From contig NZ_SPNJ01000001.1 of NCBI RefSeq assembly GCF_004563925.1, forward strand, positions 992,001-1,056,000: a stretch of 64,000 nucleotides of DNA. The letters are read 5' to 3'. Shown piece after piece: positions 1 through 64,000 of this stretch. Source of the stretch: Herbaspirillum sp. 3R11 (GTDB lineage: Bacteria > Pseudomonadota > Gammaproteobacteria > Burkholderiales > Burkholderiaceae_D). Positions within the stretch are counted from its first letter, which is position 1. The number at the start of each line of letters is the position of its first letter. The notes below the pieces were generated by a model. That model was not told the origin of the DNA. It did not search any database and saw nothing but the letters and a program-made list of their open reading frames with translations. The translations under genes and the position numbers were made by a program.

Positions 1-903
1 GGCCAGATGTACAACATGGGCACCTTGCTGCGTCATGGTTCCGCCGAACAAAAGCAACTGTATCTGCCCAAGATCGCCAGCGGCGAATTGCGCCTGCAGT
101 CGATGGGCGTGACCGAGCCGACCACCGGCACCGACACCACCAAGATCAAGACCACCGCCGTCAGGAAAGGCGACAAGTACGTCGTCAACGGTCAGAAGGT
201 GTGGATCTCGCGTATCCAGCATTCGGACCTGATGATTCTGCTGGCGCGCACCACGCCGCTGGACCAGGTCAAGAAGAAGTCGGAAGGCATGTCGATCTTC
301 CTGGTCGACCTCAAGCACGCCATCGCCAACGGCATGTCGGTGAGGCCGATCCTCAACATGGTCAACCACGAGACCAATGAACTGTTCTTCGACAACCTCG
401 AAATCCCCGTCGAGAACCTGATTGGCGAAGAAGGCAAGGGCTTCAAGTACATCCTCGACGGCCTCAACGCCGAGCGCACGCTGATTGCCGCCGAATGCAT
501 CGGCGACGGTTACTGGTTCATCGAGAAGGCGGCGCAATACGCCAAGGAGCGCGTGGTGTTCGACCGGCCGATCGGCATGAACCAGGGTGTGCAATTTCCG
601 ATCGCCGACAGCTACATCGAACTGGAAGCGGCCAACCTGATGCGCTTCAAGGCCTGTGAATTGTTCGACGCCCACCAGCCCTGCGGCGCGCAAGCCAATA
701 TGGCCAAGTTCCTCGCCGCCAAGGCCTCATGGGAAGCCGCCAACGTCTGTCTGCAAACGCACGGCGGCTTCGGCTTCGCCTGCGAATACGACGTCGAGCG
801 CAAATTCCGCGAGACGCGTCTGTACCAGGTCGCACCGATTTCCACCAACCTGATTTATTCCTACGTGGCCGAGCACATCCTCGGTCTGCCGCGGTCTTTC
901 TGA
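1..903 (+). CDS. Acyl-CoA dehydrogenase, C-terminal part (5' end outside window)
   Basis: The frame is open from base 1, so the N-terminal part lies upstream. The visible 300 residues hold the middle beta-barrel (TEPTTGTDTTKIKT, then NGQKVWISR) and the C-terminal helical domain ending GGFGFACEYDVERKFRETRL and YQVAPISTNLIYSYVAEHIL. The family oxidises acyl-CoA thioesters with FAD and passes electrons to ETF in the cytoplasm. Read by eye, the position of the usual C-terminal catalytic Glu (YEGT in many members) is occupied here by the PIST stretch, so the base may sit elsewhere or the substrate may be unusual. It heads a run of co-directional catabolic genes and is followed after 10 bases by the MmgE/PrpD gene, so an operon is likely. 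The substrate cannot be read from the sequence. Confidence 0.9.
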   Translation, partial: GQMYNMGTLLRHGSAEQKQLYLPKIASGELRLQSMGVTEPTTGTDTTKIKTTAVRKGDKYVVNGQKVWISRIQHSDLMILLARTTPLDQVKKKSEGMSIFLVDLKHAIANGMSVRPILNMVNHETNELFFDNLEIPVENLIGEEGKGFKYILDGLNAERTLIAAECIGDGYWFIEKAAQYAKERVVFDRPIGMNQGVQFPIADSYIELEAANLMRFKACELFDAHQPCGAQANMAKFLAAKASWEAANVCLQTHGGFGFACEYDVERKFRETRLYQVAPISTNLIYSYVAEHILGLPRSF

Positions 904-913
904 GGAACCGGAC

Positions 914-2296
914 ATGAGCTCGAATTCATCCCATCCTTCACGCGTCCTGAGCGAGTTCCTCGCCGGCCTGCGCTACGAGGACATCCCCGCATCCGTGATC
1001 GCACGCACCGAAGACCTCTACCTCGACTGGTTCGCCTCGGCGCTGGCGGGCAAGGGCGCACGCCAGATCGACATCATGGAACGCTACGTCGACAAGATGG
1101 GACCGTCCAATGGACCCAGCACCATCCTCGTCAATCGCAAGAACAGCTCACCGTATTTCGCTGCTCTGGTCAACGGCGCTTCATCGCATCTGGTGGAGCA
1201 GGACGATGTCCATAATGGTTCCGTGTTCCATCCGGCAGCCGTGGTGTTCCCGGCGGCGCTGGCGGCGGCGCAGGATCTCGGCAAGTCGGGCGCCGAGCTG
1301 CTGGTCGCGGCAGTGGCCGGCTACGAAGCGGGTATCCGTATCGGCGAATTCCTCGGCCGTTCGCACTACCGCATCTTCCACACCACCGGCACGGCCGGTA
1401 CCCTGGCCGCAGCGGTGGCGGTCGGCAAGCTGATGGGTTTCAATGCCGATCAGTTCCTGCACGCGCTCGGTTCGGCCGGCACGCAGGCAGCCGGTTTGTG
1501 GGAGTTCTTGCGCGACGCCGCCGACTCCAAACAACTGCATACCGGCAAAGCTGCCGCTGACGGTCTGCTGGCGGCCTATATCACACGCGATGGTTTCACC
1601 GGTGCGCAACGCATCCTTGAGGGCGCGCAGGGCATGGCCGCCGGCATGTCGACCGACGCCGATCCGGCCAAGCTGACCGATCGCCTCGGCGTGCGTTGGG
1701 CCACCGCCGAGACCTCGTTCAAATTCCACGCCTCCTGCCGCCATACGCATCCGGCTGCCGACGCGCTGCAGTTGCTGATGCAACGCGAAGGTTTGCAGCA
1801 CGACCAGATCGCCGCCGTGAATACGCGCGTGCATCAGGGCGCCATCGACGTGCTCGGCCCGGTGGTCAATCCGCAGACCGTGCATCAGGCCAAGTTCTCG
1901 ATGGGCACCGTGCTGGGACTGATTGCCGTGCATCAGAGTGCGGGGCTGGGCGAGTTTGAACAGCATGCGCTGCAGGACGGCAAGGTCAGCACATTCCGCG
2001 ACAAGGTCCGGATGACGCTGGACGACGAGGTCAACACCGCCTATCCGGCGCGCTGGCTGGGACGGGTCGAGGTCGATACCGTTGACGGCCGTCATCTGAG
2101 CGCCGCCGTCGATGTGCCCAAGGGCGACCCGGACAACACCTTGTCGCGTCTCGAACTGGAAGACAAGGCGCAGCGCCTGATCCGTTTCTCCAACGCCGCC
2201 ACGCCGCAGGAAACCGATCGCATCATCGCCCACGCCTGGCAGCTGCATGCCGCTCCCGCCGTGAACGATGCATTGAACAACTTATTCGCGAGATAA
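914..2296 (+). CDS. MmgE/PrpD family protein
   Basis: The 460-residue protein matches the usual length and shape of the MmgE/PrpD family, whose known members are 2-methylcitrate dehydratase and cis-aconitate decarboxylase-like enzymes. Visible family features are GASSHLVEQDDVH near residue 95 (the active-site His/Asp region), HTTGTAGTLAAAVAVGKLMG, and FKFHASCRHTHPAADAL, a version of the K-x-ascH segment. The ATG follows AGGAACCGGAC closely, and only 10 bases separate it from the dehydrogenase. Sitting between an acyl-CoA dehydrogenase and a CoA-transferase/CitE pair, it probably dehydrates, isomerises or decarboxylates a branched dicarboxylate or its derivative. The exact reaction is not determined. 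Confidence 0.88.
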   Translation: MSSNSSHPSRVLSEFLAGLRYEDIPASVIARTEDLYLDWFASALAGKGARQIDIMERYVDKMGPSNGPSTILVNRKNSSPYFAALVNGASSHLVEQDDVHNGSVFHPAAVVFPAALAAAQDLGKSGAELLVAAVAGYEAGIRIGEFLGRSHYRIFHTTGTAGTLAAAVAVGKLMGFNADQFLHALGSAGTQAAGLWEFLRDAADSKQLHTGKAAADGLLAAYITRDGFTGAQRILEGAQGMAAGMSTDADPAKLTDRLGVRWATAETSFKFHASCRHTHPAADALQLLMQREGLQHDQIAAVNTRVHQGAIDVLGPVVNPQTVHQAKFSMGTVLGLIAVHQSAGLGEFEQHALQDGKVSTFRDKVRMTLDDEVNTAYPARWLGRVEVDTVDGRHLSAAVDVPKGDPDNTLSRLELEDKAQRLIRFSNAATPQETDRIIAHAWQLHAAPAVNDALNNLFAR

Positions 2297-2299
2297 ATC

Positions 2300-3490
2300 A
2301 TGATGCCGTCCACCCGTCCTCTCGAAGGCATTACCGTCGTCAGCCTGGAACACGCCATCGCCGCGCCGTTCTGCACGCGCCAGCTGGCCGACATGGGCGC
2401 CCGCGTGATCAAGGTCGAACGTCCCGGCGTCGGCGACTTCGCACGCGGCTACGACGAGCGCGTCAACGGGCTGTCTTCGCATTTCGTCTGGACCAACCGT
2501 TCCAAGGAAAGCCTCACGCTCAACCTCAAGGATGCGGACGGCAAGGCCATCATCGACAAGCTGCTGGACGAAGCCGACGTGTTGGTGCAGAACCTCGCGC
2601 CCGGCGCCGCGGCCGGACTCGGCCTGTCGGCGGCCGTGCTGCACAAGAAGAATCCGCGCCTGATCGTCTGCGACATTTCCGGTTATGGCGAGAACGGCCC
2701 TTACCGCGACAAGAAAGCCTATGATCTGCTGATCCAGAGTGAAGCCGGTTTCCTGTCGGTGACCGGCACCGCCGACGAGCAAGCCAAGGCCGGCTGCTCG
2801 ATCGCCGACATCGCCGCCGGCATGTACGCCTATTCCCACATCCTGGCGGCGCTGATCAAGCGTGGTCGCGACGGCACAGGCAGCCACATCGACCTGTCGA
2901 TGCTGGAGTCGCTGACCGAATGGATGAGTTTCCCGATGTATTACGCCTATCAGGGCGCATCGGCGCCGGTGCGTTCGGGCGCCGAGCACGCGACGATTTA
3001 TCCCTATGGCCCGTTCACCGCCGGCGACGGCAAGGTGGTCATGCTGGGCCTGCAGAACGAGCGCGAATGGAAAGTGTTCTGCGAATCGGTCTTGCAGGAT
3101 CCGGCGCTGGCGCAGGATGCGCGCTTCTCGACCAATTCACGCCGTCACGAAAACCGCGCCGAATTGCGCAAGCTGATCCTCGACATGTTCACACCGCTGA
3201 CGGCGCAAGAAGTGGTGGCGCGGCTCGACCAGGCGCAGATCGCCAACGCCAGCGTCAACACCATGCGAGACCTGTGGGAGCATCCGCAACTGGCGGCGCG
3301 CGAGCGCTGGACCGAAGTCGGCTCGCCTGCCGGCAACTTGCCCGCCTTGTTGCCGCCGGGTGTGAACAATACCTTCGACTTCCGCATGGACGCCATCCCG
3401 GCGCTGGGCCAGCACACCGACGCCATTCTCGCCAAGCTCGGTTATGCACAGGCCGACATCGACGCTTTACGCGCACGCGGAGCAGTGTGA
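2300..3490 (+). CDS. CaiB/BaiF family (class III) CoA-transferase
   Basis: This 396-residue protein has the class III CoA-transferase layout: PLEGITVVSLEHAIAAPFCT at the N-terminus, GARVIKVERPGVGDFARGYD, then NRSKESLTLNLKDADGKAII and the conserved YDLLIQSEAGFLSVTG segment. The catalytic Asp of the family (residue 169 in formyl-CoA transferase) should fall in the KKAYDLL stretch. The role is to move CoA between an acyl donor and a free acid, activating the substrate for the neighbouring lyase. It starts 3 bases after the upstream stop and overlaps the next gene by one base (TGATG), so translation is probably coupled. Confidence 0.92.
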   Translation: MMPSTRPLEGITVVSLEHAIAAPFCTRQLADMGARVIKVERPGVGDFARGYDERVNGLSSHFVWTNRSKESLTLNLKDADGKAIIDKLLDEADVLVQNLAPGAAAGLGLSAAVLHKKNPRLIVCDISGYGENGPYRDKKAYDLLIQSEAGFLSVTGTADEQAKAGCSIADIAAGMYAYSHILAALIKRGRDGTGSHIDLSMLESLTEWMSFPMYYAYQGASAPVRSGAEHATIYPYGPFTAGDGKVVMLGLQNEREWKVFCESVLQDPALAQDARFSTNSRRHENRAELRKLILDMFTPLTAQEVVARLDQAQIANASVNTMRDLWEHPQLAARERWTEVGSPAGNLPALLPPGVNNTFDFRMDAIPALGQHTDAILAKLGYAQADIDALRARGAV

Positions 3491-4353
3491 TGACAGCCTC
3501 GCCGCTCGCGCGGTCCTACCTGTTCGTCCCCGCCAACCGGCCCGACCGCTACGGCAAGGCGCTGGCCAGCGGCGCGGATGCGGTCATCGTGGATCTGGAG
3601 GATGCGGTGGCGCCGGCGGCCAAGACGCAGGCGCGCGACACGCTGGCCGATTGGCTGGCGCAGCAAGCCAATCAGCAGGCCAATCAGCAAGACAAGCTGT
3701 GGGTGCGCATCAATGCCGCCGACACCGAGTGGTATGCCGACGACGTGCGTTGCTTCGCCAATGCCCCGATCGCCGGCATCGTGCTGCCCAAGGCGGATGA
3801 CTGCGACGCCATCCGCAATATCGCCCAGCATTTCGTCGGTCCGCGCAGCCGTTCGCGTCTGTTGCCGCTGATCGAAACCGCAGTCGGCATTGCGCAGATG
3901 CGTGATATCGCCCGCGCGCAGCATGTCGAGCGACTGGTGTTCGGTTCGATCGACCTGCAAGTCGATCTCGGCATCCAGTGCGAACCGCAGGAAAGCGAGC
4001 TGACCCATCTGCGTGTGGAGATGGTCATCGCCTCGCGGCTGGCGAACATTGCACAACCGGTCGACGGCGTGACGACTACGTTCGACGACTTGCCTTTTCT
4101 GGAACATGCAGTCAGCCGTGCGCGTCGCATCGGATTCGGTGCCAAGTTGTGCATCCATCCGCGTCAGGTCGGCATCGTCAACCAGGGATTCCTGCCCAGC
4201 GCCGACGAAATTACCTGGGCCCGCGCCGTCATGGCGGCGGTGGCGCAGAGCGACGGCGGCGCGATCTCGCTGAACGGAAAAATGATCGACAAGCCGGTCA
4301 TCATGCAGGCGGAAAAATTCCTGCGGCTGATCGGAGAGGCGCAATTAATTTGA
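3490..4353 (+). CDS. HpcH/HpaI family, CitE-like CoA-ester lyase
   Basis: The protein is 287 residues from the ATG at 3490, which overlaps the stop of the CoA-transferase. I chose this start because it restores the family N-terminus RSYLFVPANRPDRYGKALAS. Family features are ADAVIVDLEDAV (Mg-binding acidic pair), LPLIETAVGI and FGAKLCIHPRQV. CitE-like enzymes cleave beta-hydroxyacyl-CoAs such as citramalyl-CoA or malyl-CoA into acetyl-CoA and an oxoacid. With the upstream CoA-transferase this gives an activate-then-cleave route for a hydroxy or unsaturated dicarboxylate; the actual ester is inferred only by class. Residues about 57-65 hold a short Gln/Ala/Asn-rich repeat (QQANQQANQQ). The stop codon falls inside a 13-base tandem repeat. 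Confidence 0.88.
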   Translation: MTASPLARSYLFVPANRPDRYGKALASGADAVIVDLEDAVAPAAKTQARDTLADWLAQQANQQANQQDKLWVRINAADTEWYADDVRCFANAPIAGIVLPKADDCDAIRNIAQHFVGPRSRSRLLPLIETAVGIAQMRDIARAQHVERLVFGSIDLQVDLGIQCEPQESELTHLRVEMVIASRLANIAQPVDGVTTTFDDLPFLEHAVSRARRIGFGAKLCIHPRQVGIVNQGFLPSADEITWARAVMAAVAQSDGGAISLNGKMIDKPVIMQAEKFLRLIGEAQLI

Positions 4354-4387
4354 TTCTGCAATTTGATTCTGGAGTTTGATTCAGCAG
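4349..4387 (+). repeat. Three tandem 13-bp units over a stop codon
   Basis: The units TTTGATTCTGCAA, TTTGATTCTGGAG and TTTGATTCAGCAG lie at 4349, 4362 and 4375. The stop codon of the CitE-like gene is the TGA in the first unit. Because 13 is not a multiple of three, the three TGAs at 4351, 4364 and 4377 occupy all three plus-strand frames. The rest of the gap to 4594 is A-rich and shows no gene. Confidence 0.85.
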
Positions 4388-4594
4388 TGATAGCAGTAAA
4401 GAGGTAGTAAAAAAATACAAAAGCAAAAAGCAGGAAACGCAAAGCCGCAAGGAGACAACCCCAGCGGTTCTGCAAGCCAGACGCACGGTACGGTACGAAA
4501 CAACACAACAACAAGCAAGCGTGGGGATGCATGACGGAGATCGTTCATGCACTGACGCACACCATCGCATTACGTATCCATTCTTGGAGGAGAT

Positions 4595-5917
4595 ATGTTT
4601 ACAACAAAAATCACCCGGCTGATGCTGGCCGCAGGCTTTGCCATGACCGCACTGGCTCTGCCGCTCGCACAGGCACAAACCGCCAAACCGGCCGAACTCA
4701 AGATCGGCATCACCACCTTCACGTCCGGTCCGGCCTCGGTATTCGGCGTGCCGGCCAAGCAGGCCGCGGAAATCTACCTGGAAGACCTCAACGCCGCCGG
4801 CGGCATCAACGGCGTCAAGGTTGTGCCGACCTTTGTCGATGAAGGCGTGGGTGGCGACAAGCTGCTGTCCGAATATCGCCGCGTGGTGCAGGAGCAGGGC
4901 GTCAAGGTGATGCTCGGCTCGATCTCCAGCGGCAGCTGCAACATCGTCGCGCCGGTGGCGGAAGACCTCAAGGTGCTCAACATCCTGTGGGATTGCGGTA
5001 CCGAAAAAGTGCTGGAAGAGCGCCGCTATCGCTACGTCGTGCGCACCCAGGCCAACGCCACCACCGAAATGGTCGCCAGCGTGCTGTACCTGCTGCGCCA
5101 GAAACCGAACTTCAAGACCATCGCCGTGGTGAACCAGGATTACGCCTGGGGCCGCGATTCGTGGGAGCTGTTCTCGCACACGCTGAAGATGCTGAAGCCT
5201 GACGTCAAGGTGGTGGCCGAGCTGTTCCCGAAATTCGGCGCCAGCGATTTCTCGACCGAAATCAGCCGCCTGCAGGCGCTGCGGCCGGACGTCATCCTGT
5301 CGACCTCATGGGGCGGCGATCTCGACACCTTCGTGCGGCAGTCGGCGCAACGCGGCCTGATCAAGAACTCGCTGTTCGTGTTGCCGCTGGCGGAGAGCTC
5401 GCTGGAACGCCTGGGCACGACCCTGCCTGACGGCGTCATCGTCGGCGCGCGCGGCGACCATTACTTCCTGCATCCGGAGCTCAAGGACGATCCGAAGCTG
5501 AAGAACTTCGTGCAGAAGTTCAAGGCCAAGACCGGCGCCTATCCGATCTACTCGGTCTATCACATGATCCAGGCGCTGGACGGCATGGTGGCCGGCTACG
5601 ACAAGGCGATCAAGGCCAACAAGGGCCAGTGGCCGAGCACCGAGCAGGTGGCTGACGCCATGCACGGCCTGAACTTCCGCGGCCTGACGCGTGAAGTGAA
5701 GATCCGCGCCGACGGCCAGGGCCTGGAAGACCAGTTGCTGGGCACCACCAAGAAGACTGCCGCCTATCCATTCCCGGTGCTCGACAAGATCGAGATCTAT
5801 CCGGCTGAAATGGCGATCGCGCCGGTCGGACAAAAGTCGGTGGACTGGGTCAAGACCATCAAGCCGGAGCTCTTGCGCGATCCTCGCATCAAGACCTTCC
5901 CGCCCATCGCCAACTGA
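4595..5917 (+). CDS. Branched-chain amino acid-type ABC transporter, substrate-binding protein
   Basis: The 440-residue periplasmic protein begins with a Sec signal peptide (Lys/Arg, hydrophobic core, probable cleavage after Ala27 in PLAQAQT). A strong GGAGGA ribosome site lies just before the ATG. The mature part follows the LivJ-like type I fold: ELKIGITTFTSGPASVFGVP, EIYLEDLNAAGGINGVKV, and VNQDYAWGRDSWELFSHTLK in the second lobe. It feeds the permeases and ATPases encoded directly downstream. LivJ relatives outside amino acid uptake often bind aromatic or short organic acids, so with the catabolic genes around it the ligand is more likely an organic acid than a branched amino acid. That ligand assignment is inference. 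Confidence 0.9.
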   Translation: MFTTKITRLMLAAGFAMTALALPLAQAQTAKPAELKIGITTFTSGPASVFGVPAKQAAEIYLEDLNAAGGINGVKVVPTFVDEGVGGDKLLSEYRRVVQEQGVKVMLGSISSGSCNIVAPVAEDLKVLNILWDCGTEKVLEERRYRYVVRTQANATTEMVASVLYLLRQKPNFKTIAVVNQDYAWGRDSWELFSHTLKMLKPDVKVVAELFPKFGASDFSTEISRLQALRPDVILSTSWGGDLDTFVRQSAQRGLIKNSLFVLPLAESSLERLGTTLPDGVIVGARGDHYFLHPELKDDPKLKNFVQKFKAKTGAYPIYSVYHMIQALDGMVAGYDKAIKANKGQWPSTEQVADAMHGLNFRGLTREVKIRADGQGLEDQLLGTTKKTAAYPFPVLDKIEIYPAEMAIAPVGQKSVDWVKTIKPELLRDPRIKTFPPIAN

Positions 5918-5945
5918 ACCCCGACCGGACTGACTGAGCAACAAC

Positions 5946-6851
5946 ATGAACCAGGAATTATTCTTGCTGGCCATGCTGGACGGGTTGTCATACGCGGCGC
6001 TGCTGTTTCTGGTGGCGCTGGGTATGACGCTGGTGTTCGGCGTGATGCGGATCCTCAACATGGCGCACGGCAGCATGTACGCCTTCGGCGGCTATTTCGC
6101 CGCGACCCTCGGGATGTGGGCGGTCGCTGCGAAATTTTCGCCGGCGTGGTCCTTCGTCTGGCTGCTGGTGGCCGCGCTGGTGGTCGGCGCCGTCATGGGA
6201 GCCGTCATGGAAATCTTCCTGCTGCGCCGTATCTATCACAAGGAACAGATACTGCAGTTGCTGGTGACCTTCGCCGCCTTCATGATCTTTGAAGATCTGC
6301 AACGGCTGATCTGGGGCTCCCAGCCTTATTTCGTTTCCGACATCGTCAACTATCTCGGCGTGGCCGAGGTGCTTGGCATTACGTACACGCGCTATCAGCT
6401 GATGGTGTTGCCGGGCGTGGCGCTGGTGGTGTTCTTCGGCTTGCGGCATTTCCTCAAGTCGAGCAGCACCGGGCGCCAGATTGTCGCCGTGGCGCACAAC
6501 CGCGAGGTGGCGATGGCGATGGGCATCGACGCCCGTCGCATCTGCCTGCTGACTTTCGTGGTCGGTTCGATGCTGGGCGCCCTCGGCGGCGCGCTGGCGT
6601 CGCCCACGACCTCGCTGGTGCCGGGCATCGGCGCCGACATGATCGTGCTGTCGTTCGCGGTGGTCGCCACCGCGGGTCTCGGGCAGATCGAAGGCACGCT
6701 GATCACGGCGATCCTGATCGGCCTGACGCGTTCGTTCGCGGTCTATCTGCAGCCTGAAAGCGAAGTGCTGGTGCCGTACCTGATCATGGTGCTGGTGTTG
6801 CTGTTCCGTCCACAGGGATTGTTCTCCGTGGCTCAGGCGAGGAGGGTGTGA
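5946..6851 (+). CDS. Branched-chain-type ABC permease, LivH family
   Basis: The 301-residue inner-membrane protein has eight or so hydrophobic segments and the LivH hallmarks: LVALGMTLVFGVMRILNMAHG near residue 20 and GIDARRICLLTFVVGSMLGALG near residue 195, the coupling region that contacts the ATPase. The C-terminus ends LLFRPQGLFS as in the family. It lies 28 bases after the binding protein gene and overlaps the next permease gene by one base, so it is one half of the membrane channel of this importer. Confidence 0.93.
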   Translation: MNQELFLLAMLDGLSYAALLFLVALGMTLVFGVMRILNMAHGSMYAFGGYFAATLGMWAVAAKFSPAWSFVWLLVAALVVGAVMGAVMEIFLLRRIYHKEQILQLLVTFAAFMIFEDLQRLIWGSQPYFVSDIVNYLGVAEVLGITYTRYQLMVLPGVALVVFFGLRHFLKSSSTGRQIVAVAHNREVAMAMGIDARRICLLTFVVGSMLGALGGALASPTTSLVPGIGADMIVLSFAVVATAGLGQIEGTLITAILIGLTRSFAVYLQPESEVLVPYLIMVLVLLFRPQGLFSVAQARRV

Positions 6852-7810
6852 TGACAAAAACAACAACGTCAAAAATGACATCGCCGAAAATAAAAATAGC
6901 CGGCGTCCTGCTGGTGCTGTTCGCGCTGGGCTTGCCGATGATCTGGCCCTGGCTCAAAACGCCGATGGTGGTGGCAACCAGTTTCGGCATCGCTGCGCTG
7001 GGCGTCTCCATCCTGATCCGTTCCGGACAACTGTCGTTCGGCCATGCGATGTTTTCCTGCGCGGCCGGTTATGCGGTGGCCTTCACGGCGCGCGCCATGC
7101 CGGAGCTCGACAGCGCCGTGCTGATCCTGCTCGGCACGGTGTTCGGCGCGGTCATGGGCATGGTGATCGGCTTGTTCGTGGTGCGCTACCGGGCGATCTT
7201 CTTCGGCATGCTGAACCTGGCATTGTCGATGGTGCTGTTCTCCATCCTCGGCAAGTTCTACAGCCTGACCGGCGGCACCGACGGCATTCGTCTGGCGCGT
7301 CCGACTTTCTTCGGCGTGCGCATGGAGCGGGACGGTTTTGAAACCACCTTGCTGGTCGTGGCCGTGGTGTTGGCGGTGGCGCTGGCCTGGGGCGTTCAAC
7401 GCTACATGATGTCCATCGCCGGGCAGGCGCTGACTGCGGTCAAGACCAACGAGACGCGGCTGGAATACGTCGGTCTCTCGGCTAACCGGGCGCTGTGGAT
7501 CGGCTACGTCATCTCGGCTGCGCTATGCGGTTTGTCGGGTGCGATGTTTGCGCTGATGCAGGGGCTGGTGACGCCGGAGATGGGCTACTGGGTGCGTTCG
7601 GGCGAGATCGTGTTCATCTCCATCCTCGGCGGCGTCGGCCATCCGGTCGGTGCGTTCCTGGGTGCGCTGGTGTTCGAGTTCGTCAAGCTGTACTCGGCGG
7701 CGCTGTTCACCGGCGCCTGGCAGATGGTGTTGGGCTTTGTATTGATCGGGCTGGTGTTCTTCGTGCCGACCGGCTTGTCCGGCCTGCTGTTCCGGAAGGA
7801 GCCAAAGTGA
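6851..7810 (+). CDS. Branched-chain-type ABC permease, LivM family
   Basis: The 319-residue protein is the second channel subunit. After a short Lys/Thr-rich N-terminus it has the LivM pattern: SFGIAALGVSILIRSGQLSFGHA (conserved GQLSFGHA loop), LTAVKTNETRLEYVGLSANR (the coupling loop), and IVFISILGGVGHPVGAFLGA. The ATG at 6851 overlaps the LivH stop by one base and is preceded by GGAGG, which fits coupled translation; a GTG one codon earlier is the alternative. It pairs with the LivH-type protein upstream. Confidence 0.92.
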   Translation: MTKTTTSKMTSPKIKIAGVLLVLFALGLPMIWPWLKTPMVVATSFGIAALGVSILIRSGQLSFGHAMFSCAAGYAVAFTARAMPELDSAVLILLGTVFGAVMGMVIGLFVVRYRAIFFGMLNLALSMVLFSILGKFYSLTGGTDGIRLARPTFFGVRMERDGFETTLLVVAVVLAVALAWGVQRYMMSIAGQALTAVKTNETRLEYVGLSANRALWIGYVISAALCGLSGAMFALMQGLVTPEMGYWVRSGEIVFISILGGVGHPVGAFLGALVFEFVKLYSAALFTGAWQMVLGFVLIGLVFFVPTGLSGLLFRKEPK

Positions 7811-8565
7811 GCCAAAAATCCATGACCCAGCCTCTGTTGCAAACAAGCGGACTGCAACTGGCCTTCGGCGGTCTTGTCGTGGCCGACAACATCAACTTCG
7901 AGCTGCATCCCGGAGAACGCCTGGCGGTGATCGGCCAGAACGGCGCCGGCAAGACCACCTTCATCAACATCTGCACCGGCTTCATCCGGCCCAGCGGCGG
8001 CACGGTCAGCTTCGACGGCCGTGACATCACACGTCTGTCGCCGCGCGCCATCGTCCAGCGCGGCATCGGCCGGTCGTTCCAGTTGCCGCAGCTGTTCCTT
8101 GAGCACACCGTGCGCGAATGCATACAGCTGGCGGCAGCCGGACGGACCGGGCGCCTGCGTATCTGGACTCCGCTCGATCGCGCGATCCCGGCGACGGAAG
8201 TCGACCACATTCTGGAGCTGGTTGGTCTTCGCTCCCGGGCCGACGAACTGTGCTCGCTGCTGCCGGAAGGCCAGCGCAAGCTGCTCGACATCGCCATGGC
8301 GCTGGTGTTGCAGCCCAAGCTGCTGATCATGGACGAACCGACCAGCGGCGTGTCCACGGATGAAAAGCACGGACTGATGGCGATCATCATGCGTGTACTC
8401 GACGAGCAGAAGATCACTTCGATCTTCGTCGAGCATGACGTCGACATCGTGACGCAGTACGCGACGCGCGTGGCGGCCTGGATTTCGGGCCGCATCGCCG
8501 CCGACGGACCGCCGCAGGAAGTCCTCGCCAATCCTGAAATCCGCCGCAACGTGATCGGAGAATGA
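7807..8565 (+). CDS. Branched-chain-type ABC ATP-binding protein, LivG family
   Basis: I place the start at GTG 7807, overlapping the permease stop in GTGA, because GGAAGGAG sits five bases before it; the ATG at 7822 has no such site. The roughly 252-residue protein has Walker A (GQNGAGKTT), the long LivG insertion around FLEHTVRECIQLA, Walker B (LLIMDEPTSG) and an H-loop His (VEHDVDIV). The signature region reads LPEGQRKLLDIAMAL, with Pro-Glu where LS[YG]G is usual. It powers the importer together with the next gene. Confidence 0.92.
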   Translation: MSQKSMTQPLLQTSGLQLAFGGLVVADNINFELHPGERLAVIGQNGAGKTTFINICTGFIRPSGGTVSFDGRDITRLSPRAIVQRGIGRSFQLPQLFLEHTVRECIQLAAAGRTGRLRIWTPLDRAIPATEVDHILELVGLRSRADELCSLLPEGQRKLLDIAMALVLQPKLLIMDEPTSGVSTDEKHGLMAIIMRVLDEQKITSIFVEHDVDIVTQYATRVAAWISGRIAADGPPQEVLANPEIRRNVIGE

Positions 8566-8566
8566 C

Positions 8567-9235
8567 ATGCTGAAAATCAAGAACGTCAGCGCGCGCATCG
8601 CCGGCATCACCGTGCTGCGCCAGATCGAGACGGAGTTCCGCGCCGGCGGCCTGCTGGCCGTGGTGGGGCGCAACGGCGCCGGCAAGACCACCTTGCTGCG
8701 CGCCGTCATGGGCCTGATTCCGCTGCAGGAGGGGGTGATCGAGTTCGACGGCCGCGACCTGGCTGCGGTGCCGGCGCATGGCCGCGTCGCGCTCGGCATC
8801 GGCTATGCACCGGAAGACCGGGTGATGTTCCCGACCTTCACCGTGGAAGAAAACCTGCGCCTGCCGTGCGACGTGCTGGGCCTGTCCACTGCAGAAGTCG
8901 ACCGTCGCCTGGAGAAAGCCCTGACGGTGGTGCCGCAGCTCAAGGAAATGCTGCCGCGCTCGGGCGCTGCGCTGTCCGGCGGCCAGGGCAAGATCGCCGC
9001 ACTCGGCCGCGCGCTGATGGCCGGTACGCGCCTGGTGCTGCTGGACGAGCCGTTCCAGGGACTGGCGCCGGTGCTGGCGACACAGTACGGCGAATCGCTG
9101 CGCCGCCTGCGCGAGATCGACAGCGAAGTCTGCGTGGTGGTCACCGAATCCAACCGCAGCCTGCTGCGCGACCTGCCCGACGACACCCTCACATTGGAGC
9201 GCGGAGAGCTAACGCATGCCGCGCCCGTGCACTGA
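8567..9235 (+). CDS. Branched-chain-type ABC ATP-binding protein, LivF family
   Basis: The 222-residue protein is slightly short for LivF. It starts one base after the LivG stop. Walker A is GRNGAGKTT, the Q-loop region YAPEDRVMFP, the signature LSGGQGKIAALGRAL and Walker B LVLLDEPFQG. Where most LivF proteins read VEQN after Walker B, this one has VTESNRSLL, and the usual QQ after LSGGQ is GK. It is probably the second ATPase of the heterodimer. Its stop lies in the first unit of a 13-bp tandem repeat. Confidence 0.9.
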   Translation: MLKIKNVSARIAGITVLRQIETEFRAGGLLAVVGRNGAGKTTLLRAVMGLIPLQEGVIEFDGRDLAAVPAHGRVALGIGYAPEDRVMFPTFTVEENLRLPCDVLGLSTAEVDRRLEKALTVVPQLKEMLPRSGAALSGGQGKIAALGRALMAGTRLVLLDEPFQGLAPVLATQYGESLRRLREIDSEVCVVVTESNRSLLRDLPDDTLTLERGELTHAAPVH

Positions 9236-9270
9236 ACCGACAAGCTGAATCGAAAAGCTGAATCAAAAAT
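9232..9270 (+). repeat. Three tandem 13-bp units over a stop codon
   Basis: The units CTGAACCGACAAG, CTGAATCGAAAAG and CTGAATCAAAAAT lie at 9232, 9245 and 9258. The LivF stop is the TGA of unit one. The TGAs at 9233, 9246 and 9259 fall in all three plus-strand frames, as at 4349-4387, though the unit sequence differs. Confidence 0.85.
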
Positions 9271-9290
9271 TTAACCTACCGGAGACACAC

Positions 9291-10724
9291 ATGAAAACCA
9301 TACTGATAGACGGCCGCTGGCAAGCGGCTCAGGACGAACGCACCATCGACGTCATCGATCCCAGCAACGCCAAGGTGTTCAGCAGCATTTCGCGCGGCGG
9401 CGAAGCCGACGTCAAGCTGGCGGTGGACGCGGCACGCCGTGCGCTGAGCGGGCCATGGGGCAGGATGACCGCGACCGAGCGCGGTCGCCTGCTGCAGAAA
9501 CTGGGCGAACTGATCCTCGTCAACGCCGAAGAAATCGCCCAGCTGGAAGCGCGCGACACCGGTAAGCCGATCACCGTGGCGCGCAACGACGTCAAGGTAG
9601 TGGCGCGTTATTTCGAGTTCTACGGCACCGCCGCCGACAAGATTCACGGTGAAACCATTCCTTACCTGGAAGGCTACAACGTCAGCCTGGTGCGCGTGCC
9701 GCACGGCGTGACCGCGCACATCATCCCGTGGAATTATCCGGCGCAGATGTTCGGCCGTTCGCTGGCGCCAGCGCTGGCGATGGGCAACGCCACCGTGCTC
9801 AAGCCGTCGGAAGACGCTTGCCTGAGCGGCATCAAGATCGCCGAGCTGGCCATCGAAGCCGGCTTCCCGCCGGGCGCGCTGAACCTGGTCACCGGCTACG
9901 GCCATGAAGCTGGTGCCGCGCTCACCGCGCATCCCGGCATCGACTTCGCCACCTTCACCGGTTCGCCTGAAGTCGGTGTGATGGTGCAGGAAGCGACCGC
10001 GCGCAACCATGTTGCCTGCGTGCTGGAACTGGGCGGAAAGTCGCCGCAGATCGTGTTTGAAGATGTCGACTTCGACAAGGCGCTGCCGGTGATCGTCAAG
10101 GCCATCACGCAGAACGCCGGCCAAACCTGTTCGGCCGGCAGCCGCCTGCTGGTGCAGGAAAGCATCTACGACAAGTTCGTCGCGGCGGTGGCCGAGCGCT
10201 TCAAGGCGGTGACGGTCGGCACGCCCGAGATGGATCTCGATTGCGGCCCCATCGTCAACAAGAAGCAATACGATCGCGTGCGCAAGTTCATCAGCGAAGC
10301 GGTCGAATCGGGCGTGCCGCTGCTGGCCGAAGGCGCCTTCGGCAAGGATTTGCCGGCCGACGGTTATTTCGTCAAGCCGGCCTTCTTCGGCCGCGTGCCG
10401 CGCGATCACCGGCTGGCCTGCAAGGAAGTGTTCGGACCAGTGCTGTCGGCGATCCCGTTCAAGGACGAGGAAGACGCCATCGAGCTGGCCAACGCCACCG
10501 AGTTCGGTCTCGCCGCCGGCATCTGGACCGAGAACGGTGGACGCCAGGCGCGCGTCTCGCAGCGTGTGCTGAGTGGCCAGGTCTTCATCAACTGCTACGG
10601 CGCCGGCGGCGGCGTCGAATTGCCGTTCGGCGGCGTCAAGAAGAGTGGCCACGGCCGCGAGAAGGGCTTGCTGGCGCTGGAAGAAATGAGCACCACCAAG
10701 ACCGTCGTTCACTACTACAAATAA
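9291..10724 (+). CDS. NAD(P)-dependent aldehyde dehydrogenase
   Basis: The 477-residue cytoplasmic enzyme has the full ALDH set: the N-terminal oligomerisation strand ILIDGRWQAAQDERTIDVID, IIPWNYPAQM, the cofactor loop TGSPEVGVMVQ, the general base in LELGG (Glu246) and the catalytic Cys280 in GQTCSAGSR. ACKEVFGPVL and the LPFGGVKKSGHGRE end segment are also intact. It oxidises an aldehyde to the acid. GGAGACACAC precedes the ATG. With the SDR and alcohol dehydrogenase that follow it forms an alcohol-to-acid series; the substrate is not evident. Confidence 0.94.
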   Translation: MKTILIDGRWQAAQDERTIDVIDPSNAKVFSSISRGGEADVKLAVDAARRALSGPWGRMTATERGRLLQKLGELILVNAEEIAQLEARDTGKPITVARNDVKVVARYFEFYGTAADKIHGETIPYLEGYNVSLVRVPHGVTAHIIPWNYPAQMFGRSLAPALAMGNATVLKPSEDACLSGIKIAELAIEAGFPPGALNLVTGYGHEAGAALTAHPGIDFATFTGSPEVGVMVQEATARNHVACVLELGGKSPQIVFEDVDFDKALPVIVKAITQNAGQTCSAGSRLLVQESIYDKFVAAVAERFKAVTVGTPEMDLDCGPIVNKKQYDRVRKFISEAVESGVPLLAEGAFGKDLPADGYFVKPAFFGRVPRDHRLACKEVFGPVLSAIPFKDEEDAIELANATEFGLAAGIWTENGGRQARVSQRVLSGQVFINCYGAGGGVELPFGGVKKSGHGREKGLLALEEMSTTKTVVHYYK

Positions 10725-10732
10725 GGCGCGCC

Positions 10733-11503
10733 ATGACTCAGTTACTCGACAAGGTCGCCATCGTCACCGGCGCGGCGTCCGGCTTCGGCGCTGAAATCGC
10801 ACGCGCCTATGTACGCGAAGGCGCCAAGGTGGTGCTGGCGGACATCAATTACGACGGCGCGCAGTTGCTGGCGCATGAACTCGGCAGCGCGGCCAGCGCC
10901 GTGATCTGCGACGTCACCAGCGCGACCGACGTCAATGCCGCCGTCAAGCATTGCGTCGACCGTTTCGGCGTGCCCGACATCATCGTCAACAACGCCGGCA
11001 CCACGCATCGCAACCAGCCCATGCAGGATGTCGACGAGGCGACCTTCGACCGCATGTACGCGATCAACGTCAAGTCGATCTACCACATGACGCGCGCGGT
11101 GTTGCCGCTGATGCGTGAACGCAATGCGCAGCAGAAGGATCGCGGCGGTGTGATGCTCAATGTCGGCTCAGTGGCGGGCATCCGTCCGCGCCCCGGGCTG
11201 ACCTGGTACAACAGCTCCAAGGGCGCGGTCAACATGCTGTCGAAATCGATGGCGGTCGAACTGGCGCCGGATCGCATCCGCGTGCATGCGATCTGCCCGG
11301 TGATGGGTGCGACCGGCTTGCTTGAGCAGTTCATGGGCGTGCCCGACACGCCGGAGAACCGCGCGCGCTTCATCGCCACGATCCCGCTGGGACGCATGTG
11401 CGAAGGCGCCGACGTCGCCAATGTGGCCGTGTTCCTCGCCACTGACGCCTCGCATTTTTTGACCGGAATGGAAGTGCCGGTCGATGGTGGTCGTATCATC
11501 TGA
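10733..11503 (+). CDS. SDR family oxidoreductase
   Basis: The 256-residue classical short-chain dehydrogenase starts at the ATG 8 bases after the ALDH stop. It has the nucleotide-binding TGAASGFGAEIAR near residue 12, the NNAG motif (IIVNNAGTTHRN), the catalytic Ser in NVGSVAG near residue 145 and YNSSK as the YxxxK pair. An acidic residue at the end of strand 2 (VVLADINYDG) suggests NAD rather than NADP. It probably oxidises or reduces a hydroxy/keto intermediate in the block. Confidence 0.93.
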   Translation: MTQLLDKVAIVTGAASGFGAEIARAYVREGAKVVLADINYDGAQLLAHELGSAASAVICDVTSATDVNAAVKHCVDRFGVPDIIVNNAGTTHRNQPMQDVDEATFDRMYAINVKSIYHMTRAVLPLMRERNAQQKDRGGVMLNVGSVAGIRPRPGLTWYNSSKGAVNMLSKSMAVELAPDRIRVHAICPVMGATGLLEQFMGVPDTPENRARFIATIPLGRMCEGADVANVAVFLATDASHFLTGMEVPVDGGRII

Positions 11504-11530
11504 GGATTCATTCGAACCGGAGAAGACATC

Positions 11531-12655
11531 ATGAAGATTCAGGCAGCAGTATTGAGAGAAACAACCACCGTCGAACCTTTTGCCAGCAGCCGTCCCTTGC
11601 GCATTGAGGAGCTCGATCTCGACGCGCCCGGACCCGGCGAAGTACTGGTCAAGATGCGTGCCGCCGGCCTGTGCCACTCCGACTTGTCGGTGATCACCGG
11701 GGTACGTCCGCGGCCGGTGCCGATGGCGCTGGGCCATGAAGCTTCGGGCGAAGTACTCGAGGTCGGCGCCGGCGTCACCGACCTGCGACGCGGCGACCTC
11801 GTGGTGCTGGTGTTCGTGCCGAGCTGCGGTCATTGCCTGCCGTGCATGGAAGGCCGTCCCGCGCTATGCGAGCCGGGCGCCGAAACCAACACCAAGGGCC
11901 AACTGCTGTCGGGCGCATTGCGCCTGCGTGCGCAGAACAAGCCGGTCAATCATCACATGGGCGTGTCGGCCTTCGCCGACCATGCCGTGGTGTCGCGCCG
12001 CTCCTGCGTCAAGGTCGAGGCCGACATCGATCCGATTGAAGCCGCCTTGTTCGGCTGCGCGGTGCTGACCGGCGTCGGCGCTGCCGTCAATACGGCCGAG
12101 GTCAAGGCCGGCACCACCGCCGCCGTGCTCGGACTGGGCGGCGTCGGCTTGTGCGCCATGCTGGGCGCGCTGGCCTCGGGCGCACGCGAAGTGATCGCGG
12201 TCGATCTGCACGACAGCAAGCTGGCGCTGGCCAAATCGCTAGGCGCTACGGCCACCGTCAATGCACGCGACCCGGACGCAGTGGAAAAGGTCAGGGCGCT
12301 GACCAAGGGCGGCGTCGACTATGCCTTCGAAATGGCGGGCTCGGTGCAGGCCATGGAAGCCGCCTATCGCATGACGCGCCGCGGCGGCATGACGGTCACC
12401 GCGGGCTTGCCCGCGCCCGACCAGAAATGGGCCTTGCAGCAAGTCAGCCTGGTTGCGGAAGAGCGCACGGTCAAGGGCAGCTACATCGGCTCCTGCGTGC
12501 CGCTGCGCGACATCCCGCGTTACATCGGCCTGTATAAAAGCGGCCGCTTGCCGATCGACAAACTGATGGGGCAGCGGCTGGCATTGTCGGATATCAACAG
12601 CGGCTTCGACCGTCTGGCTTCAGGGGAAGGATTGCGCGATCTGATCGTTTTCTGA
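11531..12655 (+). CDS. Zinc-dependent alcohol dehydrogenase (MDR family)
   Basis: The 374-residue enzyme carries the catalytic zinc ligands (GLCHSDLSVI and GHEASGEVLEVG) and the four-Cys structural zinc lobe (CGHCLPCMEGRPALC). The Rossmann motif is LGLGGVGLCAMLG, followed by EVIAVDLHDSKL, whose Asp fits NAD preference. The length and layout match class III-like and benzyl/aryl alcohol dehydrogenases. It lies 27 bases after the SDR gene, with CCGGAGAAGACATC before the ATG. The product of this enzyme could feed the upstream aldehyde dehydrogenase. Confidence 0.93.
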   Translation: MKIQAAVLRETTTVEPFASSRPLRIEELDLDAPGPGEVLVKMRAAGLCHSDLSVITGVRPRPVPMALGHEASGEVLEVGAGVTDLRRGDLVVLVFVPSCGHCLPCMEGRPALCEPGAETNTKGQLLSGALRLRAQNKPVNHHMGVSAFADHAVVSRRSCVKVEADIDPIEAALFGCAVLTGVGAAVNTAEVKAGTTAAVLGLGGVGLCAMLGALASGAREVIAVDLHDSKLALAKSLGATATVNARDPDAVEKVRALTKGGVDYAFEMAGSVQAMEAAYRMTRRGGMTVTAGLPAPDQKWALQQVSLVAEERTVKGSYIGSCVPLRDIPRYIGLYKSGRLPIDKLMGQRLALSDINSGFDRLASGEGLRDLIVF

Positions 12656-12698
12656 TTGCTTTTTTGTTTTTGCAATGGCGTCACAAAGGAGACAAAGC

Positions 12699-13715
12699 AT
12701 GACCAAAAAACTATTCGCTGCGGCTACGACCGCAGCATTGCTGGCATTCGCACTGCAGGCAACACCGGCGCTGGCGCAGCAGACCATCGTCATCAAGTTC
12801 AGTCACGTGGTGGCCAACAACACGCCCAAGGGCAAGGGCGCGGAGCGGTTCAAGCAACTGGCCGAAGAACGCACCAAAGGGCGCGTGAAGGTCGAGGTCT
12901 ATCCGAACAGCCAGCTCTACAAGGACAAGGAAGAACTGGAAGCCTTGCAGCTCGGCGCGGTGCAGATGCTGGCGCCGTCGCTGGCCAAGTTCGGTCCGCT
13001 GGGCGTGAAGGAATATGAAGTCTTCGATCTGCCGTACATCTTCCCCAATCGCGCGGTGCTGGCGCGCATCACCGAAGGACCGATCGGCCAGAACCTGTTC
13101 AAGAAACTGGAAACCAAGGGCATCAAGGGCCTGGCCTACTGGGACAACGGCATGAAGGTGATGACCGCCAACAAGCCGCTGCACAAGGTCGACGATTTCC
13201 GAGGGATGAAGATGCGCATCCAGTCGTCCAAGGTGCTGGACGAGCAGTTCCGTGCGCTCAAGGCCAATCCGCAGGTACTGGCGTTCTCCGAGGTCTACCA
13301 GGCGATGCAGACCGGCGTGGTCGACGGCAGCGAAAATACACCCTCCAATATCTACTCGCAGAAAGTGCATGAAGTGCAATCGCAGCTGACCGTGTCAGAT
13401 CACGGCTACATCGGCTACGCGGTGATTGTGAACAAGAAATTCTGGGACAGCCTGCCGCCGGATGTGCGCGGCCAGCTCGAGTCGGCCATGAAGGATGCCA
13501 CCCGCTACGCCAACGCCATCGCCCAGCAAGAGAATGAAGACGCCTTGGCGGCGATCAAGGCTTCCGGCAAGACCAAGGTGTACTACCTGACCGACGCCGA
13601 AAAGGCCGAATGGCGCAAGGCCTTGCTGCCGGTGCACAAGACGATGGAGTCGCGCGTCGGCAAGGACCTGATCCAGGAAATCTACAAGGAGACCGCCAAT
13701 CTCGGCGCAAAGTAA
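12699..13715 (+). CDS. TRAP transporter substrate-binding protein, DctP family (no adjacent Q/M subunits)
   Basis: The start at ATG 12699 follows AAAGGAGACAAAGC and gives a clean signal peptide ending LQATPALAQQ. The roughly 338-residue mature-plus-signal length is typical for DctP. Family landmarks are IKFSHVVANNTPKGKGAERF, VEVYPNSQLYKDKEELEALQ, MKMRIQSSKVLDEQFRA and EVYQAMQTGVVDGSENTPSN, the ligand-contact Arg being in MRIQ. It should bind a C4-dicarboxylate or similar acid in the periplasm. No DctQ or DctM gene follows: a terminator comes next. It may use a distant TRAP permease. Confidence 0.92.
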   Translation: MTKKLFAAATTAALLAFALQATPALAQQTIVIKFSHVVANNTPKGKGAERFKQLAEERTKGRVKVEVYPNSQLYKDKEELEALQLGAVQMLAPSLAKFGPLGVKEYEVFDLPYIFPNRAVLARITEGPIGQNLFKKLETKGIKGLAYWDNGMKVMTANKPLHKVDDFRGMKMRIQSSKVLDEQFRALKANPQVLAFSEVYQAMQTGVVDGSENTPSNIYSQKVHEVQSQLTVSDHGYIGYAVIVNKKFWDSLPPDVRGQLESAMKDATRYANAIAQQENEDALAAIKASGKTKVYYLTDAEKAEWRKALLPVHKTMESRVGKDLIQEIYKETANLGAK

Positions 13716-13730
13716 TTCGCTGCAATATTA

Positions 13731-13764
13731 AAAAAGCCCGTCGGCGCAAACCGGCGGGCTTTTT
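13731..13764 (+). terminator. Rho-independent terminator
   Basis: Arms AAAAAGCCCGTCGG and CCGGCGGGCTTTTT pair with one G-T, around a CGCAAA-type loop, followed by a T run. It closes the catabolic block and also suits the convergent aldo/keto reductase gene. Confidence 0.88.
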
Positions 13765-13786
13765 GTTTGGGACGCTGAATCGGAAC

Positions 13787-14836
13787 TCAGGGCGCCGGAT
13801 TCGGCTGCATCTTGTGGATCGCGTCGATCTGCTCGACGATTTCCGGCGACAGTTGCACCGACAGGCTGTCGATGTTGCTGCGCAGCTGTTCCAGCGTGGT
13901 GGCGCCGATGATGTTCGACGTCACGAACGGGCGGCTGTTGACATAGGCCAGCGCCAGTTGCGCCGGATCGATGCCGTGCTTGCGGGCGAGTGCAACATAG
14001 GCCTTGGCGGCCGATTCGGCTTGCGGGTTGGTGTAGCGGGCGAAGCGTTCGAATAAAGTCAGACGACCGCCGGCAGGGCGAGCACCGTTCTCATATTTTC
14101 CGGACAGCACGCCGAAGGCCAGCGGCGAATAGGCCAGCAGGCCGACTTGCTCGCGGTGGGCGAATTCAGCGAGGTTGATTTCGAAATTGCGATTCAGCAA
14201 ATTGTAAGGATTCTGGATCGTCACGATGCGTTCGAGATCGAACTTCTCGGCCGCGCGCAGGAACTGCGCCACGCCCCACGAGGTTTCATTCGACAAGCCG
14301 ATGTGACGGATTTTGCCGGCCTTGACGAACTCGGACAGGATGCTCAGCGTCTCGTCGATAGGGACGGTATCTTCATCGGCGACGTGTGCGTAATTGAGCT
14401 GCCCGAAGCTGTTGACGCTGCGATCCGGCCAGTGCAATTGATACAGGTCGACGTGATCGAGCTGCAGGCGTTCGAGGCTGCCGTTAAGCGCCTCGGTCAG
14501 TCCCTTGCGGTCGAAGTTGTTGATGCCGCCGCGCACGTGGCGCGGGTTGTGCGGCTTGCGGGCAGGGCCGGTGGCCTTGGTGGCGATCAGCAACTGGTCG
14601 CGTTTGCCGGACTTCTTGAGCCAGGTGCCGAGGTAGCGTTCGCTCAGGCCTTGCGTTTCCGCCTTGGGCGGCACCGGATACATTTCGGCGACGTCGATCA
14701 GGTTGATGCCGCGTTCGGTGGCGTAGTCGAGCTGTGCGTGCGCTTCAGCTTCGGTGTTCTGTTCACCCCAGGTCATGGTGCCGAGTGTGATCAGGCTGAC
14801 GTTGATGTTGGTGCGGCCAAGTGGGCGGTATTGCAT
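13787..14836 (-). CDS. tas: NADP(H)-dependent aldo/keto reductase, Tas family
   Basis: I take the start at 14836 (MQYRPLGRTNINV), preceded on this strand by AAAGGATTCATAC; a longer open frame upstream is not needed. The 349-residue protein strongly resembles E. coli Tas: GTMTWGEQNTEAEAHAQLDY, INLIDVAEMYPVPP, VDLYQLHWPDR and VTIQNPYNLLNR. Catalytic Asp, Tyr, Lys and His of the aldo/keto reductase fold are in DVAEMY, ATKATG and LHWP. The physiological substrate of Tas is not settled. It stands alone, divergent from the MFS gene. Confidence 0.92.
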   Translation of the reverse strand: MQYRPLGRTNINVSLITLGTMTWGEQNTEAEAHAQLDYATERGINLIDVAEMYPVPPKAETQGLSERYLGTWLKKSGKRDQLLIATKATGPARKPHNPRHVRGGINNFDRKGLTEALNGSLERLQLDHVDLYQLHWPDRSVNSFGQLNYAHVADEDTVPIDETLSILSEFVKAGKIRHIGLSNETSWGVAQFLRAAEKFDLERIVTIQNPYNLLNRNFEINLAEFAHREQVGLLAYSPLAFGVLSGKYENGARPAGGRLTLFERFARYTNPQAESAAKAYVALARKHGIDPAQLALAYVNSRPFVTSNIIGATTLEQLRSNIDSLSVQLSPEIVEQIDAIHKMQPNPAP

Positions 14837-14984
14837 GTATGAATCCTTTGGGAAAGCGCAGGAGCGCGAAAGACCAGGCAAACGCGAAAGACGGCGTGCG
14901 GGAAATGAAGTAGTATATCCGCGCGCTGCAATCCTCGCAGCACCCGCTTTCACGCACCATCCCGCACAAGAAAAATCCTCGCCA

Positions 14985-16220
14985 ATGACTTCCGCCATCG
15001 CGCCAGAACAGCTGTTACATCACCGCTCTTTCCGACTGTTCTGGCTCGCCAGCGTAGCCTCGACGATTGCACTGCAAATGCAGATCGTCGCCGTCGGCTG
15101 GCAGGTCTATCAACTCACGCATAGTCCGTTCGATCTCGGCATCGTCGGGCTGGTGCAATTCATTCCGTCGCTGTTTCTGGTGTTCGTGGTCGGCCATGTG
15201 GCGGACCGCCATGACCGTCGTCAAGTCGCGCGTTTCAGCATCCTGGTGGAGGCGATCGCCGCCGGTTTGCTGGCGGCGGGCAGCCTCGGCGGCTGGCTGA
15301 CCAAGGAAGCGATCTTCGCCATCGTGTTCGTGATCGGCGCCGGCCGCGCCTTCAGCAAGCCGACCATGTCGGCCATGCTGCCGACGCTGATACAACCTTC
15401 ATTGCTGCCGCGTGCGGTGGCAGGATCGGCATCGGCGACGCAGGTGGCGATCATCATCGGACCTGCCATCGGCGGTTTCCTGTATGTGGCCGGACCGTCG
15501 ACGGTGTACATCACCAGCTGCGTCCTGTTCGTGCTGTGCAGCGTGCTGGTGTCGATGATCAAGGTGGAAACGCCACCGAGCAAACGCGAGAACGCCACGC
15601 TCAAATCCGTGTTTGCCGGGATTGCCTACATTCGTAGCAAGCCGGCGATCTTCGGCGCCATTTCGCTCGATCTGTTTGCGGTGCTGCTGGGCGGCGCGAC
15701 GGCGCTGCTGCCGGTGTATGCGCACGACATCCTGCACACCAATTCGGTCGGACTCGGACTGCTGCGTTCGGCGCCGGCGGTGGGCGCCTTGTCGGTGGCG
15801 ATCTTCCTGGCGCGGAATCCGCTCAAGGGCCGCATCGGTCGCACCATGTTCATCGCGGTGGGGATTTTCGGCCTGGCGACAATCGCGTTCGGATTGTCGC
15901 AGTCCTTCGTGGTGTCGTTGCTGGCGCTGGTGGTGCTGGGCGCCTCGGACATGATCAGCGTGGTGGTGCGCTCGACCTTTGTGCAGCTGGAGACGCCCGA
16001 CGAAATGCGCGGCCGCGTGAGCGCGGTGAATTCCGTCTTCATCGGCACCTCGAACCAGCTTGGCGAATTCGAGTCCGGACTGACCGCCGCGTGGTTCGGC
16101 GCGGTGCCGGCGGTGTTGATCGGCGGCATCGGTACGCTGGTGGTGGTGGCGCTGTGGATCAGGCTGTTCCCGCAACTGTTCCATGTCGATCGTCTGGTGG
16201 ACAACACCAGCAAGAAATAG
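14985..16220 (+). CDS. MFS transporter, EntS-like (MFS_3) exporter
   Basis: The 411-residue protein has about 12 hydrophobic helices and the features of the EntS/MFS_3 branch: LLHHRSFRLFWLASVASTIA at the N-terminus, HVADRHDRRQVAR as the loop 2-3 motif A variant, and FVQLETPDEMRGRVSAVNSV late in the protein. Members export siderophores or small molecules across the inner membrane. The start at ATG 14985 matches the family N-terminus; the longer frame to 14754 overlaps the divergent gene and is rejected. No biosynthetic neighbour indicates a substrate. Confidence 0.88.
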   Translation: MTSAIAPEQLLHHRSFRLFWLASVASTIALQMQIVAVGWQVYQLTHSPFDLGIVGLVQFIPSLFLVFVVGHVADRHDRRQVARFSILVEAIAAGLLAAGSLGGWLTKEAIFAIVFVIGAGRAFSKPTMSAMLPTLIQPSLLPRAVAGSASATQVAIIIGPAIGGFLYVAGPSTVYITSCVLFVLCSVLVSMIKVETPPSKRENATLKSVFAGIAYIRSKPAIFGAISLDLFAVLLGGATALLPVYAHDILHTNSVGLGLLRSAPAVGALSVAIFLARNPLKGRIGRTMFIAVGIFGLATIAFGLSQSFVVSLLALVVLGASDMISVVVRSTFVQLETPDEMRGRVSAVNSVFIGTSNQLGEFESGLTAAWFGAVPAVLIGGIGTLVVVALWIRLFPQLFHVDRLVDNTSKK

Positions 16221-16286
16221 TCACGGAACAATCACGGAACAATCACGGAATAATCACGGAATAATCACGGAATAATCACAGAAACA
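16221..16286 (+). repeat. Six tandem 11-bp units directly after a stop codon
   Basis: Units at 16221 and 16232 read TCACGGAACAA; those at 16243, 16254 and 16265 read TCACGGAATAA; the sixth at 16276 is TCACAGAAACA. The array begins on the base after the MFS stop TAG. The TAA triplets at 16251, 16262 and 16273 fall in all three plus-strand frames. Confidence 0.9.
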
Positions 16287-16302
16287 TCACGCCATCGAGA
16301 CC

Positions 16303-16848
16303 CTAGTTGGCGAGACGGATCTTCACATGCGGCAGCGGCCCGTCCGCTTCCGAAAACACCACCGGGCAATTGACCACCAGATTGGTCTTTTCAATGCTCA
16401 CCTGGCCGGCTTCTTCAGCGGCCAGCACTTCTTCTTCCGACTTCAATATGCGCGGCTGCTTTCCGGTCAGCCACGTGACCTTGTGCACCTGCCACAGCGG
16501 TGAGTAGTTGAGATTGGCGTTGGACGCGCCGATGGGCGAGGGCAGTGACGGCAGCACGCCGCCTTGCTTGAAATTCGCGAATGCATAGATGCGCTCGACC
16601 GCACTTGGCTGGCCGGGCTGACGCGCTTGATTGATGGCGTTGGCCAGGCGCGGCACGTAGTTGGCGCCCATCTCGACGGCTGCCTTTTTGTCGGAGACGT
16701 CGGTGGTGACGTAGCGCACCACCTTGCCGTCGTACCAGCCGGAGACCAGCGGCAGTTCGACGATGTCGCCGGTGGCTTGCGCGTGTGCCTGTGAAAGTAC
16801 GAAGGCAGCAGCGACGAAGGAAAACGAACGCAGGAAATGTATGGTCAT
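16303..16848 (-). CDS. Exported protein of unknown function
   Basis: The 181-residue product has a signal peptide (short basic start, hydrophobic core FVAAAFVLSQ, probable cleavage after AHA near residue 23). The mature part contains VELPLVSGWYDGKVVRYVTT, ERIYAFANFKQGGVLPSLPS and WQVHKVTWL; one Cys only (VVNCPVVF). I do not recognise an enzymatic motif. The composition and strand-rich look suggest a small secreted beta-domain protein. It is not obviously in an operon: the convergent MFS gene is on one side and a terminator and the SBP5 gene on the other. Confidence 0.75.
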   Translation of the reverse strand: MTIHFLRSFSFVAAAFVLSQAHAQATGDIVELPLVSGWYDGKVVRYVTTDVSDKKAAVEMGANYVPRLANAINQARQPGQPSAVERIYAFANFKQGGVLPSLPSPIGASNANLNYSPLWQVHKVTWLTGKQPRILKSEEEVLAAEEAGQVSIEKTNLVVNCPVVFSEADGPLPHVKIRLAN

Positions 16849-16962
16849 GTTTTATCGATCATGGAAGAAGGCGGGACGCCGTACGTGAGTCGCGACGGAC
16901 TGGCGAAATATTACAACGACATCAACGATATTGACGATATCGACGACATGCGTCCGAAAAAG

Positions 16963-16998
16963 AAAAAAGGCCTGCGGGATAACCGGCAGGCCTTTTTT
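16963..16998. terminator. Rho-independent terminator for the SBP5 gene
   Basis: Perfect 13-bp arms AAAAAAGGCCTGC and GCAGGCCTTTTTT around a 10-base loop. The A/T tracts on both sides allow function in either direction; the minus-strand peptide-binding gene ends just beside it at 17012. Confidence 0.88.
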
Positions 16999-17011
16999 CA
17001 TCGTGACGTGC

Positions 17012-18601
17012 TTACTGCGGATGGAACTGATGCGCGAAGGTGAATTCGTCGATGCGCGGGGTGTACTTCAGGCCCTTGCGCACCGCCCACGTCGCATACT
17101 GGTGATGCAGCGGGATCACGGCGTAGTCGTTCAGCGCCACGGTGGCGGCTTGCTTGGCGAACTCCTGACGTTGCTTTTCATCGACCGAGCCGAGCGAGGA
17201 TTGCACCAGCTTGTCCACTTGCGGATTGCTGTACTTGCCCCAGTTCCACGAACCCCAGCCGGTGGTCGCGTCGGTGGTGCCGACCAGTGTGCGCAAGCCG
17301 AAGTCGCCGGCCAGCGTGCCCCAGCCCAGCAGCGCGACGCTGAAGTCGCCGTTGCGCGCCTTGCCGAAGTAGACCGACAGCGGGAAGGTCTCGACCTTGG
17401 TCTGGATGCCGACGCGGCTCAGGAACTGCGCCACGGTCTGCACCACGCGCTCATCGTTGATGTAGCGGTTGTTCGGACCATGCAGCGTCAGCGCGAAACC
17501 GTTCGGATAACCGGCGGCGGCCAGCAGCTTCTTGGCGCCTTCAGGATCGTATTTCTCGACCTTCAGGTTGTCGGCATAGCCGAGGATGCCCGGCGCAACG
17601 ATATTGGAAGCCGGCGTGCCGAGGCCTTCCAGCGTGCGTTCGGTCAGGGCCTGGCGGTTGATGGCCTTGGAGATCGCCTGGCGGACACGGATGTCTTTCA
17701 GCGGATTCTTGTCCAATGGCTTGCCGGACTTGTCGGTGATGTCAGGCGTCTTGTCGCGCGACTGATCCAGCGTCCAGAAAATCGTGCGCCACGAGGTGCG
17801 TTGCACCAGGCTGAATTTCGGATTGGTCTTCAGCTTCGGTACGTCGGCCGGCGGTACGCTGTCGATGGCGTCGACTTCACCGGCCAGCAAGGCGGCCAGG
17901 CGTGCGCCGTCAGACGTCAGGATACGGAAGGTGACCTTGTCCCAGTCGGCCTTGCCGCCCCAGTAGCTGTCGTTGCGGATCAGCTCTATGCTGTCGCCGC
18001 GCTTGAAGTTGCCGAACTTGAACGGACCGGTGCCGATCAGCGCCTTGCCGCTGTTGAAGTCTTCGGTGGTGGCGTTTTGCGCCGCCTTCTTGGAGACGAT
18101 GAAGATGGTGCTCACATCCAGCGCCAGCGGGCCATATGGTGCGGCGGTCTTCAGGCGCACGGTGTAGGGATCGACGATTTCCTTGCCGATGATCTGCTTG
18201 GTGTAGCTGGTGAACGGGCCGGGGCTGTTGGTCAGCGTGGCAGGGCGGTCGAGCGAGAACACCACGTCTTCGGCGGTGAAGTCGGAGCCGTCATGGAACT
18301 TGACGCCGCGGCGCAGCTTGAATTCCCAGGTGGTCGGATCGACGGCTTTCCACGATACCGCGAGGCCCGGGATCAGCTTGCCGGTCGCGTCGACGTTGAC
18401 CAACGCGTCAAACAGGTGCGACGACAAGGAAATGTTCGGCGCGATGTTGTTGAAATGCGGGTCCAGTGTGGACACGTCGGCAAACAGGCCGAGCTTGAGT
18501 TCGGCGGCGAGCGACGAGTGTGCGGTCAACGGCAGCACGGCGGCGGCGGCCAGGCCGGTGAACGCCAGGCTGAGCAATTTTTTCTTGAAGGACAATGCCA
18601 T
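17012..18601 (-). CDS. Peptide-type ABC transporter substrate-binding protein (SBP family 5)
   Basis: I choose the ATG at 18601 (MALSFKKKLLS) because GGGAG lies five bases before it; an ATG four codons earlier lacks a site. The 529-residue protein has a signal peptide ending near LAAEL and the SBP5 pattern: STLDPHFNNIAPN, LAVSWKAVDPTTWEFKLRRG, VKFHDGSDFTAEDVVFSLDR and the late VRQAISKAINRQAL. These bind peptides, nickel or opine-like compounds in the periplasm. No permease or ATPase gene is next to it, so it must share a transporter encoded elsewhere. Confidence 0.92.
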   Translation of the reverse strand: MALSFKKKLLSLAFTGLAAAAVLPLTAHSSLAAELKLGLFADVSTLDPHFNNIAPNISLSSHLFDALVNVDATGKLIPGLAVSWKAVDPTTWEFKLRRGVKFHDGSDFTAEDVVFSLDRPATLTNSPGPFTSYTKQIIGKEIVDPYTVRLKTAAPYGPLALDVSTIFIVSKKAAQNATTEDFNSGKALIGTGPFKFGNFKRGDSIELIRNDSYWGGKADWDKVTFRILTSDGARLAALLAGEVDAIDSVPPADVPKLKTNPKFSLVQRTSWRTIFWTLDQSRDKTPDITDKSGKPLDKNPLKDIRVRQAISKAINRQALTERTLEGLGTPASNIVAPGILGYADNLKVEKYDPEGAKKLLAAAGYPNGFALTLHGPNNRYINDERVVQTVAQFLSRVGIQTKVETFPLSVYFGKARNGDFSVALLGWGTLAGDFGLRTLVGTTDATTGWGSWNWGKYSNPQVDKLVQSSLGSVDEKQRQEFAKQAATVALNDYAVIPLHHQYATWAVRKGLKYTPRIDEFTFAHQFHPQ

Positions 18602-18688
18602 CACGACTCCCATGAATGAATGATTTTTGAAGCAGGCTTATTCTATTAGGACTTGTTGGTGCGAGTGCAACAATGTTCCTATTTGCTT

Positions 18689-18703
18689 ATGCGGAGACCG
18701 CAT
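18689..18703. repeat. Short perfect hairpin between genes
   Basis: ATGCGG, three bases, CCGCAT. It lies in the 170-base gap between two minus-strand genes, with no T tract, so I do not call it a terminator. No gene is seen in this gap. Confidence 0.4.
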
Positions 18704-18771
18704 GGAAAACGTCAATGTACATGCATTAAGGATTTTTTGCCGTACTGACAGACAGCAGCGCCGACGATCGT

Positions 18772-21700
18772 TCAGGTCGGCACGTACCGCTGCAGCAGTT
18801 CCACGAATTGCTCATGCGGGATGGGGCGGCTGAAGAAGTAGCCCTGGTATTCGTCGGAGCCGAATACTTGCAAGGCTTGCAACTGCACTTCGGTTTCCAC
18901 GCCTTCGGTGACGACCTTGAGGTTGAGCGCGTGCGCCATCGCGATGATGGCCTGGACGATGGCGCTGCCGTTGGCGTCGTGCGGAATGTCGGTGATGAAG
19001 GAGCGGTCGATCTTGACGTTGTCGACCGGGAAACGCTTGAGATAGGCCAGCGACGAGTAGCCGGTGCCGAAGTCGTCGATCGAGATCGTGAAGCCGAGCG
19101 CGCGGATGCCGTCCATGATGGCGATGGCCTGTTCGCGGTTGTGCATCACCATGCTTTCGGTGATTTCGAATTCCAGGCTGGCCGAGGACACGCCGCGCGC
19201 CTGCACCACGCGCTGGATGTCGGCCAGCAGGTTGTCGTCGTTGAACTGGCTGCCGGCAAGGTTGATGGCGATGCGGCCGAACGGCAGCCCGAGCTGGTTG
19301 AGCTTGACGATGTCGGCACAGGCGCTGTCGAGCACCAGCAGGCCGATCTGGTCGATCAGGCCGGCTTCTTCGGCCAGGCCGATGAATTCACCTGGCGGCA
19401 GCAGGCCGCGCACCGGATGCTGCCAGCGCACCAGCGCTTCGGCGCCGACGATGCGTGCGCTGGCGAGCTCCACCTTGGGCTGGTAGTGCACCACGAATTC
19501 GCGACGTTCGATGGCGCGGCGCAGCTCGGTTTCAAGGGCGATGCGTTCGACGGTGTGGGTGTTGACCTCGTCCGAGTAGAAGCGGTAGTCGTCCTTGCCG
19601 TTGTGCTTGGCGCGGTACATGGCGATGTCGGCATTCTTGATCAGCGTCTGCGCATTGGGGCCGTCAGTCGGATAGGTGGCGATGCCGATACTGGCGCTGA
19701 GCTGGCATTCGTGACCACTGATGTCGAACGGCTTGCGTGCCACCGACAGGAGTTTCTGGGCGATCTCGCCGAGTTGCAGCGGATCGTCGTAATCGTCGAC
19801 CAGGACGATGAATTCATCGCCGCCGACGCGCGCCAGGATATCCAGTTCGCGCAGGCAGTGGCGGAAGCGCAATGCGATTTCGCTGAGCAGCGCTTCACCG
19901 GTTTCATGACCGAAGGTGTCGTTGATGTTCTTGAAGCGGTCCAGGTCCATCAGGAACACGGCGACCTGGCCGCCGCGGTGTTCCGCGTGGGCGATGGCGT
20001 TGCTGATGTGCTGCGTGCACAGGAAGCGGTTCGGCAGGCCGGTCAGTTCGTCGTAATGGGCGAGATGGCGGATGCGCTCTTCGGCCTTGCGGCTTTCGAT
20101 GGCGACGCTGGCCAGATCGGCCGCGACGCCGGTCAGGTGCAGGTATTCGCTGCTGGGGATGCCGTGCTCCTTGAGCAGGGCCGAGAACACGCCGAGCACC
20201 TGGCCTTCCTTGCCCATGATCGGCCAGGAACCGCACGAGGGAAACTCTTCCAGGTGGATGTATTGGCGCGCGTTGCGCATCACCGGATCGCTCTGGATGT
20301 CGCCGACCACGTAGGGCATGCGTGTGATCACGGCTTCGCTGCTGGCGCCGTTCCCGTGTGCGATCGGCATGGTCAGGTAGCCATGCCGTGCGCGGTCGGA
20401 CAGGCGCGCGGAGATGATCGCCGAAAAATGCGTGTTGTCGTCGTTGAGCAGCAGGATGGAGCAGATGCTTTGCGGAATCTGGGAATCGGCGAACAGCGCG
20501 ATTTCCTTGAGGATGTCTTCCAGGTCGGCGTCCGTCATGACCAGGTGCAGGATACGATTCTGCGTTCCCTGCAGCAGCTCGGCGCGCTTGCGGGCGCTGA
20601 TGTCGCGCAGGATCGCAAAAATCGCGAAGCCTTTGTCCAGCTCGGTGCGGTTGATGGTGACGTCGGTATAGATGATCTTGTGGCGGCGAATGGTGACCCA
20701 TTCGAACTGCTGCGGCTCGCCGGCGATGGCCTTTTCGATCAGCTCGGCGATGTCGGGCTGTTGCAATTGCAAGGCGCTCTGACGCGAGAACAGGCCGACC
20801 TTCTTGCCGATGATGCGCTGCTTGTCGGCGACGCCGAAGAACTTCACGGCGGCCGCATTGCAGTCGATGTACAGCATGTCCGGGCTGAGCAGGACGATGG
20901 GGTCGTTGCCTTCTTCGTACAGCTTGCGATAGCGGTGTTCGCTTTCGGTCAGCACGTCGTCGCGCTTCTGCTTGTAGTTGTAATAGATCAGGAAGGCGAT
21001 CAGCGCCAGCACGATGAAGCCGCTGATGCCGATCGACAGCAGGATGCGGTTGAGGGTGCGGCTCTTCCATGGCGACAGCACGTCATCCATGCGGCGCGCA
21101 TAGACGGCGACCATGCCCGCCCCGGGGATTTTCTTGTAGGTAAACAACAGGTACTCGCCGGTCAGCGCCGAAGCCTCCTCGAAGGCGCCTTCAGCCGGGC
21201 CGTTGCGGATGTTGACCATGCTCCTGGCGTCGCGCAGGCTCTTGTTCAGCCAGGCTTCCTCGAACGGCGAGCGAATCATCAGCGAGCCGTCGTCCTTGCG
21301 TAGCGAAACGATGGCCTGGTAGTTGGTGATGCGTTTGTAGAAGTCGAAGAAATAGGAGACGCGCAGCTCGGCCACGATCATGCCGACATGTTGTCCGCGC
21401 ATGTAGAGATTGCGGGCGACGGGCAGCACCAGCTCCTGGTTGTAGCGGCTCTTGGCGAGCATGCCGACGAAGTAGTGCGGTAGGGCAGGATTGGCGTCGA
21501 CCTCGCGCAATTGCAGGTCGTTGAGTTCGATCTCGGTGGCGCCGACGCGCATGGAGCTGGCGCGGCTGACGCCGGTCAGGTCGACGAAACGCAGCGACTG
21601 CACCGGCGCCAGCGACTGCTTTTCATCGGCCAGCAACTGATAGAGGCCGACATCGTCGTCGAGGATGTGCTGGTCGGCAGTCTGGATGGCCACCGCCGTC

Positions 21701-21927
21701 GACGCCAGCATGTGGTCGATATCGGCCAGGATCCGCTCGGCGTGTTCTTCGACGCTGCGCACGGCCACCATGGAGCTGCCTTTTTCGGAGGCGATCGTCA
21801 GCTGTCGATCCTGCTCGACTTCCCACCAGGTCTGAGCGCTGATGACGGCGATGACGAACACCACAAAAAAAAGCAAGGTCCGTAACGTACTGGTTGCCCT
21901 TCCTAGCGACTTTATCCCTTTTCCCAT
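18772..21927 (-). CDS. Membrane sensor with dCache-like, PAS, GAF, GGDEF and EAL domains
   Basis: With the ATG at 21927 the protein is 1051 residues; the open frame extends 30 codons further to a TTG but the ATG places the first membrane helix (LRTLLFFVVFVIAVISA) normally. A periplasmic sensing region of about 250 residues follows, then a second helix (ILLSIGISGFIVLALIAFLI), a PAS domain, a GAF domain, GGDEF with an intact site (ARVGGDEFIVL) and EAL with GAEALVRWQHP, EITES, DDFGTGYSSLAYLKRF and EGVE. Both cyclic-di-GMP synthesis and breakdown are therefore possible. The signal sensed is unknown. It is a single-gene unit. Confidence 0.93.
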   Translation of the reverse strand: MGKGIKSLGRATSTLRTLLFFVVFVIAVISAQTWWEVEQDRQLTIASEKGSSMVAVRSVEEHAERILADIDHMLASTAVAIQTADQHILDDDVGLYQLLADEKQSLAPVQSLRFVDLTGVSRASSMRVGATEIELNDLQLREVDANPALPHYFVGMLAKSRYNQELVLPVARNLYMRGQHVGMIVAELRVSYFFDFYKRITNYQAIVSLRKDDGSLMIRSPFEEAWLNKSLRDARSMVNIRNGPAEGAFEEASALTGEYLLFTYKKIPGAGMVAVYARRMDDVLSPWKSRTLNRILLSIGISGFIVLALIAFLIYYNYKQKRDDVLTESEHRYRKLYEEGNDPIVLLSPDMLYIDCNAAAVKFFGVADKQRIIGKKVGLFSRQSALQLQQPDIAELIEKAIAGEPQQFEWVTIRRHKIIYTDVTINRTELDKGFAIFAILRDISARKRAELLQGTQNRILHLVMTDADLEDILKEIALFADSQIPQSICSILLLNDDNTHFSAIISARLSDRARHGYLTMPIAHGNGASSEAVITRMPYVVGDIQSDPVMRNARQYIHLEEFPSCGSWPIMGKEGQVLGVFSALLKEHGIPSSEYLHLTGVAADLASVAIESRKAEERIRHLAHYDELTGLPNRFLCTQHISNAIAHAEHRGGQVAVFLMDLDRFKNINDTFGHETGEALLSEIALRFRHCLRELDILARVGGDEFIVLVDDYDDPLQLGEIAQKLLSVARKPFDISGHECQLSASIGIATYPTDGPNAQTLIKNADIAMYRAKHNGKDDYRFYSDEVNTHTVERIALETELRRAIERREFVVHYQPKVELASARIVGAEALVRWQHPVRGLLPPGEFIGLAEEAGLIDQIGLLVLDSACADIVKLNQLGLPFGRIAINLAGSQFNDDNLLADIQRVVQARGVSSASLEFEITESMVMHNREQAIAIMDGIRALGFTISIDDFGTGYSSLAYLKRFPVDNVKIDRSFITDIPHDANGSAIVQAIIAMAHALNLKVVTEGVETEVQLQALQVFGSDEYQGYFFSRPIPHEQFVELLQRYVPT

Positions 21928-22378
21928 TTGCCCAGTATTGAGTGATGTTGCTGTAATCAAAACAAAACCGGTGTCCCCCGGTAATTGTTCTTGTCCGCAA
22001 GGAATGTTGCTCGGCAAGATCGATCCTTATTTTGTTTCTTCTGTGAATCGTCTCTTTATGGATTAACCATACCGCAAGCAGAATGCTTTGTCATCCGTCG
22101 ATCAGGTGTGATCTGGTGCAGACAGATGGTTTACGGTCAAAGTTCTGCTTCCTTGAGCGAAGGACAATTATTTCCTTGTAAACCAATTCCTTCAGGCAAT
22201 GCGATAATACGGACCTTCGGCGGAGGGCATCGCGGTTGCCTGTTTTTTGTGCACGGCCTGGTCCGGAAATGCGATCCGTTCGCAATGCGCCGGGCAGGCG
22301 TCTCCGCTGCGCCAAGTGCACGCCGACAAATTCTATAAGTACGCCGACATTTTCCATCAACAGATCAAAGGGACATTC
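21928..22378. other. 451-bp intergenic region, divergent promoters presumed
   Basis: This gap separates the minus-strand sensor gene from the plus-strand formaldehyde pair, so both promoters should lie here. A GATAAT hexamer near 22203 could be a -10 for the downstream gene, but I find no well-spaced -35. I see no small gene, repeat array or convincing RNA element. Confidence 0.4.
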
Positions 22379-23485
22379 ATGAAGACCAAAGCAGCAGTCG
22401 CCTGGCAAGCCGGCAAACCGTTGACCATTGAGGAAGTCGAACTGGGCGGCCCCAAGGCCGGTGAAGTGCTGGTCGAGATCAAGGCCACCGGCATTTGCCA
22501 TACTGATTACTACACGCTGTCGGGCGCCGACCCGGAAGGCATTTTTCCGGCCATCCTCGGCCACGAAGGCGCGGGCGTGGTGGTCGACGTCGGTCCCGGC
22601 GTCAAGAGCCTGAAGAAGGATGACCACGTCATTCCGCTGTACACGCCGGAATGCCGCGAGTGCAAATTCTGCCTCTCGCAAAAAACCAATCTGTGCCAGG
22701 CGATCCGCTCGACCCAGGGCCGCGGCCTGATGCCGGATGCGACCAGCCGCTTCTCGCTGGACGGCAAGCCGCTGTTCCACTACATGGGCACGTCGACGTT
22801 TTCCAACTACATTGTTGTTCCTGAAATCGCCCTGGCCAAGATTCGTGAAGATGCGCCGTTCGACAAGGTTTGCTATATCGGCTGTGGCGTCACGACCGGC
22901 GTCGGCGCAGTATTGTTCACCGCCAAGGTGGAGGCGGGCGCCAACGTGGTTGTGTTCGGTCTCGGCGGCATCGGCCTGAACGTGATTCAGGCAGCCAAGA
23001 TGGTGGGTGCCAACAAGATCATCGGCGTCGACCTGAACCCCGGCCGTGAAGCCATGGCGCGCAAATTCGGCATGACCGATTTCATCAATCCCAAGGACGT
23101 CTCCAACGTGGTCGACGCCATCATCGGCCTGACCGACGGCGGCGCCGATTACAGTTTCGAGTGCATCGGCAACACCACCACCATGCGCCAGTCGCTGGAA
23201 TGCTGTCACAAGGGCTGGGGCCAGTCGATCATCATCGGCGTGGCCGCAGCCGGCCAGGAAATCAGCACGCGTCCGTTCCAGCTGGTCACCGGCCGGGTCT
23301 GGAAGGGCTCCGCTTTCGGCGGTGCACGCGGCCGCACCGATGTGCCGAAGATCGTCGACTGGTACATGGAAGGCAAGCTCAACATCGACGACCTGATCAC
23401 GCACAAGCTGCCGCTGGAACGCATCAACGAAGGCTTCGACCTGATGAAGAGCGGTGAATCCATCCGCTCCGTCGTCGAGTTCTGA
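22379..23485 (+). CDS. frmA: S-(hydroxymethyl)glutathione dehydrogenase (class III alcohol dehydrogenase)
   Basis: From ATG 22379 (AAAGGGACATTC upstream) the protein is 368 residues, exactly the family length. It has [20 protein letters not shown], the catalytic zinc segment [20 protein letters not shown] with GHEGAGVV, the structural zinc cysteines [15 protein letters not shown], and [15 protein letters not shown]. The enzyme oxidises the glutathione-formaldehyde adduct with NAD to S-formylglutathione. The esterase for the next step is the following gene, 1 base downstream. A FrmR-type repressor gene, common in E. coli, is not present here. Confidence 0.96.
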
Positions 23486-23486
23486 C

Positions 23487-24335
23487 GTGGCGCTGGAACT
23501 GTTGAGCGAGCACGCCTGCTTCGGCGGCGTGCAGGGCTTCTACAAGCACGACTCGCAAGAGATCGGCCTGCCGATGCGTTTCTCGGTGTTCACGCCGCCG
23601 CAGGCGAAACAGGGGCCGGTGCCGGTGCTGTTTTACCTGGCCGGCCTGACCTGCACCGAAGAGACTTTCATGATCAAGGGCGGCGCCCAGCGCGTCGCCG
23701 CTGAACTTGGCGTCATGCTGGTGGCGCCGGACACCAGTCCGCGCGGGGCGAATATTCCGGGTGAAAGCGAGTCCTGGGATTTCGGCGTCGGCGCCGGCTT
23801 TTATCTTGACGCCACGCAGGCGCCGTGGAGCAAGCACTACCGCATGGAGTCTTATGTGGTGCAGGAGCTGCGTGCGTTGATCGTGAACGAGTTTGCGGCG
23901 GATGCTGCGCGCGTCGGCGTGTTCGGCCACTCAATGGGTGGTCATGGCGCACTGACGCTGGCCTTGCGCCATCCCGACGTCTATCGCTCAGTGTCGGCGT
24001 TTGCGCCGATCGCTGCACCGTCGCAATGTCCGTGGGGTGAGAAGGCGTTCGGCAATTATCTCGGCGGCGATCGCGCGACCTGGCTGGAGCATGACGCCAG
24101 CGCGCTCATGCGCAAGGCCGCGACGCCGTTCCCGCAAGGCATCCTGATCGACCAGGGACTGGCCGACAAATTCCTCGCGGAGCAGTTGTTGCCGCAGGAA
24201 TTCGAAGCTGCCTGCGCGCAGGCCAAGCAGCCGTTGACCTTGCGCCGGCATGACGGCTACGACCACGGCTATTACTTCATCTCGACCTTCATGGAAGATC
24301 ATCTGCGGTTCCATCATCGCATCCTGTCGGCCTGA
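23487..24335 (+). CDS. frmB: S-formylglutathione hydrolase
   Basis: I start at GTG 23487, one base after the dehydrogenase stop, giving (M)ALELLSEHACFGGVQGFYKH, the normal family N-terminus, and 282 residues; a GTG at 23454 would overlap the upstream gene. The esterase D fold shows LAGLTCTEETFMIKGGAQR, the nucleophile Ser in VFGHSMGGHGALTLAL, and the His in RRHDGYDHGYYFISTFMEDH. It hydrolyses S-formylglutathione to formate and glutathione, completing formaldehyde detoxification in the cytoplasm. Confidence 0.95.
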   Translation: MALELLSEHACFGGVQGFYKHDSQEIGLPMRFSVFTPPQAKQGPVPVLFYLAGLTCTEETFMIKGGAQRVAAELGVMLVAPDTSPRGANIPGESESWDFGVGAGFYLDATQAPWSKHYRMESYVVQELRALIVNEFAADAARVGVFGHSMGGHGALTLALRHPDVYRSVSAFAPIAAPSQCPWGEKAFGNYLGGDRATWLEHDASALMRKAATPFPQGILIDQGLADKFLAEQLLPQEFEAACAQAKQPLTLRRHDGYDHGYYFISTFMEDHLRFHHRILSA

Positions 24336-24353
24336 ACGTTTTCAGCGATCATG

Positions 24354-24391
24354 AAAAAAGCGCTCGTCCCGTGAGGGAACGAGCGCTTTTT
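24354..24391. terminator. Bidirectional rho-independent terminator
   Basis: AAAAAGCGCTCGT-CCC pairs with GGG-(A)-ACGAGCGCTTTTT around GTGA, with one bulge. It lies between the convergent frmB and emrB-type genes. Confidence 0.88.
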
Positions 24392-24416
24392 CTTTGCGCG
24401 AAAAGATAATTGCGTA

Positions 24417-25982
24417 TCAGTGCGCCGCAGCTGCCGCTTCCGCTCCTGCGTTGCCCTTGGCCGGCTTGATGATCCAGATCACCGGAATGATCACGAGGAA
24501 AATCACGCCCGACAGCCAGAAGATGTCGTTGATGCCGATCATCGCCGCCTGCGCGTTCAGGTTGCGCTCGATCAGGCCGGTGGCCTGCTCAGTGCTCATG
24601 CCGAAACTGCCGGTGAGATTGCTGAACATCTGCTGCAAGGCCGTGCTGTAGGGAGTGGCATGCTCGGTCAGCTGGGCATGGTGCACGATGGTGCGGTTGT
24701 TCCACGCCGTGGTCGCCACCGAGGTGCCGATCGCGCCGCAGAACACACGTACGAAGCTCGACAGGCCGGCGGCGGCGGGGATGCGTTCCGGCGGCAGGCC
24801 GGACAGCAGCAGCACCGTCAGCGGCACAAAGAACATCGCCGTTGGAATACCTTGCAACAGCGTCGGCAAGATGACCGTCCACTGGTCGACTTCAAGGTTG
24901 TAGTGCGAACGCATGAAGAACACGCAGGCAAAGCCCACGAAGGACGCCGTCGCCACCTTGCGCGCGTCCATGCGCGGCAGGAACTTGCCGATCAGCGGCA
25001 TCAGGATCACCGCGAAAATCCCGATCGGCGCAGTCGACAGACCGGAGTCGATGGAACGGTAGCCGAGATACTGCTGCAGCCATTGCGGCAGTAACACCAG
25101 GTTGCCGAAGAACACGCCGTAGCCGATCGAGATCGCCACCGTGCCACCGAAGAAATTGCGCCTGCCGAACAGGCGCAAGTCCACCACCGGATGGTCGTTG
25201 TTCAACTCCCAGATCACGAAGTAGGCAAAGGCCACCGCCGCAATGATGCCCAACGTCACGATGGTCGGGGAGGCAAACCAGTCCAGGTCCTTGCCCTTGT
25301 CGAGCATGATCTGGAACGCCGCCACCCAGGTGATCAGCAACAGCAGGCCGATGGTGTCGATGGGGAGTTTATGCGTGGGACTTTCGCGGTCCTTGTAGAT
25401 CGCCATCGTCATGCCGGCGGCCAGCAGGCCCACCGGGATGTTGATGTAGAAGATCCACGGCCATTTGTAGGCATCGGTAATCCAGCCGCCCAGCGCCGGT
25501 CCCGCCACCGGCGCAACCACGGCGGTCATGCCCCATAGCGCCAGCGCAAACGAGGCTTTGGATTTGGGGTAGGCCCCCAGCAGCAGCGACTGCGACAGCG
25601 GCACCATCGGGCCGGCCACCAGGCCTTGCAGGACGCGCGCGCCCAGCAGGATCGGCAGCGTCGGCGCCAGGCCGCACAGCCACGACGCCAGCACGAACAG
25701 CAGCACCGACGACACGAACAGGCGCACGGCGCCGATGCGTTGCGTCAGCCAGCCGGTCAGCGGAATCGAGATCGCATTGGCCGCTGCAAAAGAAGTGATG
25801 ACCCAGGTGCCTTCATCGATGGAGACGCCGAGGTTGCCCGAGATGGTCGGGATCGCCACGTTCGCAATCGACGAATCGAGCACGTTCATGAACACCGCCA
25901 GCGACACGCACAAGGTGCCCAGCACCAGCTTGCCGCCGGTCAGCGGCGGCGGTGGTGTATAGGTTTGAGGACTGCTCGCCAT
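24417..25982 (-). CDS. emrB: EmrB/QacA (DHA2) family drug efflux MFS transporter
   Basis: The 521-residue protein has about 14 hydrophobic helices and the DHA2 motifs: VFMNVLDSSIANVAIPTISG (motif D1), GTWVITSFAAANAISIPLTG, LGARVLQGLVAGPMVPLSQS (motif B, conserved Arg) and WGMTAVVAPVAGPALGGWIT (motif C, antiporter signature). It is the inner-membrane proton antiporter of a tripartite pump. Its start is 15 bases after the stop of the HlyD-type gene, and an outer-membrane factor gene lies upstream in the same direction. Substrates of EmrB relatives are hydrophobic drugs and uncouplers; the one used here is unknown. Confidence 0.93.
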   Translation of the reverse strand: MASSPQTYTPPPPLTGGKLVLGTLCVSLAVFMNVLDSSIANVAIPTISGNLGVSIDEGTWVITSFAAANAISIPLTGWLTQRIGAVRLFVSSVLLFVLASWLCGLAPTLPILLGARVLQGLVAGPMVPLSQSLLLGAYPKSKASFALALWGMTAVVAPVAGPALGGWITDAYKWPWIFYINIPVGLLAAGMTMAIYKDRESPTHKLPIDTIGLLLLITWVAAFQIMLDKGKDLDWFASPTIVTLGIIAAVAFAYFVIWELNNDHPVVDLRLFGRRNFFGGTVAISIGYGVFFGNLVLLPQWLQQYLGYRSIDSGLSTAPIGIFAVILMPLIGKFLPRMDARKVATASFVGFACVFFMRSHYNLEVDQWTVILPTLLQGIPTAMFFVPLTVLLLSGLPPERIPAAAGLSSFVRVFCGAIGTSVATTAWNNRTIVHHAQLTEHATPYSTALQQMFSNLTGSFGMSTEQATGLIERNLNAQAAMIGINDIFWLSGVIFLVIIPVIWIIKPAKGNAGAEAAAAAH

Positions 25983-25997
25983 GGAGGATGCGTCCGA

Positions 25998-27242
25998 TCA
26001 GGTGTGAGGAATGACGATGGCGGCCTTCTTCTTCGACGCTGTCTGACTCTGAGCCTGCAAGCCACTGGCGTTGTCGCTGATGATGCGGTCGACGATCTCG
26101 TCGGCTTGCTTGCCGAGGTCGCTGTAGACATTGGTCTGGAAGTTGGTCGGGACGGCTTCCAGCGTCTTGCCGTCGCCGTGGATGTCCACGGTGGCGGTGG
26201 TCGACAGGCCGACGCGCAGCGGATGCGCCTGAACTTCCTGCGGGTTGAGCGCGATGCGTACCGGCACACGCTGGACCACCTTGATCCAGTTGCCGGTGGC
26301 GTTCTGCGCTGGCAGCAGCGAGAAGGCGCCGCCGGTGCCTGCCGAGAAGCCGACCACGGTGCCCTTGTACTTGACGTCGGAACCGTAGACGTCGGCAATC
26401 ACTTCAACCGGTTGGCCGATGCGGATGTGCTTCAACTGGCCTTCCTTGAAATTGGCGTCGATCCAGATCTGCTCCAGCGGCACGATGGCCATCAGCGGAT
26501 TGCCCGGGGCGATGCGCTGGCCCAGTTGCACCGAACGCTTGGACACGAAGCCCGATACCGGCGCCACGATATTGACGCGGGCGTAGTTCAGGTAGGCGTT
26601 GCGCACCTGCGTCGATGCCTGCAGCACGTTCGGATGTTCTGTCACGCTGGTGTGGTCGGTCAGGGCGCGGTTGGCGGCCAGACCGGCACGGGCTTGTTCC
26701 AGCGAGGCGTTGGCGTTCTTGACGGCGTCCTGTGCATGGGCCAGATCTTCTTGCGAGACGGCGCCCGAAGCGATGCCGGCCTGACGGCGCTGCAGATCGT
26801 CGCGGGTGCGGGCAAGATTTGTTTCAGCGGCAGTGACGTTGGCCGCCAGCGTGTCGTTGTTCAGGAAAGTCTGGCGCGTCTGGCGCACGGCCTGGGCCAA
26901 TGCGGCTTCGGCTTGCGCCAGCGCCAGCTTGGTGTCGGCGGCGTCGAGCGACACCAGTTGCTGGCCGGCCTTGACGACTTGCGTGTCGTCGGCCTTGATC
27001 GCGGTGACGGTGCCGCCGACCTGGGCCGAAATCTGCACGACGTTGCCGCCGACGTAAGCGTCGTCGGTTTCTTCGAAGAAGCGGGCGTGCAGGAACCAGT
27101 ACAGGAACAGGCCGATGGCGACGATGATCAGGACGAACGTCAACACCAGCAATTGGCGCTTGCGTTTGCCATTGCCATTGGGAGTGTTGGTGGCGTTGGC
27201 GGTATTGCCGGCGTTGCCGTTTTGTGGAAGGGCTTCACTCAT
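25998..27242 (-). CDS. emrA: HlyD/EmrA family periplasmic adaptor
   Basis: The 414-residue protein has a cytoplasmic start rich in Asn, one membrane helix (LLVLTFVLIIVAIGLFLYWF near residue 30), the lipoyl-like half motif DDAYVGGNVVQISAQVGGTV, a long alpha-hairpin (about residues 100-200, Ala/Gln/Leu rich, QAEAALAQAVRQTRQTFLN) and the beta-barrel part VAPVSGFVSKRSVQLGQRIA. It links the EmrB-type pump to the outer-membrane channel across the periplasm. Confidence 0.93.
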   Translation of the reverse strand: MSEALPQNGNAGNTANATNTPNGNGKRKRQLLVLTFVLIIVAIGLFLYWFLHARFFEETDDAYVGGNVVQISAQVGGTVTAIKADDTQVVKAGQQLVSLDAADTKLALAQAEAALAQAVRQTRQTFLNNDTLAANVTAAETNLARTRDDLQRRQAGIASGAVSQEDLAHAQDAVKNANASLEQARAGLAANRALTDHTSVTEHPNVLQASTQVRNAYLNYARVNIVAPVSGFVSKRSVQLGQRIAPGNPLMAIVPLEQIWIDANFKEGQLKHIRIGQPVEVIADVYGSDVKYKGTVVGFSAGTGGAFSLLPAQNATGNWIKVVQRVPVRIALNPQEVQAHPLRVGLSTTATVDIHGDGKTLEAVPTNFQTNVYSDLGKQADEIVDRIISDNASGLQAQSQTASKKKAAIVIPHT

Positions 27243-27327
27243 GAATTACTCCGTGTATTTCTTTGTTTTTTCTGGGAGGCGCAGCCGCTCATGGGCGGTC
27301 GCGTCACGCTTGTATCTATGATAAAAA

Positions 27328-28836
27328 TTATTGGGCTTTGGTCGCCGTCGGGCTGGAGGGGGCTGCAGTTGTGGCAATAGCCAGTCCTGCCTGCTGTGCG
27401 TCGAAGCCGCCGCCGAGCGCCTTGAACAGACCGATCTGCTGGTTGCGCTTGCTGGCTTCCAGGTTGATCAGCGCCTGTTGCTGGGCGAGCAGGGCGGTTT
27501 CTGCATTGAGCACCACCAGTTGCGAGGTCAGGCCGATGCGATAGCGTTCGCGCGCCAGATCGTAGGCGCGCTGGGTCGATGCCAGCGCTTCGCGGCGTAT
27601 CGGCAACTGGCGATCGATCGAGCGGATGCCGGTGATCTGCCTGGCGACGTCGCCGTAGGCTTCATTGAGCGTCTGGTTATACGACGCCACCGCCATGTCA
27701 TACGACGCATACGAACCCTTCAGGTTGGCGCGCAAGGCGCCGCCTTCGAAGATCGGCAGGCTGATCGCCGGACCGAACGCGATGCTCTTGCTGGAGGCCG
27801 TGAACGGATTCGAATTGAGCAGCGAGTCGAAGCCGATCATGGCCGACAGGTTGATGTCGGGATAGAAGCGCGCCTTGGCGACGTCGATGTCCTTGGTGGC
27901 GGCTTCCACTTGCCAGCGCGCCGCGACGATATCCGGACGACGGCCCAGCAGGTTCAGCGGCAACTGCGCCGGCAATTCCGGCGTGGTCAGCATGGCCATG
28001 CGCGGTGCGGCGATTTGCAGGCCGCGGTCCGGGCCTTTGCCGATCAGCACGCCGAGCTGCTGGCGCGTCAGCGTGATCTGGCCTTCGCTTTGCACCAGCT
28101 GGGCACGTGCTTCCGCGCTGCTGCCTTGCGACTGGTTGCGTTCGATCTGCGTGTCGAGACCGGTCTTGACGCGGTCGGCGGTGATCCTTTGCAACGACTC
28201 GCGCTGGTTGACCGTGCGCTGGGCAATATCGTGCAGCGCGTATTCCGTGGCCAACTGGTTGTAGGTCGAGGCGATCGAGCTGGCCAGCACCAGGCGGGTT
28301 TCCTGTTCGCCGGCTTCTGCTGCCTTCTGCTGTGACACGGCTTGCGCCAGCGCGGCGTGGTTCTTGCCCCAGAGGTCCAGTTCGTAGCCCAGATTCAGGA
28401 AGGCCTTTTTCTCGTTGTACCAGCTGCCGCCGTAGGGAGGCGGATAAATGGTGGTTTCCGGGAACAGGTTGCGCGTGAAGGATGCATCGGCGGTCACGGT
28501 CGGCAACAGCGGCGCGCCCTTGCTTTCGGCCAGCGCGCTGGCGGAAGCGATGCGCGCCTGCGCTTGTTGCAGGCTCGGGCTGTTGGCCATGGCTTCGGCG
28601 ATCAGCGCGCTCAGTTGCGCATCACCGAACTGGTCGACCCAATTGGCAGCGGGCCACTGGCCCTGATTCTGGCCGGCGAGGCTGCGCTCGGCGGCGTAAT
28701 CGCCGGGTTGCGCCAGGTGTTTGTCGCTGTCGATGCCGCTGAAGCTGGCACAGCCGGACAGGCCGAGCATGCCGATGGTGAGCGCGCAAAGGGCGATCAC
28801 CCGCAGACGCAGTGCGGGCGATGAGGCGGATTTCAT
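27328..28836 (-). CDS. Outer-membrane efflux lipoprotein, NodT family
   Basis: The start at ATG 28836 has GGAG six bases upstream; a TTG four codons earlier is the alternative. The 502-residue protein starts with a lipoprotein signal whose lipobox is LGLSGC, so Cys near residue 26 is the lipidated N-terminus. The TolC-like duplicated helix domain shows ANSPSLQQAQARIASASA and LLGRRPDIVAARWQVEAATK, both classic for this family. It is the outer-membrane exit duct and the first gene of the operon reading towards emrA and emrB. Confidence 0.92.
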   Translation of the reverse strand: MKSASSPALRLRVIALCALTIGMLGLSGCASFSGIDSDKHLAQPGDYAAERSLAGQNQGQWPAANWVDQFGDAQLSALIAEAMANSPSLQQAQARIASASALAESKGAPLLPTVTADASFTRNLFPETTIYPPPYGGSWYNEKKAFLNLGYELDLWGKNHAALAQAVSQQKAAEAGEQETRLVLASSIASTYNQLATEYALHDIAQRTVNQRESLQRITADRVKTGLDTQIERNQSQGSSAEARAQLVQSEGQITLTRQQLGVLIGKGPDRGLQIAAPRMAMLTTPELPAQLPLNLLGRRPDIVAARWQVEAATKDIDVAKARFYPDINLSAMIGFDSLLNSNPFTASSKSIAFGPAISLPIFEGGALRANLKGSYASYDMAVASYNQTLNEAYGDVARQITGIRSIDRQLPIRREALASTQRAYDLARERYRIGLTSQLVVLNAETALLAQQQALINLEASKRNQQIGLFKALGGGFDAQQAGLAIATTAAPSSPTATKAQ

Positions 28837-29030
28837 GACATTCTCCAAAGTGGATTCTTATTGCTGTATCTGGAAGTGAATCGAAAAGACGATCTGGAAC
28901 TGCTATTTGAAATTTGAAACTGAATTTTTTGATGAGGTTGCTGCCACCGTTTTGAATATCCTGACTTCCTGGCCGGTGGCGACTTGCTGAGGCCGTTTGC
29001 ACGCTAGCGAGTAAAAACTCATCTTTTTGT

Positions 29031-29049
29031 ATTATACTCGTATATACGA
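29031..29049. promoter_or_regulatory. Divergent promoter with palindromic TetR-type operator
   Basis: A perfect 12-bp palindrome TCGTATATACGA (29038-29049) lies in the 246-base gap between the efflux operon and the TetR gene. On the minus strand a perfect TATAAT (29031-29036) abuts it, and on the plus strand TATACT overlaps its edge. A bound regulator would block both promoters. The match of -35 boxes is weak. No gene is seen in the rest of the gap. Confidence 0.6.
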
Positions 29050-29082
29050 ACATTAGCTCATGTTAGAAAACTGGATTGAAAA

Positions 29083-29700
29083 ATGAAACTGCAGCCTCGC
29101 AAAGAACCTCGCCAAGCACGCTCGAAAGCCATGGTCGACACCATTCTCGACGCCATGGCGAGAGTGCTGGTGGAACGCGGTTACGCCAAGACCAACACCA
29201 ATCTCGTGGCGGAAGCGGCGGGCATCAGCGTGGGTTCGCTATATCAGTATTTCCCCAACAAGGACGCGCTGATTTTTGCGCTGCGCGAGCGCCATGTCGC
29301 GCGCATGCTGCAGTTGTTTGAAGAAGTCGTGGCGAAGATGGATGCGTCCGGCAGTCTTGTACGCGACTTCGAGGCGTTGATCGAAGCGCTGGTGGCGGCG
29401 CATCTGGTCGAGCCGGAACTGAACCGCATTCTGGAAGAAGAATTTCCCTCGTTCCATCTACCGGTGTCGAACCATGTCCGCCAGCGCTTCTTTGAAGCCA
29501 TCCGCGGGGTCCTGACCAAACATCGCAAGAGCATCAGTGCGCCGGACGTGGATGTGGCGGCCTTTGTGGTCCAGCGCATGCTCAAGGCGCTGGTCAATGC
29601 CGTGGTGTTGATCGCGCCGCCGGGATTGAATGCAGCCAGCGTGCGCTCCGAAATTGTTCCTGCCGTTGTTGGTTATTTAACAGCGCAAAGATCGAATTAA
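29083..29700 (+). CDS. TetR family transcriptional regulator
   Basis: The 205-residue protein has the TetR HTH at residues about 15-60: QARSKAMVDTILDAMARVLV, then TNLVAEAAGISVGSLYQYFP with the recognition helix and NKDALIFALRERH. The C-terminal ligand domain is variable and resembles the group with a TetR_C_11/AefR-type effector region. It is divergent from the efflux operon and probably represses it by binding the palindrome in between, with a pump substrate as inducer. Confidence 0.92.
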   Translation: MKLQPRKEPRQARSKAMVDTILDAMARVLVERGYAKTNTNLVAEAAGISVGSLYQYFPNKDALIFALRERHVARMLQLFEEVVAKMDASGSLVRDFEALIEALVAAHLVEPELNRILEEEFPSFHLPVSNHVRQRFFEAIRGVLTKHRKSISAPDVDVAAFVVQRMLKALVNAVVLIAPPGLNAASVRSEIVPAVVGYLTAQRSN

Positions 29701-29761
29701 TTGCATAATGGGCCTCGCTCGCCAAAAACGCCGTATATAACAATTCCGAGGTGAGCAGGCT

Positions 29762-29785
29762 GGCAGGTTGTCCTGCCGATTTTTC
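29762..29785 (+). terminator. Possible terminator after the TetR gene
   Basis: GGCAGG-TTGT-CCTGCC forms a perfect hairpin followed by GATTTTTC. The stem is short (6 bp), and it sits only about 35 bases before the next start, so it may instead act in that gene's leader. Confidence 0.5.
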
Positions 29786-29818
29786 GATCCGTTTTTCAAA
29801 TTCAAATTCGTAGCGATC

Positions 29819-30463
29819 ATGCGTCTATCGTTTGTTCACCGGTATGCCCGTCGCATGCTGGCAGGGAGTCTTGCGTTGCTGGCGGCCGGTGCGGCCTTGA
29901 GCGCTGCAGCCGCGAGCGTCACGGTACAGGTTCTCGATGTCACCGGCGCACCCGTGCCCAATGCTGTGGTGTATGCCGAGCCGACCAGTGGCCAGGTGGC
30001 GCCGAAATCGCTGAAGCAGGCCGAAGTCGAGCAAAAGGACGTCAAATTCTTTCCGCTGGTAAGCGTGGTGCAAGTCGGCACGCCTATTCTCTTCCCCAAT
30101 CACGACAAGGTGCGGCATCACGTCTATTCGTTTTCGCCGGCCAAGACCTTCGAGTTGAAGCTGTATTCCGGCGTTCCGACCAGCCCGATCGTGTTCGACA
30201 AGGTCGGCATGGTGGTGCTGGGCTGTAACATCCACGACCAGATGGTCGCGTACGTGCAAGTGGTCAATACGCCGTTCTTCGGCAAGACCGACATGTCCGG
30301 CCGCGTCAAGCTGGAAGGGCTGGTCAACGGCAAGTATGCGCTGAAGGCCTGGTATTTCAAGATGGGGCCCAATGAGGCAGCCATGGAACAGCCGATCACG
30401 TATCAGGGCGCCGACCTGCACGCCTCGGTCAAGCTGAGCGTCAAGGCCGTTCCGGTGGAATAA
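29819..30463 (+). CDS. Exported cupredoxin-like protein ('methylamine utilization protein' type)
   Basis: I start at ATG 29819 (MRLSFVHRYARRMLAG), giving 214 residues and a signal peptide ending near ALSAAAA. The mature protein begins with a beta-rich segment VTVQVLDVTGAPVPNAVVYA. Type I copper ligand candidates are His in DKVRHHVYSFS and the C-x2-H-x2-M run GCNIHDQM, the spacing found in amicyanin-like cupredoxins. A carboxypeptidase-regulatory-like end (SGRVKLEGLVNGKYALKAWY) follows. Such proteins are often annotated as methylamine utilization proteins, but no mau genes are near. It probably carries or senses copper or electrons in the periplasm and begins a likely four-gene unit. Confidence 0.75.
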   Translation: MRLSFVHRYARRMLAGSLALLAAGAALSAAAASVTVQVLDVTGAPVPNAVVYAEPTSGQVAPKSLKQAEVEQKDVKFFPLVSVVQVGTPILFPNHDKVRHHVYSFSPAKTFELKLYSGVPTSPIVFDKVGMVVLGCNIHDQMVAYVQVVNTPFFGKTDMSGRVKLEGLVNGKYALKAWYFKMGPNEAAMEQPITYQGADLHASVKLSVKAVPVE

Positions 30464-30501
30464 GCGTAGCCGCAAGCTAAAGAGAAACGGGGAGCTCACA
30501 A

Positions 30502-32886
30502 GTGCGTTGGCATCGGCTGGAAAATCGCATCGTTGCGCTATTCATCATCCTGATCCTGCTGGTCCAGCTGGCGGGTTTTATCGCCATTCGCAAGGCGATC
30601 GATGAAAACGCGCGCGCGTCGATCCGCGACGAGCTGATCATCGGCGAGCGCGTGTTCTTGCGCCTGCTGGAACAGAACGCCGACAAGCTGACCCAGGGCG
30701 CACGCCTGCTGGCCTCGGACTTCGGCTTCCGCCAGGCGATCGGCACCGACGATCGCGAAACCATCACCTCCGTACTTGAGAACCACGGCGCGCGCATCGG
30801 CTCGACACTGTCGATGCTGATCGGCACCGACCAGCGTGTCAAAGCTTCCACCCAGGCTTACCCAAGCACCGACCTGCAGCGCAGCGCGCTGGAACTGGTC
30901 AGCAAGGCTGCCACCACCAACGGCGCTTCCGATACCGTGATCGTCGACGACAACCTGTTCCAGATCGTCGCCGTGCCGGTGCGGGCTCCGGTCATCATTG
31001 GCTGGGTCGTGATGGGCTTCCCGGTCGATAAAAAACTGATTTCCGACATGCGCGCCTTGTCGTCGCTGCAAGTCAGCGTGCTGGTCAGCACACGCGCAGG
31101 CCAATGGCAGCAGGATGTGTCGACGCTGGCCAAACCGGAATCGACCATGCTGATGTCGCAATTGCCGCAGTCGCCGGCCAGCAACAGTTTTATCCCCCAA
31201 TTGAGCATCGCCGACAACGACTACAGCGCGCGCGTGCTGGTGCTGGCCAAAGGCCAGGGCAGCCAGAGCGCGGTGGCGGTGCTGCAGCGTTCGATCAGCG
31301 AAGCGGTGGCGCCGTATCGCCGCCTGCAACTTATCCTGCTGTCCATCAGCATTATCGGCGTGATCATGGCGATCTTCGCCAGCGCCTTCGTGGCGCGCCG
31401 CATCACCAGTCCGCTGCGCGCATTGGCCGATGTCGCCAAACGGCTCGGGACCGGCGACTACCGCGCCCGCATCAACATCAAGGGCGGCGACGAAATCGGC
31501 AAGCTGGCCGACGCTTTCGAAAGCATGCGTTCCGGCATCGCCAACCGCGAACTGGAAATCCGTCGTCTGGCGTATTGGGATCCGCTGACCGACTTGCCCA
31601 ACCGCGTGCAGTTCGCCACCTTGCTCAACACCGCCATCGAGCGCGCCAAGACCACCGGCGGCCAATGCCACATCCTGATGATGGACCTGGATCGCTTCCA
31701 GCACGTCAACGACGTGCTCGGCCACAGCTTCGGCGACAGCCTGCTGCGCCAGGTGGGACGCCGTCTGGAACAGCAGCTGGAACGTGAAAACGACAAGGTC
31801 GCGCGTCTCGGCGGCGACGAATACGCGATCCTGCTGCCGGCCACCGATCAGGTCGAAGCGGTGCGCCAGGCCAAGCGCATCCTGAGTTCGCTGGAAGTGC
31901 CGCTGTCGATCGACGAGCAGACCGTGGATCTGGGCGCGGGCATCGGCATCGCCGGTTATCCTGAAAACGGCGAGAACAGCGACACCCTGCTGAGCAACGC
32001 CGAAGTAGCGATGTATGTCGCCAAGCGGCGCGGCAGCGGCTTCACCGTCTATGAACCATCGATCGACAAGAGCAGCCAGGAAAGCCTGAGCCTGCTGAGC
32101 GAACTGCGGCGCGCGCTCGACCGCGACGAATTCCTGTTGTACGCCCAGCCCAAGGTCGACCTGGCCTCGGGGCGCGTGGTCGGCGCCGAGGCGCTGGTGC
32201 GCTGGATGCATCCCGAGAAGGGTTTCATCGGCCCGGACAATTTCATCCCGTTTGCCGAGACCACCGGCTTCATCCGCATGCTGACGTCGTGGATGCTTGG
32301 CAAAACGGCAATCCTCTGCAGCGAAATGCAAAAACGCGGTATTTCGCTCAAGTTTTCGGTCAATCTGTCGACACGTGATCTGTTGGATCAGGATTTGCCG
32401 CAGCACTTTGCCGATATCCTGGAGCGCAACAACCTGGCGCCGTCGTCGATGTGCCTGGAGATCACCGAGAGCGCCATCATGGACGATCCGGTGCGCGCGC
32501 AGCTGACGCTGGAGCGACTGCACGCCATGGGCGTGGAACTGGCGATTGACGATTTCGGTACCGGTTATTCTTCGCTGGCTTATCTGAAACGCCTGCCGGT
32601 GGATGAGCTGAAGATCGACAAATCGTTCGTGATGAACATGGAGCACGACGCCGACGACGCCAAGATCGTCAAGTCGACCATCGACCTGGGCCACAACATG
32701 GGCCTGCGCGTGGTGGCCGAAGGGCTGGAGACGCTGGCGGTCTGGAACCTGCTGCGGCAGATGGGTTGCGACCAGGCGCAAGGTTATTTCATGAGCAAGC
32801 CGATGCCCGGCGATCGCTTCATCGAATGGCTAGAGCAATGGACGCCGCCGGAAGTACCGAGCCAGTCGGAGAATATGGCAATTTGA
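30502..32886 (+). CDS. Membrane GGDEF-EAL protein with periplasmic sensor and HAMP
   Basis: The start is GTG 30502 with GGGGAG about eight bases before it. The 794-residue protein has a membrane helix at the N-terminus (ALFIILILLVQLAGFIAI), a periplasmic sensor of about 250 residues, a second helix (LILLSISIIGVIMAIFASAF), HAMP (RRITSPLRALADVAKRL), GGDEF with the site written GGDEY (ARLGGDEYAILL), and EAL with GAEALVRWMHP, EITESAIM, DDFGTGYSSLAYLKRL and AEGLE. The EAL motifs look active; the GGDEY variant makes cyclase activity uncertain. The gene lies 38 bases after the cupredoxin gene, which suggests that its sensor responds to the exported partners. Confidence 0.93.
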   Translation: MRWHRLENRIVALFIILILLVQLAGFIAIRKAIDENARASIRDELIIGERVFLRLLEQNADKLTQGARLLASDFGFRQAIGTDDRETITSVLENHGARIGSTLSMLIGTDQRVKASTQAYPSTDLQRSALELVSKAATTNGASDTVIVDDNLFQIVAVPVRAPVIIGWVVMGFPVDKKLISDMRALSSLQVSVLVSTRAGQWQQDVSTLAKPESTMLMSQLPQSPASNSFIPQLSIADNDYSARVLVLAKGQGSQSAVAVLQRSISEAVAPYRRLQLILLSISIIGVIMAIFASAFVARRITSPLRALADVAKRLGTGDYRARINIKGGDEIGKLADAFESMRSGIANRELEIRRLAYWDPLTDLPNRVQFATLLNTAIERAKTTGGQCHILMMDLDRFQHVNDVLGHSFGDSLLRQVGRRLEQQLERENDKVARLGGDEYAILLPATDQVEAVRQAKRILSSLEVPLSIDEQTVDLGAGIGIAGYPENGENSDTLLSNAEVAMYVAKRRGSGFTVYEPSIDKSSQESLSLLSELRRALDRDEFLLYAQPKVDLASGRVVGAEALVRWMHPEKGFIGPDNFIPFAETTGFIRMLTSWMLGKTAILCSEMQKRGISLKFSVNLSTRDLLDQDLPQHFADILERNNLAPSSMCLEITESAIMDDPVRAQLTLERLHAMGVELAIDDFGTGYSSLAYLKRLPVDELKIDKSFVMNMEHDADDAKIVKSTIDLGHNMGLRVVAEGLETLAVWNLLRQMGCDQAQGYFMSKPMPGDRFIEWLEQWTPPEVPSQSENMAI

Positions 32887-32947
32887 GTTGCTGCACCCGG
32901 AGTCGATACAGATTCGGGGCAGCAGAGTTGGGGGAAAGGGGAAATAC

Positions 32948-33862
32948 ATGACCAATAAAACAGAAAGGGCGCTGCGACGAGCGTCCGTGATCGCATCGGG
33001 CGCGTTCATGGCATTGATGTCTGCAGCGGCATCGGCGCAGAGTTCAATGACGCCCGACATGGGCAAGCTGATGGCCACGGCCGGGGTAGTCCAGGTCGAA
33101 GGCGCGGGCGGCGGCGGCCTGGTGCCGTGGGCTACCATTACCGGTTACGGCAGCCGCGACAGTTACGGCGCCAATGTGCATTACACCTATGTCGGCACCC
33201 AGGATTACAAGCTGGCCTCGTACGGCGTCGCCGTCGGCATCGCCGACCGTGTCGAGTTGTCGGTGGCCAAGCAGCGCTTCACCGGCAGCCAGGCGCCGCT
33301 CAACAATCTGCGCATCGACCAGGACATCTACGGCGTCAAGGTCAAGCTGGCCGGCGACATCGTCTACGACCAGGACACCTGGATGCCGCAGATCGCCGCC
33401 GGCGTGATGGTCAAGCGCAATAACGGCATCGGCGGCCTGGGCGCGGTCGCCAACGTCAAGGACCTCGGCGCCAAGAGCGATTCCGGCATCGACTATTACC
33501 TTGCGGCGACCAAGCTGTTCCTCGACCAGAGCCTGCTGGTCAACGCCACCGTGCGCGCCACCAAGGCCAACCAGATGGGCATCCTCGGTTTCGGCGGCGA
33601 CAAGAGCGACCGCTACCAGGCCATGCTGGAAAGCTCGGTAGCCTATCTGCTCAATCGCCAATGGGTGGTCGGTGCGGAATACCGCATGAAGCCGCGCAAC
33701 CTCGGCGCCGACAATGAGAAGGATTACTACGACGCCTTCGTCGCCTGGTTCCCGAGCAAGAACCTGTCGCTGACGCTGGCCTACGTCTCGCTCGGCGACA
33801 TCACCATCTACAACCCCAAGCGCCAGGACGGCGTCTATCTTTCCGTGCAGGCGGGCTTCTGA
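32948..33862 (+). CDS. DUF3034-type outer-membrane-like protein
   Basis: From ATG 32948 (GGGGAAATAC upstream) the product is 304 residues with a signal peptide ending near SAAASAQ. The mature part alternates short polar/hydrophobic strands and Gly-rich turns (GGGGLVPWATITGYGSRDSY, VGIADRVELSVAKQRF, LTLAYVSLGDITIY) and ends in Phe (SVQAGF), as outer-membrane beta-barrels do. It resembles the DUF3034 family, whose function is unknown to me. It starts 61 bases after the GGDEF-EAL gene and overlaps the globin gene by one base. Confidence 0.72.
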   Translation: MTNKTERALRRASVIASGAFMALMSAAASAQSSMTPDMGKLMATAGVVQVEGAGGGGLVPWATITGYGSRDSYGANVHYTYVGTQDYKLASYGVAVGIADRVELSVAKQRFTGSQAPLNNLRIDQDIYGVKVKLAGDIVYDQDTWMPQIAAGVMVKRNNGIGGLGAVANVKDLGAKSDSGIDYYLAATKLFLDQSLLVNATVRATKANQMGILGFGGDKSDRYQAMLESSVAYLLNRQWVVGAEYRMKPRNLGADNEKDYYDAFVAWFPSKNLSLTLAYVSLGDITIYNPKRQDGVYLSVQAGF

Positions 33863-34305
33863 TGAAAAATCCGACGACAGTATCCGGCTGGCTGGCCGCA
33901 ACTCTGATTGCGCTGGCGACCGCCTTGCCGGCTCATGCCCAAAAAACCGACGACAGCCTGTACCGCGATCTGGGCGGCCTGGACGTGCTGACCAAAGTGG
34001 TCGACGACACGCTGGCGCTGGCGCTGGCCGATGCCCGCATCAAGGACACCTTCAAGGAAACTGACATGAAGCGGCTGGCCAAGCTGATCACCGAACAGTT
34101 CTGCGAACTGAGCGGCGGTCCGTGCAAGTACAGCGGCGACCCGATGAAGGAAGTGCACCAGGGCCTGGGCCTGAGCAACATGCAGTTCAACGCGTTGGTG
34201 GAGGATTTGCAGGCGGCGATGGACAAGTCGAACATCCCGTCGCGCACGCAGAACAAGCTGCTGGCCCTGCTGGCGCCGATGCAACGCACTGTTGTCACAA
34301 AGTAA
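33862..34305 (+). CDS. Exported group 1 truncated haemoglobin
   Basis: The 147-residue protein has a signal peptide (LAATLIALATALPAHAQ), unlike most truncated globins, so it should be periplasmic. The trHbN fold is clear: SLYRDLGGLDVLTKVVDD, then MKRLAKL, then GDPMKEVHQGLGLSNMQFN with the proximal His. Aligned by eye to Mycobacterium trHbN, the distal Tyr B10 is replaced by Leu (DDTLALAL) and Gln E11 by Ile, while Phe CD1 is kept (KDTF). Two Cys in FCELSGGPC could form a disulfide. The ATG overlaps the DUF3034 stop (TGATG), so the two are translationally coupled. It may bind NO, CO or O2 differently from classical trHbN. Confidence 0.85.
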   Translation: MKNPTTVSGWLAATLIALATALPAHAQKTDDSLYRDLGGLDVLTKVVDDTLALALADARIKDTFKETDMKRLAKLITEQFCELSGGPCKYSGDPMKEVHQGLGLSNMQFNALVEDLQAAMDKSNIPSRTQNKLLALLAPMQRTVVTK

Positions 34306-34340
34306 AGAATCGGACCGGCGGAATATATTTTCGTTGTAGT

Positions 34341-34367
34341 GGAATAAAACCGCGCTGCACACGTCTA
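34341..34367 (+). promoter_or_regulatory. ECF sigma-type promoter candidate
   Basis: GGAATAAA at 34341-34348 and CGTCTA at 34362-34367, with 16 bases between GGAAT and CGTC, match the general ECF promoter geometry (GGAA-type -35, CGTC-type -10). The predicted transcript would begin about 50 bases before the PF03640-like gene that leads the sigma/anti-sigma genes. Confidence 0.6.
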
Positions 34368-34422
34368 CTCTGTCATGGGTAAGGCAAAACCGCGCAACCC
34401 TGCAACGAAAAGGAATATCGCC

Positions 34423-34791
34423 ATGAAACTGCTCCCACTGTCCCTGCTGACATTGACCTTGCTGTCGTCCGCCGCACCTGCCGCCTTTGCTGAAGAGATG
34501 GCCGTCAAGAAAGCCGACGATGTCCTCGTCACCACCAAGGGCATGACCGTCTATACCTTCGACAACGATCCGGCCGGCAAGAGCGTCTGTAACGGTCCTT
34601 GCGCCACTGCCTGGCCGCCGGTAGCACCGGTCGGCACGCCCAGCGCGCCGTTCTCGGTGATCAAGCGCGATGATGGCAGCGCCCAGCTGGCCCTCAACGG
34701 CAAGCCACTGTATCTGTTCGCGTCCGACAAGAATCCGGGCGATCGCAACGGCGACAACTTCAAGAACATCTGGCACGTCGTCAAGAACTGA
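34423..34791 (+). CDS. Small secreted protein, PF03640 (COG4315) repeat type
   Basis: The start at ATG 34423 (AAAAGGA upstream) gives 122 residues with a signal peptide ending AAFAEE. The mature part holds two copies of the family motif: TTKGMTVYTFDNDPAGKSVC with CNGPCATAWPPVAP, and LNGKPLYLFASDKNPGDRNG. The two Cys in CNGPC are conserved in the family. Function is not established; members are commonly found beside ECF sigma and anti-sigma genes and may be a target of that sigma factor, which fits the promoter just upstream. Confidence 0.87.
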   Translation: MKLLPLSLLTLTLLSSAAPAAFAEEMAVKKADDVLVTTKGMTVYTFDNDPAGKSVCNGPCATAWPPVAPVGTPSAPFSVIKRDDGSAQLALNGKPLYLFASDKNPGDRNGDNFKNIWHVVKN

Positions 34792-34830
34792 TCCGTCTCC
34801 GTCTCCATCTTCAACTCCCAGCCTGAGTCC

Positions 34831-35331
34831 ATGTCCGACGAAAGTCACCTGCTGGCTTGTCTGCCGCGTCTGCGCCGTTATGCGCGGGCGCTGGTGGGCG
34901 ATCGCGCCGGCGCCGACGACCTGGTGCAGGACACCATGGAGCGCGCCTGGCAAAAGCTGTCGAGCTGGCGCAAAAGCAGCGACATGCGGCCCTGGCTGTT
35001 CAGCATCATGCACAACCTGCACGTCGACCAGCGCCGCAAGCCGGTAATTCCGACAGTCACGCTGGACGACGAAGATGCCCTGGCAACGCAGGCTTACACG
35101 CCGGACCGCCTGGTCGGCTACGACCTCGAGTCGGCGCTGCGCCAGCTGGCGGCCGAACAACGCGAGATTTTATTGCTGGTCGTGCTCGAAGAGATGACCT
35201 ATGAAGAAGTGGCCGCGACGCTGAGCATTCCGCTCGGGACCGTCATGTCGCGCCTGTCGCGCGGCCGCGAGCGCTTGCGCATGCTGGTCGAGGGACGGCC
35301 CCAGCATTCGACGTTGAAGGTGGTCAAATGA
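34831..35331 (+). CDS. ECF-type RNA polymerase sigma factor
   Basis: The 166-residue protein has region 2 (RRYARALVGDRAGADDLVQD and RPWLFSIMHNLHVDQRR) and region 4 (LAAEQREILLLVVLEEMTYE, then SIPLGTVMSRLSRGRERLR). It directs RNA polymerase to a small regulon in response to an envelope signal. It follows the PF03640-like gene by 39 bases and overlaps the anti-sigma gene in ATGA. It probably transcribes its own operon from the GGAAT/CGTC element upstream. Confidence 0.94.
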   Translation: MSDESHLLACLPRLRRYARALVGDRAGADDLVQDTMERAWQKLSSWRKSSDMRPWLFSIMHNLHVDQRRKPVIPTVTLDDEDALATQAYTPDRLVGYDLESALRQLAAEQREILLLVVLEEMTYEEVAATLSIPLGTVMSRLSRGRERLRMLVEGRPQHSTLKVVK

Positions 35332-36140
35332 ATCCGAACCCGTTGCCGGTTACCGAAGCCGATTTGCAGGGCTATGTCGACGGCTTGCTGCCGCAGGAGC
35401 GGTTGGCCGACGTTGCCGCCTGGCTTGAACACCATCCGGAAGAAGCGGAGCGCCTGCGCACTTACCGCCACCAGAACCAGGCCTTGCATCTGCTGTTCGA
35501 TCCGGTGCTGGATGAACCGCTGCCGGCGCGCCTGGCGGCGCGTCCGAGCAGCAACTGGGAATTGCTGCGGCGTTACGCCGCCGTGTTTATCGTCGCGATC
35601 TTTGCCGGCGCCGGCGGCTGGTATCTGCATGGCGCGGCGCAGTCGTCGCCGGTGGGCTGGATTGCCGCCGTGGCGGGTAACGCAACGCGCGTGGATGCGC
35701 CCTTGATGATGGCGCGCCGCGCCGCAGTGGCGCACGCCGTCTATACGCCCGATCCGCGTCGTCCGGTGGAAGTCGGCGCCGACCAGGAAGAAGCGCTGGT
35801 GCGCTGGCTGTCCAAACGCATCGGCGCCGATGTCCGCGCGCCCAAACTCGCTCCCCTGGGTTACGAACTGATCGGCGGACGTTTGCTGCCGGGCCAGAGC
35901 GCACCGGTGGCGCAGTTCATGTACCACGACGGCGCAGGCCGGCGACTGACCTTGTACGTTTCCACCGACCAGGTGCAAAACAAGGACACCGGCTTCCGCT
36001 TTGCACAGGAAGGCACGGTCAACGTGTTCTACTGGATCGACGGCAAATTCGGCTACGCCTTGTCAGGCAGCATCGACCGTGCAGAGCTGGCGCGCATCGC
36101 CAACAGCGTCTACGAACAGCTGGACAAACCGGCCCGATAG
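35328..36140 (+). CDS. Anti-sigma factor, membrane-anchored
   Basis: The 270-residue protein overlaps the sigma gene by four bases. The N-terminal cytoplasmic part (ADLQGYVDGLLPQERLADVA, with EHHPEEAERLRTYR) has the arrangement of an anti-sigma helical domain, with a His-His pair but without an obvious CxxC zinc site. One membrane helix is near residue 90 (AAVFIVAIFAGAGGWYL). The periplasmic part (LGYELIGGRLLPGQSAPVAQ) could sense the signal. It should hold the ECF sigma factor inactive. Confidence 0.88.
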   Translation: MNPNPLPVTEADLQGYVDGLLPQERLADVAAWLEHHPEEAERLRTYRHQNQALHLLFDPVLDEPLPARLAARPSSNWELLRRYAAVFIVAIFAGAGGWYLHGAAQSSPVGWIAAVAGNATRVDAPLMMARRAAVAHAVYTPDPRRPVEVGADQEEALVRWLSKRIGADVRAPKLAPLGYELIGGRLLPGQSAPVAQFMYHDGAGRRLTLYVSTDQVQNKDTGFRFAQEGTVNVFYWIDGKFGYALSGSIDRAELARIANSVYEQLDKPAR

Positions 36141-36165
36141 AACTTGGGCTGGTCCTGAGCTGAGC

Positions 36166-38220
36166 CTAGGCTGATTCAGGTCCATCCTGCGCTACCGGCG
36201 CAGCACGGGGCGGAATGAAGAAATCCACCGGCTTCCTCAGGAAGCGCGCGCACAGCGACTTCAGCAGCGGCCAGCCGTGGCGGAACTTCACCTGGCGCGA
36301 CCGCAGCGCCACGAACAGCGCCAGCGAAAAACTCACCCACAGGTTGACCGTACCGATCGCCAGTACGCCGAACGTCGAGACCGCGATCACGCTCCAGCCG
36401 ACGGTATGGTCGAGCCCGACCAGCGCAATGGCGAAATTGGCCGCCGCAAATGTGATGTGGCGGATGTCGATCGGTAGCCCGAGCAGGAAACCGACGGTGC
36501 CGATGGTGCCCAGCAGGATGCCGAAGTAGAAATTCCCCATCAGGCCGCCCAGGCTGGTTTCCAGATAATCCCCCAATCGCGCCGTGCGCGCCTTGCCCAG
36601 CATGCGGCTGAGCCAGCGTGCGCGGGCCACGCGCTGCGACATGCGCGTATAGAGCGCCTTGTTGTCGTAATAGCCGGAGATCAAGCCCGCCAGGAACAGG
36701 CACACGCCCGCAATCGCTGCGTGGAACAGGGCCAGGCTGGAGAACGGATCGATGTCGTGCAGCAGGTGCTGCGCCTTGTCCGGCGCGACGAAGTGATGGC
36801 CGGCCAGCATGAAGTAGCCGCTCGCCAGCAGATACGCCACCGGGAAGGCGATCGTCAGGTTGCCCAGCACCGCCACGAACTGCGTGCGGATCACCTTGAC
36901 GATCAGTTCGGTCAGGCTGTCGAGATCGAGGTTGCGGCCGTCGCTGCTGTGCAGCCCGGCGGCGATGCGCGAGGCGGTCATGGCCGGCTGCTTGGTCGCC
37001 ACCGTGAAATGCAGCACGTGGATCAGCATGAAGCCGAGCGAATAATTCATGCTGAACAGGAAGGCTTCCACCAGCGGCGCCGCCCGCAGATAGGAGAACA
37101 GGATCTTGATCATCGACATGAAGCCGATGATGAAACCTGCGCCCGCCGCCGATTTGTACATGGAGGCGTATTCGCGCCGGTCTTCGGCGATGTAGTGCTC
37201 GCCGGTGCGGCTGGCGTTTTCGGTGATGTTGCGCGCCAGCAGGTTGATGTTCGCGGCGAACAGGTCGCGCACGGTGTACTTGCGGTTGTGCGCCTCGATC
37301 AGCTCCAGTCCCAGTTCGAGGCCGATGGCGCGCTTTTGCGTTGCCAGCGCCGCGGCCTGTTCAGGCTTACCGACGTCGACCAGCGACAGCAGCTTGCGCA
37401 GGCGGTCCAGATGCTGGTCCAGACGCACCAGCCGGTAAGTGACGGCGATGCTGGTGCCCAGGCGCAGCGTGCTCTTGCGGATGCGGCTGACGACTTCCTG
37501 GCATTGATCCAGCATCACCAGCACGTGGCTGGCGTCTTCCAGCGGCGTCGGGTCGCCATTGAGGTGATGCATGTAGCCATCGAGATAGCGGTGCAGTTCG
37601 ACGTTCTGCATCAGGAACGGTGATTCGAAGGCCTTGACGTCGCTGTAGATGCGGATCAGTTCCGGCTCAATGCCGATCGCGCTGATACGGTAGGACAGCA
37701 CCTGGATGGCCAGCAGGATCTCGGTCAGGGTCTTTTGCTCGTCGAACTTGTCAGCATCGAGGGGCAGTTCATCATCGGCGTTTTGCAATACGGCGAACAA
37801 CGCAGCCCAGTCATCGACCGGCACCGCGCGCATCCACAGATAGTCGGTGTTGAAGGGGAACAGCTGTTCCAGGCAGTCGGACAGGTAGCGCTCATCCAGC
37901 GCCGGCGGCAGCACGCGGTAGGCGAGGCGGCGGTGCAGTTCGGAGAAGAAGCCGTCGTTCGACAGGATGCCGATGTCGGTGTACAGGCTGGTCTGGCGTC
38001 GCATTGACAGCAGATGCAGCAGGTGATGGCGCAGCGCGGCGGCGTGGTGCGGATGCTGCTGCAGCAAGTGCGTCAGTGTGCGCACGTTAGTGATGGCGAG
38101 TTCCGGCGCTTCGCGCTTTTGCGGGCGCAGGGCCTTGACCAGTGCAATCGCATGGTCGAGGTCGCTGCCGGCGGAGGTGGTGGCAAGAGCGGCGCTGATT
38201 TTTTCTAATAGGTGGAGCAT
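36166..38220 (-). CDS. Membrane protein of the family annotated 'site-specific recombinase' (PF10136-like)
   Basis: The 684-residue protein has a soluble N-terminal half (LTHLLQQHPHHAAALRHHLL, SDCLEQLFPFNTDYLWMRAV) and at least five hydrophobic helices in the C-terminal half (for example ALFHAAIAGVCLFLAGLISG and ILLGTIGTVGFLLGLPIDI). This is the look of the betaproteobacterial family called Gcr or site-specific recombinase. I see no tyrosine- or serine-recombinase catalytic motif, and the membrane topology argues against a DNA recombinase, so the traditional name is probably wrong. It is a single gene, convergent with the anti-sigma factor gene. Confidence 0.78.
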   Translation of the reverse strand: MLHLLEKISAALATTSAGSDLDHAIALVKALRPQKREAPELAITNVRTLTHLLQQHPHHAAALRHHLLHLLSMRRQTSLYTDIGILSNDGFFSELHRRLAYRVLPPALDERYLSDCLEQLFPFNTDYLWMRAVPVDDWAALFAVLQNADDELPLDADKFDEQKTLTEILLAIQVLSYRISAIGIEPELIRIYSDVKAFESPFLMQNVELHRYLDGYMHHLNGDPTPLEDASHVLVMLDQCQEVVSRIRKSTLRLGTSIAVTYRLVRLDQHLDRLRKLLSLVDVGKPEQAAALATQKRAIGLELGLELIEAHNRKYTVRDLFAANINLLARNITENASRTGEHYIAEDRREYASMYKSAAGAGFIIGFMSMIKILFSYLRAAPLVEAFLFSMNYSLGFMLIHVLHFTVATKQPAMTASRIAAGLHSSDGRNLDLDSLTELIVKVIRTQFVAVLGNLTIAFPVAYLLASGYFMLAGHHFVAPDKAQHLLHDIDPFSSLALFHAAIAGVCLFLAGLISGYYDNKALYTRMSQRVARARWLSRMLGKARTARLGDYLETSLGGLMGNFYFGILLGTIGTVGFLLGLPIDIRHITFAAANFAIALVGLDHTVGWSVIAVSTFGVLAIGTVNLWVSFSLALFVALRSRQVKFRHGWPLLKSLCARFLRKPVDFFIPPRAAPVAQDGPESA

Positions 38221-38313
38221 GGGTGCAATGAAGAAGGAACGGAGGCCAGTGTAAGCGGTTCAGGGGCGCAATCTTAACCTGTGTAAAACAAAGATAAGGA
38301 CATGTGATTTTCG

Positions 38314-38340
38314 TAAAGAGATGTCAGATTGTGTCGCTAA
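38314..38340 (+). promoter_or_regulatory. Sigma-28 (FliA)-like promoter
   Basis: TAAA at 38314-38317, a 15-base spacer, then GTCGCTAA at 38333-38340. The consensus is TAAA-N15-GCCGATAA, so the -10 matches six of eight bases with exact spacing. The start codon of the small gene is 39 bases further on. Confidence 0.6.
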
Positions 38341-38379
38341 CGGGGAGTTGCATAAGCCTGGTTAGTAAAAGGAGTCATC

Positions 38380-38562
38380 ATGGAGATTGCATCTCTGGCA
38401 ACTGGTGTCGCAACCGCCTGGCTGGCGAAAAAAGCTGTGGAAGGGATAGGTTTGGACCTGACCAAGGTCGCCAACCACGTCGTCGACGACGTGATCGGCC
38501 TGGTCAGTCCGGCCCTGCCAGCCAACCCGAATATCGGCCGTCTCATCAATACCAAGGCCTGA
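38380..38562 (+). CDS. Small YjfB-like protein, copy 1
   Basis: The 60-residue product has AAAGGAGTCATC directly before its ATG, a strong ribosome site. It begins MEIASLATGVAT, has a central amphipathic stretch, and ends LPANPNIGRLINTKA. That end is nearly the same as in the second small gene 228 bases downstream, so both are real paralogues. The start and length fit the YjfB 'putative motility protein' family, although this copy is divergent in the middle. A sigma-28-like promoter precedes it and a terminator follows, so it is a single transcription unit. No signal peptide or membrane helix is obvious. Confidence 0.68.
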   Translation: MEIASLATGVATAWLAKKAVEGIGLDLTKVANHVVDDVIGLVSPALPANPNIGRLINTKA

Positions 38563-38597
38563 GGGGGGAGGAAACCGGATTATGCGGGTTTCCATTC

Positions 38598-38628
38598 AAT
38601 CGCATCCGTCACGGGTGCGATTTTTTTT
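38598..38628 (+). terminator. Rho-independent terminator
   Basis: AATCGCATCCG pairs with CGGGTGCGATT (one G-T), loop TCA, then eight T. It ends the first small YjfB-like gene. Confidence 0.88.
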
Positions 38629-38735
38629 GGCCGCAAGCTACCGCGAACGTCGTGATGAATTGCTAAGTCTTTGTTTTATTGGCAATAAATGGAGTAAAAA
38701 ACTTCGTCTATTTTTGTAAAACGTCTTGATTGTCG

Positions 38736-38762
38736 TAAAGAAATACGAAAAGATGACGTTAT
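38736..38762 (+). promoter_or_regulatory. Second sigma-28-like promoter
   Basis: TAAA at 38736-38739, a 15-base spacer and GACGTTAT at 38755-38762, five of eight matches to GCCGATAA. The stretch TCGTAAAGARATR is shared with the promoter of copy 1, which strengthens the call beyond the consensus match alone. Confidence 0.52.
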
Positions 38763-38789
38763 AGGGTGACATCATCAAAGGAGTGAATC

Positions 38790-38975
38790 ATGGACGTTGG
38801 TAACATTCCCGCCGTCGCTTCGGCACTTGCCGCGAAAGAGACAAGTGATTCCGTCAATATTGCGATGCTGAAAAAGGCGCTCGATGTCCAGGCTACTACT
38901 GCCGTGGGCCTCTTGAATGCCTTGCCTCTGCCTGCCAATCCAAATATCGGTCGCAACGTCAACACTGTTGCCTGA
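38790..38975 (+). CDS. Small YjfB-like putative motility protein, copy 2
   Basis: The 61-residue product starts MDVGNIPAVASALA, continues NIAMLKKALDVQATTAVGLL and ends LPANPNIGRNVNTVA. The MDI start, the LKKALD helix, the L-lp segment and the end LGxxIDvxA-like pattern are those of the YjfB family (PF14070), named for a putative role in motility in Bacillus. CAAAGGAGTGAATC precedes the ATG. It has its own sigma-28-like promoter and terminator. The role in Gram-negative bacteria is unknown to me. Confidence 0.72.
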   Translation: MDVGNIPAVASALAAKETSDSVNIAMLKKALDVQATTAVGLLNALPLPANPNIGRNVNTVA

Positions 38976-39001
38976 TTTTTGATTGTCGGTCTTGTGCTTT
39001 G

Positions 39002-39026
39002 AAATCGCCCTCCGGGGCGATTTTTT
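39002..39026 (+). terminator. Rho-independent terminator
   Basis: AAATCGCCC, loop TCCG, GGGCGATTT then further T. It ends the second YjfB-like gene. Confidence 0.88.
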
Positions 39027-39065
39027 GTTTCTGGCGCAGTTTTATCATCTTGATATAAATTACAC

Positions 39066-39102
39066 AATAAATTAGTCATTTTATATGTATGACTAATTTG
39101 TT
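39066..39102. promoter_or_regulatory. Long inverted repeat in the hipBA promoter
   Basis: Arms of 14 bases (39066-39079 and 39089-39102) pair with one mismatch; the inner nine bases ATTAGTCAT / ATGACTAAT are perfect around a 9-base spacer. The site is AT-rich and sits about 70 bases before the hipB start, as expected for an antitoxin operator. Confidence 0.6.
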
Positions 39103-39176
39103 ATGCATTTCCTTGCTTTTTCAGAAATGCATAATAAAATGGACATCAAGCCCATCAGCACAATTTATTATGCAAT
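39095..39176. promoter_or_regulatory. Three copies of an antitoxin-type half site
   Basis: Related 16-mers occur at 39095-39110 (reverse, reading AAATGCATAACAAATT), 39125-39140 (AAATGCATAATAAAAT) and 39161-39176 (reverse, ATTGCATAATAAATTG). The last covers the hipB start codon. The common core is TGCATAAYAAA. Repeated sites in a hipB leader suggest cooperative autoregulation. Confidence 0.58.
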
Positions 39177-39466
39177 CACTTCTCGCCCTCGGCAGTCAGA
39201 TCCGCAGCGCTCGCAAGGCCCGGCAACTCAGTTCGACCAGCCTGGCCGAGCGCAGCGGCATCCATCGCAATACCCTGCAGGCACTGGAAACCGGCAAGGG
39301 CAATATCGAGCTCAGCAAACTGCTGTCCATCTGCACCGAACTCGGGCTGGAGCTGTTGCTGGTGCCGCGGGAAGTCTCGGCACAGCGCGCCGCCGAACAA
39401 GGCGGTGAGGGCGAGCGCACGGAATTGTCCGAACGTCTGCACGCCTTGATGAGGAACGGATCATGA
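39170..39466 (+). CDS. hipB: HipB-type antitoxin, XRE family
   Basis: I start at ATG 39170 (MQSLLALGSQIRSARK), 98 residues; the frame is open further upstream but runs through the operator repeats. The helix-turn-helix covers residues about 8-60: IRSARKARQLSSTSLAERSG, then IHRNTLQALETGKGNIELSK. It should bind DNA at the promoter repeats and neutralise the kinase encoded next, with which it overlaps in ATGA. No ribosome site is evident, which together with the operator over the start may keep expression low. Confidence 0.87.
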   Translation: MQSLLALGSQIRSARKARQLSSTSLAERSGIHRNTLQALETGKGNIELSKLLSICTELGLELLLVPREVSAQRAAEQGGEGERTELSERLHALMRNGS

Positions 39467-40788
39467 GCATGTTGCGATCCCTGCGCATCCGTCTCGGCGT
39501 CACTGAAGTCGGTTCGCTGTTTGCCCTCGACGATGGGCGCGTGTATTTCCGCTTCGACGATGCCTACGCCATCGACCCGAACCGACCGGTGCTGTCGCAG
39601 CTATATCGCGGCTCGACTGAAGAGCGCACCGTCGCCCAATTGCTCAATCCCGCGCTGGAGGCCAATCGCGGCGACGGCAAGGGCGGCTTGCCGGCGTTTT
39701 TCCAGAACCTGCTGCCGGAAGGCCAGTTGCGCAAGCACCTGATCGAGCGCGCCGACCTGGCGCCGGACGACGAATTCGGCCTGCTGGCGTATTGCGGCAA
39801 GGATTTGCCGGGCGACGTGTCGGCCTTGTCGGAAACCCTTGATGACCGCCATCTTGGCCGCCTGATCGGGCAGGGCCGCGATAGCTATGAAATGAGCGCC
39901 GGCCAGTTGCCCACGCCGGATGGGGAATCGATCTCCGGCGTGCAGCCCAAGATCGGGCTGGTCCGTGCCACGGGCGGACGTTACGTGATGCGTTCCAAGG
40001 ACGCGCGCGGCGCGCATTTCATCGGCAAGCTGCCGGCCTCGGATTATCCGCAGATGCCGGAGGTGGAGTTTTCCTCGCTCGCATTGGCGCGCGCTGCGGG
40101 TGTCCAGGTGTGCGAGCACGAATTGGTGCCGCTGACGGCGATCGCGGATCGCTTGCCGTTCGGGCTGCGCAGCGATGCTGAGAATTTCCTGCTGATCCAC
40201 CGCTTCGACCGTGACGCCGGCACCGCGACCGGGCGGCTGCACATGGAAGACTTCGCCCAGATCACCGGCACTCCGGCCGCTGCCAAATATGCCGGCACCT
40301 ATGCAGCGCTCGGCGTGGTGCTGCAAGAGCGCAGTATCAAGGGAGAGGAAGACCTGTTCGAGTTGCTGCGCCGGATCAAGGTGAACGAACTGCTCGGCAA
40401 CTTCGACGCCCACCTCAAGAATTTCAGCATGCTGTATCGCACGCCGCAGGCGGCTGAGCTGTCACCGGCCTATGACATCGTGGCGTATTCGGCTTACCTC
40501 GCCGGTCACGGTCACGCCTTGGCGTTTGCCCCCGGCGAGAAGGCGCGCCAACTGCTGACGCCGGCGGTGCTGCGCGAGCTGGCCAATATCTGGCACATTC
40601 CCGAACCCAAGCTGCAAATGGTGCTGGTCGACACCGTCGAGCGTGCGATGCAAAGTTGGCCGGCGTTGTTGCAAAGCCTGCCGCTCAATGACACCCAGCG
40701 CAGCCGCATCAAGGCGCATCTGGACAACAACCCCAGCGTGATCGCCTGGCAGCGCCGCGCCGCGCGCAAGATCAGCGGCAAGGCATGA
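39463..40788 (+). CDS. hipA: HipA-type serine/threonine kinase toxin
   Basis: The 441-residue protein has the N-terminal HipA subdomain (FRFDDAYAIDPNRPVLSQLY, FFQNLLPEGQLRKHL) and the kinase part with GVQPKIGLV, HRFDRD, NELLGNFDAHLKNFSMLY (catalytic Asp and Asn) and LSPAYDIVAY (Mg-binding Asp). E. coli HipA phosphorylates glutamyl-tRNA synthetase and slows growth; the target here is not known. The length matches E. coli HipA. The start overlaps hipB by four bases. Confidence 0.93.
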   Translation: MSMLRSLRIRLGVTEVGSLFALDDGRVYFRFDDAYAIDPNRPVLSQLYRGSTEERTVAQLLNPALEANRGDGKGGLPAFFQNLLPEGQLRKHLIERADLAPDDEFGLLAYCGKDLPGDVSALSETLDDRHLGRLIGQGRDSYEMSAGQLPTPDGESISGVQPKIGLVRATGGRYVMRSKDARGAHFIGKLPASDYPQMPEVEFSSLALARAAGVQVCEHELVPLTAIADRLPFGLRSDAENFLLIHRFDRDAGTATGRLHMEDFAQITGTPAAAKYAGTYAALGVVLQERSIKGEEDLFELLRRIKVNELLGNFDAHLKNFSMLYRTPQAAELSPAYDIVAYSAYLAGHGHALAFAPGEKARQLLTPAVLRELANIWHIPEPKLQMVLVDTVERAMQSWPALLQSLPLNDTQRSRIKAHLDNNPSVIAWQRRAARKISGKA

Positions 40789-40801
40789 TGAAGGACATCA
40801 C

Positions 40802-41704
40802 ATGAAACCCACCGCGCCTTTGCCGCTCAGGGACGGCGTCGCACCAAGCTATCTGTGGCTGCAGGAGGCTGCGGGTTTGTGGAGCAACATGCTGGACTTC
40901 CTGACGGCGCGTTTTCCCGGCGTGACGGAAGAGGCGTGGCGGCAACGCATGGCGCGCGGCGAAGTGGTGAATCAGGACGGCGTCATGCTGACTCCGGCGT
41001 CGCCTTACCGGCGCGGCGACTGTATCTTTTATTACCGCGACCTGGAAGGCAGCGAAACGCCGATTCCCTTCACCGAACAGATCCTGCATCAGGATGCGCA
41101 TCTGCTGGTGGTCGACAAGCCGCATTTCGTGCCGGTGATCCCGACCGGCCGCTTCCTGCACGAAAGCCTGCTGGTGCGCCTGAAGAAGAAAACCGGCCTG
41201 GCCGACCTGACGCCGATCCACCGGCTCGATCGCGAGACCGCCGGCGTCATCATCTTTTCGCACAATCCCGCCAGCCGCGGCGCGTACCAGGCGATGTTTC
41301 AGCAACGCACGATGGACAAGACCTACGAAGCGCTGGCCGGGATGCTGGAAGGGCGCAGTTTCCCCTTCGTGCATCGCAGCCGCATGGTCGACGCCGACAA
41401 ATTCTTCCTGATGCGCGAAGAAGAGGGCGAGCCCAACTCGGAGACGCAGGTCGATCTCATCGAGCGGCGCGGCGCACTGGGTTTGTACCGCCTCAATCCG
41501 GTCACCGGGCGCAAGCATCAACTGCGCGTGCACATGGCGGCGCTCGGCATTCCCATCGTCAACGACAACTTCTATCCGCACGTCGTACCGGCCGGCATGG
41601 CGGACAACTACGACGCGCCGCTGAAACTGCTGGCGCGCTCGATTGCCTTCACCGATCCGCTCAGCGGCGACGTGCGTTACTTCGAAAGCCTCAGGACCCT
41701 TTAG
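40802..41704 (+). CDS. RluA-family RNA pseudouridine synthase
   Basis: The 300-residue protein has an N-terminal S4-like part (MLDFLTARFPGVTEEAWRQR, GEVVNQDG), the catalytic motif TPIHRLDRETAGVIIFS with the nucleophilic Asp, and the late RLNPVTGRKHQLRVHMAALG typical of RluA/RluD-like enzymes. It converts uridine to pseudouridine in rRNA or tRNA. Which position it modifies cannot be told. The start follows AAGGACATC and lies 13 bases after hipA, so cotranscription is possible but is probably incidental. Confidence 0.92.
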   Translation: MKPTAPLPLRDGVAPSYLWLQEAAGLWSNMLDFLTARFPGVTEEAWRQRMARGEVVNQDGVMLTPASPYRRGDCIFYYRDLEGSETPIPFTEQILHQDAHLLVVDKPHFVPVIPTGRFLHESLLVRLKKKTGLADLTPIHRLDRETAGVIIFSHNPASRGAYQAMFQQRTMDKTYEALAGMLEGRSFPFVHRSRMVDADKFFLMREEEGEPNSETQVDLIERRGALGLYRLNPVTGRKHQLRVHMAALGIPIVNDNFYPHVVPAGMADNYDAPLKLLARSIAFTDPLSGDVRYFESLRTL

Positions 41705-41728
41705 CTTTCCCGCTGTTTTTTCTGCTCC

Positions 41729-42655
41729 TCAGGCGTGTTGCAGCATCAGATCCAGGTTCTGCACCGCCGCGCCGGAAGCACCCTTGCCGAGATTGTCGAA
41801 CACCGCCGACAGCAGCACGTGTCCGTGCTCCTCATTGATGAACACACCCAGATCCATGTTGTTGGTGCCGTTGAGCGCTTGCGGATTCAGATGCGTCAGC
41901 GTTTTGGTTTCTTCCAATGGAATCACGCGTACATGCGCAGCGCCGGCATAGTGGCGCTCCAGCGCGGCATGCAGTTGCTTGCCCTCGACGCCGGCCAGCA
42001 GGCGCAACTCCAGCGGGATGGTCAGCACGATGCCCTGGCGGAACGCGCCATAGGCCGGCACGAAGATCGGACGATGATCGAGGCCGGTGTAGCGCTGCAT
42101 TTCAGGCGGGTGCTTGTGCGCCAGCGCCGTGCCGTACAGCTGGAAGGCCAGCGCCTGCGCGCCTTGCGGGCCTTCATATTGTTCCACCGAGGGGCGGCCG
42201 CCGCCCGAATAACCCGACACCGCATGTACGCTGACCGGATAGTCGCGCGGCACCAGGCCGGCTTCGATCAGCGGGCGCAACAAGCTGATCGCGCCGGTCG
42301 GGTAGCAACCCGGATTGGTCACGCGCGAGGCCGTGGCGATGCGCTCTGCCTGGCCGGCGTCCATTTCCGGGAAACCATAGACCCAGCCCGCCGTGGTGCG
42401 ATGCGCCGAACTGGCGTCGATCACGCGTACGGCCGGATTCTCGATGGCGGCAACCGCGTCGCGCGCAGCGGCATCCGGCAGGCACAGGATGGCGATGTCG
42501 CAGGCGTTGATGGCTTCGGCGCGACGGGCTGCGTCCTTGCGCTCGGCGGCCGGCAGCGTCGCCAGTTGCAGGTCGCTGCGATGACGCAGGCGGTCGTGGA
42601 TCAACAGACCGGTGGTGCCCTGGTCGCCGTCAATGAAAACAAGAGGTTTGGCCAT
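41729..42655 (-). CDS. argC: N-acetyl-gamma-glutamyl-phosphate reductase
   Basis: The 308-residue protein is of the short ArgC type 2. It opens with [20 protein letters not shown] (NADP-binding), has the catalytic Cys in [18 protein letters not shown] and the family block [11 protein letters not shown]. It reduces N-acetylglutamyl phosphate to the semialdehyde in arginine synthesis. No other arg gene is in the window. It is transcribed away from the LysR gene, with about 150 bases between starts. Confidence 0.95.
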
Positions 42656-42804
42656 GATCGCGTTCCTTCGCTGAACAATTAACAGTTAACAATTGGGAGA
42701 GATGAGGCACTCATCTTCGGCGTCTTGTTAAAATAAGAAAAGTTGAATTTAATAACGACAACATTCAGTTTTTCTGATTCAGATCTTTTAACCCGAGGTT
42801 CGCC

Positions 42805-43689
42805 ATGAGAGAAATCAACCTGGACCGCCTGCGTACGCTGGTCGCCATCGCCGACCATGGCTCCTTCGCCGAGGCGGCGCGCGTGTTGCATCTGGCGCCG
42901 CCGACCATCAGCCTGCATATTGCCGACCTGGAAGAGCGTATCGGCGCAGCCTTGCTGTCGCGCAAGCGCGGCCAGATCCGGCCGACCACCATCGGCGAAA
43001 CCCTGATCGAGCGCGCGCGCCGCCTGCTGGCCGATGCCGAGCAGGCGCTGGAAGACGTGCAGCGGCAGGTGCAGGGACTGGCCGGACGCGTGCGACTGGG
43101 CGCTTCGACCGGCGCGATTGCGCATCTGTTGCCGCAGGCGCTGGAGGTGCTGGGCCAGGATCATCCCGGCATCGACGTGCAGGTGGAAGTGCTGACCTCG
43201 CAGGACACCTTGAGCCGGCTCAGCGAAGGCACCCTTGATGTCGGTCTGGTGGCCTTGCCGCAAACGCCGGTGGCGCGGCTGGTGGTGCAGCCGTGGCGGC
43301 GCGATCCGGTAATGGCCTTCCTGCCGTCCGGCTGGCGCAGTCCGGCCCAGGTCACGCCCGAATGGCTGGCGGCGCAACCGCTGATCCTCAACGATGCCGG
43401 CACGCGCTTGTCGCACCTGACGCAGGAATGGTTTGCCGGCGGCGGGCAACGGCCGGCGCCACGCATCCAGCTCAACTACAACGATGCGATCAAGAGCCTG
43501 GTGGCGGCGGGTTACGGCGCAACGCTATTACCGCACGAGCAGGGCGCGCCGCTGCCCGATCCGCGCGTGCAGATGCTGCCGCTGCGGCCGGCCTTGTGGA
43601 GACAATTGGGGATTGCGCATCGCGCGGAGAATATCGAACGCCCGACGCAGCACGTGCTGGACGTGCTGTGGCGCTTTAGCCTGGACTAA
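42805..43689 (+). CDS. LysR family transcriptional regulator
   Basis: The 294-residue protein has the LysR HTH at the N-terminus (INLDRLRTLVAIADHGSFAE, then AARVLHLAPPTISLHIADLE) followed by a periplasmic-binding-protein-like effector domain (VRLGASTGAIAHLLPQALEV). It is divergent from argC. Divergent LysR genes usually control their neighbour, but arginine control of a type 2 argC by LysR is not something I can support, so its target is open. Its stop is overlapped by the stop of the convergent GntR gene. Confidence 0.92.
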   Translation: MREINLDRLRTLVAIADHGSFAEAARVLHLAPPTISLHIADLEERIGAALLSRKRGQIRPTTIGETLIERARRLLADAEQALEDVQRQVQGLAGRVRLGASTGAIAHLLPQALEVLGQDHPGIDVQVEVLTSQDTLSRLSEGTLDVGLVALPQTPVARLVVQPWRRDPVMAFLPSGWRSPAQVTPEWLAAQPLILNDAGTRLSHLTQEWFAGGGQRPAPRIQLNYNDAIKSLVAAGYGATLLPHEQGAPLPDPRVQMLPLRPALWRQLGIAHRAENIERPTQHVLDVLWRFSLD

Positions 43690-44390
43690 GCCAGAGCGTC
43701 GCTCAGAGCAGATCTCTCGCCGTTCGGCGCGATCTTGAGCTGATGCAGCGAGGCCACCAGGTCGGCGAAGCGCTGGCCCTGGATCATCACATGCTGGCGC
43801 AGCAGTTCGACGGTGCGTTCGCTGTCGCCGGCGATGATGGCGTTGACCACGCCTTCATGCTCGTCGTAAGACCGTTTCAGGCGGTCGCGTACGCGCAGCT
43901 GCAGGCGGCGGTAAGGGCGCAGGCGGCGTTGCAGCACGCGCGCCTGTTCTTCCAGGAAGGCATTGTGGCTGCCGGCGTAGATCTGGCCGTGGAAGTCTTC
44001 GTTCTTGTAGAAATAGGTATCCGGATCGACAGCGTCGCGCGCGTCCTTGCAGGCCTGGTGCGCCGCCATCAGCGACGCATGCTCGGCCGCCGACATGCGG
44101 CGCGCCGCCAGACGCCCGCACATGGCTTCCAGCTCGGCCATCACTTCAAACATCTCGATCAACTGCTGCGGCCCGATCTCGGCCACGATGGCGCCGCGCC
44201 GCGGCCGCATCACGATGATGCCCATCGACGCCAGCTGGATCAACGCTTCGCGGATCGGCGTACGCGAGACGCCGAACTGCTCGGCCAGAACCGTCTCGTC
44301 CAGATGCTGGCCGGGCGCGAGTTTGCCGACGGCGATCAGTTCTTCGATCGATTCGCGCAAAGTCTCGGAACGTTTCTTAGGGGTATCCAT
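43686..44390 (-). CDS. GntR family regulator, FadR/FCD type, probably for malonate genes
   Basis: The 234-residue protein has the winged HTH (ETVLAEQFGVSRTPIREALI, then QLASMGIIVMRPRRGAIVAE) and an FCD effector domain with metal-binding Asp/His positions (NEDFHGQIYAGSHNAFL, YDEHEGVVNAIIAGD). It is divergent from the TRAP/malonate decarboxylase operon, so it probably represses that operon until malonate or a derivative is bound. In Pseudomonas and Acinetobacter the malonate operon is controlled by the LysR protein MdcR, so this is a different arrangement. Confidence 0.9.
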   Translation of the reverse strand: MDTPKKRSETLRESIEELIAVGKLAPGQHLDETVLAEQFGVSRTPIREALIQLASMGIIVMRPRRGAIVAEIGPQQLIEMFEVMAELEAMCGRLAARRMSAAEHASLMAAHQACKDARDAVDPDTYFYKNEDFHGQIYAGSHNAFLEEQARVLQRRLRPYRRLQLRVRDRLKRSYDEHEGVVNAIIAGDSERTVELLRQHVMIQGQRFADLVASLHQLKIAPNGERSALSDALA

Positions 44391-44439
44391 GGATTGATAT
44401 CAAGTATGCAATGAAACCATTCTAAATCATCTTTGATGC

Positions 44440-44475
44440 TTGACAATGTATTTGTTTTGTAAGAACGTGTATACA
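44440..44475. promoter_or_regulatory. Promoter and GntR-type operator candidate before the TRAP/mdc operon
   Basis: TTGACA at 44440-44445 is a perfect -35 box. The palindrome TGTATACA at 44468-44475 lies just where a -10 or start site would be. FadR/FCD regulators commonly bind TTGTATACAA-like sites, and this one reads GTGTATACAAG. The -10 itself is not clear. Confidence 0.5.
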
Positions 44476-44515
44476 AGAAATCCGCTTAAAAAAGCAAGAC
44501 GACAACAAATTCAAC

Positions 44516-44549
44516 GGCGCCGGAAACACGGAAGAGACATTCCGGCGCC
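44516..44549. repeat. Perfect 10-bp inverted repeat in the operon leader
   Basis: GGCGCCGGAA and TTCCGGCGCC are exact complements around a 14-base loop. It is about 85 bases before the first start codon and has no T tract, so it is an RNA hairpin or protein site, not a terminator. A strong TAAGGAGG ribosome site follows at 44619-44626. Confidence 0.6.
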
Positions 44550-44633
44550 CTCAAGTTGATAAGAACTTAGATACATCGCACCAATTAAAAGTACAAAAAA
44601 GCAGTATTTCTCTCACCTTAAGGAGGATCAACA

Positions 44634-45662
44634 ATGACTTCGCAAAAACGTAGAAGCATCATCGGTGCACTCGCGACCGCGCCACTGTGGACGGCAGGTT
44701 CGTCGGTGTGGGCCCAGGGCGCGCCCACCTCGCTGAAGATTTCCCATCAATTCCCCGGCGGCACCATCAACGAAGGCGACTTCCGCGACCGCCTCACGCG
44801 CATGTTTGCCGAAGGCGTCGCCAAGCGCACCAACGGCAGCCTCAAATTTGAAATTTATCCCGGCTCCTCGCTGATGAAGGTCAACGCGCAGTTCTCGGCC
44901 ATGCGCAAGGGCGCGCTCGACATGTCGCTGGTGCCGCTCAACTACGCCGGCGGCGAAGTACCGGAAACCAACATCGGCCTCATGCCAGGCCTGGTGACCT
45001 CGTACGCGCAAGGCTCGGCCTGGAAGAACGCCGAAGTCGGCAAGGAGCTGGCGCGCATCCTGGCGGAGAAGGGCATCCTGATCGTCAGCTGGATCTGGCA
45101 GGCCGGCGGCGTCGCGTCGCGCACCAAGCCCATCATCGAACCGGCAGACGCCAAGGGCATGAAAGTGCGCGGCGGCTCGCGTGAAATGGACCTGATCCTG
45201 AAGGAAGCCGGCGCCGCCGTCGTGACCTTGCCGTCCAACGAAATCTACGCCGCCATGCAAACCGGCGCGATGGACGCGGCTATGACCTCGTCGACCTCGT
45301 TCATCTCCTTCCGCCTGGAAGAAGTCGCCAAGGCGCTGACCACCGGTCGCGACAAGGCGTATTGGTACATGTTCGAGCCGCTGATGATTTCCAAGTCCGT
45401 GTTCGAAAAACTGACCAAGGACCAGCAGGCCGCCATCATGGCCGTCGGCGCCGAGATGGAACAGTTCGCGCTGAAGGCTGCGCAGACCGATGACGTCGCC
45501 GTCGCCGCCGTGTACCAGAAGGCCGGCGCCAAGGTGGTCGACCTCAACGCCGCCACCGTCAAGAAATGGCAGGACATCGCCCGCGCCACCGCGTGGAAAG
45601 ACTTCGCCGCACGCAATGCCAACTGCGCCAACCTGCTCAAACTGGCGGAGAAACTCCTATGA
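44634..45662 (+). CDS. TRAP transporter substrate-binding protein, DctP type (malonate operon)
   Basis: The 342-residue protein has a signal peptide with a twin-Arg-like start (SQKRRSIIGALATAPLWTAG) ending near SVWAQ, which may mean Tat or Sec export. DctP features are LKISHQFPGGTINEGDFRDR, EIYPGSSLMKVNAQFSAMRK, MKVRGGSREMDLILKEAGAA and SNEIYAAMQTGAMDAAMTSS. The TAAGGAGGATCAAC site before the ATG is almost a perfect anti-16S match. It should capture the substrate, very likely malonate given the genes downstream. Confidence 0.93.
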   Translation: MTSQKRRSIIGALATAPLWTAGSSVWAQGAPTSLKISHQFPGGTINEGDFRDRLTRMFAEGVAKRTNGSLKFEIYPGSSLMKVNAQFSAMRKGALDMSLVPLNYAGGEVPETNIGLMPGLVTSYAQGSAWKNAEVGKELARILAEKGILIVSWIWQAGGVASRTKPIIEPADAKGMKVRGGSREMDLILKEAGAAVVTLPSNEIYAAMQTGAMDAAMTSSTSFISFRLEEVAKALTTGRDKAYWYMFEPLMISKSVFEKLTKDQQAAIMAVGAEMEQFALKAAQTDDVAVAAVYQKAGAKVVDLNAATVKKWQDIARATAWKDFAARNANCANLLKLAEKLL

Positions 45663-46234
45663 GTCACGGCTTCGAAATGCAGCCGCAGGCCAAGCCCGCG
45701 ACGCCGGCCAACGCCGTCGTCGCCGGGCTGCACCACGCGCTGGAGAAATTCAACAAGCTCGCGGTATTCCTGGCGATGATTGCGCTGATGCTGACGTCGA
45801 TTATCCTGACCTACTCGGTGGTGGTGCGTTACTTCTTCCATCAGCCGACCGACTGGCAGGATGAGGCGTCGGTGTTCATGCTGGTGGGCGTGATCTTCCT
45901 GTGTTCGGCGTACGTGCAATCGCTGCGCGGCCATATCGGCATCGAAGCGCTGGCCGGCTTCCTGTCGCCGCGCGCCAACCAGGTGCGCATGTTCATCGTC
46001 GACCTGATCTCGTTCGTGTTCTGCGCGTTCTTCGCGTGGAAGTCGTGGACGCTGTTCCACGAAGCCTGGGTCGACGGCCAGACCACCTCGTCGACGTTCG
46101 CGCCGCCGCTGTGGATTCCCTATTCGATGATGGCGATCGGCATGACCGTGTTGACGCTGCAATTGCTGGTGCAGGTATTGACCCGCATCACCGGCACTGT
46201 ACCTGCATCTGTAGCGGCCAAGGAGCAAGCATGA
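45659..46234 (+). CDS. TRAP transporter small permease, DctQ type
   Basis: The protein is 191 residues from ATG 45659, which overlaps the DctP stop in ATGA. It has four hydrophobic helices (LAVFLAMIALMLTSIILTYS, ASVFMLVGVIFLCSAYVQSL, FIVDLISFVFCAFFAWKSWT, YSMMAIGMTVLTLQLLVQVL) and the DctQ landmarks WQDEASVFMLVG and RGHIGIE. It is the small inner-membrane subunit that works with the large permease. Confidence 0.93.
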   Translation: MSHGFEMQPQAKPATPANAVVAGLHHALEKFNKLAVFLAMIALMLTSIILTYSVVVRYFFHQPTDWQDEASVFMLVGVIFLCSAYVQSLRGHIGIEALAGFLSPRANQVRMFIVDLISFVFCAFFAWKSWTLFHEAWVDGQTTSSTFAPPLWIPYSMMAIGMTVLTLQLLVQVLTRITGTVPASVAAKEQA

Positions 46235-47586
46235 CGCTGACGCCTTTAGTTCTCGGTTCCCTGTACGGGATCGTCACCATCCTCGTGATGTGCTCCGGCA
46301 TGCCCATCGCATTTGCGCTGGGTGTGGTGGCGACCTCGTTCATGTATTTCTTCATGCCGGCGTCTTCGCTCGACACCGTCACGCAAAACGTCTACGAAGA
46401 AATCGCTTCCATCACCTTGCTGTCGATTCCGCTGTTCATCCTCAAGGGGGCGGCGATCGGCAAATCACCGGCCGGTAAGGATTTGTACTCGGCCATCCAC
46501 GCCTGGTTGAATCGCGTGCCGGGCGGCCTCGGCATCGCCAACGTGTTTGCCTGCGCCTTGTTTGCGGCGATGGCTGGTTCGTCGCCGGCGACTTGCTCGG
46601 CCATCGGCTCGGCCGGTATTCCGGAAATGCGCCGTCGCGGTTACTCGCCCGGGTTTGCAGCGGGCATCATCGCTGCCGGCGGCACGCTGGGCATCCTGTT
46701 GCCGCCTTCGATCACCATGATCCTGTACGCAGTGGCGGCAGAACAATCGCTGGGACGGCTGTTCCTCGCCGGCATCGGTCCGGGCGTGTTGCTGGTGATC
46801 CTGTTTGCCGGTTACGCCATGTACCGCGCCCGCAAGGAATACAAGATGGCCCACGCCATCTACACCGGCGGCGGCGCCAAGTCGGCCTACCTCGACGACG
46901 AGCATTTCACGCTGGCGCAAAAGGTGGAGATGCTGCCGCGCGTGCTGCCTTTCCTGATCCTGCTGATCGGCGTCATGATCGCGCTCTACGGCGGCTTTGC
47001 GACACCGTCGGAAACCGCCGGCCTGGGCGCCTTGCTGGCCATCGTGCTGATCGCCGTTGTCTATCGCATCTACAAGCCGCGCGAGCTGGTGCCGTTTCTC
47101 AACTCGACCATCAAGGAGTCGGGCATGCTGCTGCTGATCATCGGCATGTCGCTGCTGTATTCCTATGTGATGAGTTACCTGCACATCAGCCAGTCGGCAG
47201 CGCAGTGGGTGGTGGACATGCACCTGTCGAAATGGCTGCTGCTGGCGGTGATCCTGCTGATGGTGATCGTGCTCGGCTTCTTCCTGCCGCCGGTGTCGAT
47301 TATCCTGATGACGGCGCCGATCATCCTGCCGCCGTTGCGTGAAGCCGGGTTTGACCTGATCTGGTTCGGCATCGTCATGACCGTGGTGATGGAAATGGGG
47401 TTGATCCATCCGCCCGTTGGCTTGAACTTGTTCGTGATCAAGAACATCGCGCCCGACATCCCGTTGTCGGAAGTGATCAAGGGCACGATCCCGTTCCTGG
47501 CGCTGATGTTCCTGGCCGTGATCCTGCTGTGCTTTTTCCCGGGTATTGCCACCGGCTTGCCCGACATCATCATGGGAGTGAAATAA
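46231..47586 (+). CDS. TRAP transporter large permease, DctM type
   Basis: The protein is 451 residues from ATG 46231, overlapping the DctQ stop by four bases and preceded by AAGGAG. It has about 11-12 helices and the DctM patterns: SIPLFILKGAAIGKSPAGKD, AMAGSSPATCSAIGSAGIPE, AAGGTLGILLPPSITMILYA and GLIHPPVGLNLFVIKNIAPD. It carries out sodium-driven uptake of the bound acid. A TRAP system here stands in for the MdcLM or MadLM malonate carriers of other bacteria. Confidence 0.94.
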   Translation: MTLTPLVLGSLYGIVTILVMCSGMPIAFALGVVATSFMYFFMPASSLDTVTQNVYEEIASITLLSIPLFILKGAAIGKSPAGKDLYSAIHAWLNRVPGGLGIANVFACALFAAMAGSSPATCSAIGSAGIPEMRRRGYSPGFAAGIIAAGGTLGILLPPSITMILYAVAAEQSLGRLFLAGIGPGVLLVILFAGYAMYRARKEYKMAHAIYTGGGAKSAYLDDEHFTLAQKVEMLPRVLPFLILLIGVMIALYGGFATPSETAGLGALLAIVLIAVVYRIYKPRELVPFLNSTIKESGMLLLIIGMSLLYSYVMSYLHISQSAAQWVVDMHLSKWLLLAVILLMVIVLGFFLPPVSIILMTAPIILPPLREAGFDLIWFGIVMTVVMEMGLIHPPVGLNLFVIKNIAPDIPLSEVIKGTIPFLALMFLAVILLCFFPGIATGLPDIIMGVK

Positions 47587-47587
47587 A

Positions 47588-49255
47588 ATGTCTGCCACCG
47601 GCCACGTCTGGAATCGTCGGCAAACCAATCGCAATGAACGCCTGGCGCGCGCAAGCAGCGTGCTGGGCAATTCGTTGGAAGGCAAGCTTCTGCCTTCGGC
47701 GCGCATTGCCGATTTGTTGTACGCCGTCATTGAATCAGGCGATCGCGTCTGCCTCGAAGGCAATAACCAGAAGCAGGCCGACTTCTTGTCGAAGGCGCTG
47801 GCCGGGCTCGATCCGGCGCGTGTGCACGACCTGCACATGCTGTTCTCGGTGCTGGCCTTGCCGGAGCATCTGGACGTCTTCGAAAAAGGCATCGCCTCGA
47901 AACTGGACTTTTCCTTCTCCGGTCCCCAGGCCGGCCGGTTGGCCAAGCTGGCGTCGGCCGGCAAACTCAACATCGGCGCCATCCATACCTACCTGGAATT
48001 GTTCGGCCGCTATTTCGTTGACCTGACGCCACGGGTTGCTTTGGTGGCGGCGCAGGCAGCGGATCGCCACGGTAATCTCTACACTGGTCCCAACACCGAA
48101 GACACGCCGGCGATCGTCGAGGCGACCACCTTCAGCAGCGGCATCGTCATCGCCCAGGTCAATGAAATCGTCGACGTATTGCCGCGCATCGACATCCCGG
48201 CCGACTGGGTCAGCTTCGTGACCAAGGCGCCGACACCGCATTACATCGAGCCGCTGTTCACGCGCGACCCGGCGCAAATCTCCGAGATTCAGGTGCTCAT
48301 GGCGATGATGGCCATCAAGGGCATCTACGCCGAATACGAAGTGCAGCGCCTCAACCACGGCATCGGTTTCGACACCGCCGCCATCGAGCTGATCCTGCCG
48401 ACCTATGGCGCATCGCTGGGCCTGCGCGGCAAGATCTGCAAGCACTGGGCGCTGAATCCGCATCCGGCATTGATCCCGGCGATCGAAGCGGGCTTCGTCG
48501 AATCGGTGCATTCCTTCGGCTCCGAGCTGGGCATGGAAGACTACATCCGCGCGCGTCCCGACATCTTCTTCATCGGACCCGACGGCTCCATGCGCAGCAA
48601 CCGCGCGTTCTCGCAAACCGCCGGGCACTACGCCTGCGACATGTTCATCGGCTCGACGCTGCAGATCGACTTGCAGGGCAATTCGTCGACCGCGACGCTG
48701 GGCCGCATCGCCGGTTTCGGCGGCGCGCCCAACATGGGCGCCGACGCACGCGGCCGCCGTCATGCCAGCCCGGCTTGGCTCAAGGCCGGCCAGCAGGCCA
48801 GGGCCGGCAAGAACACCATCCCGCGCGGGCAGAAGCTGGTGGTGCAGACTGTGGAGACCTTCCGTGAACACATGCAACCGGCTTTCGTCGACCGGCTCGA
48901 CGCCTGGCAACTGGCCGAACAGGCCAACATGCCGATCCCGCCGGTGATGATTTACGGCGACGACGTCACCCACATCCTGACCGAAGAAGGCATCGCCAAC
49001 CTGCTGCTGTGCCGCACCGAAGAAGAGCGCGAGCAGGCCATACGCGGCGTCGCCGGCTACACGCCGGTCGGCCTGGCGCGCGACAAGCGCATGGTCGAGA
49101 ACCTGCGTGATCGGGGCATCATCCGCCGCGCCGAAGACATGGGCATCGACAAGCGCCTGGCCACGCGCGACTTGCTGGCGGCCAAGAACATGAAGGATCT
49201 GGTGCGCGCTTCCGGCGGCCTGTACAACCCGCCCAAACGTTTCAGGAACTGGTGA
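47588..49255 (+). CDS. mdcA: Malonate decarboxylase alpha subunit (acetyl-S-ACP:malonate ACP transferase)
   Basis: The 555-residue protein is the expected size for MdcA and has the family blocks RRQTNRNERLARASSVLGNS, VCLEGNNQKQADFLSKALAG and FGGAPNMGADARGRRHASPA. It swaps the acetyl group on the acyl carrier protein for malonate, giving malonyl-ACP and acetate. Together with mdcC, mdcD and mdcE it forms the cytoplasmic, biotin-independent decarboxylase. It starts one base after the transporter gene. Confidence 0.96.
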   Translation: MSATGHVWNRRQTNRNERLARASSVLGNSLEGKLLPSARIADLLYAVIESGDRVCLEGNNQKQADFLSKALAGLDPARVHDLHMLFSVLALPEHLDVFEKGIASKLDFSFSGPQAGRLAKLASAGKLNIGAIHTYLELFGRYFVDLTPRVALVAAQAADRHGNLYTGPNTEDTPAIVEATTFSSGIVIAQVNEIVDVLPRIDIPADWVSFVTKAPTPHYIEPLFTRDPAQISEIQVLMAMMAIKGIYAEYEVQRLNHGIGFDTAAIELILPTYGASLGLRGKICKHWALNPHPALIPAIEAGFVESVHSFGSELGMEDYIRARPDIFFIGPDGSMRSNRAFSQTAGHYACDMFIGSTLQIDLQGNSSTATLGRIAGFGGAPNMGADARGRRHASPAWLKAGQQARAGKNTIPRGQKLVVQTVETFREHMQPAFVDRLDAWQLAEQANMPIPPVMIYGDDVTHILTEEGIANLLLCRTEEEREQAIRGVAGYTPVGLARDKRMVENLRDRGIIRRAEDMGIDKRLATRDLLAAKNMKDLVRASGGLYNPPKRFRNW

Positions 49256-49256
49256 T

Positions 49257-49568
49257 ATGGAAACCTTGAACTATCGTTTTGAAAACGGCACCCGCAAGCT
49301 CTCCGCCAAGGCCGAACTGGTCGGCGTGGTCAGCTCGGGCAATCTCGAAGTGCTGATCGAATCAGTCGACCTGCAAGGCGGCTGCTCCGTCGAAATCAAG
49401 ACCGCCGCGCGCGGTTTCGGCGCCATCTGGGAAGCCGTCATCGGCGACTTCAACAAGCGCTGGCAACTGGCCGACACGCGCATCTCGATCAACGACATGG
49501 GCGCCACGCCGGCAGTGGTCAGCCTGCGCCTGGATCAGGCGGTGGAATCGGTTGTGGAGGCAAGATGA
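49257..49568 (+). CDS. mdcC: Malonate decarboxylase acyl carrier protein (delta subunit)
   Basis: The 103-residue protein starts METLNYRFENGTRKLSAKAE and has the attachment Ser in GVVSSGNLEVLIES near residue 27. It carries the 2'-(5''-phosphoribosyl)-3'-dephospho-CoA arm on that Ser, made and attached by MdcB and MdcG encoded downstream. It lies one base after mdcA and overlaps mdcD by four bases. Confidence 0.95.
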   Translation: METLNYRFENGTRKLSAKAELVGVVSSGNLEVLIESVDLQGGCSVEIKTAARGFGAIWEAVIGDFNKRWQLADTRISINDMGATPAVVSLRLDQAVESVVEAR

Positions 49569-50467
49569 CAACCAGTTACTTGGAAGCGAATGCCCGCGAA
49601 CGCATTGCGCAGGTGCTCGACGCCGACAGTTTTGAAGAATTCTTGCCGCCGTCGAAACGCATCGTCAGTCCGCATCTGGGGCAGCTCGATGCGCCGGTGT
49701 CGTTTGACGACGGCGTCGTGGTTGGACGCGGTGCGCTCAACGGCGCCACGGTGTTTGCCGCGGCGCAGGAGGGCGGTTTCATGGGTGGTGCGGTCGGTGA
49801 AGTCCACGGCGCCAAACTGGTCGGTCTGCTCAAGCGCGCCGTGCAGGAACAAGCCGAAGGCGTCATCCTGTTGCTGGAAACCGGCGGCGTGCGCCTGCAC
49901 GAAGCCAACGCCGGCCTGATCGCCGTGTCCGAAGTCATGCGCGCCGTGCTCGATACACGCGCAGCAGGCATTCCCGTCATCGTGCTGGTGGGCGGCTCCA
50001 ACGGCTGCTTCGGCGGCATGGGCATCGTTGCGCGTTGCGCCAACGCCATCATCATGTCGGAAGAAGGGCGTCTGGCCATGTCCGGACCGGAAGTCATCGA
50101 AACCGCCAACGGCGTCGAAGAATTCGACTCGCGCGACCGCGCGCTGGTGTGGCGCACCACCGGCGGCAAGCACCGTTACCTGCTCGGCGATTGCCAGGGC
50201 ATCGTCGCCGACGATACGGCGGCATTCCGCGATGCGGCCACGCAGACGCTGGCGGCATTCAAGAACAATCCGACGGCGCTGAGCCTGCAGGCATTGGAAG
50301 CCGAGCAAGCCATGCTGGAGCAGCGCATCACCCGCTTCGGCGACGCCGCCGATCCGCTCGAGATATGGCAGCGCCTCGGCATCGACAAGCCGCAGGACAT
50401 CGCCATGCTGGAGGCGGCAGCGTTCACCACATTGGCTGAATCGCATCGTGTGAAGGGACAACCATGA
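49565..50467 (+). CDS. mdcD: Malonate decarboxylase beta subunit
   Basis: The 300-residue carboxyltransferase-like protein shows YLEANARERIAQVLDADSFE, GGFMGGAVGEVHGAKLVGLL, LLLETGGVRLHEANAGLIAV and GGSNGCFGGMGIVARCANAI, the crotonase-type oxyanion turns. With MdcE it decarboxylates malonyl-ACP to acetyl-ACP. Overlaps of four bases with both neighbours (ATGA) indicate coupled translation. Confidence 0.95.
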   Translation: MTTSYLEANARERIAQVLDADSFEEFLPPSKRIVSPHLGQLDAPVSFDDGVVVGRGALNGATVFAAAQEGGFMGGAVGEVHGAKLVGLLKRAVQEQAEGVILLLETGGVRLHEANAGLIAVSEVMRAVLDTRAAGIPVIVLVGGSNGCFGGMGIVARCANAIIMSEEGRLAMSGPEVIETANGVEEFDSRDRALVWRTTGGKHRYLLGDCQGIVADDTAAFRDAATQTLAAFKNNPTALSLQALEAEQAMLEQRITRFGDAADPLEIWQRLGIDKPQDIAMLEAAAFTTLAESHRVKGQP

Positions 50468-51180
50468 GCTGGCAAATACTGGCGGACGATTTATTCCCGC
50501 AAGGCCACAGCATCACCGAAAAGGCCGACTTCCTGTCCGGTACCGCGCAGGTCGACGGCGAGGTCGTGACCATCGTCGGCACCACCGGCCACACGCCGAT
50601 CGGCATCGAGATCGCCTTGTCGCAGGCGCAGGCCATCCTGCAAACCGTGCGCGACCATCCCGGCCGCGCCATCGTCATCCTGGTCGACACGCAAGGGCAG
50701 CGCCTGCGCCACCGCGACGAGATGCTGGGCATCAACAGCTACATGGCGCACCTGGGGAAATGCATCGCCCTGGCGCGTCAGCAGGGGCACAAGATCATCG
50801 GACTGGTGTACGACCAGGCCTTGTCGGGCGGCTTCATCACCAGCGGCCTGATGGCCGACGCCTGCTATGCGCTGCCGAACGCGACCATTCGCGTGATGGG
50901 CTTGCCGGCGATGGCGCGTATCACCAAGGTGCCGGAAGAACGCCTGGTGGAACTGGCAAAGAGTAATCCGGTGTTTGCACCGGGGCCGGAAAATTACCAT
51001 CGCATGGGCGGCGTCGCCGAGATCTGGAGCGGCGACCTGGCCGCTCAGCTGGCGCAAGCGCTGGCAGACGCGGACAGCACCGACCGGCGCGCGGCGGTCG
51101 GCTTGCAGCGCGGCGGCCGCAACTGGTCGCAACGCGTGGTCGACGCCATCGTCAGCAACAGCGATGTCCAGCCGCTCTGA
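50464..51180 (+). CDS. mdcE: Malonate decarboxylase gamma subunit
   Basis: The 238-residue protein has DTQGQRLRHRDEMLGINSYM, GLVYDQALSGGFITSGLMAD and NATIRVMGLPAMARITKVPE, all diagnostic of MdcE. It partners MdcD in the decarboxylation step. It overlaps mdcD by four bases and mdcG by 17 bases. Confidence 0.95.
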   Translation: MSWQILADDLFPQGHSITEKADFLSGTAQVDGEVVTIVGTTGHTPIGIEIALSQAQAILQTVRDHPGRAIVILVDTQGQRLRHRDEMLGINSYMAHLGKCIALARQQGHKIIGLVYDQALSGGFITSGLMADACYALPNATIRVMGLPAMARITKVPEERLVELAKSNPVFAPGPENYHRMGGVAEIWSGDLAAQLAQALADADSTDRRAAVGLQRGGRNWSQRVVDAIVSNSDVQPL

Positions 51181-51856
51181 CTTGTCCACGCGCCACGGGC
51201 TGGTCTGGCTGAACGAAGCCGGCTGGCGCGAGGCGCTTGCGTGCGTCGTCGATGACCATCGCTTCGCCGTGCAACGCTGGCTGCAGCTCGACTGGCCGGC
51301 GGTGATCCGTCGCCGCGATGCCGATTGCGCACCCGGCGAGATCTGCCTCGGTATTGCCTTGCCGCCGGATCAGGACGGCGTCAAGTTGCGCATCCCTTTG
51401 CGTGTCGGCTTGCAAGGCGTGTGCGAGATGCGGGCGCCGCTGGAGATTGCCGATGTGATCGAACATGCCGGATCGCAATGGCGCAATGGCCTGCTTGAAT
51501 TGCACGGCGACATCACTGCGCAAGGACTTGAGATTCGCGTATACGGTTCCCTCGCTTTGCAGGCGCTGACCGGGCAATCCTATTTGCGGCCGGCGTCGGA
51601 TATCGATGTGCTGTTTTGTCCATCGGATCACTTGCAACTGGAGCAGGGCGTGTCCCTGCTGCAGCAGTACGCCACGCGTCTGCCGCTCGATGGCGAGATC
51701 GCCTTCCCGACCGGACATGCAGTGTCTTGGAAAGAGTGGGCGCAAGCCTGCGGCAATCTCGACAACCGCGTATTGATCAAACACGACAGCGGCGTCGCCT
51801 TGCAGCGTGTGGGCGAGCTTCTGGCTGAATTTGAGGAGCGCGCATGCGCGGCGTAG
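51164..51856 (+). CDS. mdcG: Malonate decarboxylase holo-ACP synthase (phosphoribosyl-dephospho-CoA transferase)
   Basis: The ATG at 51164 gives 230 residues and the family start RHGLVWLNEAGWREAL. The nucleotidyltransferase signature is split as YGSLALQALTG and SDIDVLF (Gly-Ser then Asp-x-Asp). It attaches the dephospho-CoA derived group to the Ser of MdcC. It overlaps both mdcE and mdcB. Confidence 0.93.
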   Translation: MSSRSDLSTRHGLVWLNEAGWREALACVVDDHRFAVQRWLQLDWPAVIRRRDADCAPGEICLGIALPPDQDGVKLRIPLRVGLQGVCEMRAPLEIADVIEHAGSQWRNGLLELHGDITAQGLEIRVYGSLALQALTGQSYLRPASDIDVLFCPSDHLQLEQGVSLLQQYATRLPLDGEIAFPTGHAVSWKEWAQACGNLDNRVLIKHDSGVALQRVGELLAEFEERACAA

Positions 51857-52785
51857 ATCACCTTGCTCCCTTGCCTGCCATGCGCTTGCCGGTGGCGGTG
51901 CATTACACCGAGCGACGTCGTCGCCAACGCCGGCAGCAGGCTTTCTGCCGCGAACTCGCTCGCATGGCCTTGCGCAGCCTGCATCAGGAATTGACGCTGT
52001 ATCCCAAACCGGGCCTGGTCTCGCCGGTTGACAACGGCAGCCACGACGACATGGATGCGACGACTTTTCTGCGTAGCCTGTTCTCGCTGCGTCGCTATTT
52101 TTCCGACATCGCCGCAGCAGGCGCGGCCGGCACCTCCTTCAATGAACTTAAACGTCTCGGTATCGACGCCGAGCAACGCATGCTCAAGGCCACCGGCGGC
52201 GTCAATACGCATCGCGGTGCGATCTTCTGTCTGGGCATGCTGTGCGCGGCGATTGCCTGCTGCCGCAGCCAGGAGATGACGCTGTCGCCGCAGGCGATTC
52301 GCGCCACCTTGCTGATCCGCTGGGGCGATGCGTTGACGGGACATACCAATTCATCGATTGAAAACGAAGAGACTGCCAGCCACGGTTTGCGCGTCGCCGC
52401 ACGTCACGCCGTGGGCGGTGCGCGTGAAGAGGGCGCGCTTGGTTTTCCTTCCGTCTTCGAGATCGCCTTGCCGCAACTGCAGGCCACGCTCGCGGCCGGA
52501 CGCGACTGGCATTGCGCCAAAATCGACGCCTTGTTCGCACTGATGGCGCATGTCAGCGACACCAATGTCTATCACCGCGGCGGCGCGGCAGGCGCGGCGC
52601 TGGTGCAGCAACGCAGCCGCGAGTTCCTGGCCGGCGGCGGTACGGCTGATCCCGCGTGGCTGGTGCGTGCCGAAGCTGTCCATCACGAATTCGTGGAGCG
52701 GCGCTTGTCGCCCGGCGGCGCTGCCGATCTGCTCGCGGCGGCTTGTCTGATCCACACGGTGTGCGGTGGCGAGCGGCAGGCATGA
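51844..52785 (+). CDS. mdcB: Triphosphoribosyl-dephospho-CoA synthase
   Basis: The 313-residue protein is of the CitG/MdcB family: LTLYPKPGLVSPVDNGSHDD, TFLRSLFSLRRYF, GVNTHRGAIFCLGML and DTNVYHRGGAAGAALVQQ. It makes the prosthetic group precursor from ATP and dephospho-CoA. It overlaps mdcG by 13 bases. In Pseudomonas mdcB follows mdcA directly; here it is late in the operon, as in several betaproteobacteria. Confidence 0.94.
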   Translation: MRGVDHLAPLPAMRLPVAVHYTERRRRQRRQQAFCRELARMALRSLHQELTLYPKPGLVSPVDNGSHDDMDATTFLRSLFSLRRYFSDIAAAGAAGTSFNELKRLGIDAEQRMLKATGGVNTHRGAIFCLGMLCAAIACCRSQEMTLSPQAIRATLLIRWGDALTGHTNSSIENEETASHGLRVAARHAVGGAREEGALGFPSVFEIALPQLQATLAAGRDWHCAKIDALFALMAHVSDTNVYHRGGAAGAALVQQRSREFLAGGGTADPAWLVRAEAVHHEFVERRLSPGGAADLLAAACLIHTVCGGERQA

Positions 52786-53714
52786 GCGCACGTTTTGCCG
52801 TTCTTTGTCCGGGACAGGGGAGTCAGCATCCCGGCATGTTCGATATGCTGCGCGCCGATGCGCGCGGTGATCATATCGTGCAGGAGCAGGCGCTCGATAC
52901 CCGGCTCGGAAGGCCGCTCGATGAGATTCTGCATGATCCTCAATTGCTGTTCGCCAATCGCCATGCGCAACCGTTGATCGTCGCGGCCGGGCTGGCGGCG
53001 TGGCGCATGTTGCGCGAGGAGTTGCCTGCGCCGACGCTGGTTGCCGGTTACAGCATCGGCGAGCTGACCGCTTACGGCGTCGCCGGCGCGTTGCCGGGGA
53101 ACGACGCAATCGATCTCGCCGTCGCGCGTGCCGCATATATGGATGCCTGCCTGAAACACGCGCCGCATCAGGGTCTGATGTCGGTCGGCGGCATCGAGGC
53201 CGGTGAAGCGCAGGAACTGCTGCGACGTCACGGTGCGTTCGTGGCGATCGCCACCGGATTCGATACCTTGATTGCAGGCGGACGCAGCGACGACTTGCTG
53301 GCTGCGCAAAGCGAGCTGGAAGGCATCGGCGGCAGGACCGGCATTTTGCCGGTCGGCATCGCCTCGCATACAGCGTTGATGGAGCCTGCGCTGGCGCCGT
53401 TTACGGCGGCGCTCGATGCGGCGGATTTTCACGAACCTGCCTGCACGGTCCTGGCCGGAGTGTCAGGGGGCGAAATTCATGACGTTTCATCCGCACGCAG
53501 CACGCTCGCACAACAACTGACGCACACCATACGCTGGTCGTCCTGCATGGATGCCTGCGCCGAACGCGGCATCAGTGTCGCGCTGGAACTTGGACCCGGG
53601 TCGGCCCTGTCGCGCATGCTGCGGGAACGTCATCCGCACATCGAATGCCGCTCGGTTTCCGACTTCCGCAGTCTTGCCGGCGTGCTGAATTGGTTACGTA
53701 GCCGGCTCGACTGA
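52782..53714 (+). CDS. mdcH: Malonate decarboxylase malonyl-CoA:ACP transacylase
   Basis: The protein is 310 residues from ATG 52782 (four-base overlap with mdcB). It has the acyltransferase pattern LCPGQGSQHPGMFD, the nucleophile in AGYSIGELTAYG (GxSxG) and a His in GIASHTALMEPAL. It primes the decarboxylase by loading malonyl from malonyl-CoA on the acyl carrier protein, needed only to start the cycle. It is the last gene of the operon. Confidence 0.94.
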   Translation: MSARFAVLCPGQGSQHPGMFDMLRADARGDHIVQEQALDTRLGRPLDEILHDPQLLFANRHAQPLIVAAGLAAWRMLREELPAPTLVAGYSIGELTAYGVAGALPGNDAIDLAVARAAYMDACLKHAPHQGLMSVGGIEAGEAQELLRRHGAFVAIATGFDTLIAGGRSDDLLAAQSELEGIGGRTGILPVGIASHTALMEPALAPFTAALDAADFHEPACTVLAGVSGGEIHDVSSARSTLAQQLTHTIRWSSCMDACAERGISVALELGPGSALSRMLRERHPHIECRSVSDFRSLAGVLNWLRSRLD

Positions 53715-54042
53715 ATTTTGCAGCGGCGCAACATGCCGTCGCCCGCAACCGGCCATCCCACGCCGCTTTCCAACCTACCACGCAGACCTTGGTTGCCTAA
53801 AAAACAAGGTTTTGTACATTGCTCATGAAAACGCGAACGTACGCTTGAAATGTAACTATCAATTAGGTACATTGGTCTCGTCGTTACAGCTTAATAACAA
53901 TCATAAAATAAATTGCCATATCGACAACGGCGCCGATGCTGGTGCTGGTTTTGCGCCAGAAAATTGACAACTATGTGCGAGACCGCTGTTCCAAGTGAAA
54001 AATACGTGACCGATTGACGCATCTTTCGTACGGATATAAACG
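53715..54042. other. 328-bp intergenic region
   Basis: No gene is seen. ACCTTG (53786-53791) and CAAGGT (53805-53810) form a weak hairpin followed by TTTG, a possible end of the malonate operon. GTACATTG occurs twice, at 53814-53821 and 53867-53874, 53 bases apart. The right half is AT-rich and should hold the promoter of the kinase gene; TTGACG then TATAAA before the ATG are spaced only 15 bases apart, so I do not call it. Confidence 0.4.
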
Positions 54043-55392
54043 ATGACTTCAGAGATCTCCGACAAGGAGATTACAGATTTCCAGCTGTTATTCGAATCGG
54101 TGCCGGGGCTGTTCCTGGTCTTGCTGCCCGATTTCACCATCATCGCGGTGAGCGATGCCTACCTGCAGGCGACGCTGACCAGGCGAGAACAAATCGTCGG
54201 CCGCCATCTGTTCCAGGTCTTTCCCGACAACCCTGAGGACCCATCTGCCGACGGCGTGGCCAATCTGCGTAGTTCGCTGGAGCGCGTGCTGGCAACCCAG
54301 GCGCCTCATGCCATGGCGATGCAGAAATACGATGTGCCGTGCCCCGGCGGCAGCGGATTCGAAACCCGCTACTGGAGTCCGTCCAATTTCCCGGTGTTCG
54401 GCAAGGACGGCGCCATTCGCTACATCATGCACCGCGCCGAAGACATCACCTCCTATGTGCAGCTCAAGAAGGAGCGGCAGGAACTGGGCCGCCTGAGCGA
54501 CCAGTTGCAGGAGCAGTGCGGCGCGCAGGAACTTGAAGTGCCGGCGCTGAGCGGCGATACCGTTGCCGGCGTCCGGCACCTGCACGCGCTGAACCGTGCG
54601 CTCAAACTGGAGATCCTCGCGCGCAACCAGCTTGAGGATGCAAATCGTGAACTGACGCGCGCGTTGCAGCGCAATATCGAAAAACTCGAGGCCAGCAACA
54701 AGGAGTTGGAGAGCTTCAGCTATTCGGTGTCGCATGACCTGCGCGCGCCTTTGCGCGCCGTCGACGGCTTTGCGCGCATGCTGGAGGAAGACGCCGCCGA
54801 CCAGCTCGACGAAGAAGGCTTGCGCAAGCTGCAGGTGATCCGTAACAACACGCGCAACATGGGACGGCTGATCGATGAATTGCTGGAGTTTTCGCGGTTG
54901 GGCCGCAAGGAACTCAACTACGGCCACCTGAACATGACCGCGCTGGCCAAGGCCTGTTTCGATGAAGCCGCGAGTGCGGTGACCGTTCCGGCGACCTTGC
55001 GGCTCGGCGACTTGCCGGTCGCGGAAGGCGATATCACGCTGATCAAGCAGGTGTGGTTCAACCTGTTGGCGAACGCGCTCAAATTCAGCGCCAAGCGTGA
55101 ACAGATACTGATCGACGTCAGTGCGGAAGAGGTCGAGGGCGGTGTCACTTATACCCTGCGCGATAACGGGGCCGGCTTCGACATGCGCTATTACAACAAA
55201 CTGTTCGGCGTATTCCAGCGCTTGCATCGGGTCAGTGAATTCGAAGGCACCGGTGTCGGCCTGGCGATCGTGCATCGTATCGTCACGCGTCACGGCGGCC
55301 GCGTCTGGGCCGAGGGCGTGGTCGGTGAGGGTGCGGTATTTCATTTCACCTTGCCTGCGGTGACAAGGGAGCAGACCCATGAACAACTTTGA
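54043..55392 (+). CDS. PAS-domain sensor histidine kinase, cytoplasmic
   Basis: The 449-residue protein has no membrane helix. A PAS domain covers about residues 10-140 (LLFESVPGLFLVLLPDFTII to HRAEDITSYVQLKKERQ), then a coiled-coil linker, HisKA with the phospho-acceptor in YSVSHDLRAPLRAVDGFARM near residue 230, and HATPase with WFNLLANALKFSAKREQ, RDNGAGFDMRYYNKLF and GTGVGLAIVHRIVTRHGGRV. The H-box and G-boxes are like those of bacteriophytochrome kinases, but no chromophore domain is present. It overlaps the response regulator gene by 14 bases. Confidence 0.94.
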   Translation: MTSEISDKEITDFQLLFESVPGLFLVLLPDFTIIAVSDAYLQATLTRREQIVGRHLFQVFPDNPEDPSADGVANLRSSLERVLATQAPHAMAMQKYDVPCPGGSGFETRYWSPSNFPVFGKDGAIRYIMHRAEDITSYVQLKKERQELGRLSDQLQEQCGAQELEVPALSGDTVAGVRHLHALNRALKLEILARNQLEDANRELTRALQRNIEKLEASNKELESFSYSVSHDLRAPLRAVDGFARMLEEDAADQLDEEGLRKLQVIRNNTRNMGRLIDELLEFSRLGRKELNYGHLNMTALAKACFDEAASAVTVPATLRLGDLPVAEGDITLIKQVWFNLLANALKFSAKREQILIDVSAEEVEGGVTYTLRDNGAGFDMRYYNKLFGVFQRLHRVSEFEGTGVGLAIVHRIVTRHGGRVWAEGVVGEGAVFHFTLPAVTREQTHEQL

Positions 55393-55825
55393 AAAGATCG
55401 ACATCCTGTTGGTGGAAGACAACCCCTACGATGCCGAGCTGTCGCTGCGCGCGCTGCAAAAAAAGAAACTCGTCAATAACGTTGAATGGGTGCAGGACGG
55501 CGCCGATGCGCTCGATTTTCTGTTCTGCGCCGGCGTCTACGCCAATCGCCCCAAAGGGGAACTTCCGCGTTTGATCCTGCTCGACATCAAACTTCCCCGG
55601 GTCAGCGGCATCGAGGTGTTGCGCCGGATCAAGGCCGATCCCGAGACGCGTTCGATTCCGGTGGTCATGCTGACCTCGTCGGCCGAGGTACAGGACCTGA
55701 GCGAGTGCTATCAGCTGGGCGTCAACAGTTATATCGTCAAGCCGGTCGAGTTCGAGAGTTTCCAGGAAGAGGTCGAGAAGGCCGGGTTTTATTGGATGCT
55801 CGTCAACAAAGTACCGGCATCTTAA
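55379..55825 (+). CDS. Single-domain response regulator, Rcp1-like
   Basis: The 148-residue protein is a lone REC domain: IDILLVEDNPYDAELSLRAL (acidic pair), the phospho-acceptor Asp in LILLDIKLPRVSGIEVLRRI near residue 65, VVMLTSSAEVQDLSECYQLG and the Lys in NSYIVKPVEF. It lacks an output domain, so it acts by protein contact or as a phosphate relay. It is the obvious partner of the overlapping kinase. Confidence 0.94.
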   Translation: MNNFEKIDILLVEDNPYDAELSLRALQKKKLVNNVEWVQDGADALDFLFCAGVYANRPKGELPRLILLDIKLPRVSGIEVLRRIKADPETRSIPVVMLTSSAEVQDLSECYQLGVNSYIVKPVEFESFQEEVEKAGFYWMLVNKVPAS

Positions 55826-55845
55826 AAAGAGAATCGGGGACGGGG

Positions 55846-57948
55846 ATGAGAAGAAGTACGCTGAAAATACTGATGGTGGAAGACGATCCGGGCGACGTCG
55901 AATTGTCGCGCTATGAACTGACGCGCGCCGGCATCGCCTGCGATGTCCAGCAGGTGGAGACCGAGGATGCCTTCGTCGAGGCATTGAGCCGCTATCAGCC
56001 CGATATCGTGCTCGGCGATTTCTCCTTGCCCAATTTCGACGGCATGTCGGCGCTGCAGATCGTGCAGCAGATCACGCCCAGCACGCCGTTCCTGTTTGTC
56101 TCCGGCACCATGGGCGAAGAGCGTGCGATCAAGGCGCTCAAGCAGGGCGCTTACGACTACGTACTCAAATCCAATCTGGCGCGTCTGCCGTCGGCAGTTG
56201 AGCGCGCGCTGCAGGAGGCGCATCAGAATCAGATCCGCAACAAGATGGAACAGGCGCTGCAAGCCGAGCGCAACTTGCTGTCGGCCATTTTCGATACGAC
56301 AGGCGCGCTGGGGCTGATGCTGGACAAGGAAGGCCGCATCGTGCGTTTCAACCAGGCCGCCGAGCGCACCACCGGCTATACGCTGTCGCAGGTGCAGGGC
56401 AAGCATTTCTGGGATATATTTTTTCCGGCCGAGGAACTCGAACCGGTGCGCAATCATTTCCTCAACTGGCACATGCAGACGCAACCGCTGCAATACCAGA
56501 GCCGCTGGCTCACCGCCGGCGGCGAGCGGCGCGAAATATTGTGGCTGACCACGTTCCTGCAGGAAGACCATGGTCCGGCGCTCAACTACGTCTGCAGCGG
56601 CATCGACATCACGCAGTGGCGCCAGGCGGAAGATCGCGTCCATCGGCTCAGCAACTACGACGTCCTGACCGGCTTGCCCAATCGCAGTCTGTTGCGCGAC
56701 CGTCTGGAGCAGGGCATCACGCGCGTCGAACGCGAACGTCGGCCAGGATTGCTGTCGGTGATCCTGATCGGGGTACGCGGCGCCATCGCCGTTCGCGAAA
56801 GCCTGGGACTGAAAATGAGTGAAGACGCATTGGTCGAAGCCGGGCGCAGGTTGTCCGGCCTGATGCAGCATGACGCCACGCTGGCGCGATTCGGCGACAC
56901 CAGTTTCGCCATGGTGGTGCATGTGCCGGAGCAGGATCAGATCGCCATGGTGGTGCAGGAAATCATCGACGTGCTCGACTTGCCGTATCACGTCGACGGT
57001 CATGAGGGCGTCTATCTCGAATCGAACATCGGCGCCACCATTTATCCGAACGACGGCGACAACGGCGACGCTTTGCTGCAAGCCGCGGAGGTGGCCATGC
57101 ACCGCGCCATGGACAATGTGCTTGAGCGTTTCCAGTTCTATACGCCGGCGCTCAACAGCCAGGTCAGCCATCGCCTGCAAATGGCGTCGCAACTGCGCCA
57201 GGCGGTGCAAAAGAAAGAAATGCTGCTGCATTACCAGCCGCAGGTGTCGCTGCAGAGCGGCGAGATCGTCGGCGTGGAAGCGTTGCTGCGCTGGCAGCAT
57301 CCGGAAAAGGGCATGATCTCGCCGATGGAATTCATTCCGATGGCGGAAGAAACCGGCCTGATCGTACCGATCGGCGAGTGGGTGCTGCGCACTGCTTGCG
57401 ACCAGGCCCAGCGTTGGCATGACCTGGGCGTGCACGGGCTGACGATGGCGGTCAACCTGTCGGCCAAACAGTTTGCCCAGAAAGACCTGGCGGCGGTGGT
57501 GCGGAAGGCGCTGGACGATAGCGGCTTCAGTTCGCATTGCCTGGAGCTGGAGCTGACCGAAAGCGCCTCGATGGAGTCGCCTGAAAAGAGCATTGAAGTC
57601 ATGAAGCTGCTCAAGGCCATGGGCGTGCGGCTGTCGATCGACGATTTCGGCACCGGTTATTCCAACCTCAATTACCTCAAGCGGTTTCCGGTCGACCAGC
57701 TCAAGATCGACCGTTCCTTCGTGCGCGACGTCGGCAACAACGCCGACGATCTCGCCATCGCGCGCGCCGTGATCGCGTTGGCGCGCAGCCTGCACCTGGA
57801 AGTGCTGGCCGAGGGCGTGGAAGACCTGGAGCAATGCAACATCATGAAAGAAAACGGCTGCGACAAGGTGCAGGGTTATTACTTCAGCAAACCTTTGCCG
57901 GTGGACGAGTGCACGCGGCTGCTGCAGGCAGGCATCAAATCCTCCTGA
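55846..57948 (+). CDS. REC-PAS-GGDEF(degenerate)-EAL protein, probable c-di-GMP phosphodiesterase
   Basis: From ATG 55846 the protein is 700 residues; the longer frame runs through the upstream gene. REC: LKILMVEDDPGDVELSRYEL, Asp in DIVLGDFSLPNFDG, Lys in YDYVLKSNLARLP. PAS: about residues 140-260. The GGDEF site is ARFGDTSFAMVV, so the cyclase motif is lost. EAL: GVEALLRWQHPEKG, ELTESASM, DDFGTGYSNLNYLKRF and AEGVEDLEQCNIMKENG, all intact. It should be a phosphorylation-controlled phosphodiesterase. Its start is 20 bases after the response regulator, so the three genes make one signalling unit. Confidence 0.93.
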   Translation: MRRSTLKILMVEDDPGDVELSRYELTRAGIACDVQQVETEDAFVEALSRYQPDIVLGDFSLPNFDGMSALQIVQQITPSTPFLFVSGTMGEERAIKALKQGAYDYVLKSNLARLPSAVERALQEAHQNQIRNKMEQALQAERNLLSAIFDTTGALGLMLDKEGRIVRFNQAAERTTGYTLSQVQGKHFWDIFFPAEELEPVRNHFLNWHMQTQPLQYQSRWLTAGGERREILWLTTFLQEDHGPALNYVCSGIDITQWRQAEDRVHRLSNYDVLTGLPNRSLLRDRLEQGITRVERERRPGLLSVILIGVRGAIAVRESLGLKMSEDALVEAGRRLSGLMQHDATLARFGDTSFAMVVHVPEQDQIAMVVQEIIDVLDLPYHVDGHEGVYLESNIGATIYPNDGDNGDALLQAAEVAMHRAMDNVLERFQFYTPALNSQVSHRLQMASQLRQAVQKKEMLLHYQPQVSLQSGEIVGVEALLRWQHPEKGMISPMEFIPMAEETGLIVPIGEWVLRTACDQAQRWHDLGVHGLTMAVNLSAKQFAQKDLAAVVRKALDDSGFSSHCLELELTESASMESPEKSIEVMKLLKAMGVRLSIDDFGTGYSNLNYLKRFPVDQLKIDRSFVRDVGNNADDLAIARAVIALARSLHLEVLAEGVEDLEQCNIMKENGCDKVQGYYFSKPLPVDECTRLLQAGIKSS

Positions 57949-57998
57949 TACATCGCTGCCGCTGCTGCTGTCATTGTTTTGATGGATAATCGTAAGCC

Positions 57999-58601
57999 AT
58001 GAGCTCCGTCATCCATTCCCCTCAAGCGCCTTTCCGCGGCCTGCTGCTGGCCGCCGGCAAAGGCACGCGTTTCGATCCTGCCGGCGCCGGCAACAAGCTG
58101 CTGGCATCCTTGCCCGAGAGCGATGAAGTGGTTGCGGTCGCCGCGGCACGCGCCATGTTGCAGGTATTGCCGGTGCTGGCAGTGGTCCGCGCCGTCGACA
58201 GCGAGCTGAGTCGACTGCTGACTGCGGCCGGTTGCGAGGTCATCGGTTGCGACGACGCCGATACGGGCATGAGCGCTTCGCTGATGTACGGGATACGGCA
58301 GACGCAGAACGCCGTCGGCTGGATCATTGCGTTGGCCGACATGCCATATGTGCAGGCGGCGACGCATCGCGGTTTGCTGGCTGCATTGAAAGACGGCGTG
58401 CAGATCGCCGTGCCGACGTATCAGGGCAAGCGCGGCAATCCGGTCGCCTTTGGCTGCAGCCATCTGGACGGCTTGCTGGCATTGAGCGGTGACCGTGGCG
58501 CACGGAGCTTGCTGCAAGAGTTTCCGGTCAACGAAATCCCCGTCAACGATCCCGGCATCCACCGGGACATCGATACACGCGCCGACCTCGACGCGCGCTG
58601 A
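57999..58601 (+). CDS. MocA-like molybdenum cofactor cytidylyltransferase
   Basis: The 200-residue protein is a MobA/MocA-type nucleotidyltransferase: the GTP/CTP-binding start GLLLAAGKGTRFDPAGAGNK, ADMPYVQ (metal-binding Asp) and YQGKRGNPVAFG. Proteins with this PVAFG pattern are usually MocA, which makes molybdopterin cytosine dinucleotide, the cofactor form used by xanthine-dehydrogenase-type enzymes. That matches the molybdenum hydroxylase encoded convergently next door. Confidence 0.87.
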   Translation: MSSVIHSPQAPFRGLLLAAGKGTRFDPAGAGNKLLASLPESDEVVAVAAARAMLQVLPVLAVVRAVDSELSRLLTAAGCEVIGCDDADTGMSASLMYGIRQTQNAVGWIIALADMPYVQAATHRGLLAALKDGVQIAVPTYQGKRGNPVAFGCSHLDGLLALSGDRGARSLLQEFPVNEIPVNDPGIHRDIDTRADLDAR

Positions 58602-58613
58602 AATCCTCGGAAT

Positions 58614-59648
58614 CTATTTGCTGAATTCACCGACGGCGCAACTGCCGCCGGCGTTTCCGCTCGCGTCCGGCAACGGATCGGTGCGCGCCGCATGCGTTTG
58701 CGAAATGGTCACGCCGTTACGGATGGCGGTCATTTCGGCAAGGACGGCAATGGCGATTTCGGGCGGCGTGCGCGCACCCAGGAACAAGCCGACCGGGCCG
58801 TGCAGCTTGTCGATCTCGGCCGAGCTGATGTCGAACAGCGCCAGCCGCTCACGCCGCTTGATGTTGTTGGTGCGCGAGCCGATCGCGCCGATGTAAAAGG
58901 CCGGCGACTTGAGCGCTTCGATCAGCGCCATGTCGTCCAGCTTGGGATCGTGGGTCAGCGTCACCACGGCGCTGTTGGCGTCGAGTTGCAGGCGCATGAG
59001 CAGGTCGTCGGGCATCTCGCCGGACAGTTCCACGCCGGCGATGTCCCACTCCTGCAGGTATTCCGCGCGCGGATCGCAGACGATGACCTGGTAGTCGAGC
59101 GCCAGCGCGAACTGCGCGACATAGCGCGACATCTGTGCGGCGCCGATGATGATCAGGCGGTAGCGCGGGCCGTAGGGCGCGATCAGCTTGCGATCCTGCA
59201 CCACGGTCTGGCGCGCCTCGCTGTCGGTGGCGAGCGTAGCCGCGCCGGTGTCGAGGTCGAGCGTACGCGTGACGCGCAGCCCCCGGCGCACGGCGGCCAG
59301 CAATTCGGCAATGCGCGACTGCGCCGAGACCGGCTCCATCATGATTTCCAATGTGCCCCCGCAGGGCAGGCCGAAGCGGTGCGCCTCATCTGCGGTGAGG
59401 CCATAGGTCAGTTCGAACGGCAGCGTCCGCTCCAGCTCGCCGCCCTGGATGCGGCGGATCAGGTCGTCCTCGACGCAGCCGCCCGAGACCGAACCACGCA
59501 CATGGCCGTCGCCGCGAATCGCCATCATTGACCCCACCGGACGCGGCGCCGACCCCCAGGTGTGGGTGACGGTGCCGAGCAGGACGCGATGGCCTTGCTC
59601 GTGCCAGGTAAGGGCGGTGTTGAGGACGTCGAAGTCGATGGATTCCAT
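58614..59648 (-). CDS. XdhC family cofactor insertion protein
   Basis: The 344-residue protein has the N-terminal XdhC domain (VLLGTVTHTWGSAPRPVGSM and GSVSGGCVEDDLIRRIQGGE) and the C-terminal NAD-binding-like XdhC_C domain (LIIIGAAQMSRYVAQFALAL, then YIGAIGSRTNNIKRRERL). Members deliver sulfurated molybdenum cofactor to hydroxylases. It lies 25 bases after the large subunit gene in the same direction, so it probably serves that enzyme. Confidence 0.93.
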   Translation of the reverse strand: MESIDFDVLNTALTWHEQGHRVLLGTVTHTWGSAPRPVGSMMAIRGDGHVRGSVSGGCVEDDLIRRIQGGELERTLPFELTYGLTADEAHRFGLPCGGTLEIMMEPVSAQSRIAELLAAVRRGLRVTRTLDLDTGAATLATDSEARQTVVQDRKLIAPYGPRYRLIIIGAAQMSRYVAQFALALDYQVIVCDPRAEYLQEWDIAGVELSGEMPDDLLMRLQLDANSAVVTLTHDPKLDDMALIEALKSPAFYIGAIGSRTNNIKRRERLALFDISSAEIDKLHGPVGLFLGARTPPEIAIAVLAEMTAIRNGVTISQTHAARTDPLPDASGNAGGSCAVGEFSK

Positions 59649-59673
59649 GCGCGGTTTTCCTTCCTTCTTTGCT

Positions 59674-61977
59674 TTAAGCTTTCTTTAGCTGCTCACGAAT
59701 CGGCAACTGGCGAATACGCTTGCCGGTAGCTGCGAAGATTGCATTGCACAGTGCCGGCGCAATCGTCGGCGTGGCCGGTTCGCCGACGCCGCCCAGCGGC
59801 ACGTCGAGCGTATGCGGCACGATGTGCACGTCGATCTTGGCGGGCGCTGCGAACGCACGCAACACTTCATAGTCGTGGAAATTGCTTTGCTCCACGGCGC
59901 CGTTCTTGAACGAAATCTCTCCCGTCATCGCCAGGCTGATGCCCATGATGCAGGCGCCTTCGACTTGCGAACGGATGCGGTCCGGGTTGATCGATGGACC
60001 GCAATCGACCGCGATGTCGACGCGCGGGATGCTCACTTCGCCTTCATCGTTGACTTCGACTTCCACCACGGCGGCGACGTAGGTGACGAAGCTGTAGCAC
60101 ACCGCCAGTCCGAGCCCGCGTCCCTTGGGCAATTCGCGTCCCCAGCCGGCTTTGGATGTTGCCAGTTCGATCACGCCGCGCATGCGGCCGGTGTCGAGCG
60201 GATAACGTTCCGGTGACTCGCCGTAGTTCCAGCCGTCGGCCATCTCGGACGGATTGATCTTGCGCGCCGGGCCGATTAGTTCGAGCAGGTAGTCGCGGTG
60301 ATCGCGCTTGGCCGCCGCCGCCAGTTCGGCGCTGAACGATTGGACAGCGAAAGCATGCGGAATGTTCGATACCGAACGGAACCAGCCGATGCGGGTGTGG
60401 GCTTCGACTTCCGGCGCTTCCACGCGAATGTTGGGAATTGCATAAGGAATGTTCACCGCCGACATCGCCAGCTCGAACGGTGCTTCGCCCTTGGCGCCGG
60501 CGGCGAAGATCGACGCAATGGTCGGTGCCGCAGTGCGGTGCAGCCAGGCGCTGACCTTGCCGTCGGCGTCGAGGCCGGCTTCCAGTCGTTCCACCGACAC
60601 GGTGTGGAAGTAGTCGTGGTGGATGTCGTCTTCGCGCGTCCAGGTGACCTTGACCGGGGCGCCGTTCATGGCCTTGGACAACAGCGCTGCTTCGGCGGCG
60701 AAGTCGGGCTTGGACTTGCGGCCGAAACCGCCTCCCAGCAAGGTGACGTTGACGGTGACGTCTTCCGTCTTCAGGCCGAGGTGGCCGGCCACGGTTTCCC
60801 GCGTGGCTTGCGGCGCCTGGACGCAGGCCCAGACTTCGCATTTGCCGCCGGTGATGCGCGCCACGGCCGCAGGCGGCTCCATGGTGGCGTGGGCGATGTG
60901 CGGCAGGTAATACTCGGCTTCGATGCGGCGCGGCGCTTTCGCCAGCGCGGTCATGGCGTCGCCGGCGTTGCGTACGGCCTTGGCCGGTTGGCGCGCTGCG
61001 GCTTCCATGGTCTTGCGGAATTCGGCCGAATCGTAGGAGGCATTGGGACCGTTGTCCCAGGTCAGCTTGAGCGCTTCGCGGCCCTTGATCGCGGCCCAGG
61101 TATTGCGCGCGATCACGGCCACGCCGCCCAGCGGATTGAACAGCGCCGGCGGCGGGCTGCCCTTGAGTTCGACCACGCGGATCACGCCGGGCACCTTGAG
61201 CGCCTCGCTGCTGTCGACCGTGGCCAGCTTGCCGCCATAGACCGGCGGACGCGCGATGACGGCGTAGACCATGCCTTCCAGGCGGGTGTCGATGCCGTAT
61301 TGGGTGTTGCCGGTGACGATGTCGTGCAAGTCGATGCCGCGCGTGCTGTCCTTGCCGATGTAGCGGAATTGCTGCGGCGTCTTGAGCCTGACGCTTTCAC
61401 GCGCCGGCAGCGGCAGCTTGGCCGCGTCGGCGGCGACGTCGCCATAGCCGAGCTTGCGGCCGCTGGGCTTGTGGATCAGTTCATGGTTCTTCGCTTCGAC
61501 TTCGCCGACCGGCACCTTCCAGCGCGCGGCGGCGGCGGTCTCCAGCATCAGGCGCGCGGTGGCGCCGACCTGGCGCATCGGGCCGAAGGAGTGGCGCATG
61601 CTGCGCGAGCCGTCGGTGTTCTGGTTGCCGTATTTTTCCTGGTCGCCTTGCGCCTGCACCACGCGCACGCGGCTCCAGTCGGCGTCGAGTTCGTCCGCGA
61701 CGACCATGGGCAGGCTGGTGCGCACGCCCTGGCCCATTTCGGAGCGGTGGGCGACGATGGTGACGACGCCGTCGGCGCCGATGGAGACGAACAGCAGGGC
61801 GTTGTCCTTGAGGCCGCCCGGCATGCCGTCGCCGCCGAATTTAGGCGCGTCGGCTGCCATCACGATGCCGTCCACACCGACCGTCAGCGCCAGGCCGGCG
61901 AGGGCGCCGATGCCCTTGAGCAGGCTGCGGCGGCTCAGTTGGATATTCTCAGCGATGGTGCTCAGATCGGCGCTCAT
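59674..61977 (-). CDS. Molybdopterin-binding large subunit of an isoquinoline-oxidoreductase-like enzyme
   Basis: From ATG 61977 the protein is 767 residues, the IorB size. The frame continues upstream but overlaps the small subunit gene. A twin-arginine signal ([20 protein letters not shown]) near residue 15 predicts periplasmic export. Cofactor motifs are [38 protein letters not shown] and the catalytic Glu in [20 protein letters not shown]. Such enzymes hydroxylate N-heterocycles or oxidise aldehydes. The 2Fe-2S subunit is encoded directly upstream with a four-base overlap; it lacks its own signal, so it would be co-exported. Confidence 0.92.
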
Positions 61978-62450
61978 TTGGCGCCTCCGTTCTGTGCCGC
62001 AACCTGCTTGATCGCCGCCTTGATGCGCGTGTAGGTACCGCAGCGGCAGATGTTGCCGCTCATGGCGTCGTCGATGTCCTTGTCGCTCGGATTGGGTGTG
62101 GCGCGCAGCAGTGCGGTGGCCGACATGATCTGGCCGGCCTGGCAATAGCCGCATTGCGGCACACCCAGCGCCATCCAGGCCTCTTGCACCGATTTGCCGA
62201 CCTTGTCTTCGGCGATGGCTTCGATGGTGGTGATCTTCTTGCCGACGGCGGCCGAGATCGGCGTGATGCAGGAGCGGATCGGTTCGCCGTCGAGGTGCAC
62301 GGTACAGGCGCCGCACAGGGCCATGCCGCAGCCGAACTTGGTGCCGGTCATGCCGAGCTGGTCGCGCAGGGTCCAGAGGATGGGAGTGTCTTCGGGCAAA
62401 TCGACGTTGTGCTGTTTGCCGTTGATGGTGAGTGCGGTGAGTGCGGGCAT
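61974..62450 (-). CDS. 2Fe-2S subunit of the molybdenum hydroxylase
   Basis: The 158-residue protein has the plant-type 2Fe-2S motif ([20 protein letters not shown], then SC) and the C-terminal helical cluster motif ([13 protein letters not shown] and [12 protein letters not shown]). It passes electrons from the molybdenum site. IorA-type proteins are this size. Its stop overlaps the start of the large subunit gene. Confidence 0.94.
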
Positions 62451-62609
62451 TATTGTTCTACCTTTCCGACTTGGGTGGAGACCTAGTGAAGGAATGTTTC
62501 GCTGCCACTGGCAAATGTAGCAGCAAATTCCGAGAGATGTCGGAGTATCGCAACGATTGTCCTACAGCGAAATGGCAGGCTTTGGAATTCTCGATTCCGT
62601 TTTCAGGAA

Positions 62610-63599
62610 TTATCCGGCGACGACCGTCGGCGGCTCCAGCGGGAAATCTTCCGAGGCCGACAAGGTCTCCACCAACGCGTCGAACACCAGTCGCACACGC
62701 GCCGGCACCGGGCCGCGCTGCGGCCGGTAGACGTACAGGTCCCAGGGCGCCGGTGCGATGTCCTGCAGCACCGTCACCAGCGAGCCGTCGCGCAGGTAGG
62801 GCATTGCCATGAAGGCGCCGAGCTGGCCGAAGGCGATGCCGTCAAGGACGGCGCGGCGTTCGGTTTGCGGATCGTCGGTGACGAAGGCGGGCAGGCGCGG
62901 ACCGAGCTGCTGGCCGTCGGCGAAATACCAAGGCCAAAGGCGACCGGTATTGCGGTCGACCATGGCGCTCATGGGGCGTTGCACCAGCTCGTCCAGCGTA
63001 GTCGGCGCGCCGTGGCGCGCGATCAGGTCGGGACTGGCGCAGACGAAGAAGGCTACCTTGGCCACCGCGCGCGCAACGTAGCGGCTGTCGCGCAGGAAGC
63101 CGATGCGGATGCCGATGTCGATCTTGTCGTCGACTGCGTCGGTAATGATTTCAGAAAGGCGCAGGTCCAGCGTGATGTCCGGATGCTGACGCGCAATGCG
63201 GTTGATGACCGGCAGCAGGTAGGTATGTGCCAGCGTGCTTGGCGCGGTGATGCGGACCACGCCGCTGAGGGCCTCGTCATTGCGGTGATTGTTGTCAAGA
63301 AACAAATCATCCAGCGCGTTGATCGACAACCGCGCGCGATGCATCAGCCGTTCGCCGAAGGCGGTGATGCGCACCTGGCGTGTGTTGCGGTGGAACAGCA
63401 ATTCGCCGAACGCGGCTTCCAGCTCCTTGACGGCGCGCGTCACGACCTGCGGCGAGATGCCCATGCGCACCGCGGCCTCGCGGAAATTGGCGCTTTCCGC
63501 AGCCATGCAGAAAATCCTCAGTTGCTCGATGCGGTTCAGCTTGTTCTCCCTGTTGCCGGCTGGTGCGTTCTCGATTGCATGTTGCAAGCGAGGGTGCAT
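62610..63599 (-). CDS. LysR family transcriptional regulator
   Basis: The frame from ATG 63599 gives 329 residues. The HTH (LNRIEQLRIFCMAAESANFR, then MGISPQVVTRAVKELEAAFG) begins only near residue 21, about 20 residues later than usual in LysR. An AGGGAG lies six bases before the CTG at residue 21, so a non-ATG start there is possible. The effector domain is intact (GVVRITAPSTLAHTYLLPVI, IDIGIRIGFLRDSRYVAR). It is upstream of the hydroxylase genes on the same strand and may control them. Confidence 0.88.
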   Translation of the reverse strand: MHPRLQHAIENAPAGNRENKLNRIEQLRIFCMAAESANFREAAVRMGISPQVVTRAVKELEAAFGELLFHRNTRQVRITAFGERLMHRARLSINALDDLFLDNNHRNDEALSGVVRITAPSTLAHTYLLPVINRIARQHPDITLDLRLSEIITDAVDDKIDIGIRIGFLRDSRYVARAVAKVAFFVCASPDLIARHGAPTTLDELVQRPMSAMVDRNTGRLWPWYFADGQQLGPRLPAFVTDDPQTERRAVLDGIAFGQLGAFMAMPYLRDGSLVTVLQDIAPAPWDLYVYRPQRGPVPARVRLVFDALVETLSASEDFPLEPPTVVAG

Positions 63600-63765
63600 T
63601 TGGCGATGCCGGCATTATTCCATAATCAGGAATCTACCGCGTGGGCAGATAAATCGGCGCAAATGTTCTATGGTGAAGAAGAAGGAGTCGGCGCGCAGAG
63701 CGGATGACAGAAATCGCGGAAAAGAGGAGGCGAAATAGAAGGAAAAATGGGGTTGAACTAAAGAT

Positions 63766-63802
63766 TTTTGCCCCAGTCCCACAAGAAGAACGGGGCAAAA
63801 AG
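63766..63802. repeat. Perfect 10-bp inverted repeat
   Basis: TTTTTGCCCC (63766-63775) and GGGGCAAAAA (63793-63802), 17-base loop. It lies in the 261-base gap between the divergent LysR gene and the last gene. The T tract is on the 5' arm, so it is not a normal terminator for either strand. Confidence 0.5.
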
Positions 63803-63860
63803 CTCGTGTTCCATCCGAGATTTATCCGATAGTGTTTGGCAAACCGGCAAGGGAGAAACA

Positions 63861-64000
63861 ATGAAAGTGGATGTGTACAAAAGGACCGAAGAAAACGATC
63901 TCTGTTCGTATCTGGTGGTGCCGCATGAAAAACCGTTACCCCAGGAAGTGGCCAGCACCGAGTGGCTGGTGCATGAGCTGGATGTCGACTTCGAGCGCAC
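63861..64000 (+). CDS. Small protein of unknown function (3' end outside window)
   Basis: An ATG at 63861 with GGGAGAAACA before it opens a frame that runs off the window. The visible 46 residues begin MKVDVYKRTEENDLCSYLVV and continue PHEKPLPQEVASTEWLVHEL, a mostly acidic sequence with no signal peptide. It may belong to the short hypothetical proteins common in Oxalobacteraceae, but I cannot confirm a family. Confidence 0.55.
   Translation, partial: MKVDVYKRTEENDLCSYLVVPHEKPLPQEVASTEWLVHELDVDFER

Follow-up and report, generated by a model that had tools for sequence, protein, structure and literature searches.

What unites a copper-type protein, a membrane-bound GGDEF-EAL enzyme, a DUF3034 protein and a truncated haemoglobin in one string of genes, and do the four act together in the cell envelope? 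The question is raised by a 64,000-nucleotide stretch (the window) of Herbaspirillum sp. 3R11. It lies on contig 1 of an assembly with 10 contigs and 5.2 Mb in all, and its DUF3034 protein has its nearest named relatives in Herbaspirillum. The four co-directional genes named in the preliminary description (29819-34305) are all in place, and the gaps of 38 and 61 bases between the first three are confirmed, while the supposed ATGA-type overlap is in fact a TGATG junction in which the DUF3034 and globin genes share one base (TGA 33860-33862, ATG 33862-33864). A Pfam scan of eight window proteins agrees with the identities proposed for three products (dCache_3, HAMP, GGDEF and EAL in the second, DUF3034 in the third, Bac_globin in the fourth). 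Profile searches and an AlphaFold model predict a type-1 copper fold for the first, likewise proposed to be copper-type, for which no Pfam family scores above cut-off (a sub-threshold CarboxypepD_reg match is the only one). Our leading reading, which we hold tentatively, is an envelope sensing and redox system with a barrel and globin as its core and a cupredoxin and membrane sensor as its second unit.

Table 1. The four-gene module and the genes downstream of it in the window
Product	Position	Strand	Basis and remarks
Cupredoxin-type exported protein	29819..30463	+	Signal peptide; apparent type-1 copper domain in CarboxypepD_reg/transthyretin-like domain
dCache_3-HAMP-GGDEF-EAL inner-membrane protein, probable c-di-GMP phosphodiesterase	30502..32886	+	Pfam; GTG start
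DUF3034 (PF11231) protein, predicted outer-membrane beta-barrel	32948..33862	+	Pfam, 338.8 bits
Group 1-like truncated haemoglobin, exported (predicted)	33862..34305	+	PF01152 (Bac_globin), 52.2 bits
Lipoprotein_15 (PF03640) secreted protein, possible accessory	34375..34791	+	Pfam; ATG at 34423 is the likelier start
ECF-type sigma factor, possible regulator	34831..35331	+	Pfam sigma-70 domains
Probable anti-sigma factor	35328..36140	+	Position only; overlaps sigma gene; no Pfam family matched

DUF3034 occurs in 39 of the 398 genomes of a phylum sample and in 68 of the 195 genomes of a family sample, the window's genome being included in both. Eighty neighbourhoods were fetched; they cover every one of the 38 other DUF3034 genomes in the phylum sample and, out of 67 others in the family sample, 38. 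Three annotated plasmid neighbourhoods (two from Caballeronia and one from Novosphingobium, with the annotations DUF3034, group 1 truncated hemoglobin, methylamine utilization protein/carboxypeptidase regulatory-like and EAL domain) bring the set to 83 loci with 85 DUF3034 genes. An exported globin lies within 4 kb of 84 of these genes: all four partners are together in 46 cases, DUF3034 with globin and cupredoxin in 11, with globin in 25 and with globin and EAL enzyme in two, and a single gene has no partner; one locus holds a broken second DUF3034 copy. Among named loci, the best 80 of 587 as ranked by likeness to the window (a set rich in Oxalobacteraceae), the globin adjoins DUF3034 in 79 (the one that lacks it is a 4-kb contig), and the four genes are found in 13, globin and cupredoxin in 16, globin alone in 49, and globin and EAL enzyme in one.

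The fetched and named sets partly overlap, and removal of exact duplicates leaves 160 DUF3034 rows, with all four genes in 59, globin and cupredoxin in 26, globin and EAL enzyme in three, globin alone in 70 and no partner in two. The preliminary picture of one c-di-GMP enzyme surrounded by three exported proteins thus fits 59 rows, and the other 101 lack at least one of cupredoxin and EAL enzyme within 4 kb. No EAL enzyme is counted within this distance in 98 rows, a figure that may include divergent EAL genes, since only matches of at least 330 bits were counted. The genes are not rare neighbours in other genomes, the case that the preliminary description named as refuting its proposal: the four adjoin in alpha-, beta- and gammaproteobacterial loci. 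Their order is rearranged and takes the forms cupredoxin-EAL-DUF3034-globin, DUF3034-globin-cupredoxin-EAL, or EAL-cupredoxin divergent from DUF3034-globin. On a quick DUF3034 tree the place of the globin changes nine times (with the fusion described below as one state; well-supported branches force fewer changes) and the pairing is kept throughout. DUF3034 and the globin are the invariant core, and because the genes remain neighbours across proteobacterial classes despite reordering, a joint function of the set is well supported.

The DUF3034 protein of the window matches the Pfam family over its full length (profile 1-255 of 255, cut-off 25 bits), and its AlphaFold model (pLDDT 79.8, residues 29-60 unordered) has 12 strands. 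It is predicted to be an outer-membrane beta-barrel from this even strand number, a signal peptide recognised by eye, and an aromatic C-terminal residue (Phe in the window; F, Y or W in 151 of 169 ORFs). The best structural match of the model is the amyloid secretion channel FapF (Z 19.2, 3.1 A over 220 residues), and KdgM and NanC follow (Z 17.5-18.3); the identity to FapF is 14%, and likeness of fold is no proof of common function.

In 12 loci the globin and DUF3034 form a natural fusion, in one unbroken frame with the globin first and a short linker. Carriers include Pseudoduganella violacea, P. rivuli, P. ginsengisoli, P. violaceinigra, Duganella fentianensis and Rugamonas brunnea, and the fusion, which is a new observation, belongs to a Duganella/Pseudoduganella/Rugamonas group. 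In the genus of one carrier DUF3034 occurs in 58 of 74 genomes, and the 30 loci listed for it divide into 12 with the fusion and 18 in which the globin is a gene of its own inside the fetched 3.7 kb; this set shares genomes with the 12-locus fusion set. The fusion state changes five times on the quick tree, and only one change is forced by the starred branches, so the fusion may have arisen once or several times. When a barrel has an even number of strands, a domain at its N-terminus is expected on the periplasmic side; the fused globin should therefore face the periplasm, which would place a haemoglobin at the periplasmic mouth of the putative barrel.

The globin was compared over 84 rows, window included, after one fragment of less than 90 residues was dropped. 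The proximal, haem-binding F8 His (His99) is kept in all 84 and Cys81 and Cys88 each in 83, and a hydrophobic N-terminal stretch is present in 82 (with a lipobox-like motif in 19). Exported globins with the Cys pair are also found away from DUF3034, so the pair does not set DUF3034-linked globins apart. Profile searches match HbN (2gl3, E 2e-26; 1idr, E 2e-25), and the top hit in the PDB is also HbN, presumably an engineered mutant, with Phe and Val in the places of TyrB10 and GlnE11 in the printed alignment. The module globin shares this profile match and the F8 His with Mycobacterium tuberculosis HbN, but is predicted to be exported, carries the Cys pair and has TyrB10 and GlnE11 replaced. 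With pocket positions assigned from the HbN alignment, B10, CD1, E7, E11 and G8 are all apolar in 78 of the 84 rows, and Tyr is found at B10 in only two, so that the PheB9-TyrB10 pair typical of truncated haemoglobins is lacking; by its sequence the protein would be at most a divergent member of group 1.

In HbN, TyrB10 and GlnE11 hydrogen-bond the bound O2, according to the available part of PMC3493545. A pocket that has no such donor would make NO or the redox state of the haem a likelier input than tight O2 binding; of the three ligands proposed in the preliminary description (NO, O2 or copper), NO is the one we favour. This suggestion goes beyond the survey of truncated haemoglobins in PMC4720485. 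In its accessible portion, low O2 affinity is associated with Leu at E7, E11 and G8, and hydrophobic pockets are said to release O2 very quickly; for group N globins of low affinity it proposes a role in storing or transporting O2 rather than in sensing NO.

Alternatively, the globin may be catalytic: the barrel haemoglobin would detoxify or reduce NO, peroxide or O2, the cupredoxin would donate electrons, and the membrane sensor would merely track by-products or be co-regulated. The retention of globin and barrel in many loci without an adjacent EAL enzyme fits such an envelope enzyme, as does the truncated haemoglobin-multihaem cytochrome of cable bacteria, proposed as a periplasmic terminal oxidase in the available text of PMC11976967. 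We consider this explanation unlikely, given the near absence of the O2-bonding TyrB10 and GlnE11 and the association of the cupredoxin with cache-type sensors of varied output even where DUF3034 and the globin are missing.

This association is seen when the cupredoxin is followed beyond the module. Its AlphaFold model (pLDDT 90.3) places a copper domain at residues 66-149 (cupredoxin structural matches with Z up to 12.1). Transthyretin-like matches span 32-209 (2nsm, Z 11.1), and the type-1 copper domain therefore appears to be inserted in a CarboxypepD_reg/transthyretin-like domain. Profile matches are to CuNIR, pseudoazurin and amicyanin, and a copper site is predicted from the His-Cys-His-Met set on a cupredoxin fold (H100, C136, H139 and M142, kept in all 59 rows, window included). 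The public label of relatives, methylamine utilization, was rejected as a functional guide: the label itself apart, no mau-type gene was found among the eight window proteins or in the three annotated plasmid neighbourhoods. One fetched locus has a CCP_MauG-family gene nearby.

For 84 of 118 cupredoxin ORFs of at least 40 bits (a redundant set), a cache-HAMP-like sensor is encoded on the same strand no more than 400 bases away; the other 34 have none. The sensor carries an EAL domain in 73 of the 84 cases and lacks it in 11, in eight of which the sensor match is weak (24-49 bits). The 11 non-EAL outputs comprise two nucleotide cyclases (dCache_3 and HAMP sensors with an adenylate/guanylate cyclase domain), one Ser/Thr protein kinase and one PAS hybrid histidine kinase (weak sensor match); the other seven are cache- or CHASE4-like membrane proteins of Lysobacterales-type loci, also weakly matched, with no recognised output domain. 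Keeping the pairing while outputs are swapped is the behaviour expected of a periplasmic sensory partner. The swap between lineages, which is new, marks the cupredoxin as a sensory partner of cache-type membrane sensors, making it a candidate periplasmic partner for a family of them. The earlier proposal that an envelope signal is passed to c-di-GMP thus gains support as regards a sensor relay, but c-di-GMP is only the commonest output.

For the window enzyme this output is probably c-di-GMP breakdown. In an alignment of 50 rows from 48 sources (at least 330 bits), the ten residues that we take to be the EAL catalytic set are kept in every row, whereas GGDEF is intact in 26 and degenerate in 24; the window enzyme reads GGDEY, with RxxD upstream.

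The cupredoxin and EAL genes also adjoin at a separate locus in seven DUF3034 genomes, and do so in six genomes without a DUF3034 match. In loci without DUF3034 an ORF of 404-427 residues often comes after the cupredoxin and sensor; of 10 such ORFs (one divergent), six give weak, sub-cut-off porin/beta-barrel matches and four give none. The separate loci, like the 70 rows in which the globin is the only partner of DUF3034, would suit two independent units in a shared neighbourhood, barrel and globin having one envelope role and cupredoxin and sensor another. This is made improbable by the various orders in which the units are combined and by the coincidence of their genomes. In the phylum sample, at a cut of at least 120 bits, chosen post hoc with the scores already known, the cupredoxin is found in 38 of the 39 DUF3034 genomes and in 14 of the 359 others, and the globin in 39 of 39 and two of 359, so that the pairing of globin and DUF3034 exceeds chance. 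With the search tool's own threshold, E 0.001, the counts become 38 of 39 and 61 of 359 for the cupredoxin (p about 6e-25) and 39 of 39 and 98 of 359 for the globin (p about 1e-20), p-values that exaggerate independence because the genomes are related. All these comparisons favour DUF3034 genomes, since the profiles were built from DUF3034-linked members.

A further explanation is copper or haem handling, in which the barrel would pass a cofactor or its carrier, the cupredoxin and globin would carry metal or haem, and the sensor would report supply. The copper barrel PcoB is among the matches of the DUF3034 model (7pge, Z 13.0) and the copper ligands are invariant; FapF and KdgM (Z 18.3) match better, however, and the eight window proteins scanned include no copper ATPase, CopC/D or TonB protein. 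Nor is there enrichment of copper or Fur sites upstream: exact matches to the strings that we take to be the consensuses of FNR/DNR, RpoN, CueR, CopR/CusR, Fur, LexA, NarL and RpoE were for none of them clearly more frequent ahead of 429 approximate gene starts than in shuffles. We therefore regard this explanation as quite doubtful. Sigma-70 and terminator sites in the window were likewise no more numerous than in shuffles. An upstream element, TCAGAAA ... CGTATAGTG, is conserved with variants in 10 loci from an alignment of 12 that belong to the window's genus or to named Herbaspirillum; it was not counted as evidence because the window and its nearest relative lack it.

In the preferred reading, a sensing and redox system of the envelope, DUF3034 would form the outer-membrane barrel, and the exported haemoglobin would work at its periplasmic mouth, as the stable gene pairing and natural fusion suggest. 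The cupredoxin, to judge from its kept pairing and swapped outputs, would be the periplasmic partner of the cache-type inner-membrane sensor, and an electron probably passes between it and the haem. The dCache_3 domain may read the state of globin, cupredoxin or barrel and pass the signal through HAMP, in the window to an EAL domain that is intact by sequence and would break down c-di-GMP. NO or the haem redox state, rather than tightly bound O2, would be the likelier input, and the cupredoxin-sensor unit could plug into the barrel-globin core or serve another barrel-like protein. Counted against a sensing module are the 98 EAL-less rows and the 70 with globin alone, the 34 cupredoxins without a sensor, the eight weak matches among 11 non-EAL sensors, the lack of an enriched regulator site upstream, the Cys-pair globins away from DUF3034, and the O2 storage or transport view in the accessible portion of PMC4720485.

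The more specific version, a new envelope receptor in which an outer-membrane channel with a haemoglobin docked at its periplasmic mouth (the two being one chain in some species) gates or reports NO or haem redox state and drives cache-type inner-membrane sensors of exchangeable output through a blue-copper protein, is somewhat unlikely; under it, the sensing of a gas would take place outside the cytoplasm. An outer-membrane barrel with a haemoglobin fused to it would, if real, be a new workplace for a globin, and the module would allow the reading of gas or redox state ahead of the cytoplasm, and its conversion to c-di-GMP or kinase signals, to be tested.

Globin-coupled sensors, tied to c-di-GMP turnover, carry a globin in cis with an output domain. 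Here globin and output are not on one chain: the globin is truncated, exported and separate from the enzyme, and its fusion partner is a predicted outer-membrane barrel. Another analogue is YfiBNR (TpbB), in which, according to the available part of PMC3375315, outer-membrane, periplasmic and HAMP-bearing inner-membrane parts set c-di-GMP and lineages replace output domains. By analogy, this shows precedent for a relay from outer membrane through periplasm and inner membrane to c-di-GMP, and its modularity is like in kind to the output swap beside the cupredoxin. The parts differ: a putative barrel in place of an OmpA/PAL lipoprotein, cupredoxin and globin in place of YfiR, a dCache_3 sensor, and EAL output in place of GGDEF. 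No Pfam match to YfiR or YfiB (the OmpA/PAL lipoprotein) was found in the eight window proteins scanned. The pentahaem cytochrome fusions of cable bacteria likewise join an envelope truncated haemoglobin to another protein, but there a multihaem cytochrome takes the place of the barrel, and no copper or c-di-GMP part is described in the accessible text of PMC11976967.

The preliminary description knew of no system with this make-up, and a search of the open PMC library found none, nor any account of DUF3034 function or of a globin-barrel precedent; within that library the globin-barrel unit is without precedent, and the c-di-GMP arm alone resembles a known kind. As far as their available parts go, DUF3034 in PMC12548924 is apparently a slip for DUF3037, a table line in PMC4255298 gives DUF3034/PF11231 for a 251-residue actinobacterial protein unrelated to the module, and PMC3770913 and PMC11904497 hold nothing bearing on it.

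Around the four genes, 30 neighbour proteins from 16 inspected loci without an adjacent EAL gene revealed no common third partner, many being housekeeping proteins or without a match. Genes for ECF-type sigma factors (near DUF3034 at the loci L150 and L155), RskA anti-sigma factors and Lipoprotein_15 proteins are recurrent neighbours of such loci, and Duganella-type loci have a recurrent divergent gene set. A Lipoprotein_15 gene comes after the globin in seven of the eight fetched loci of the window's genus, and in 21 loci out of 163 members of its similarity cluster are no more than 5 kb away from DUF3034.

In the loci of relatives fetched for comparison with the window (L-numbers), the exported truncated haemoglobin and the DUF3034 protein, a predicted outer-membrane beta-barrel, occur as a natural fusion in one reading frame in L134, L159, L163, L165, L169 and L173, and likewise in L177, L178, L181, L183, L185 and L186. 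The DUF3034 and globin genes are duplicated in tandem in L127, L138, L145, L146, L148 and L170, with the cupredoxin and EAL genes upstream; those of these loci that have a named source belong to Undibacterium.

Truncated globins that have the same cysteine pair (Cys81/Cys88 of the haemoglobin encoded beside DUF3034) together with an export-like N-terminal stretch, but lie away from DUF3034, occur in L248, L249, L252, L253 and L255 and make up a wider family of envelope globins.

Where DUF3034 is missing, an ORF of 404-427 aa stands behind the cupredoxin or EAL gene (L230, L231, L234, L236, L238, L239, L240, L242 and L243), and weak porin matches were obtained for 6 of 10 such ORFs scanned. The sensor beside the cupredoxin varies in its output: in place of EAL, the four sensors listed in the table have a nucleotide cyclase in two cases and, in one case each, a Ser/Thr kinase and a hybrid histidine kinase. 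In L189, L195, L196, L209, L212, L219 and L220, the cupredoxin adjoins a cache- or CHASE4-like membrane protein with no recognised output.

L102, L116, L118-L122, L143, L144 and L147 share a conserved element, TCAGAAA ... CGTATAGTG, 5' of the cupredoxin gene; it was not found upstream of this gene in the window or in its nearest relative, L117.

Coordinates of variant sensor genes and of genes flanking the module
Locus	Feature	Position	Remark
L235	Cupredoxin-adjoining sensor gene, non-EAL output	1912-3846	
L246	Cupredoxin-adjoining sensor gene, non-EAL output	1709-3616	
L244	Cupredoxin-adjoining sensor gene, non-EAL output	1532-4258	
L251	Cupredoxin-adjoining sensor gene, non-EAL output	5763-8672	
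Window	Tripartite efflux set (MFS transporter, periplasmic adaptor, outer-membrane factor) and divergent TetR regulator	24417-29700	translations, by eye; TetR by Pfam
Window	Lipoprotein_15 protein, ECF-type sigma factor, probable anti-sigma factor	34375-36140	directly downstream
Window	Small helix-turn-helix gene overlapping HipA-like gene	39089-40788	by eye

Genes of the Lipoprotein_15, ECF-type sigma and anti-sigma types recur near DUF3034 in L150, L155 and L193. The helix-turn-helix and HipA-like genes of the window are possibly a HipBA-type pair, and a TetR regulator (Pfam) is divergent from the tripartite efflux set.
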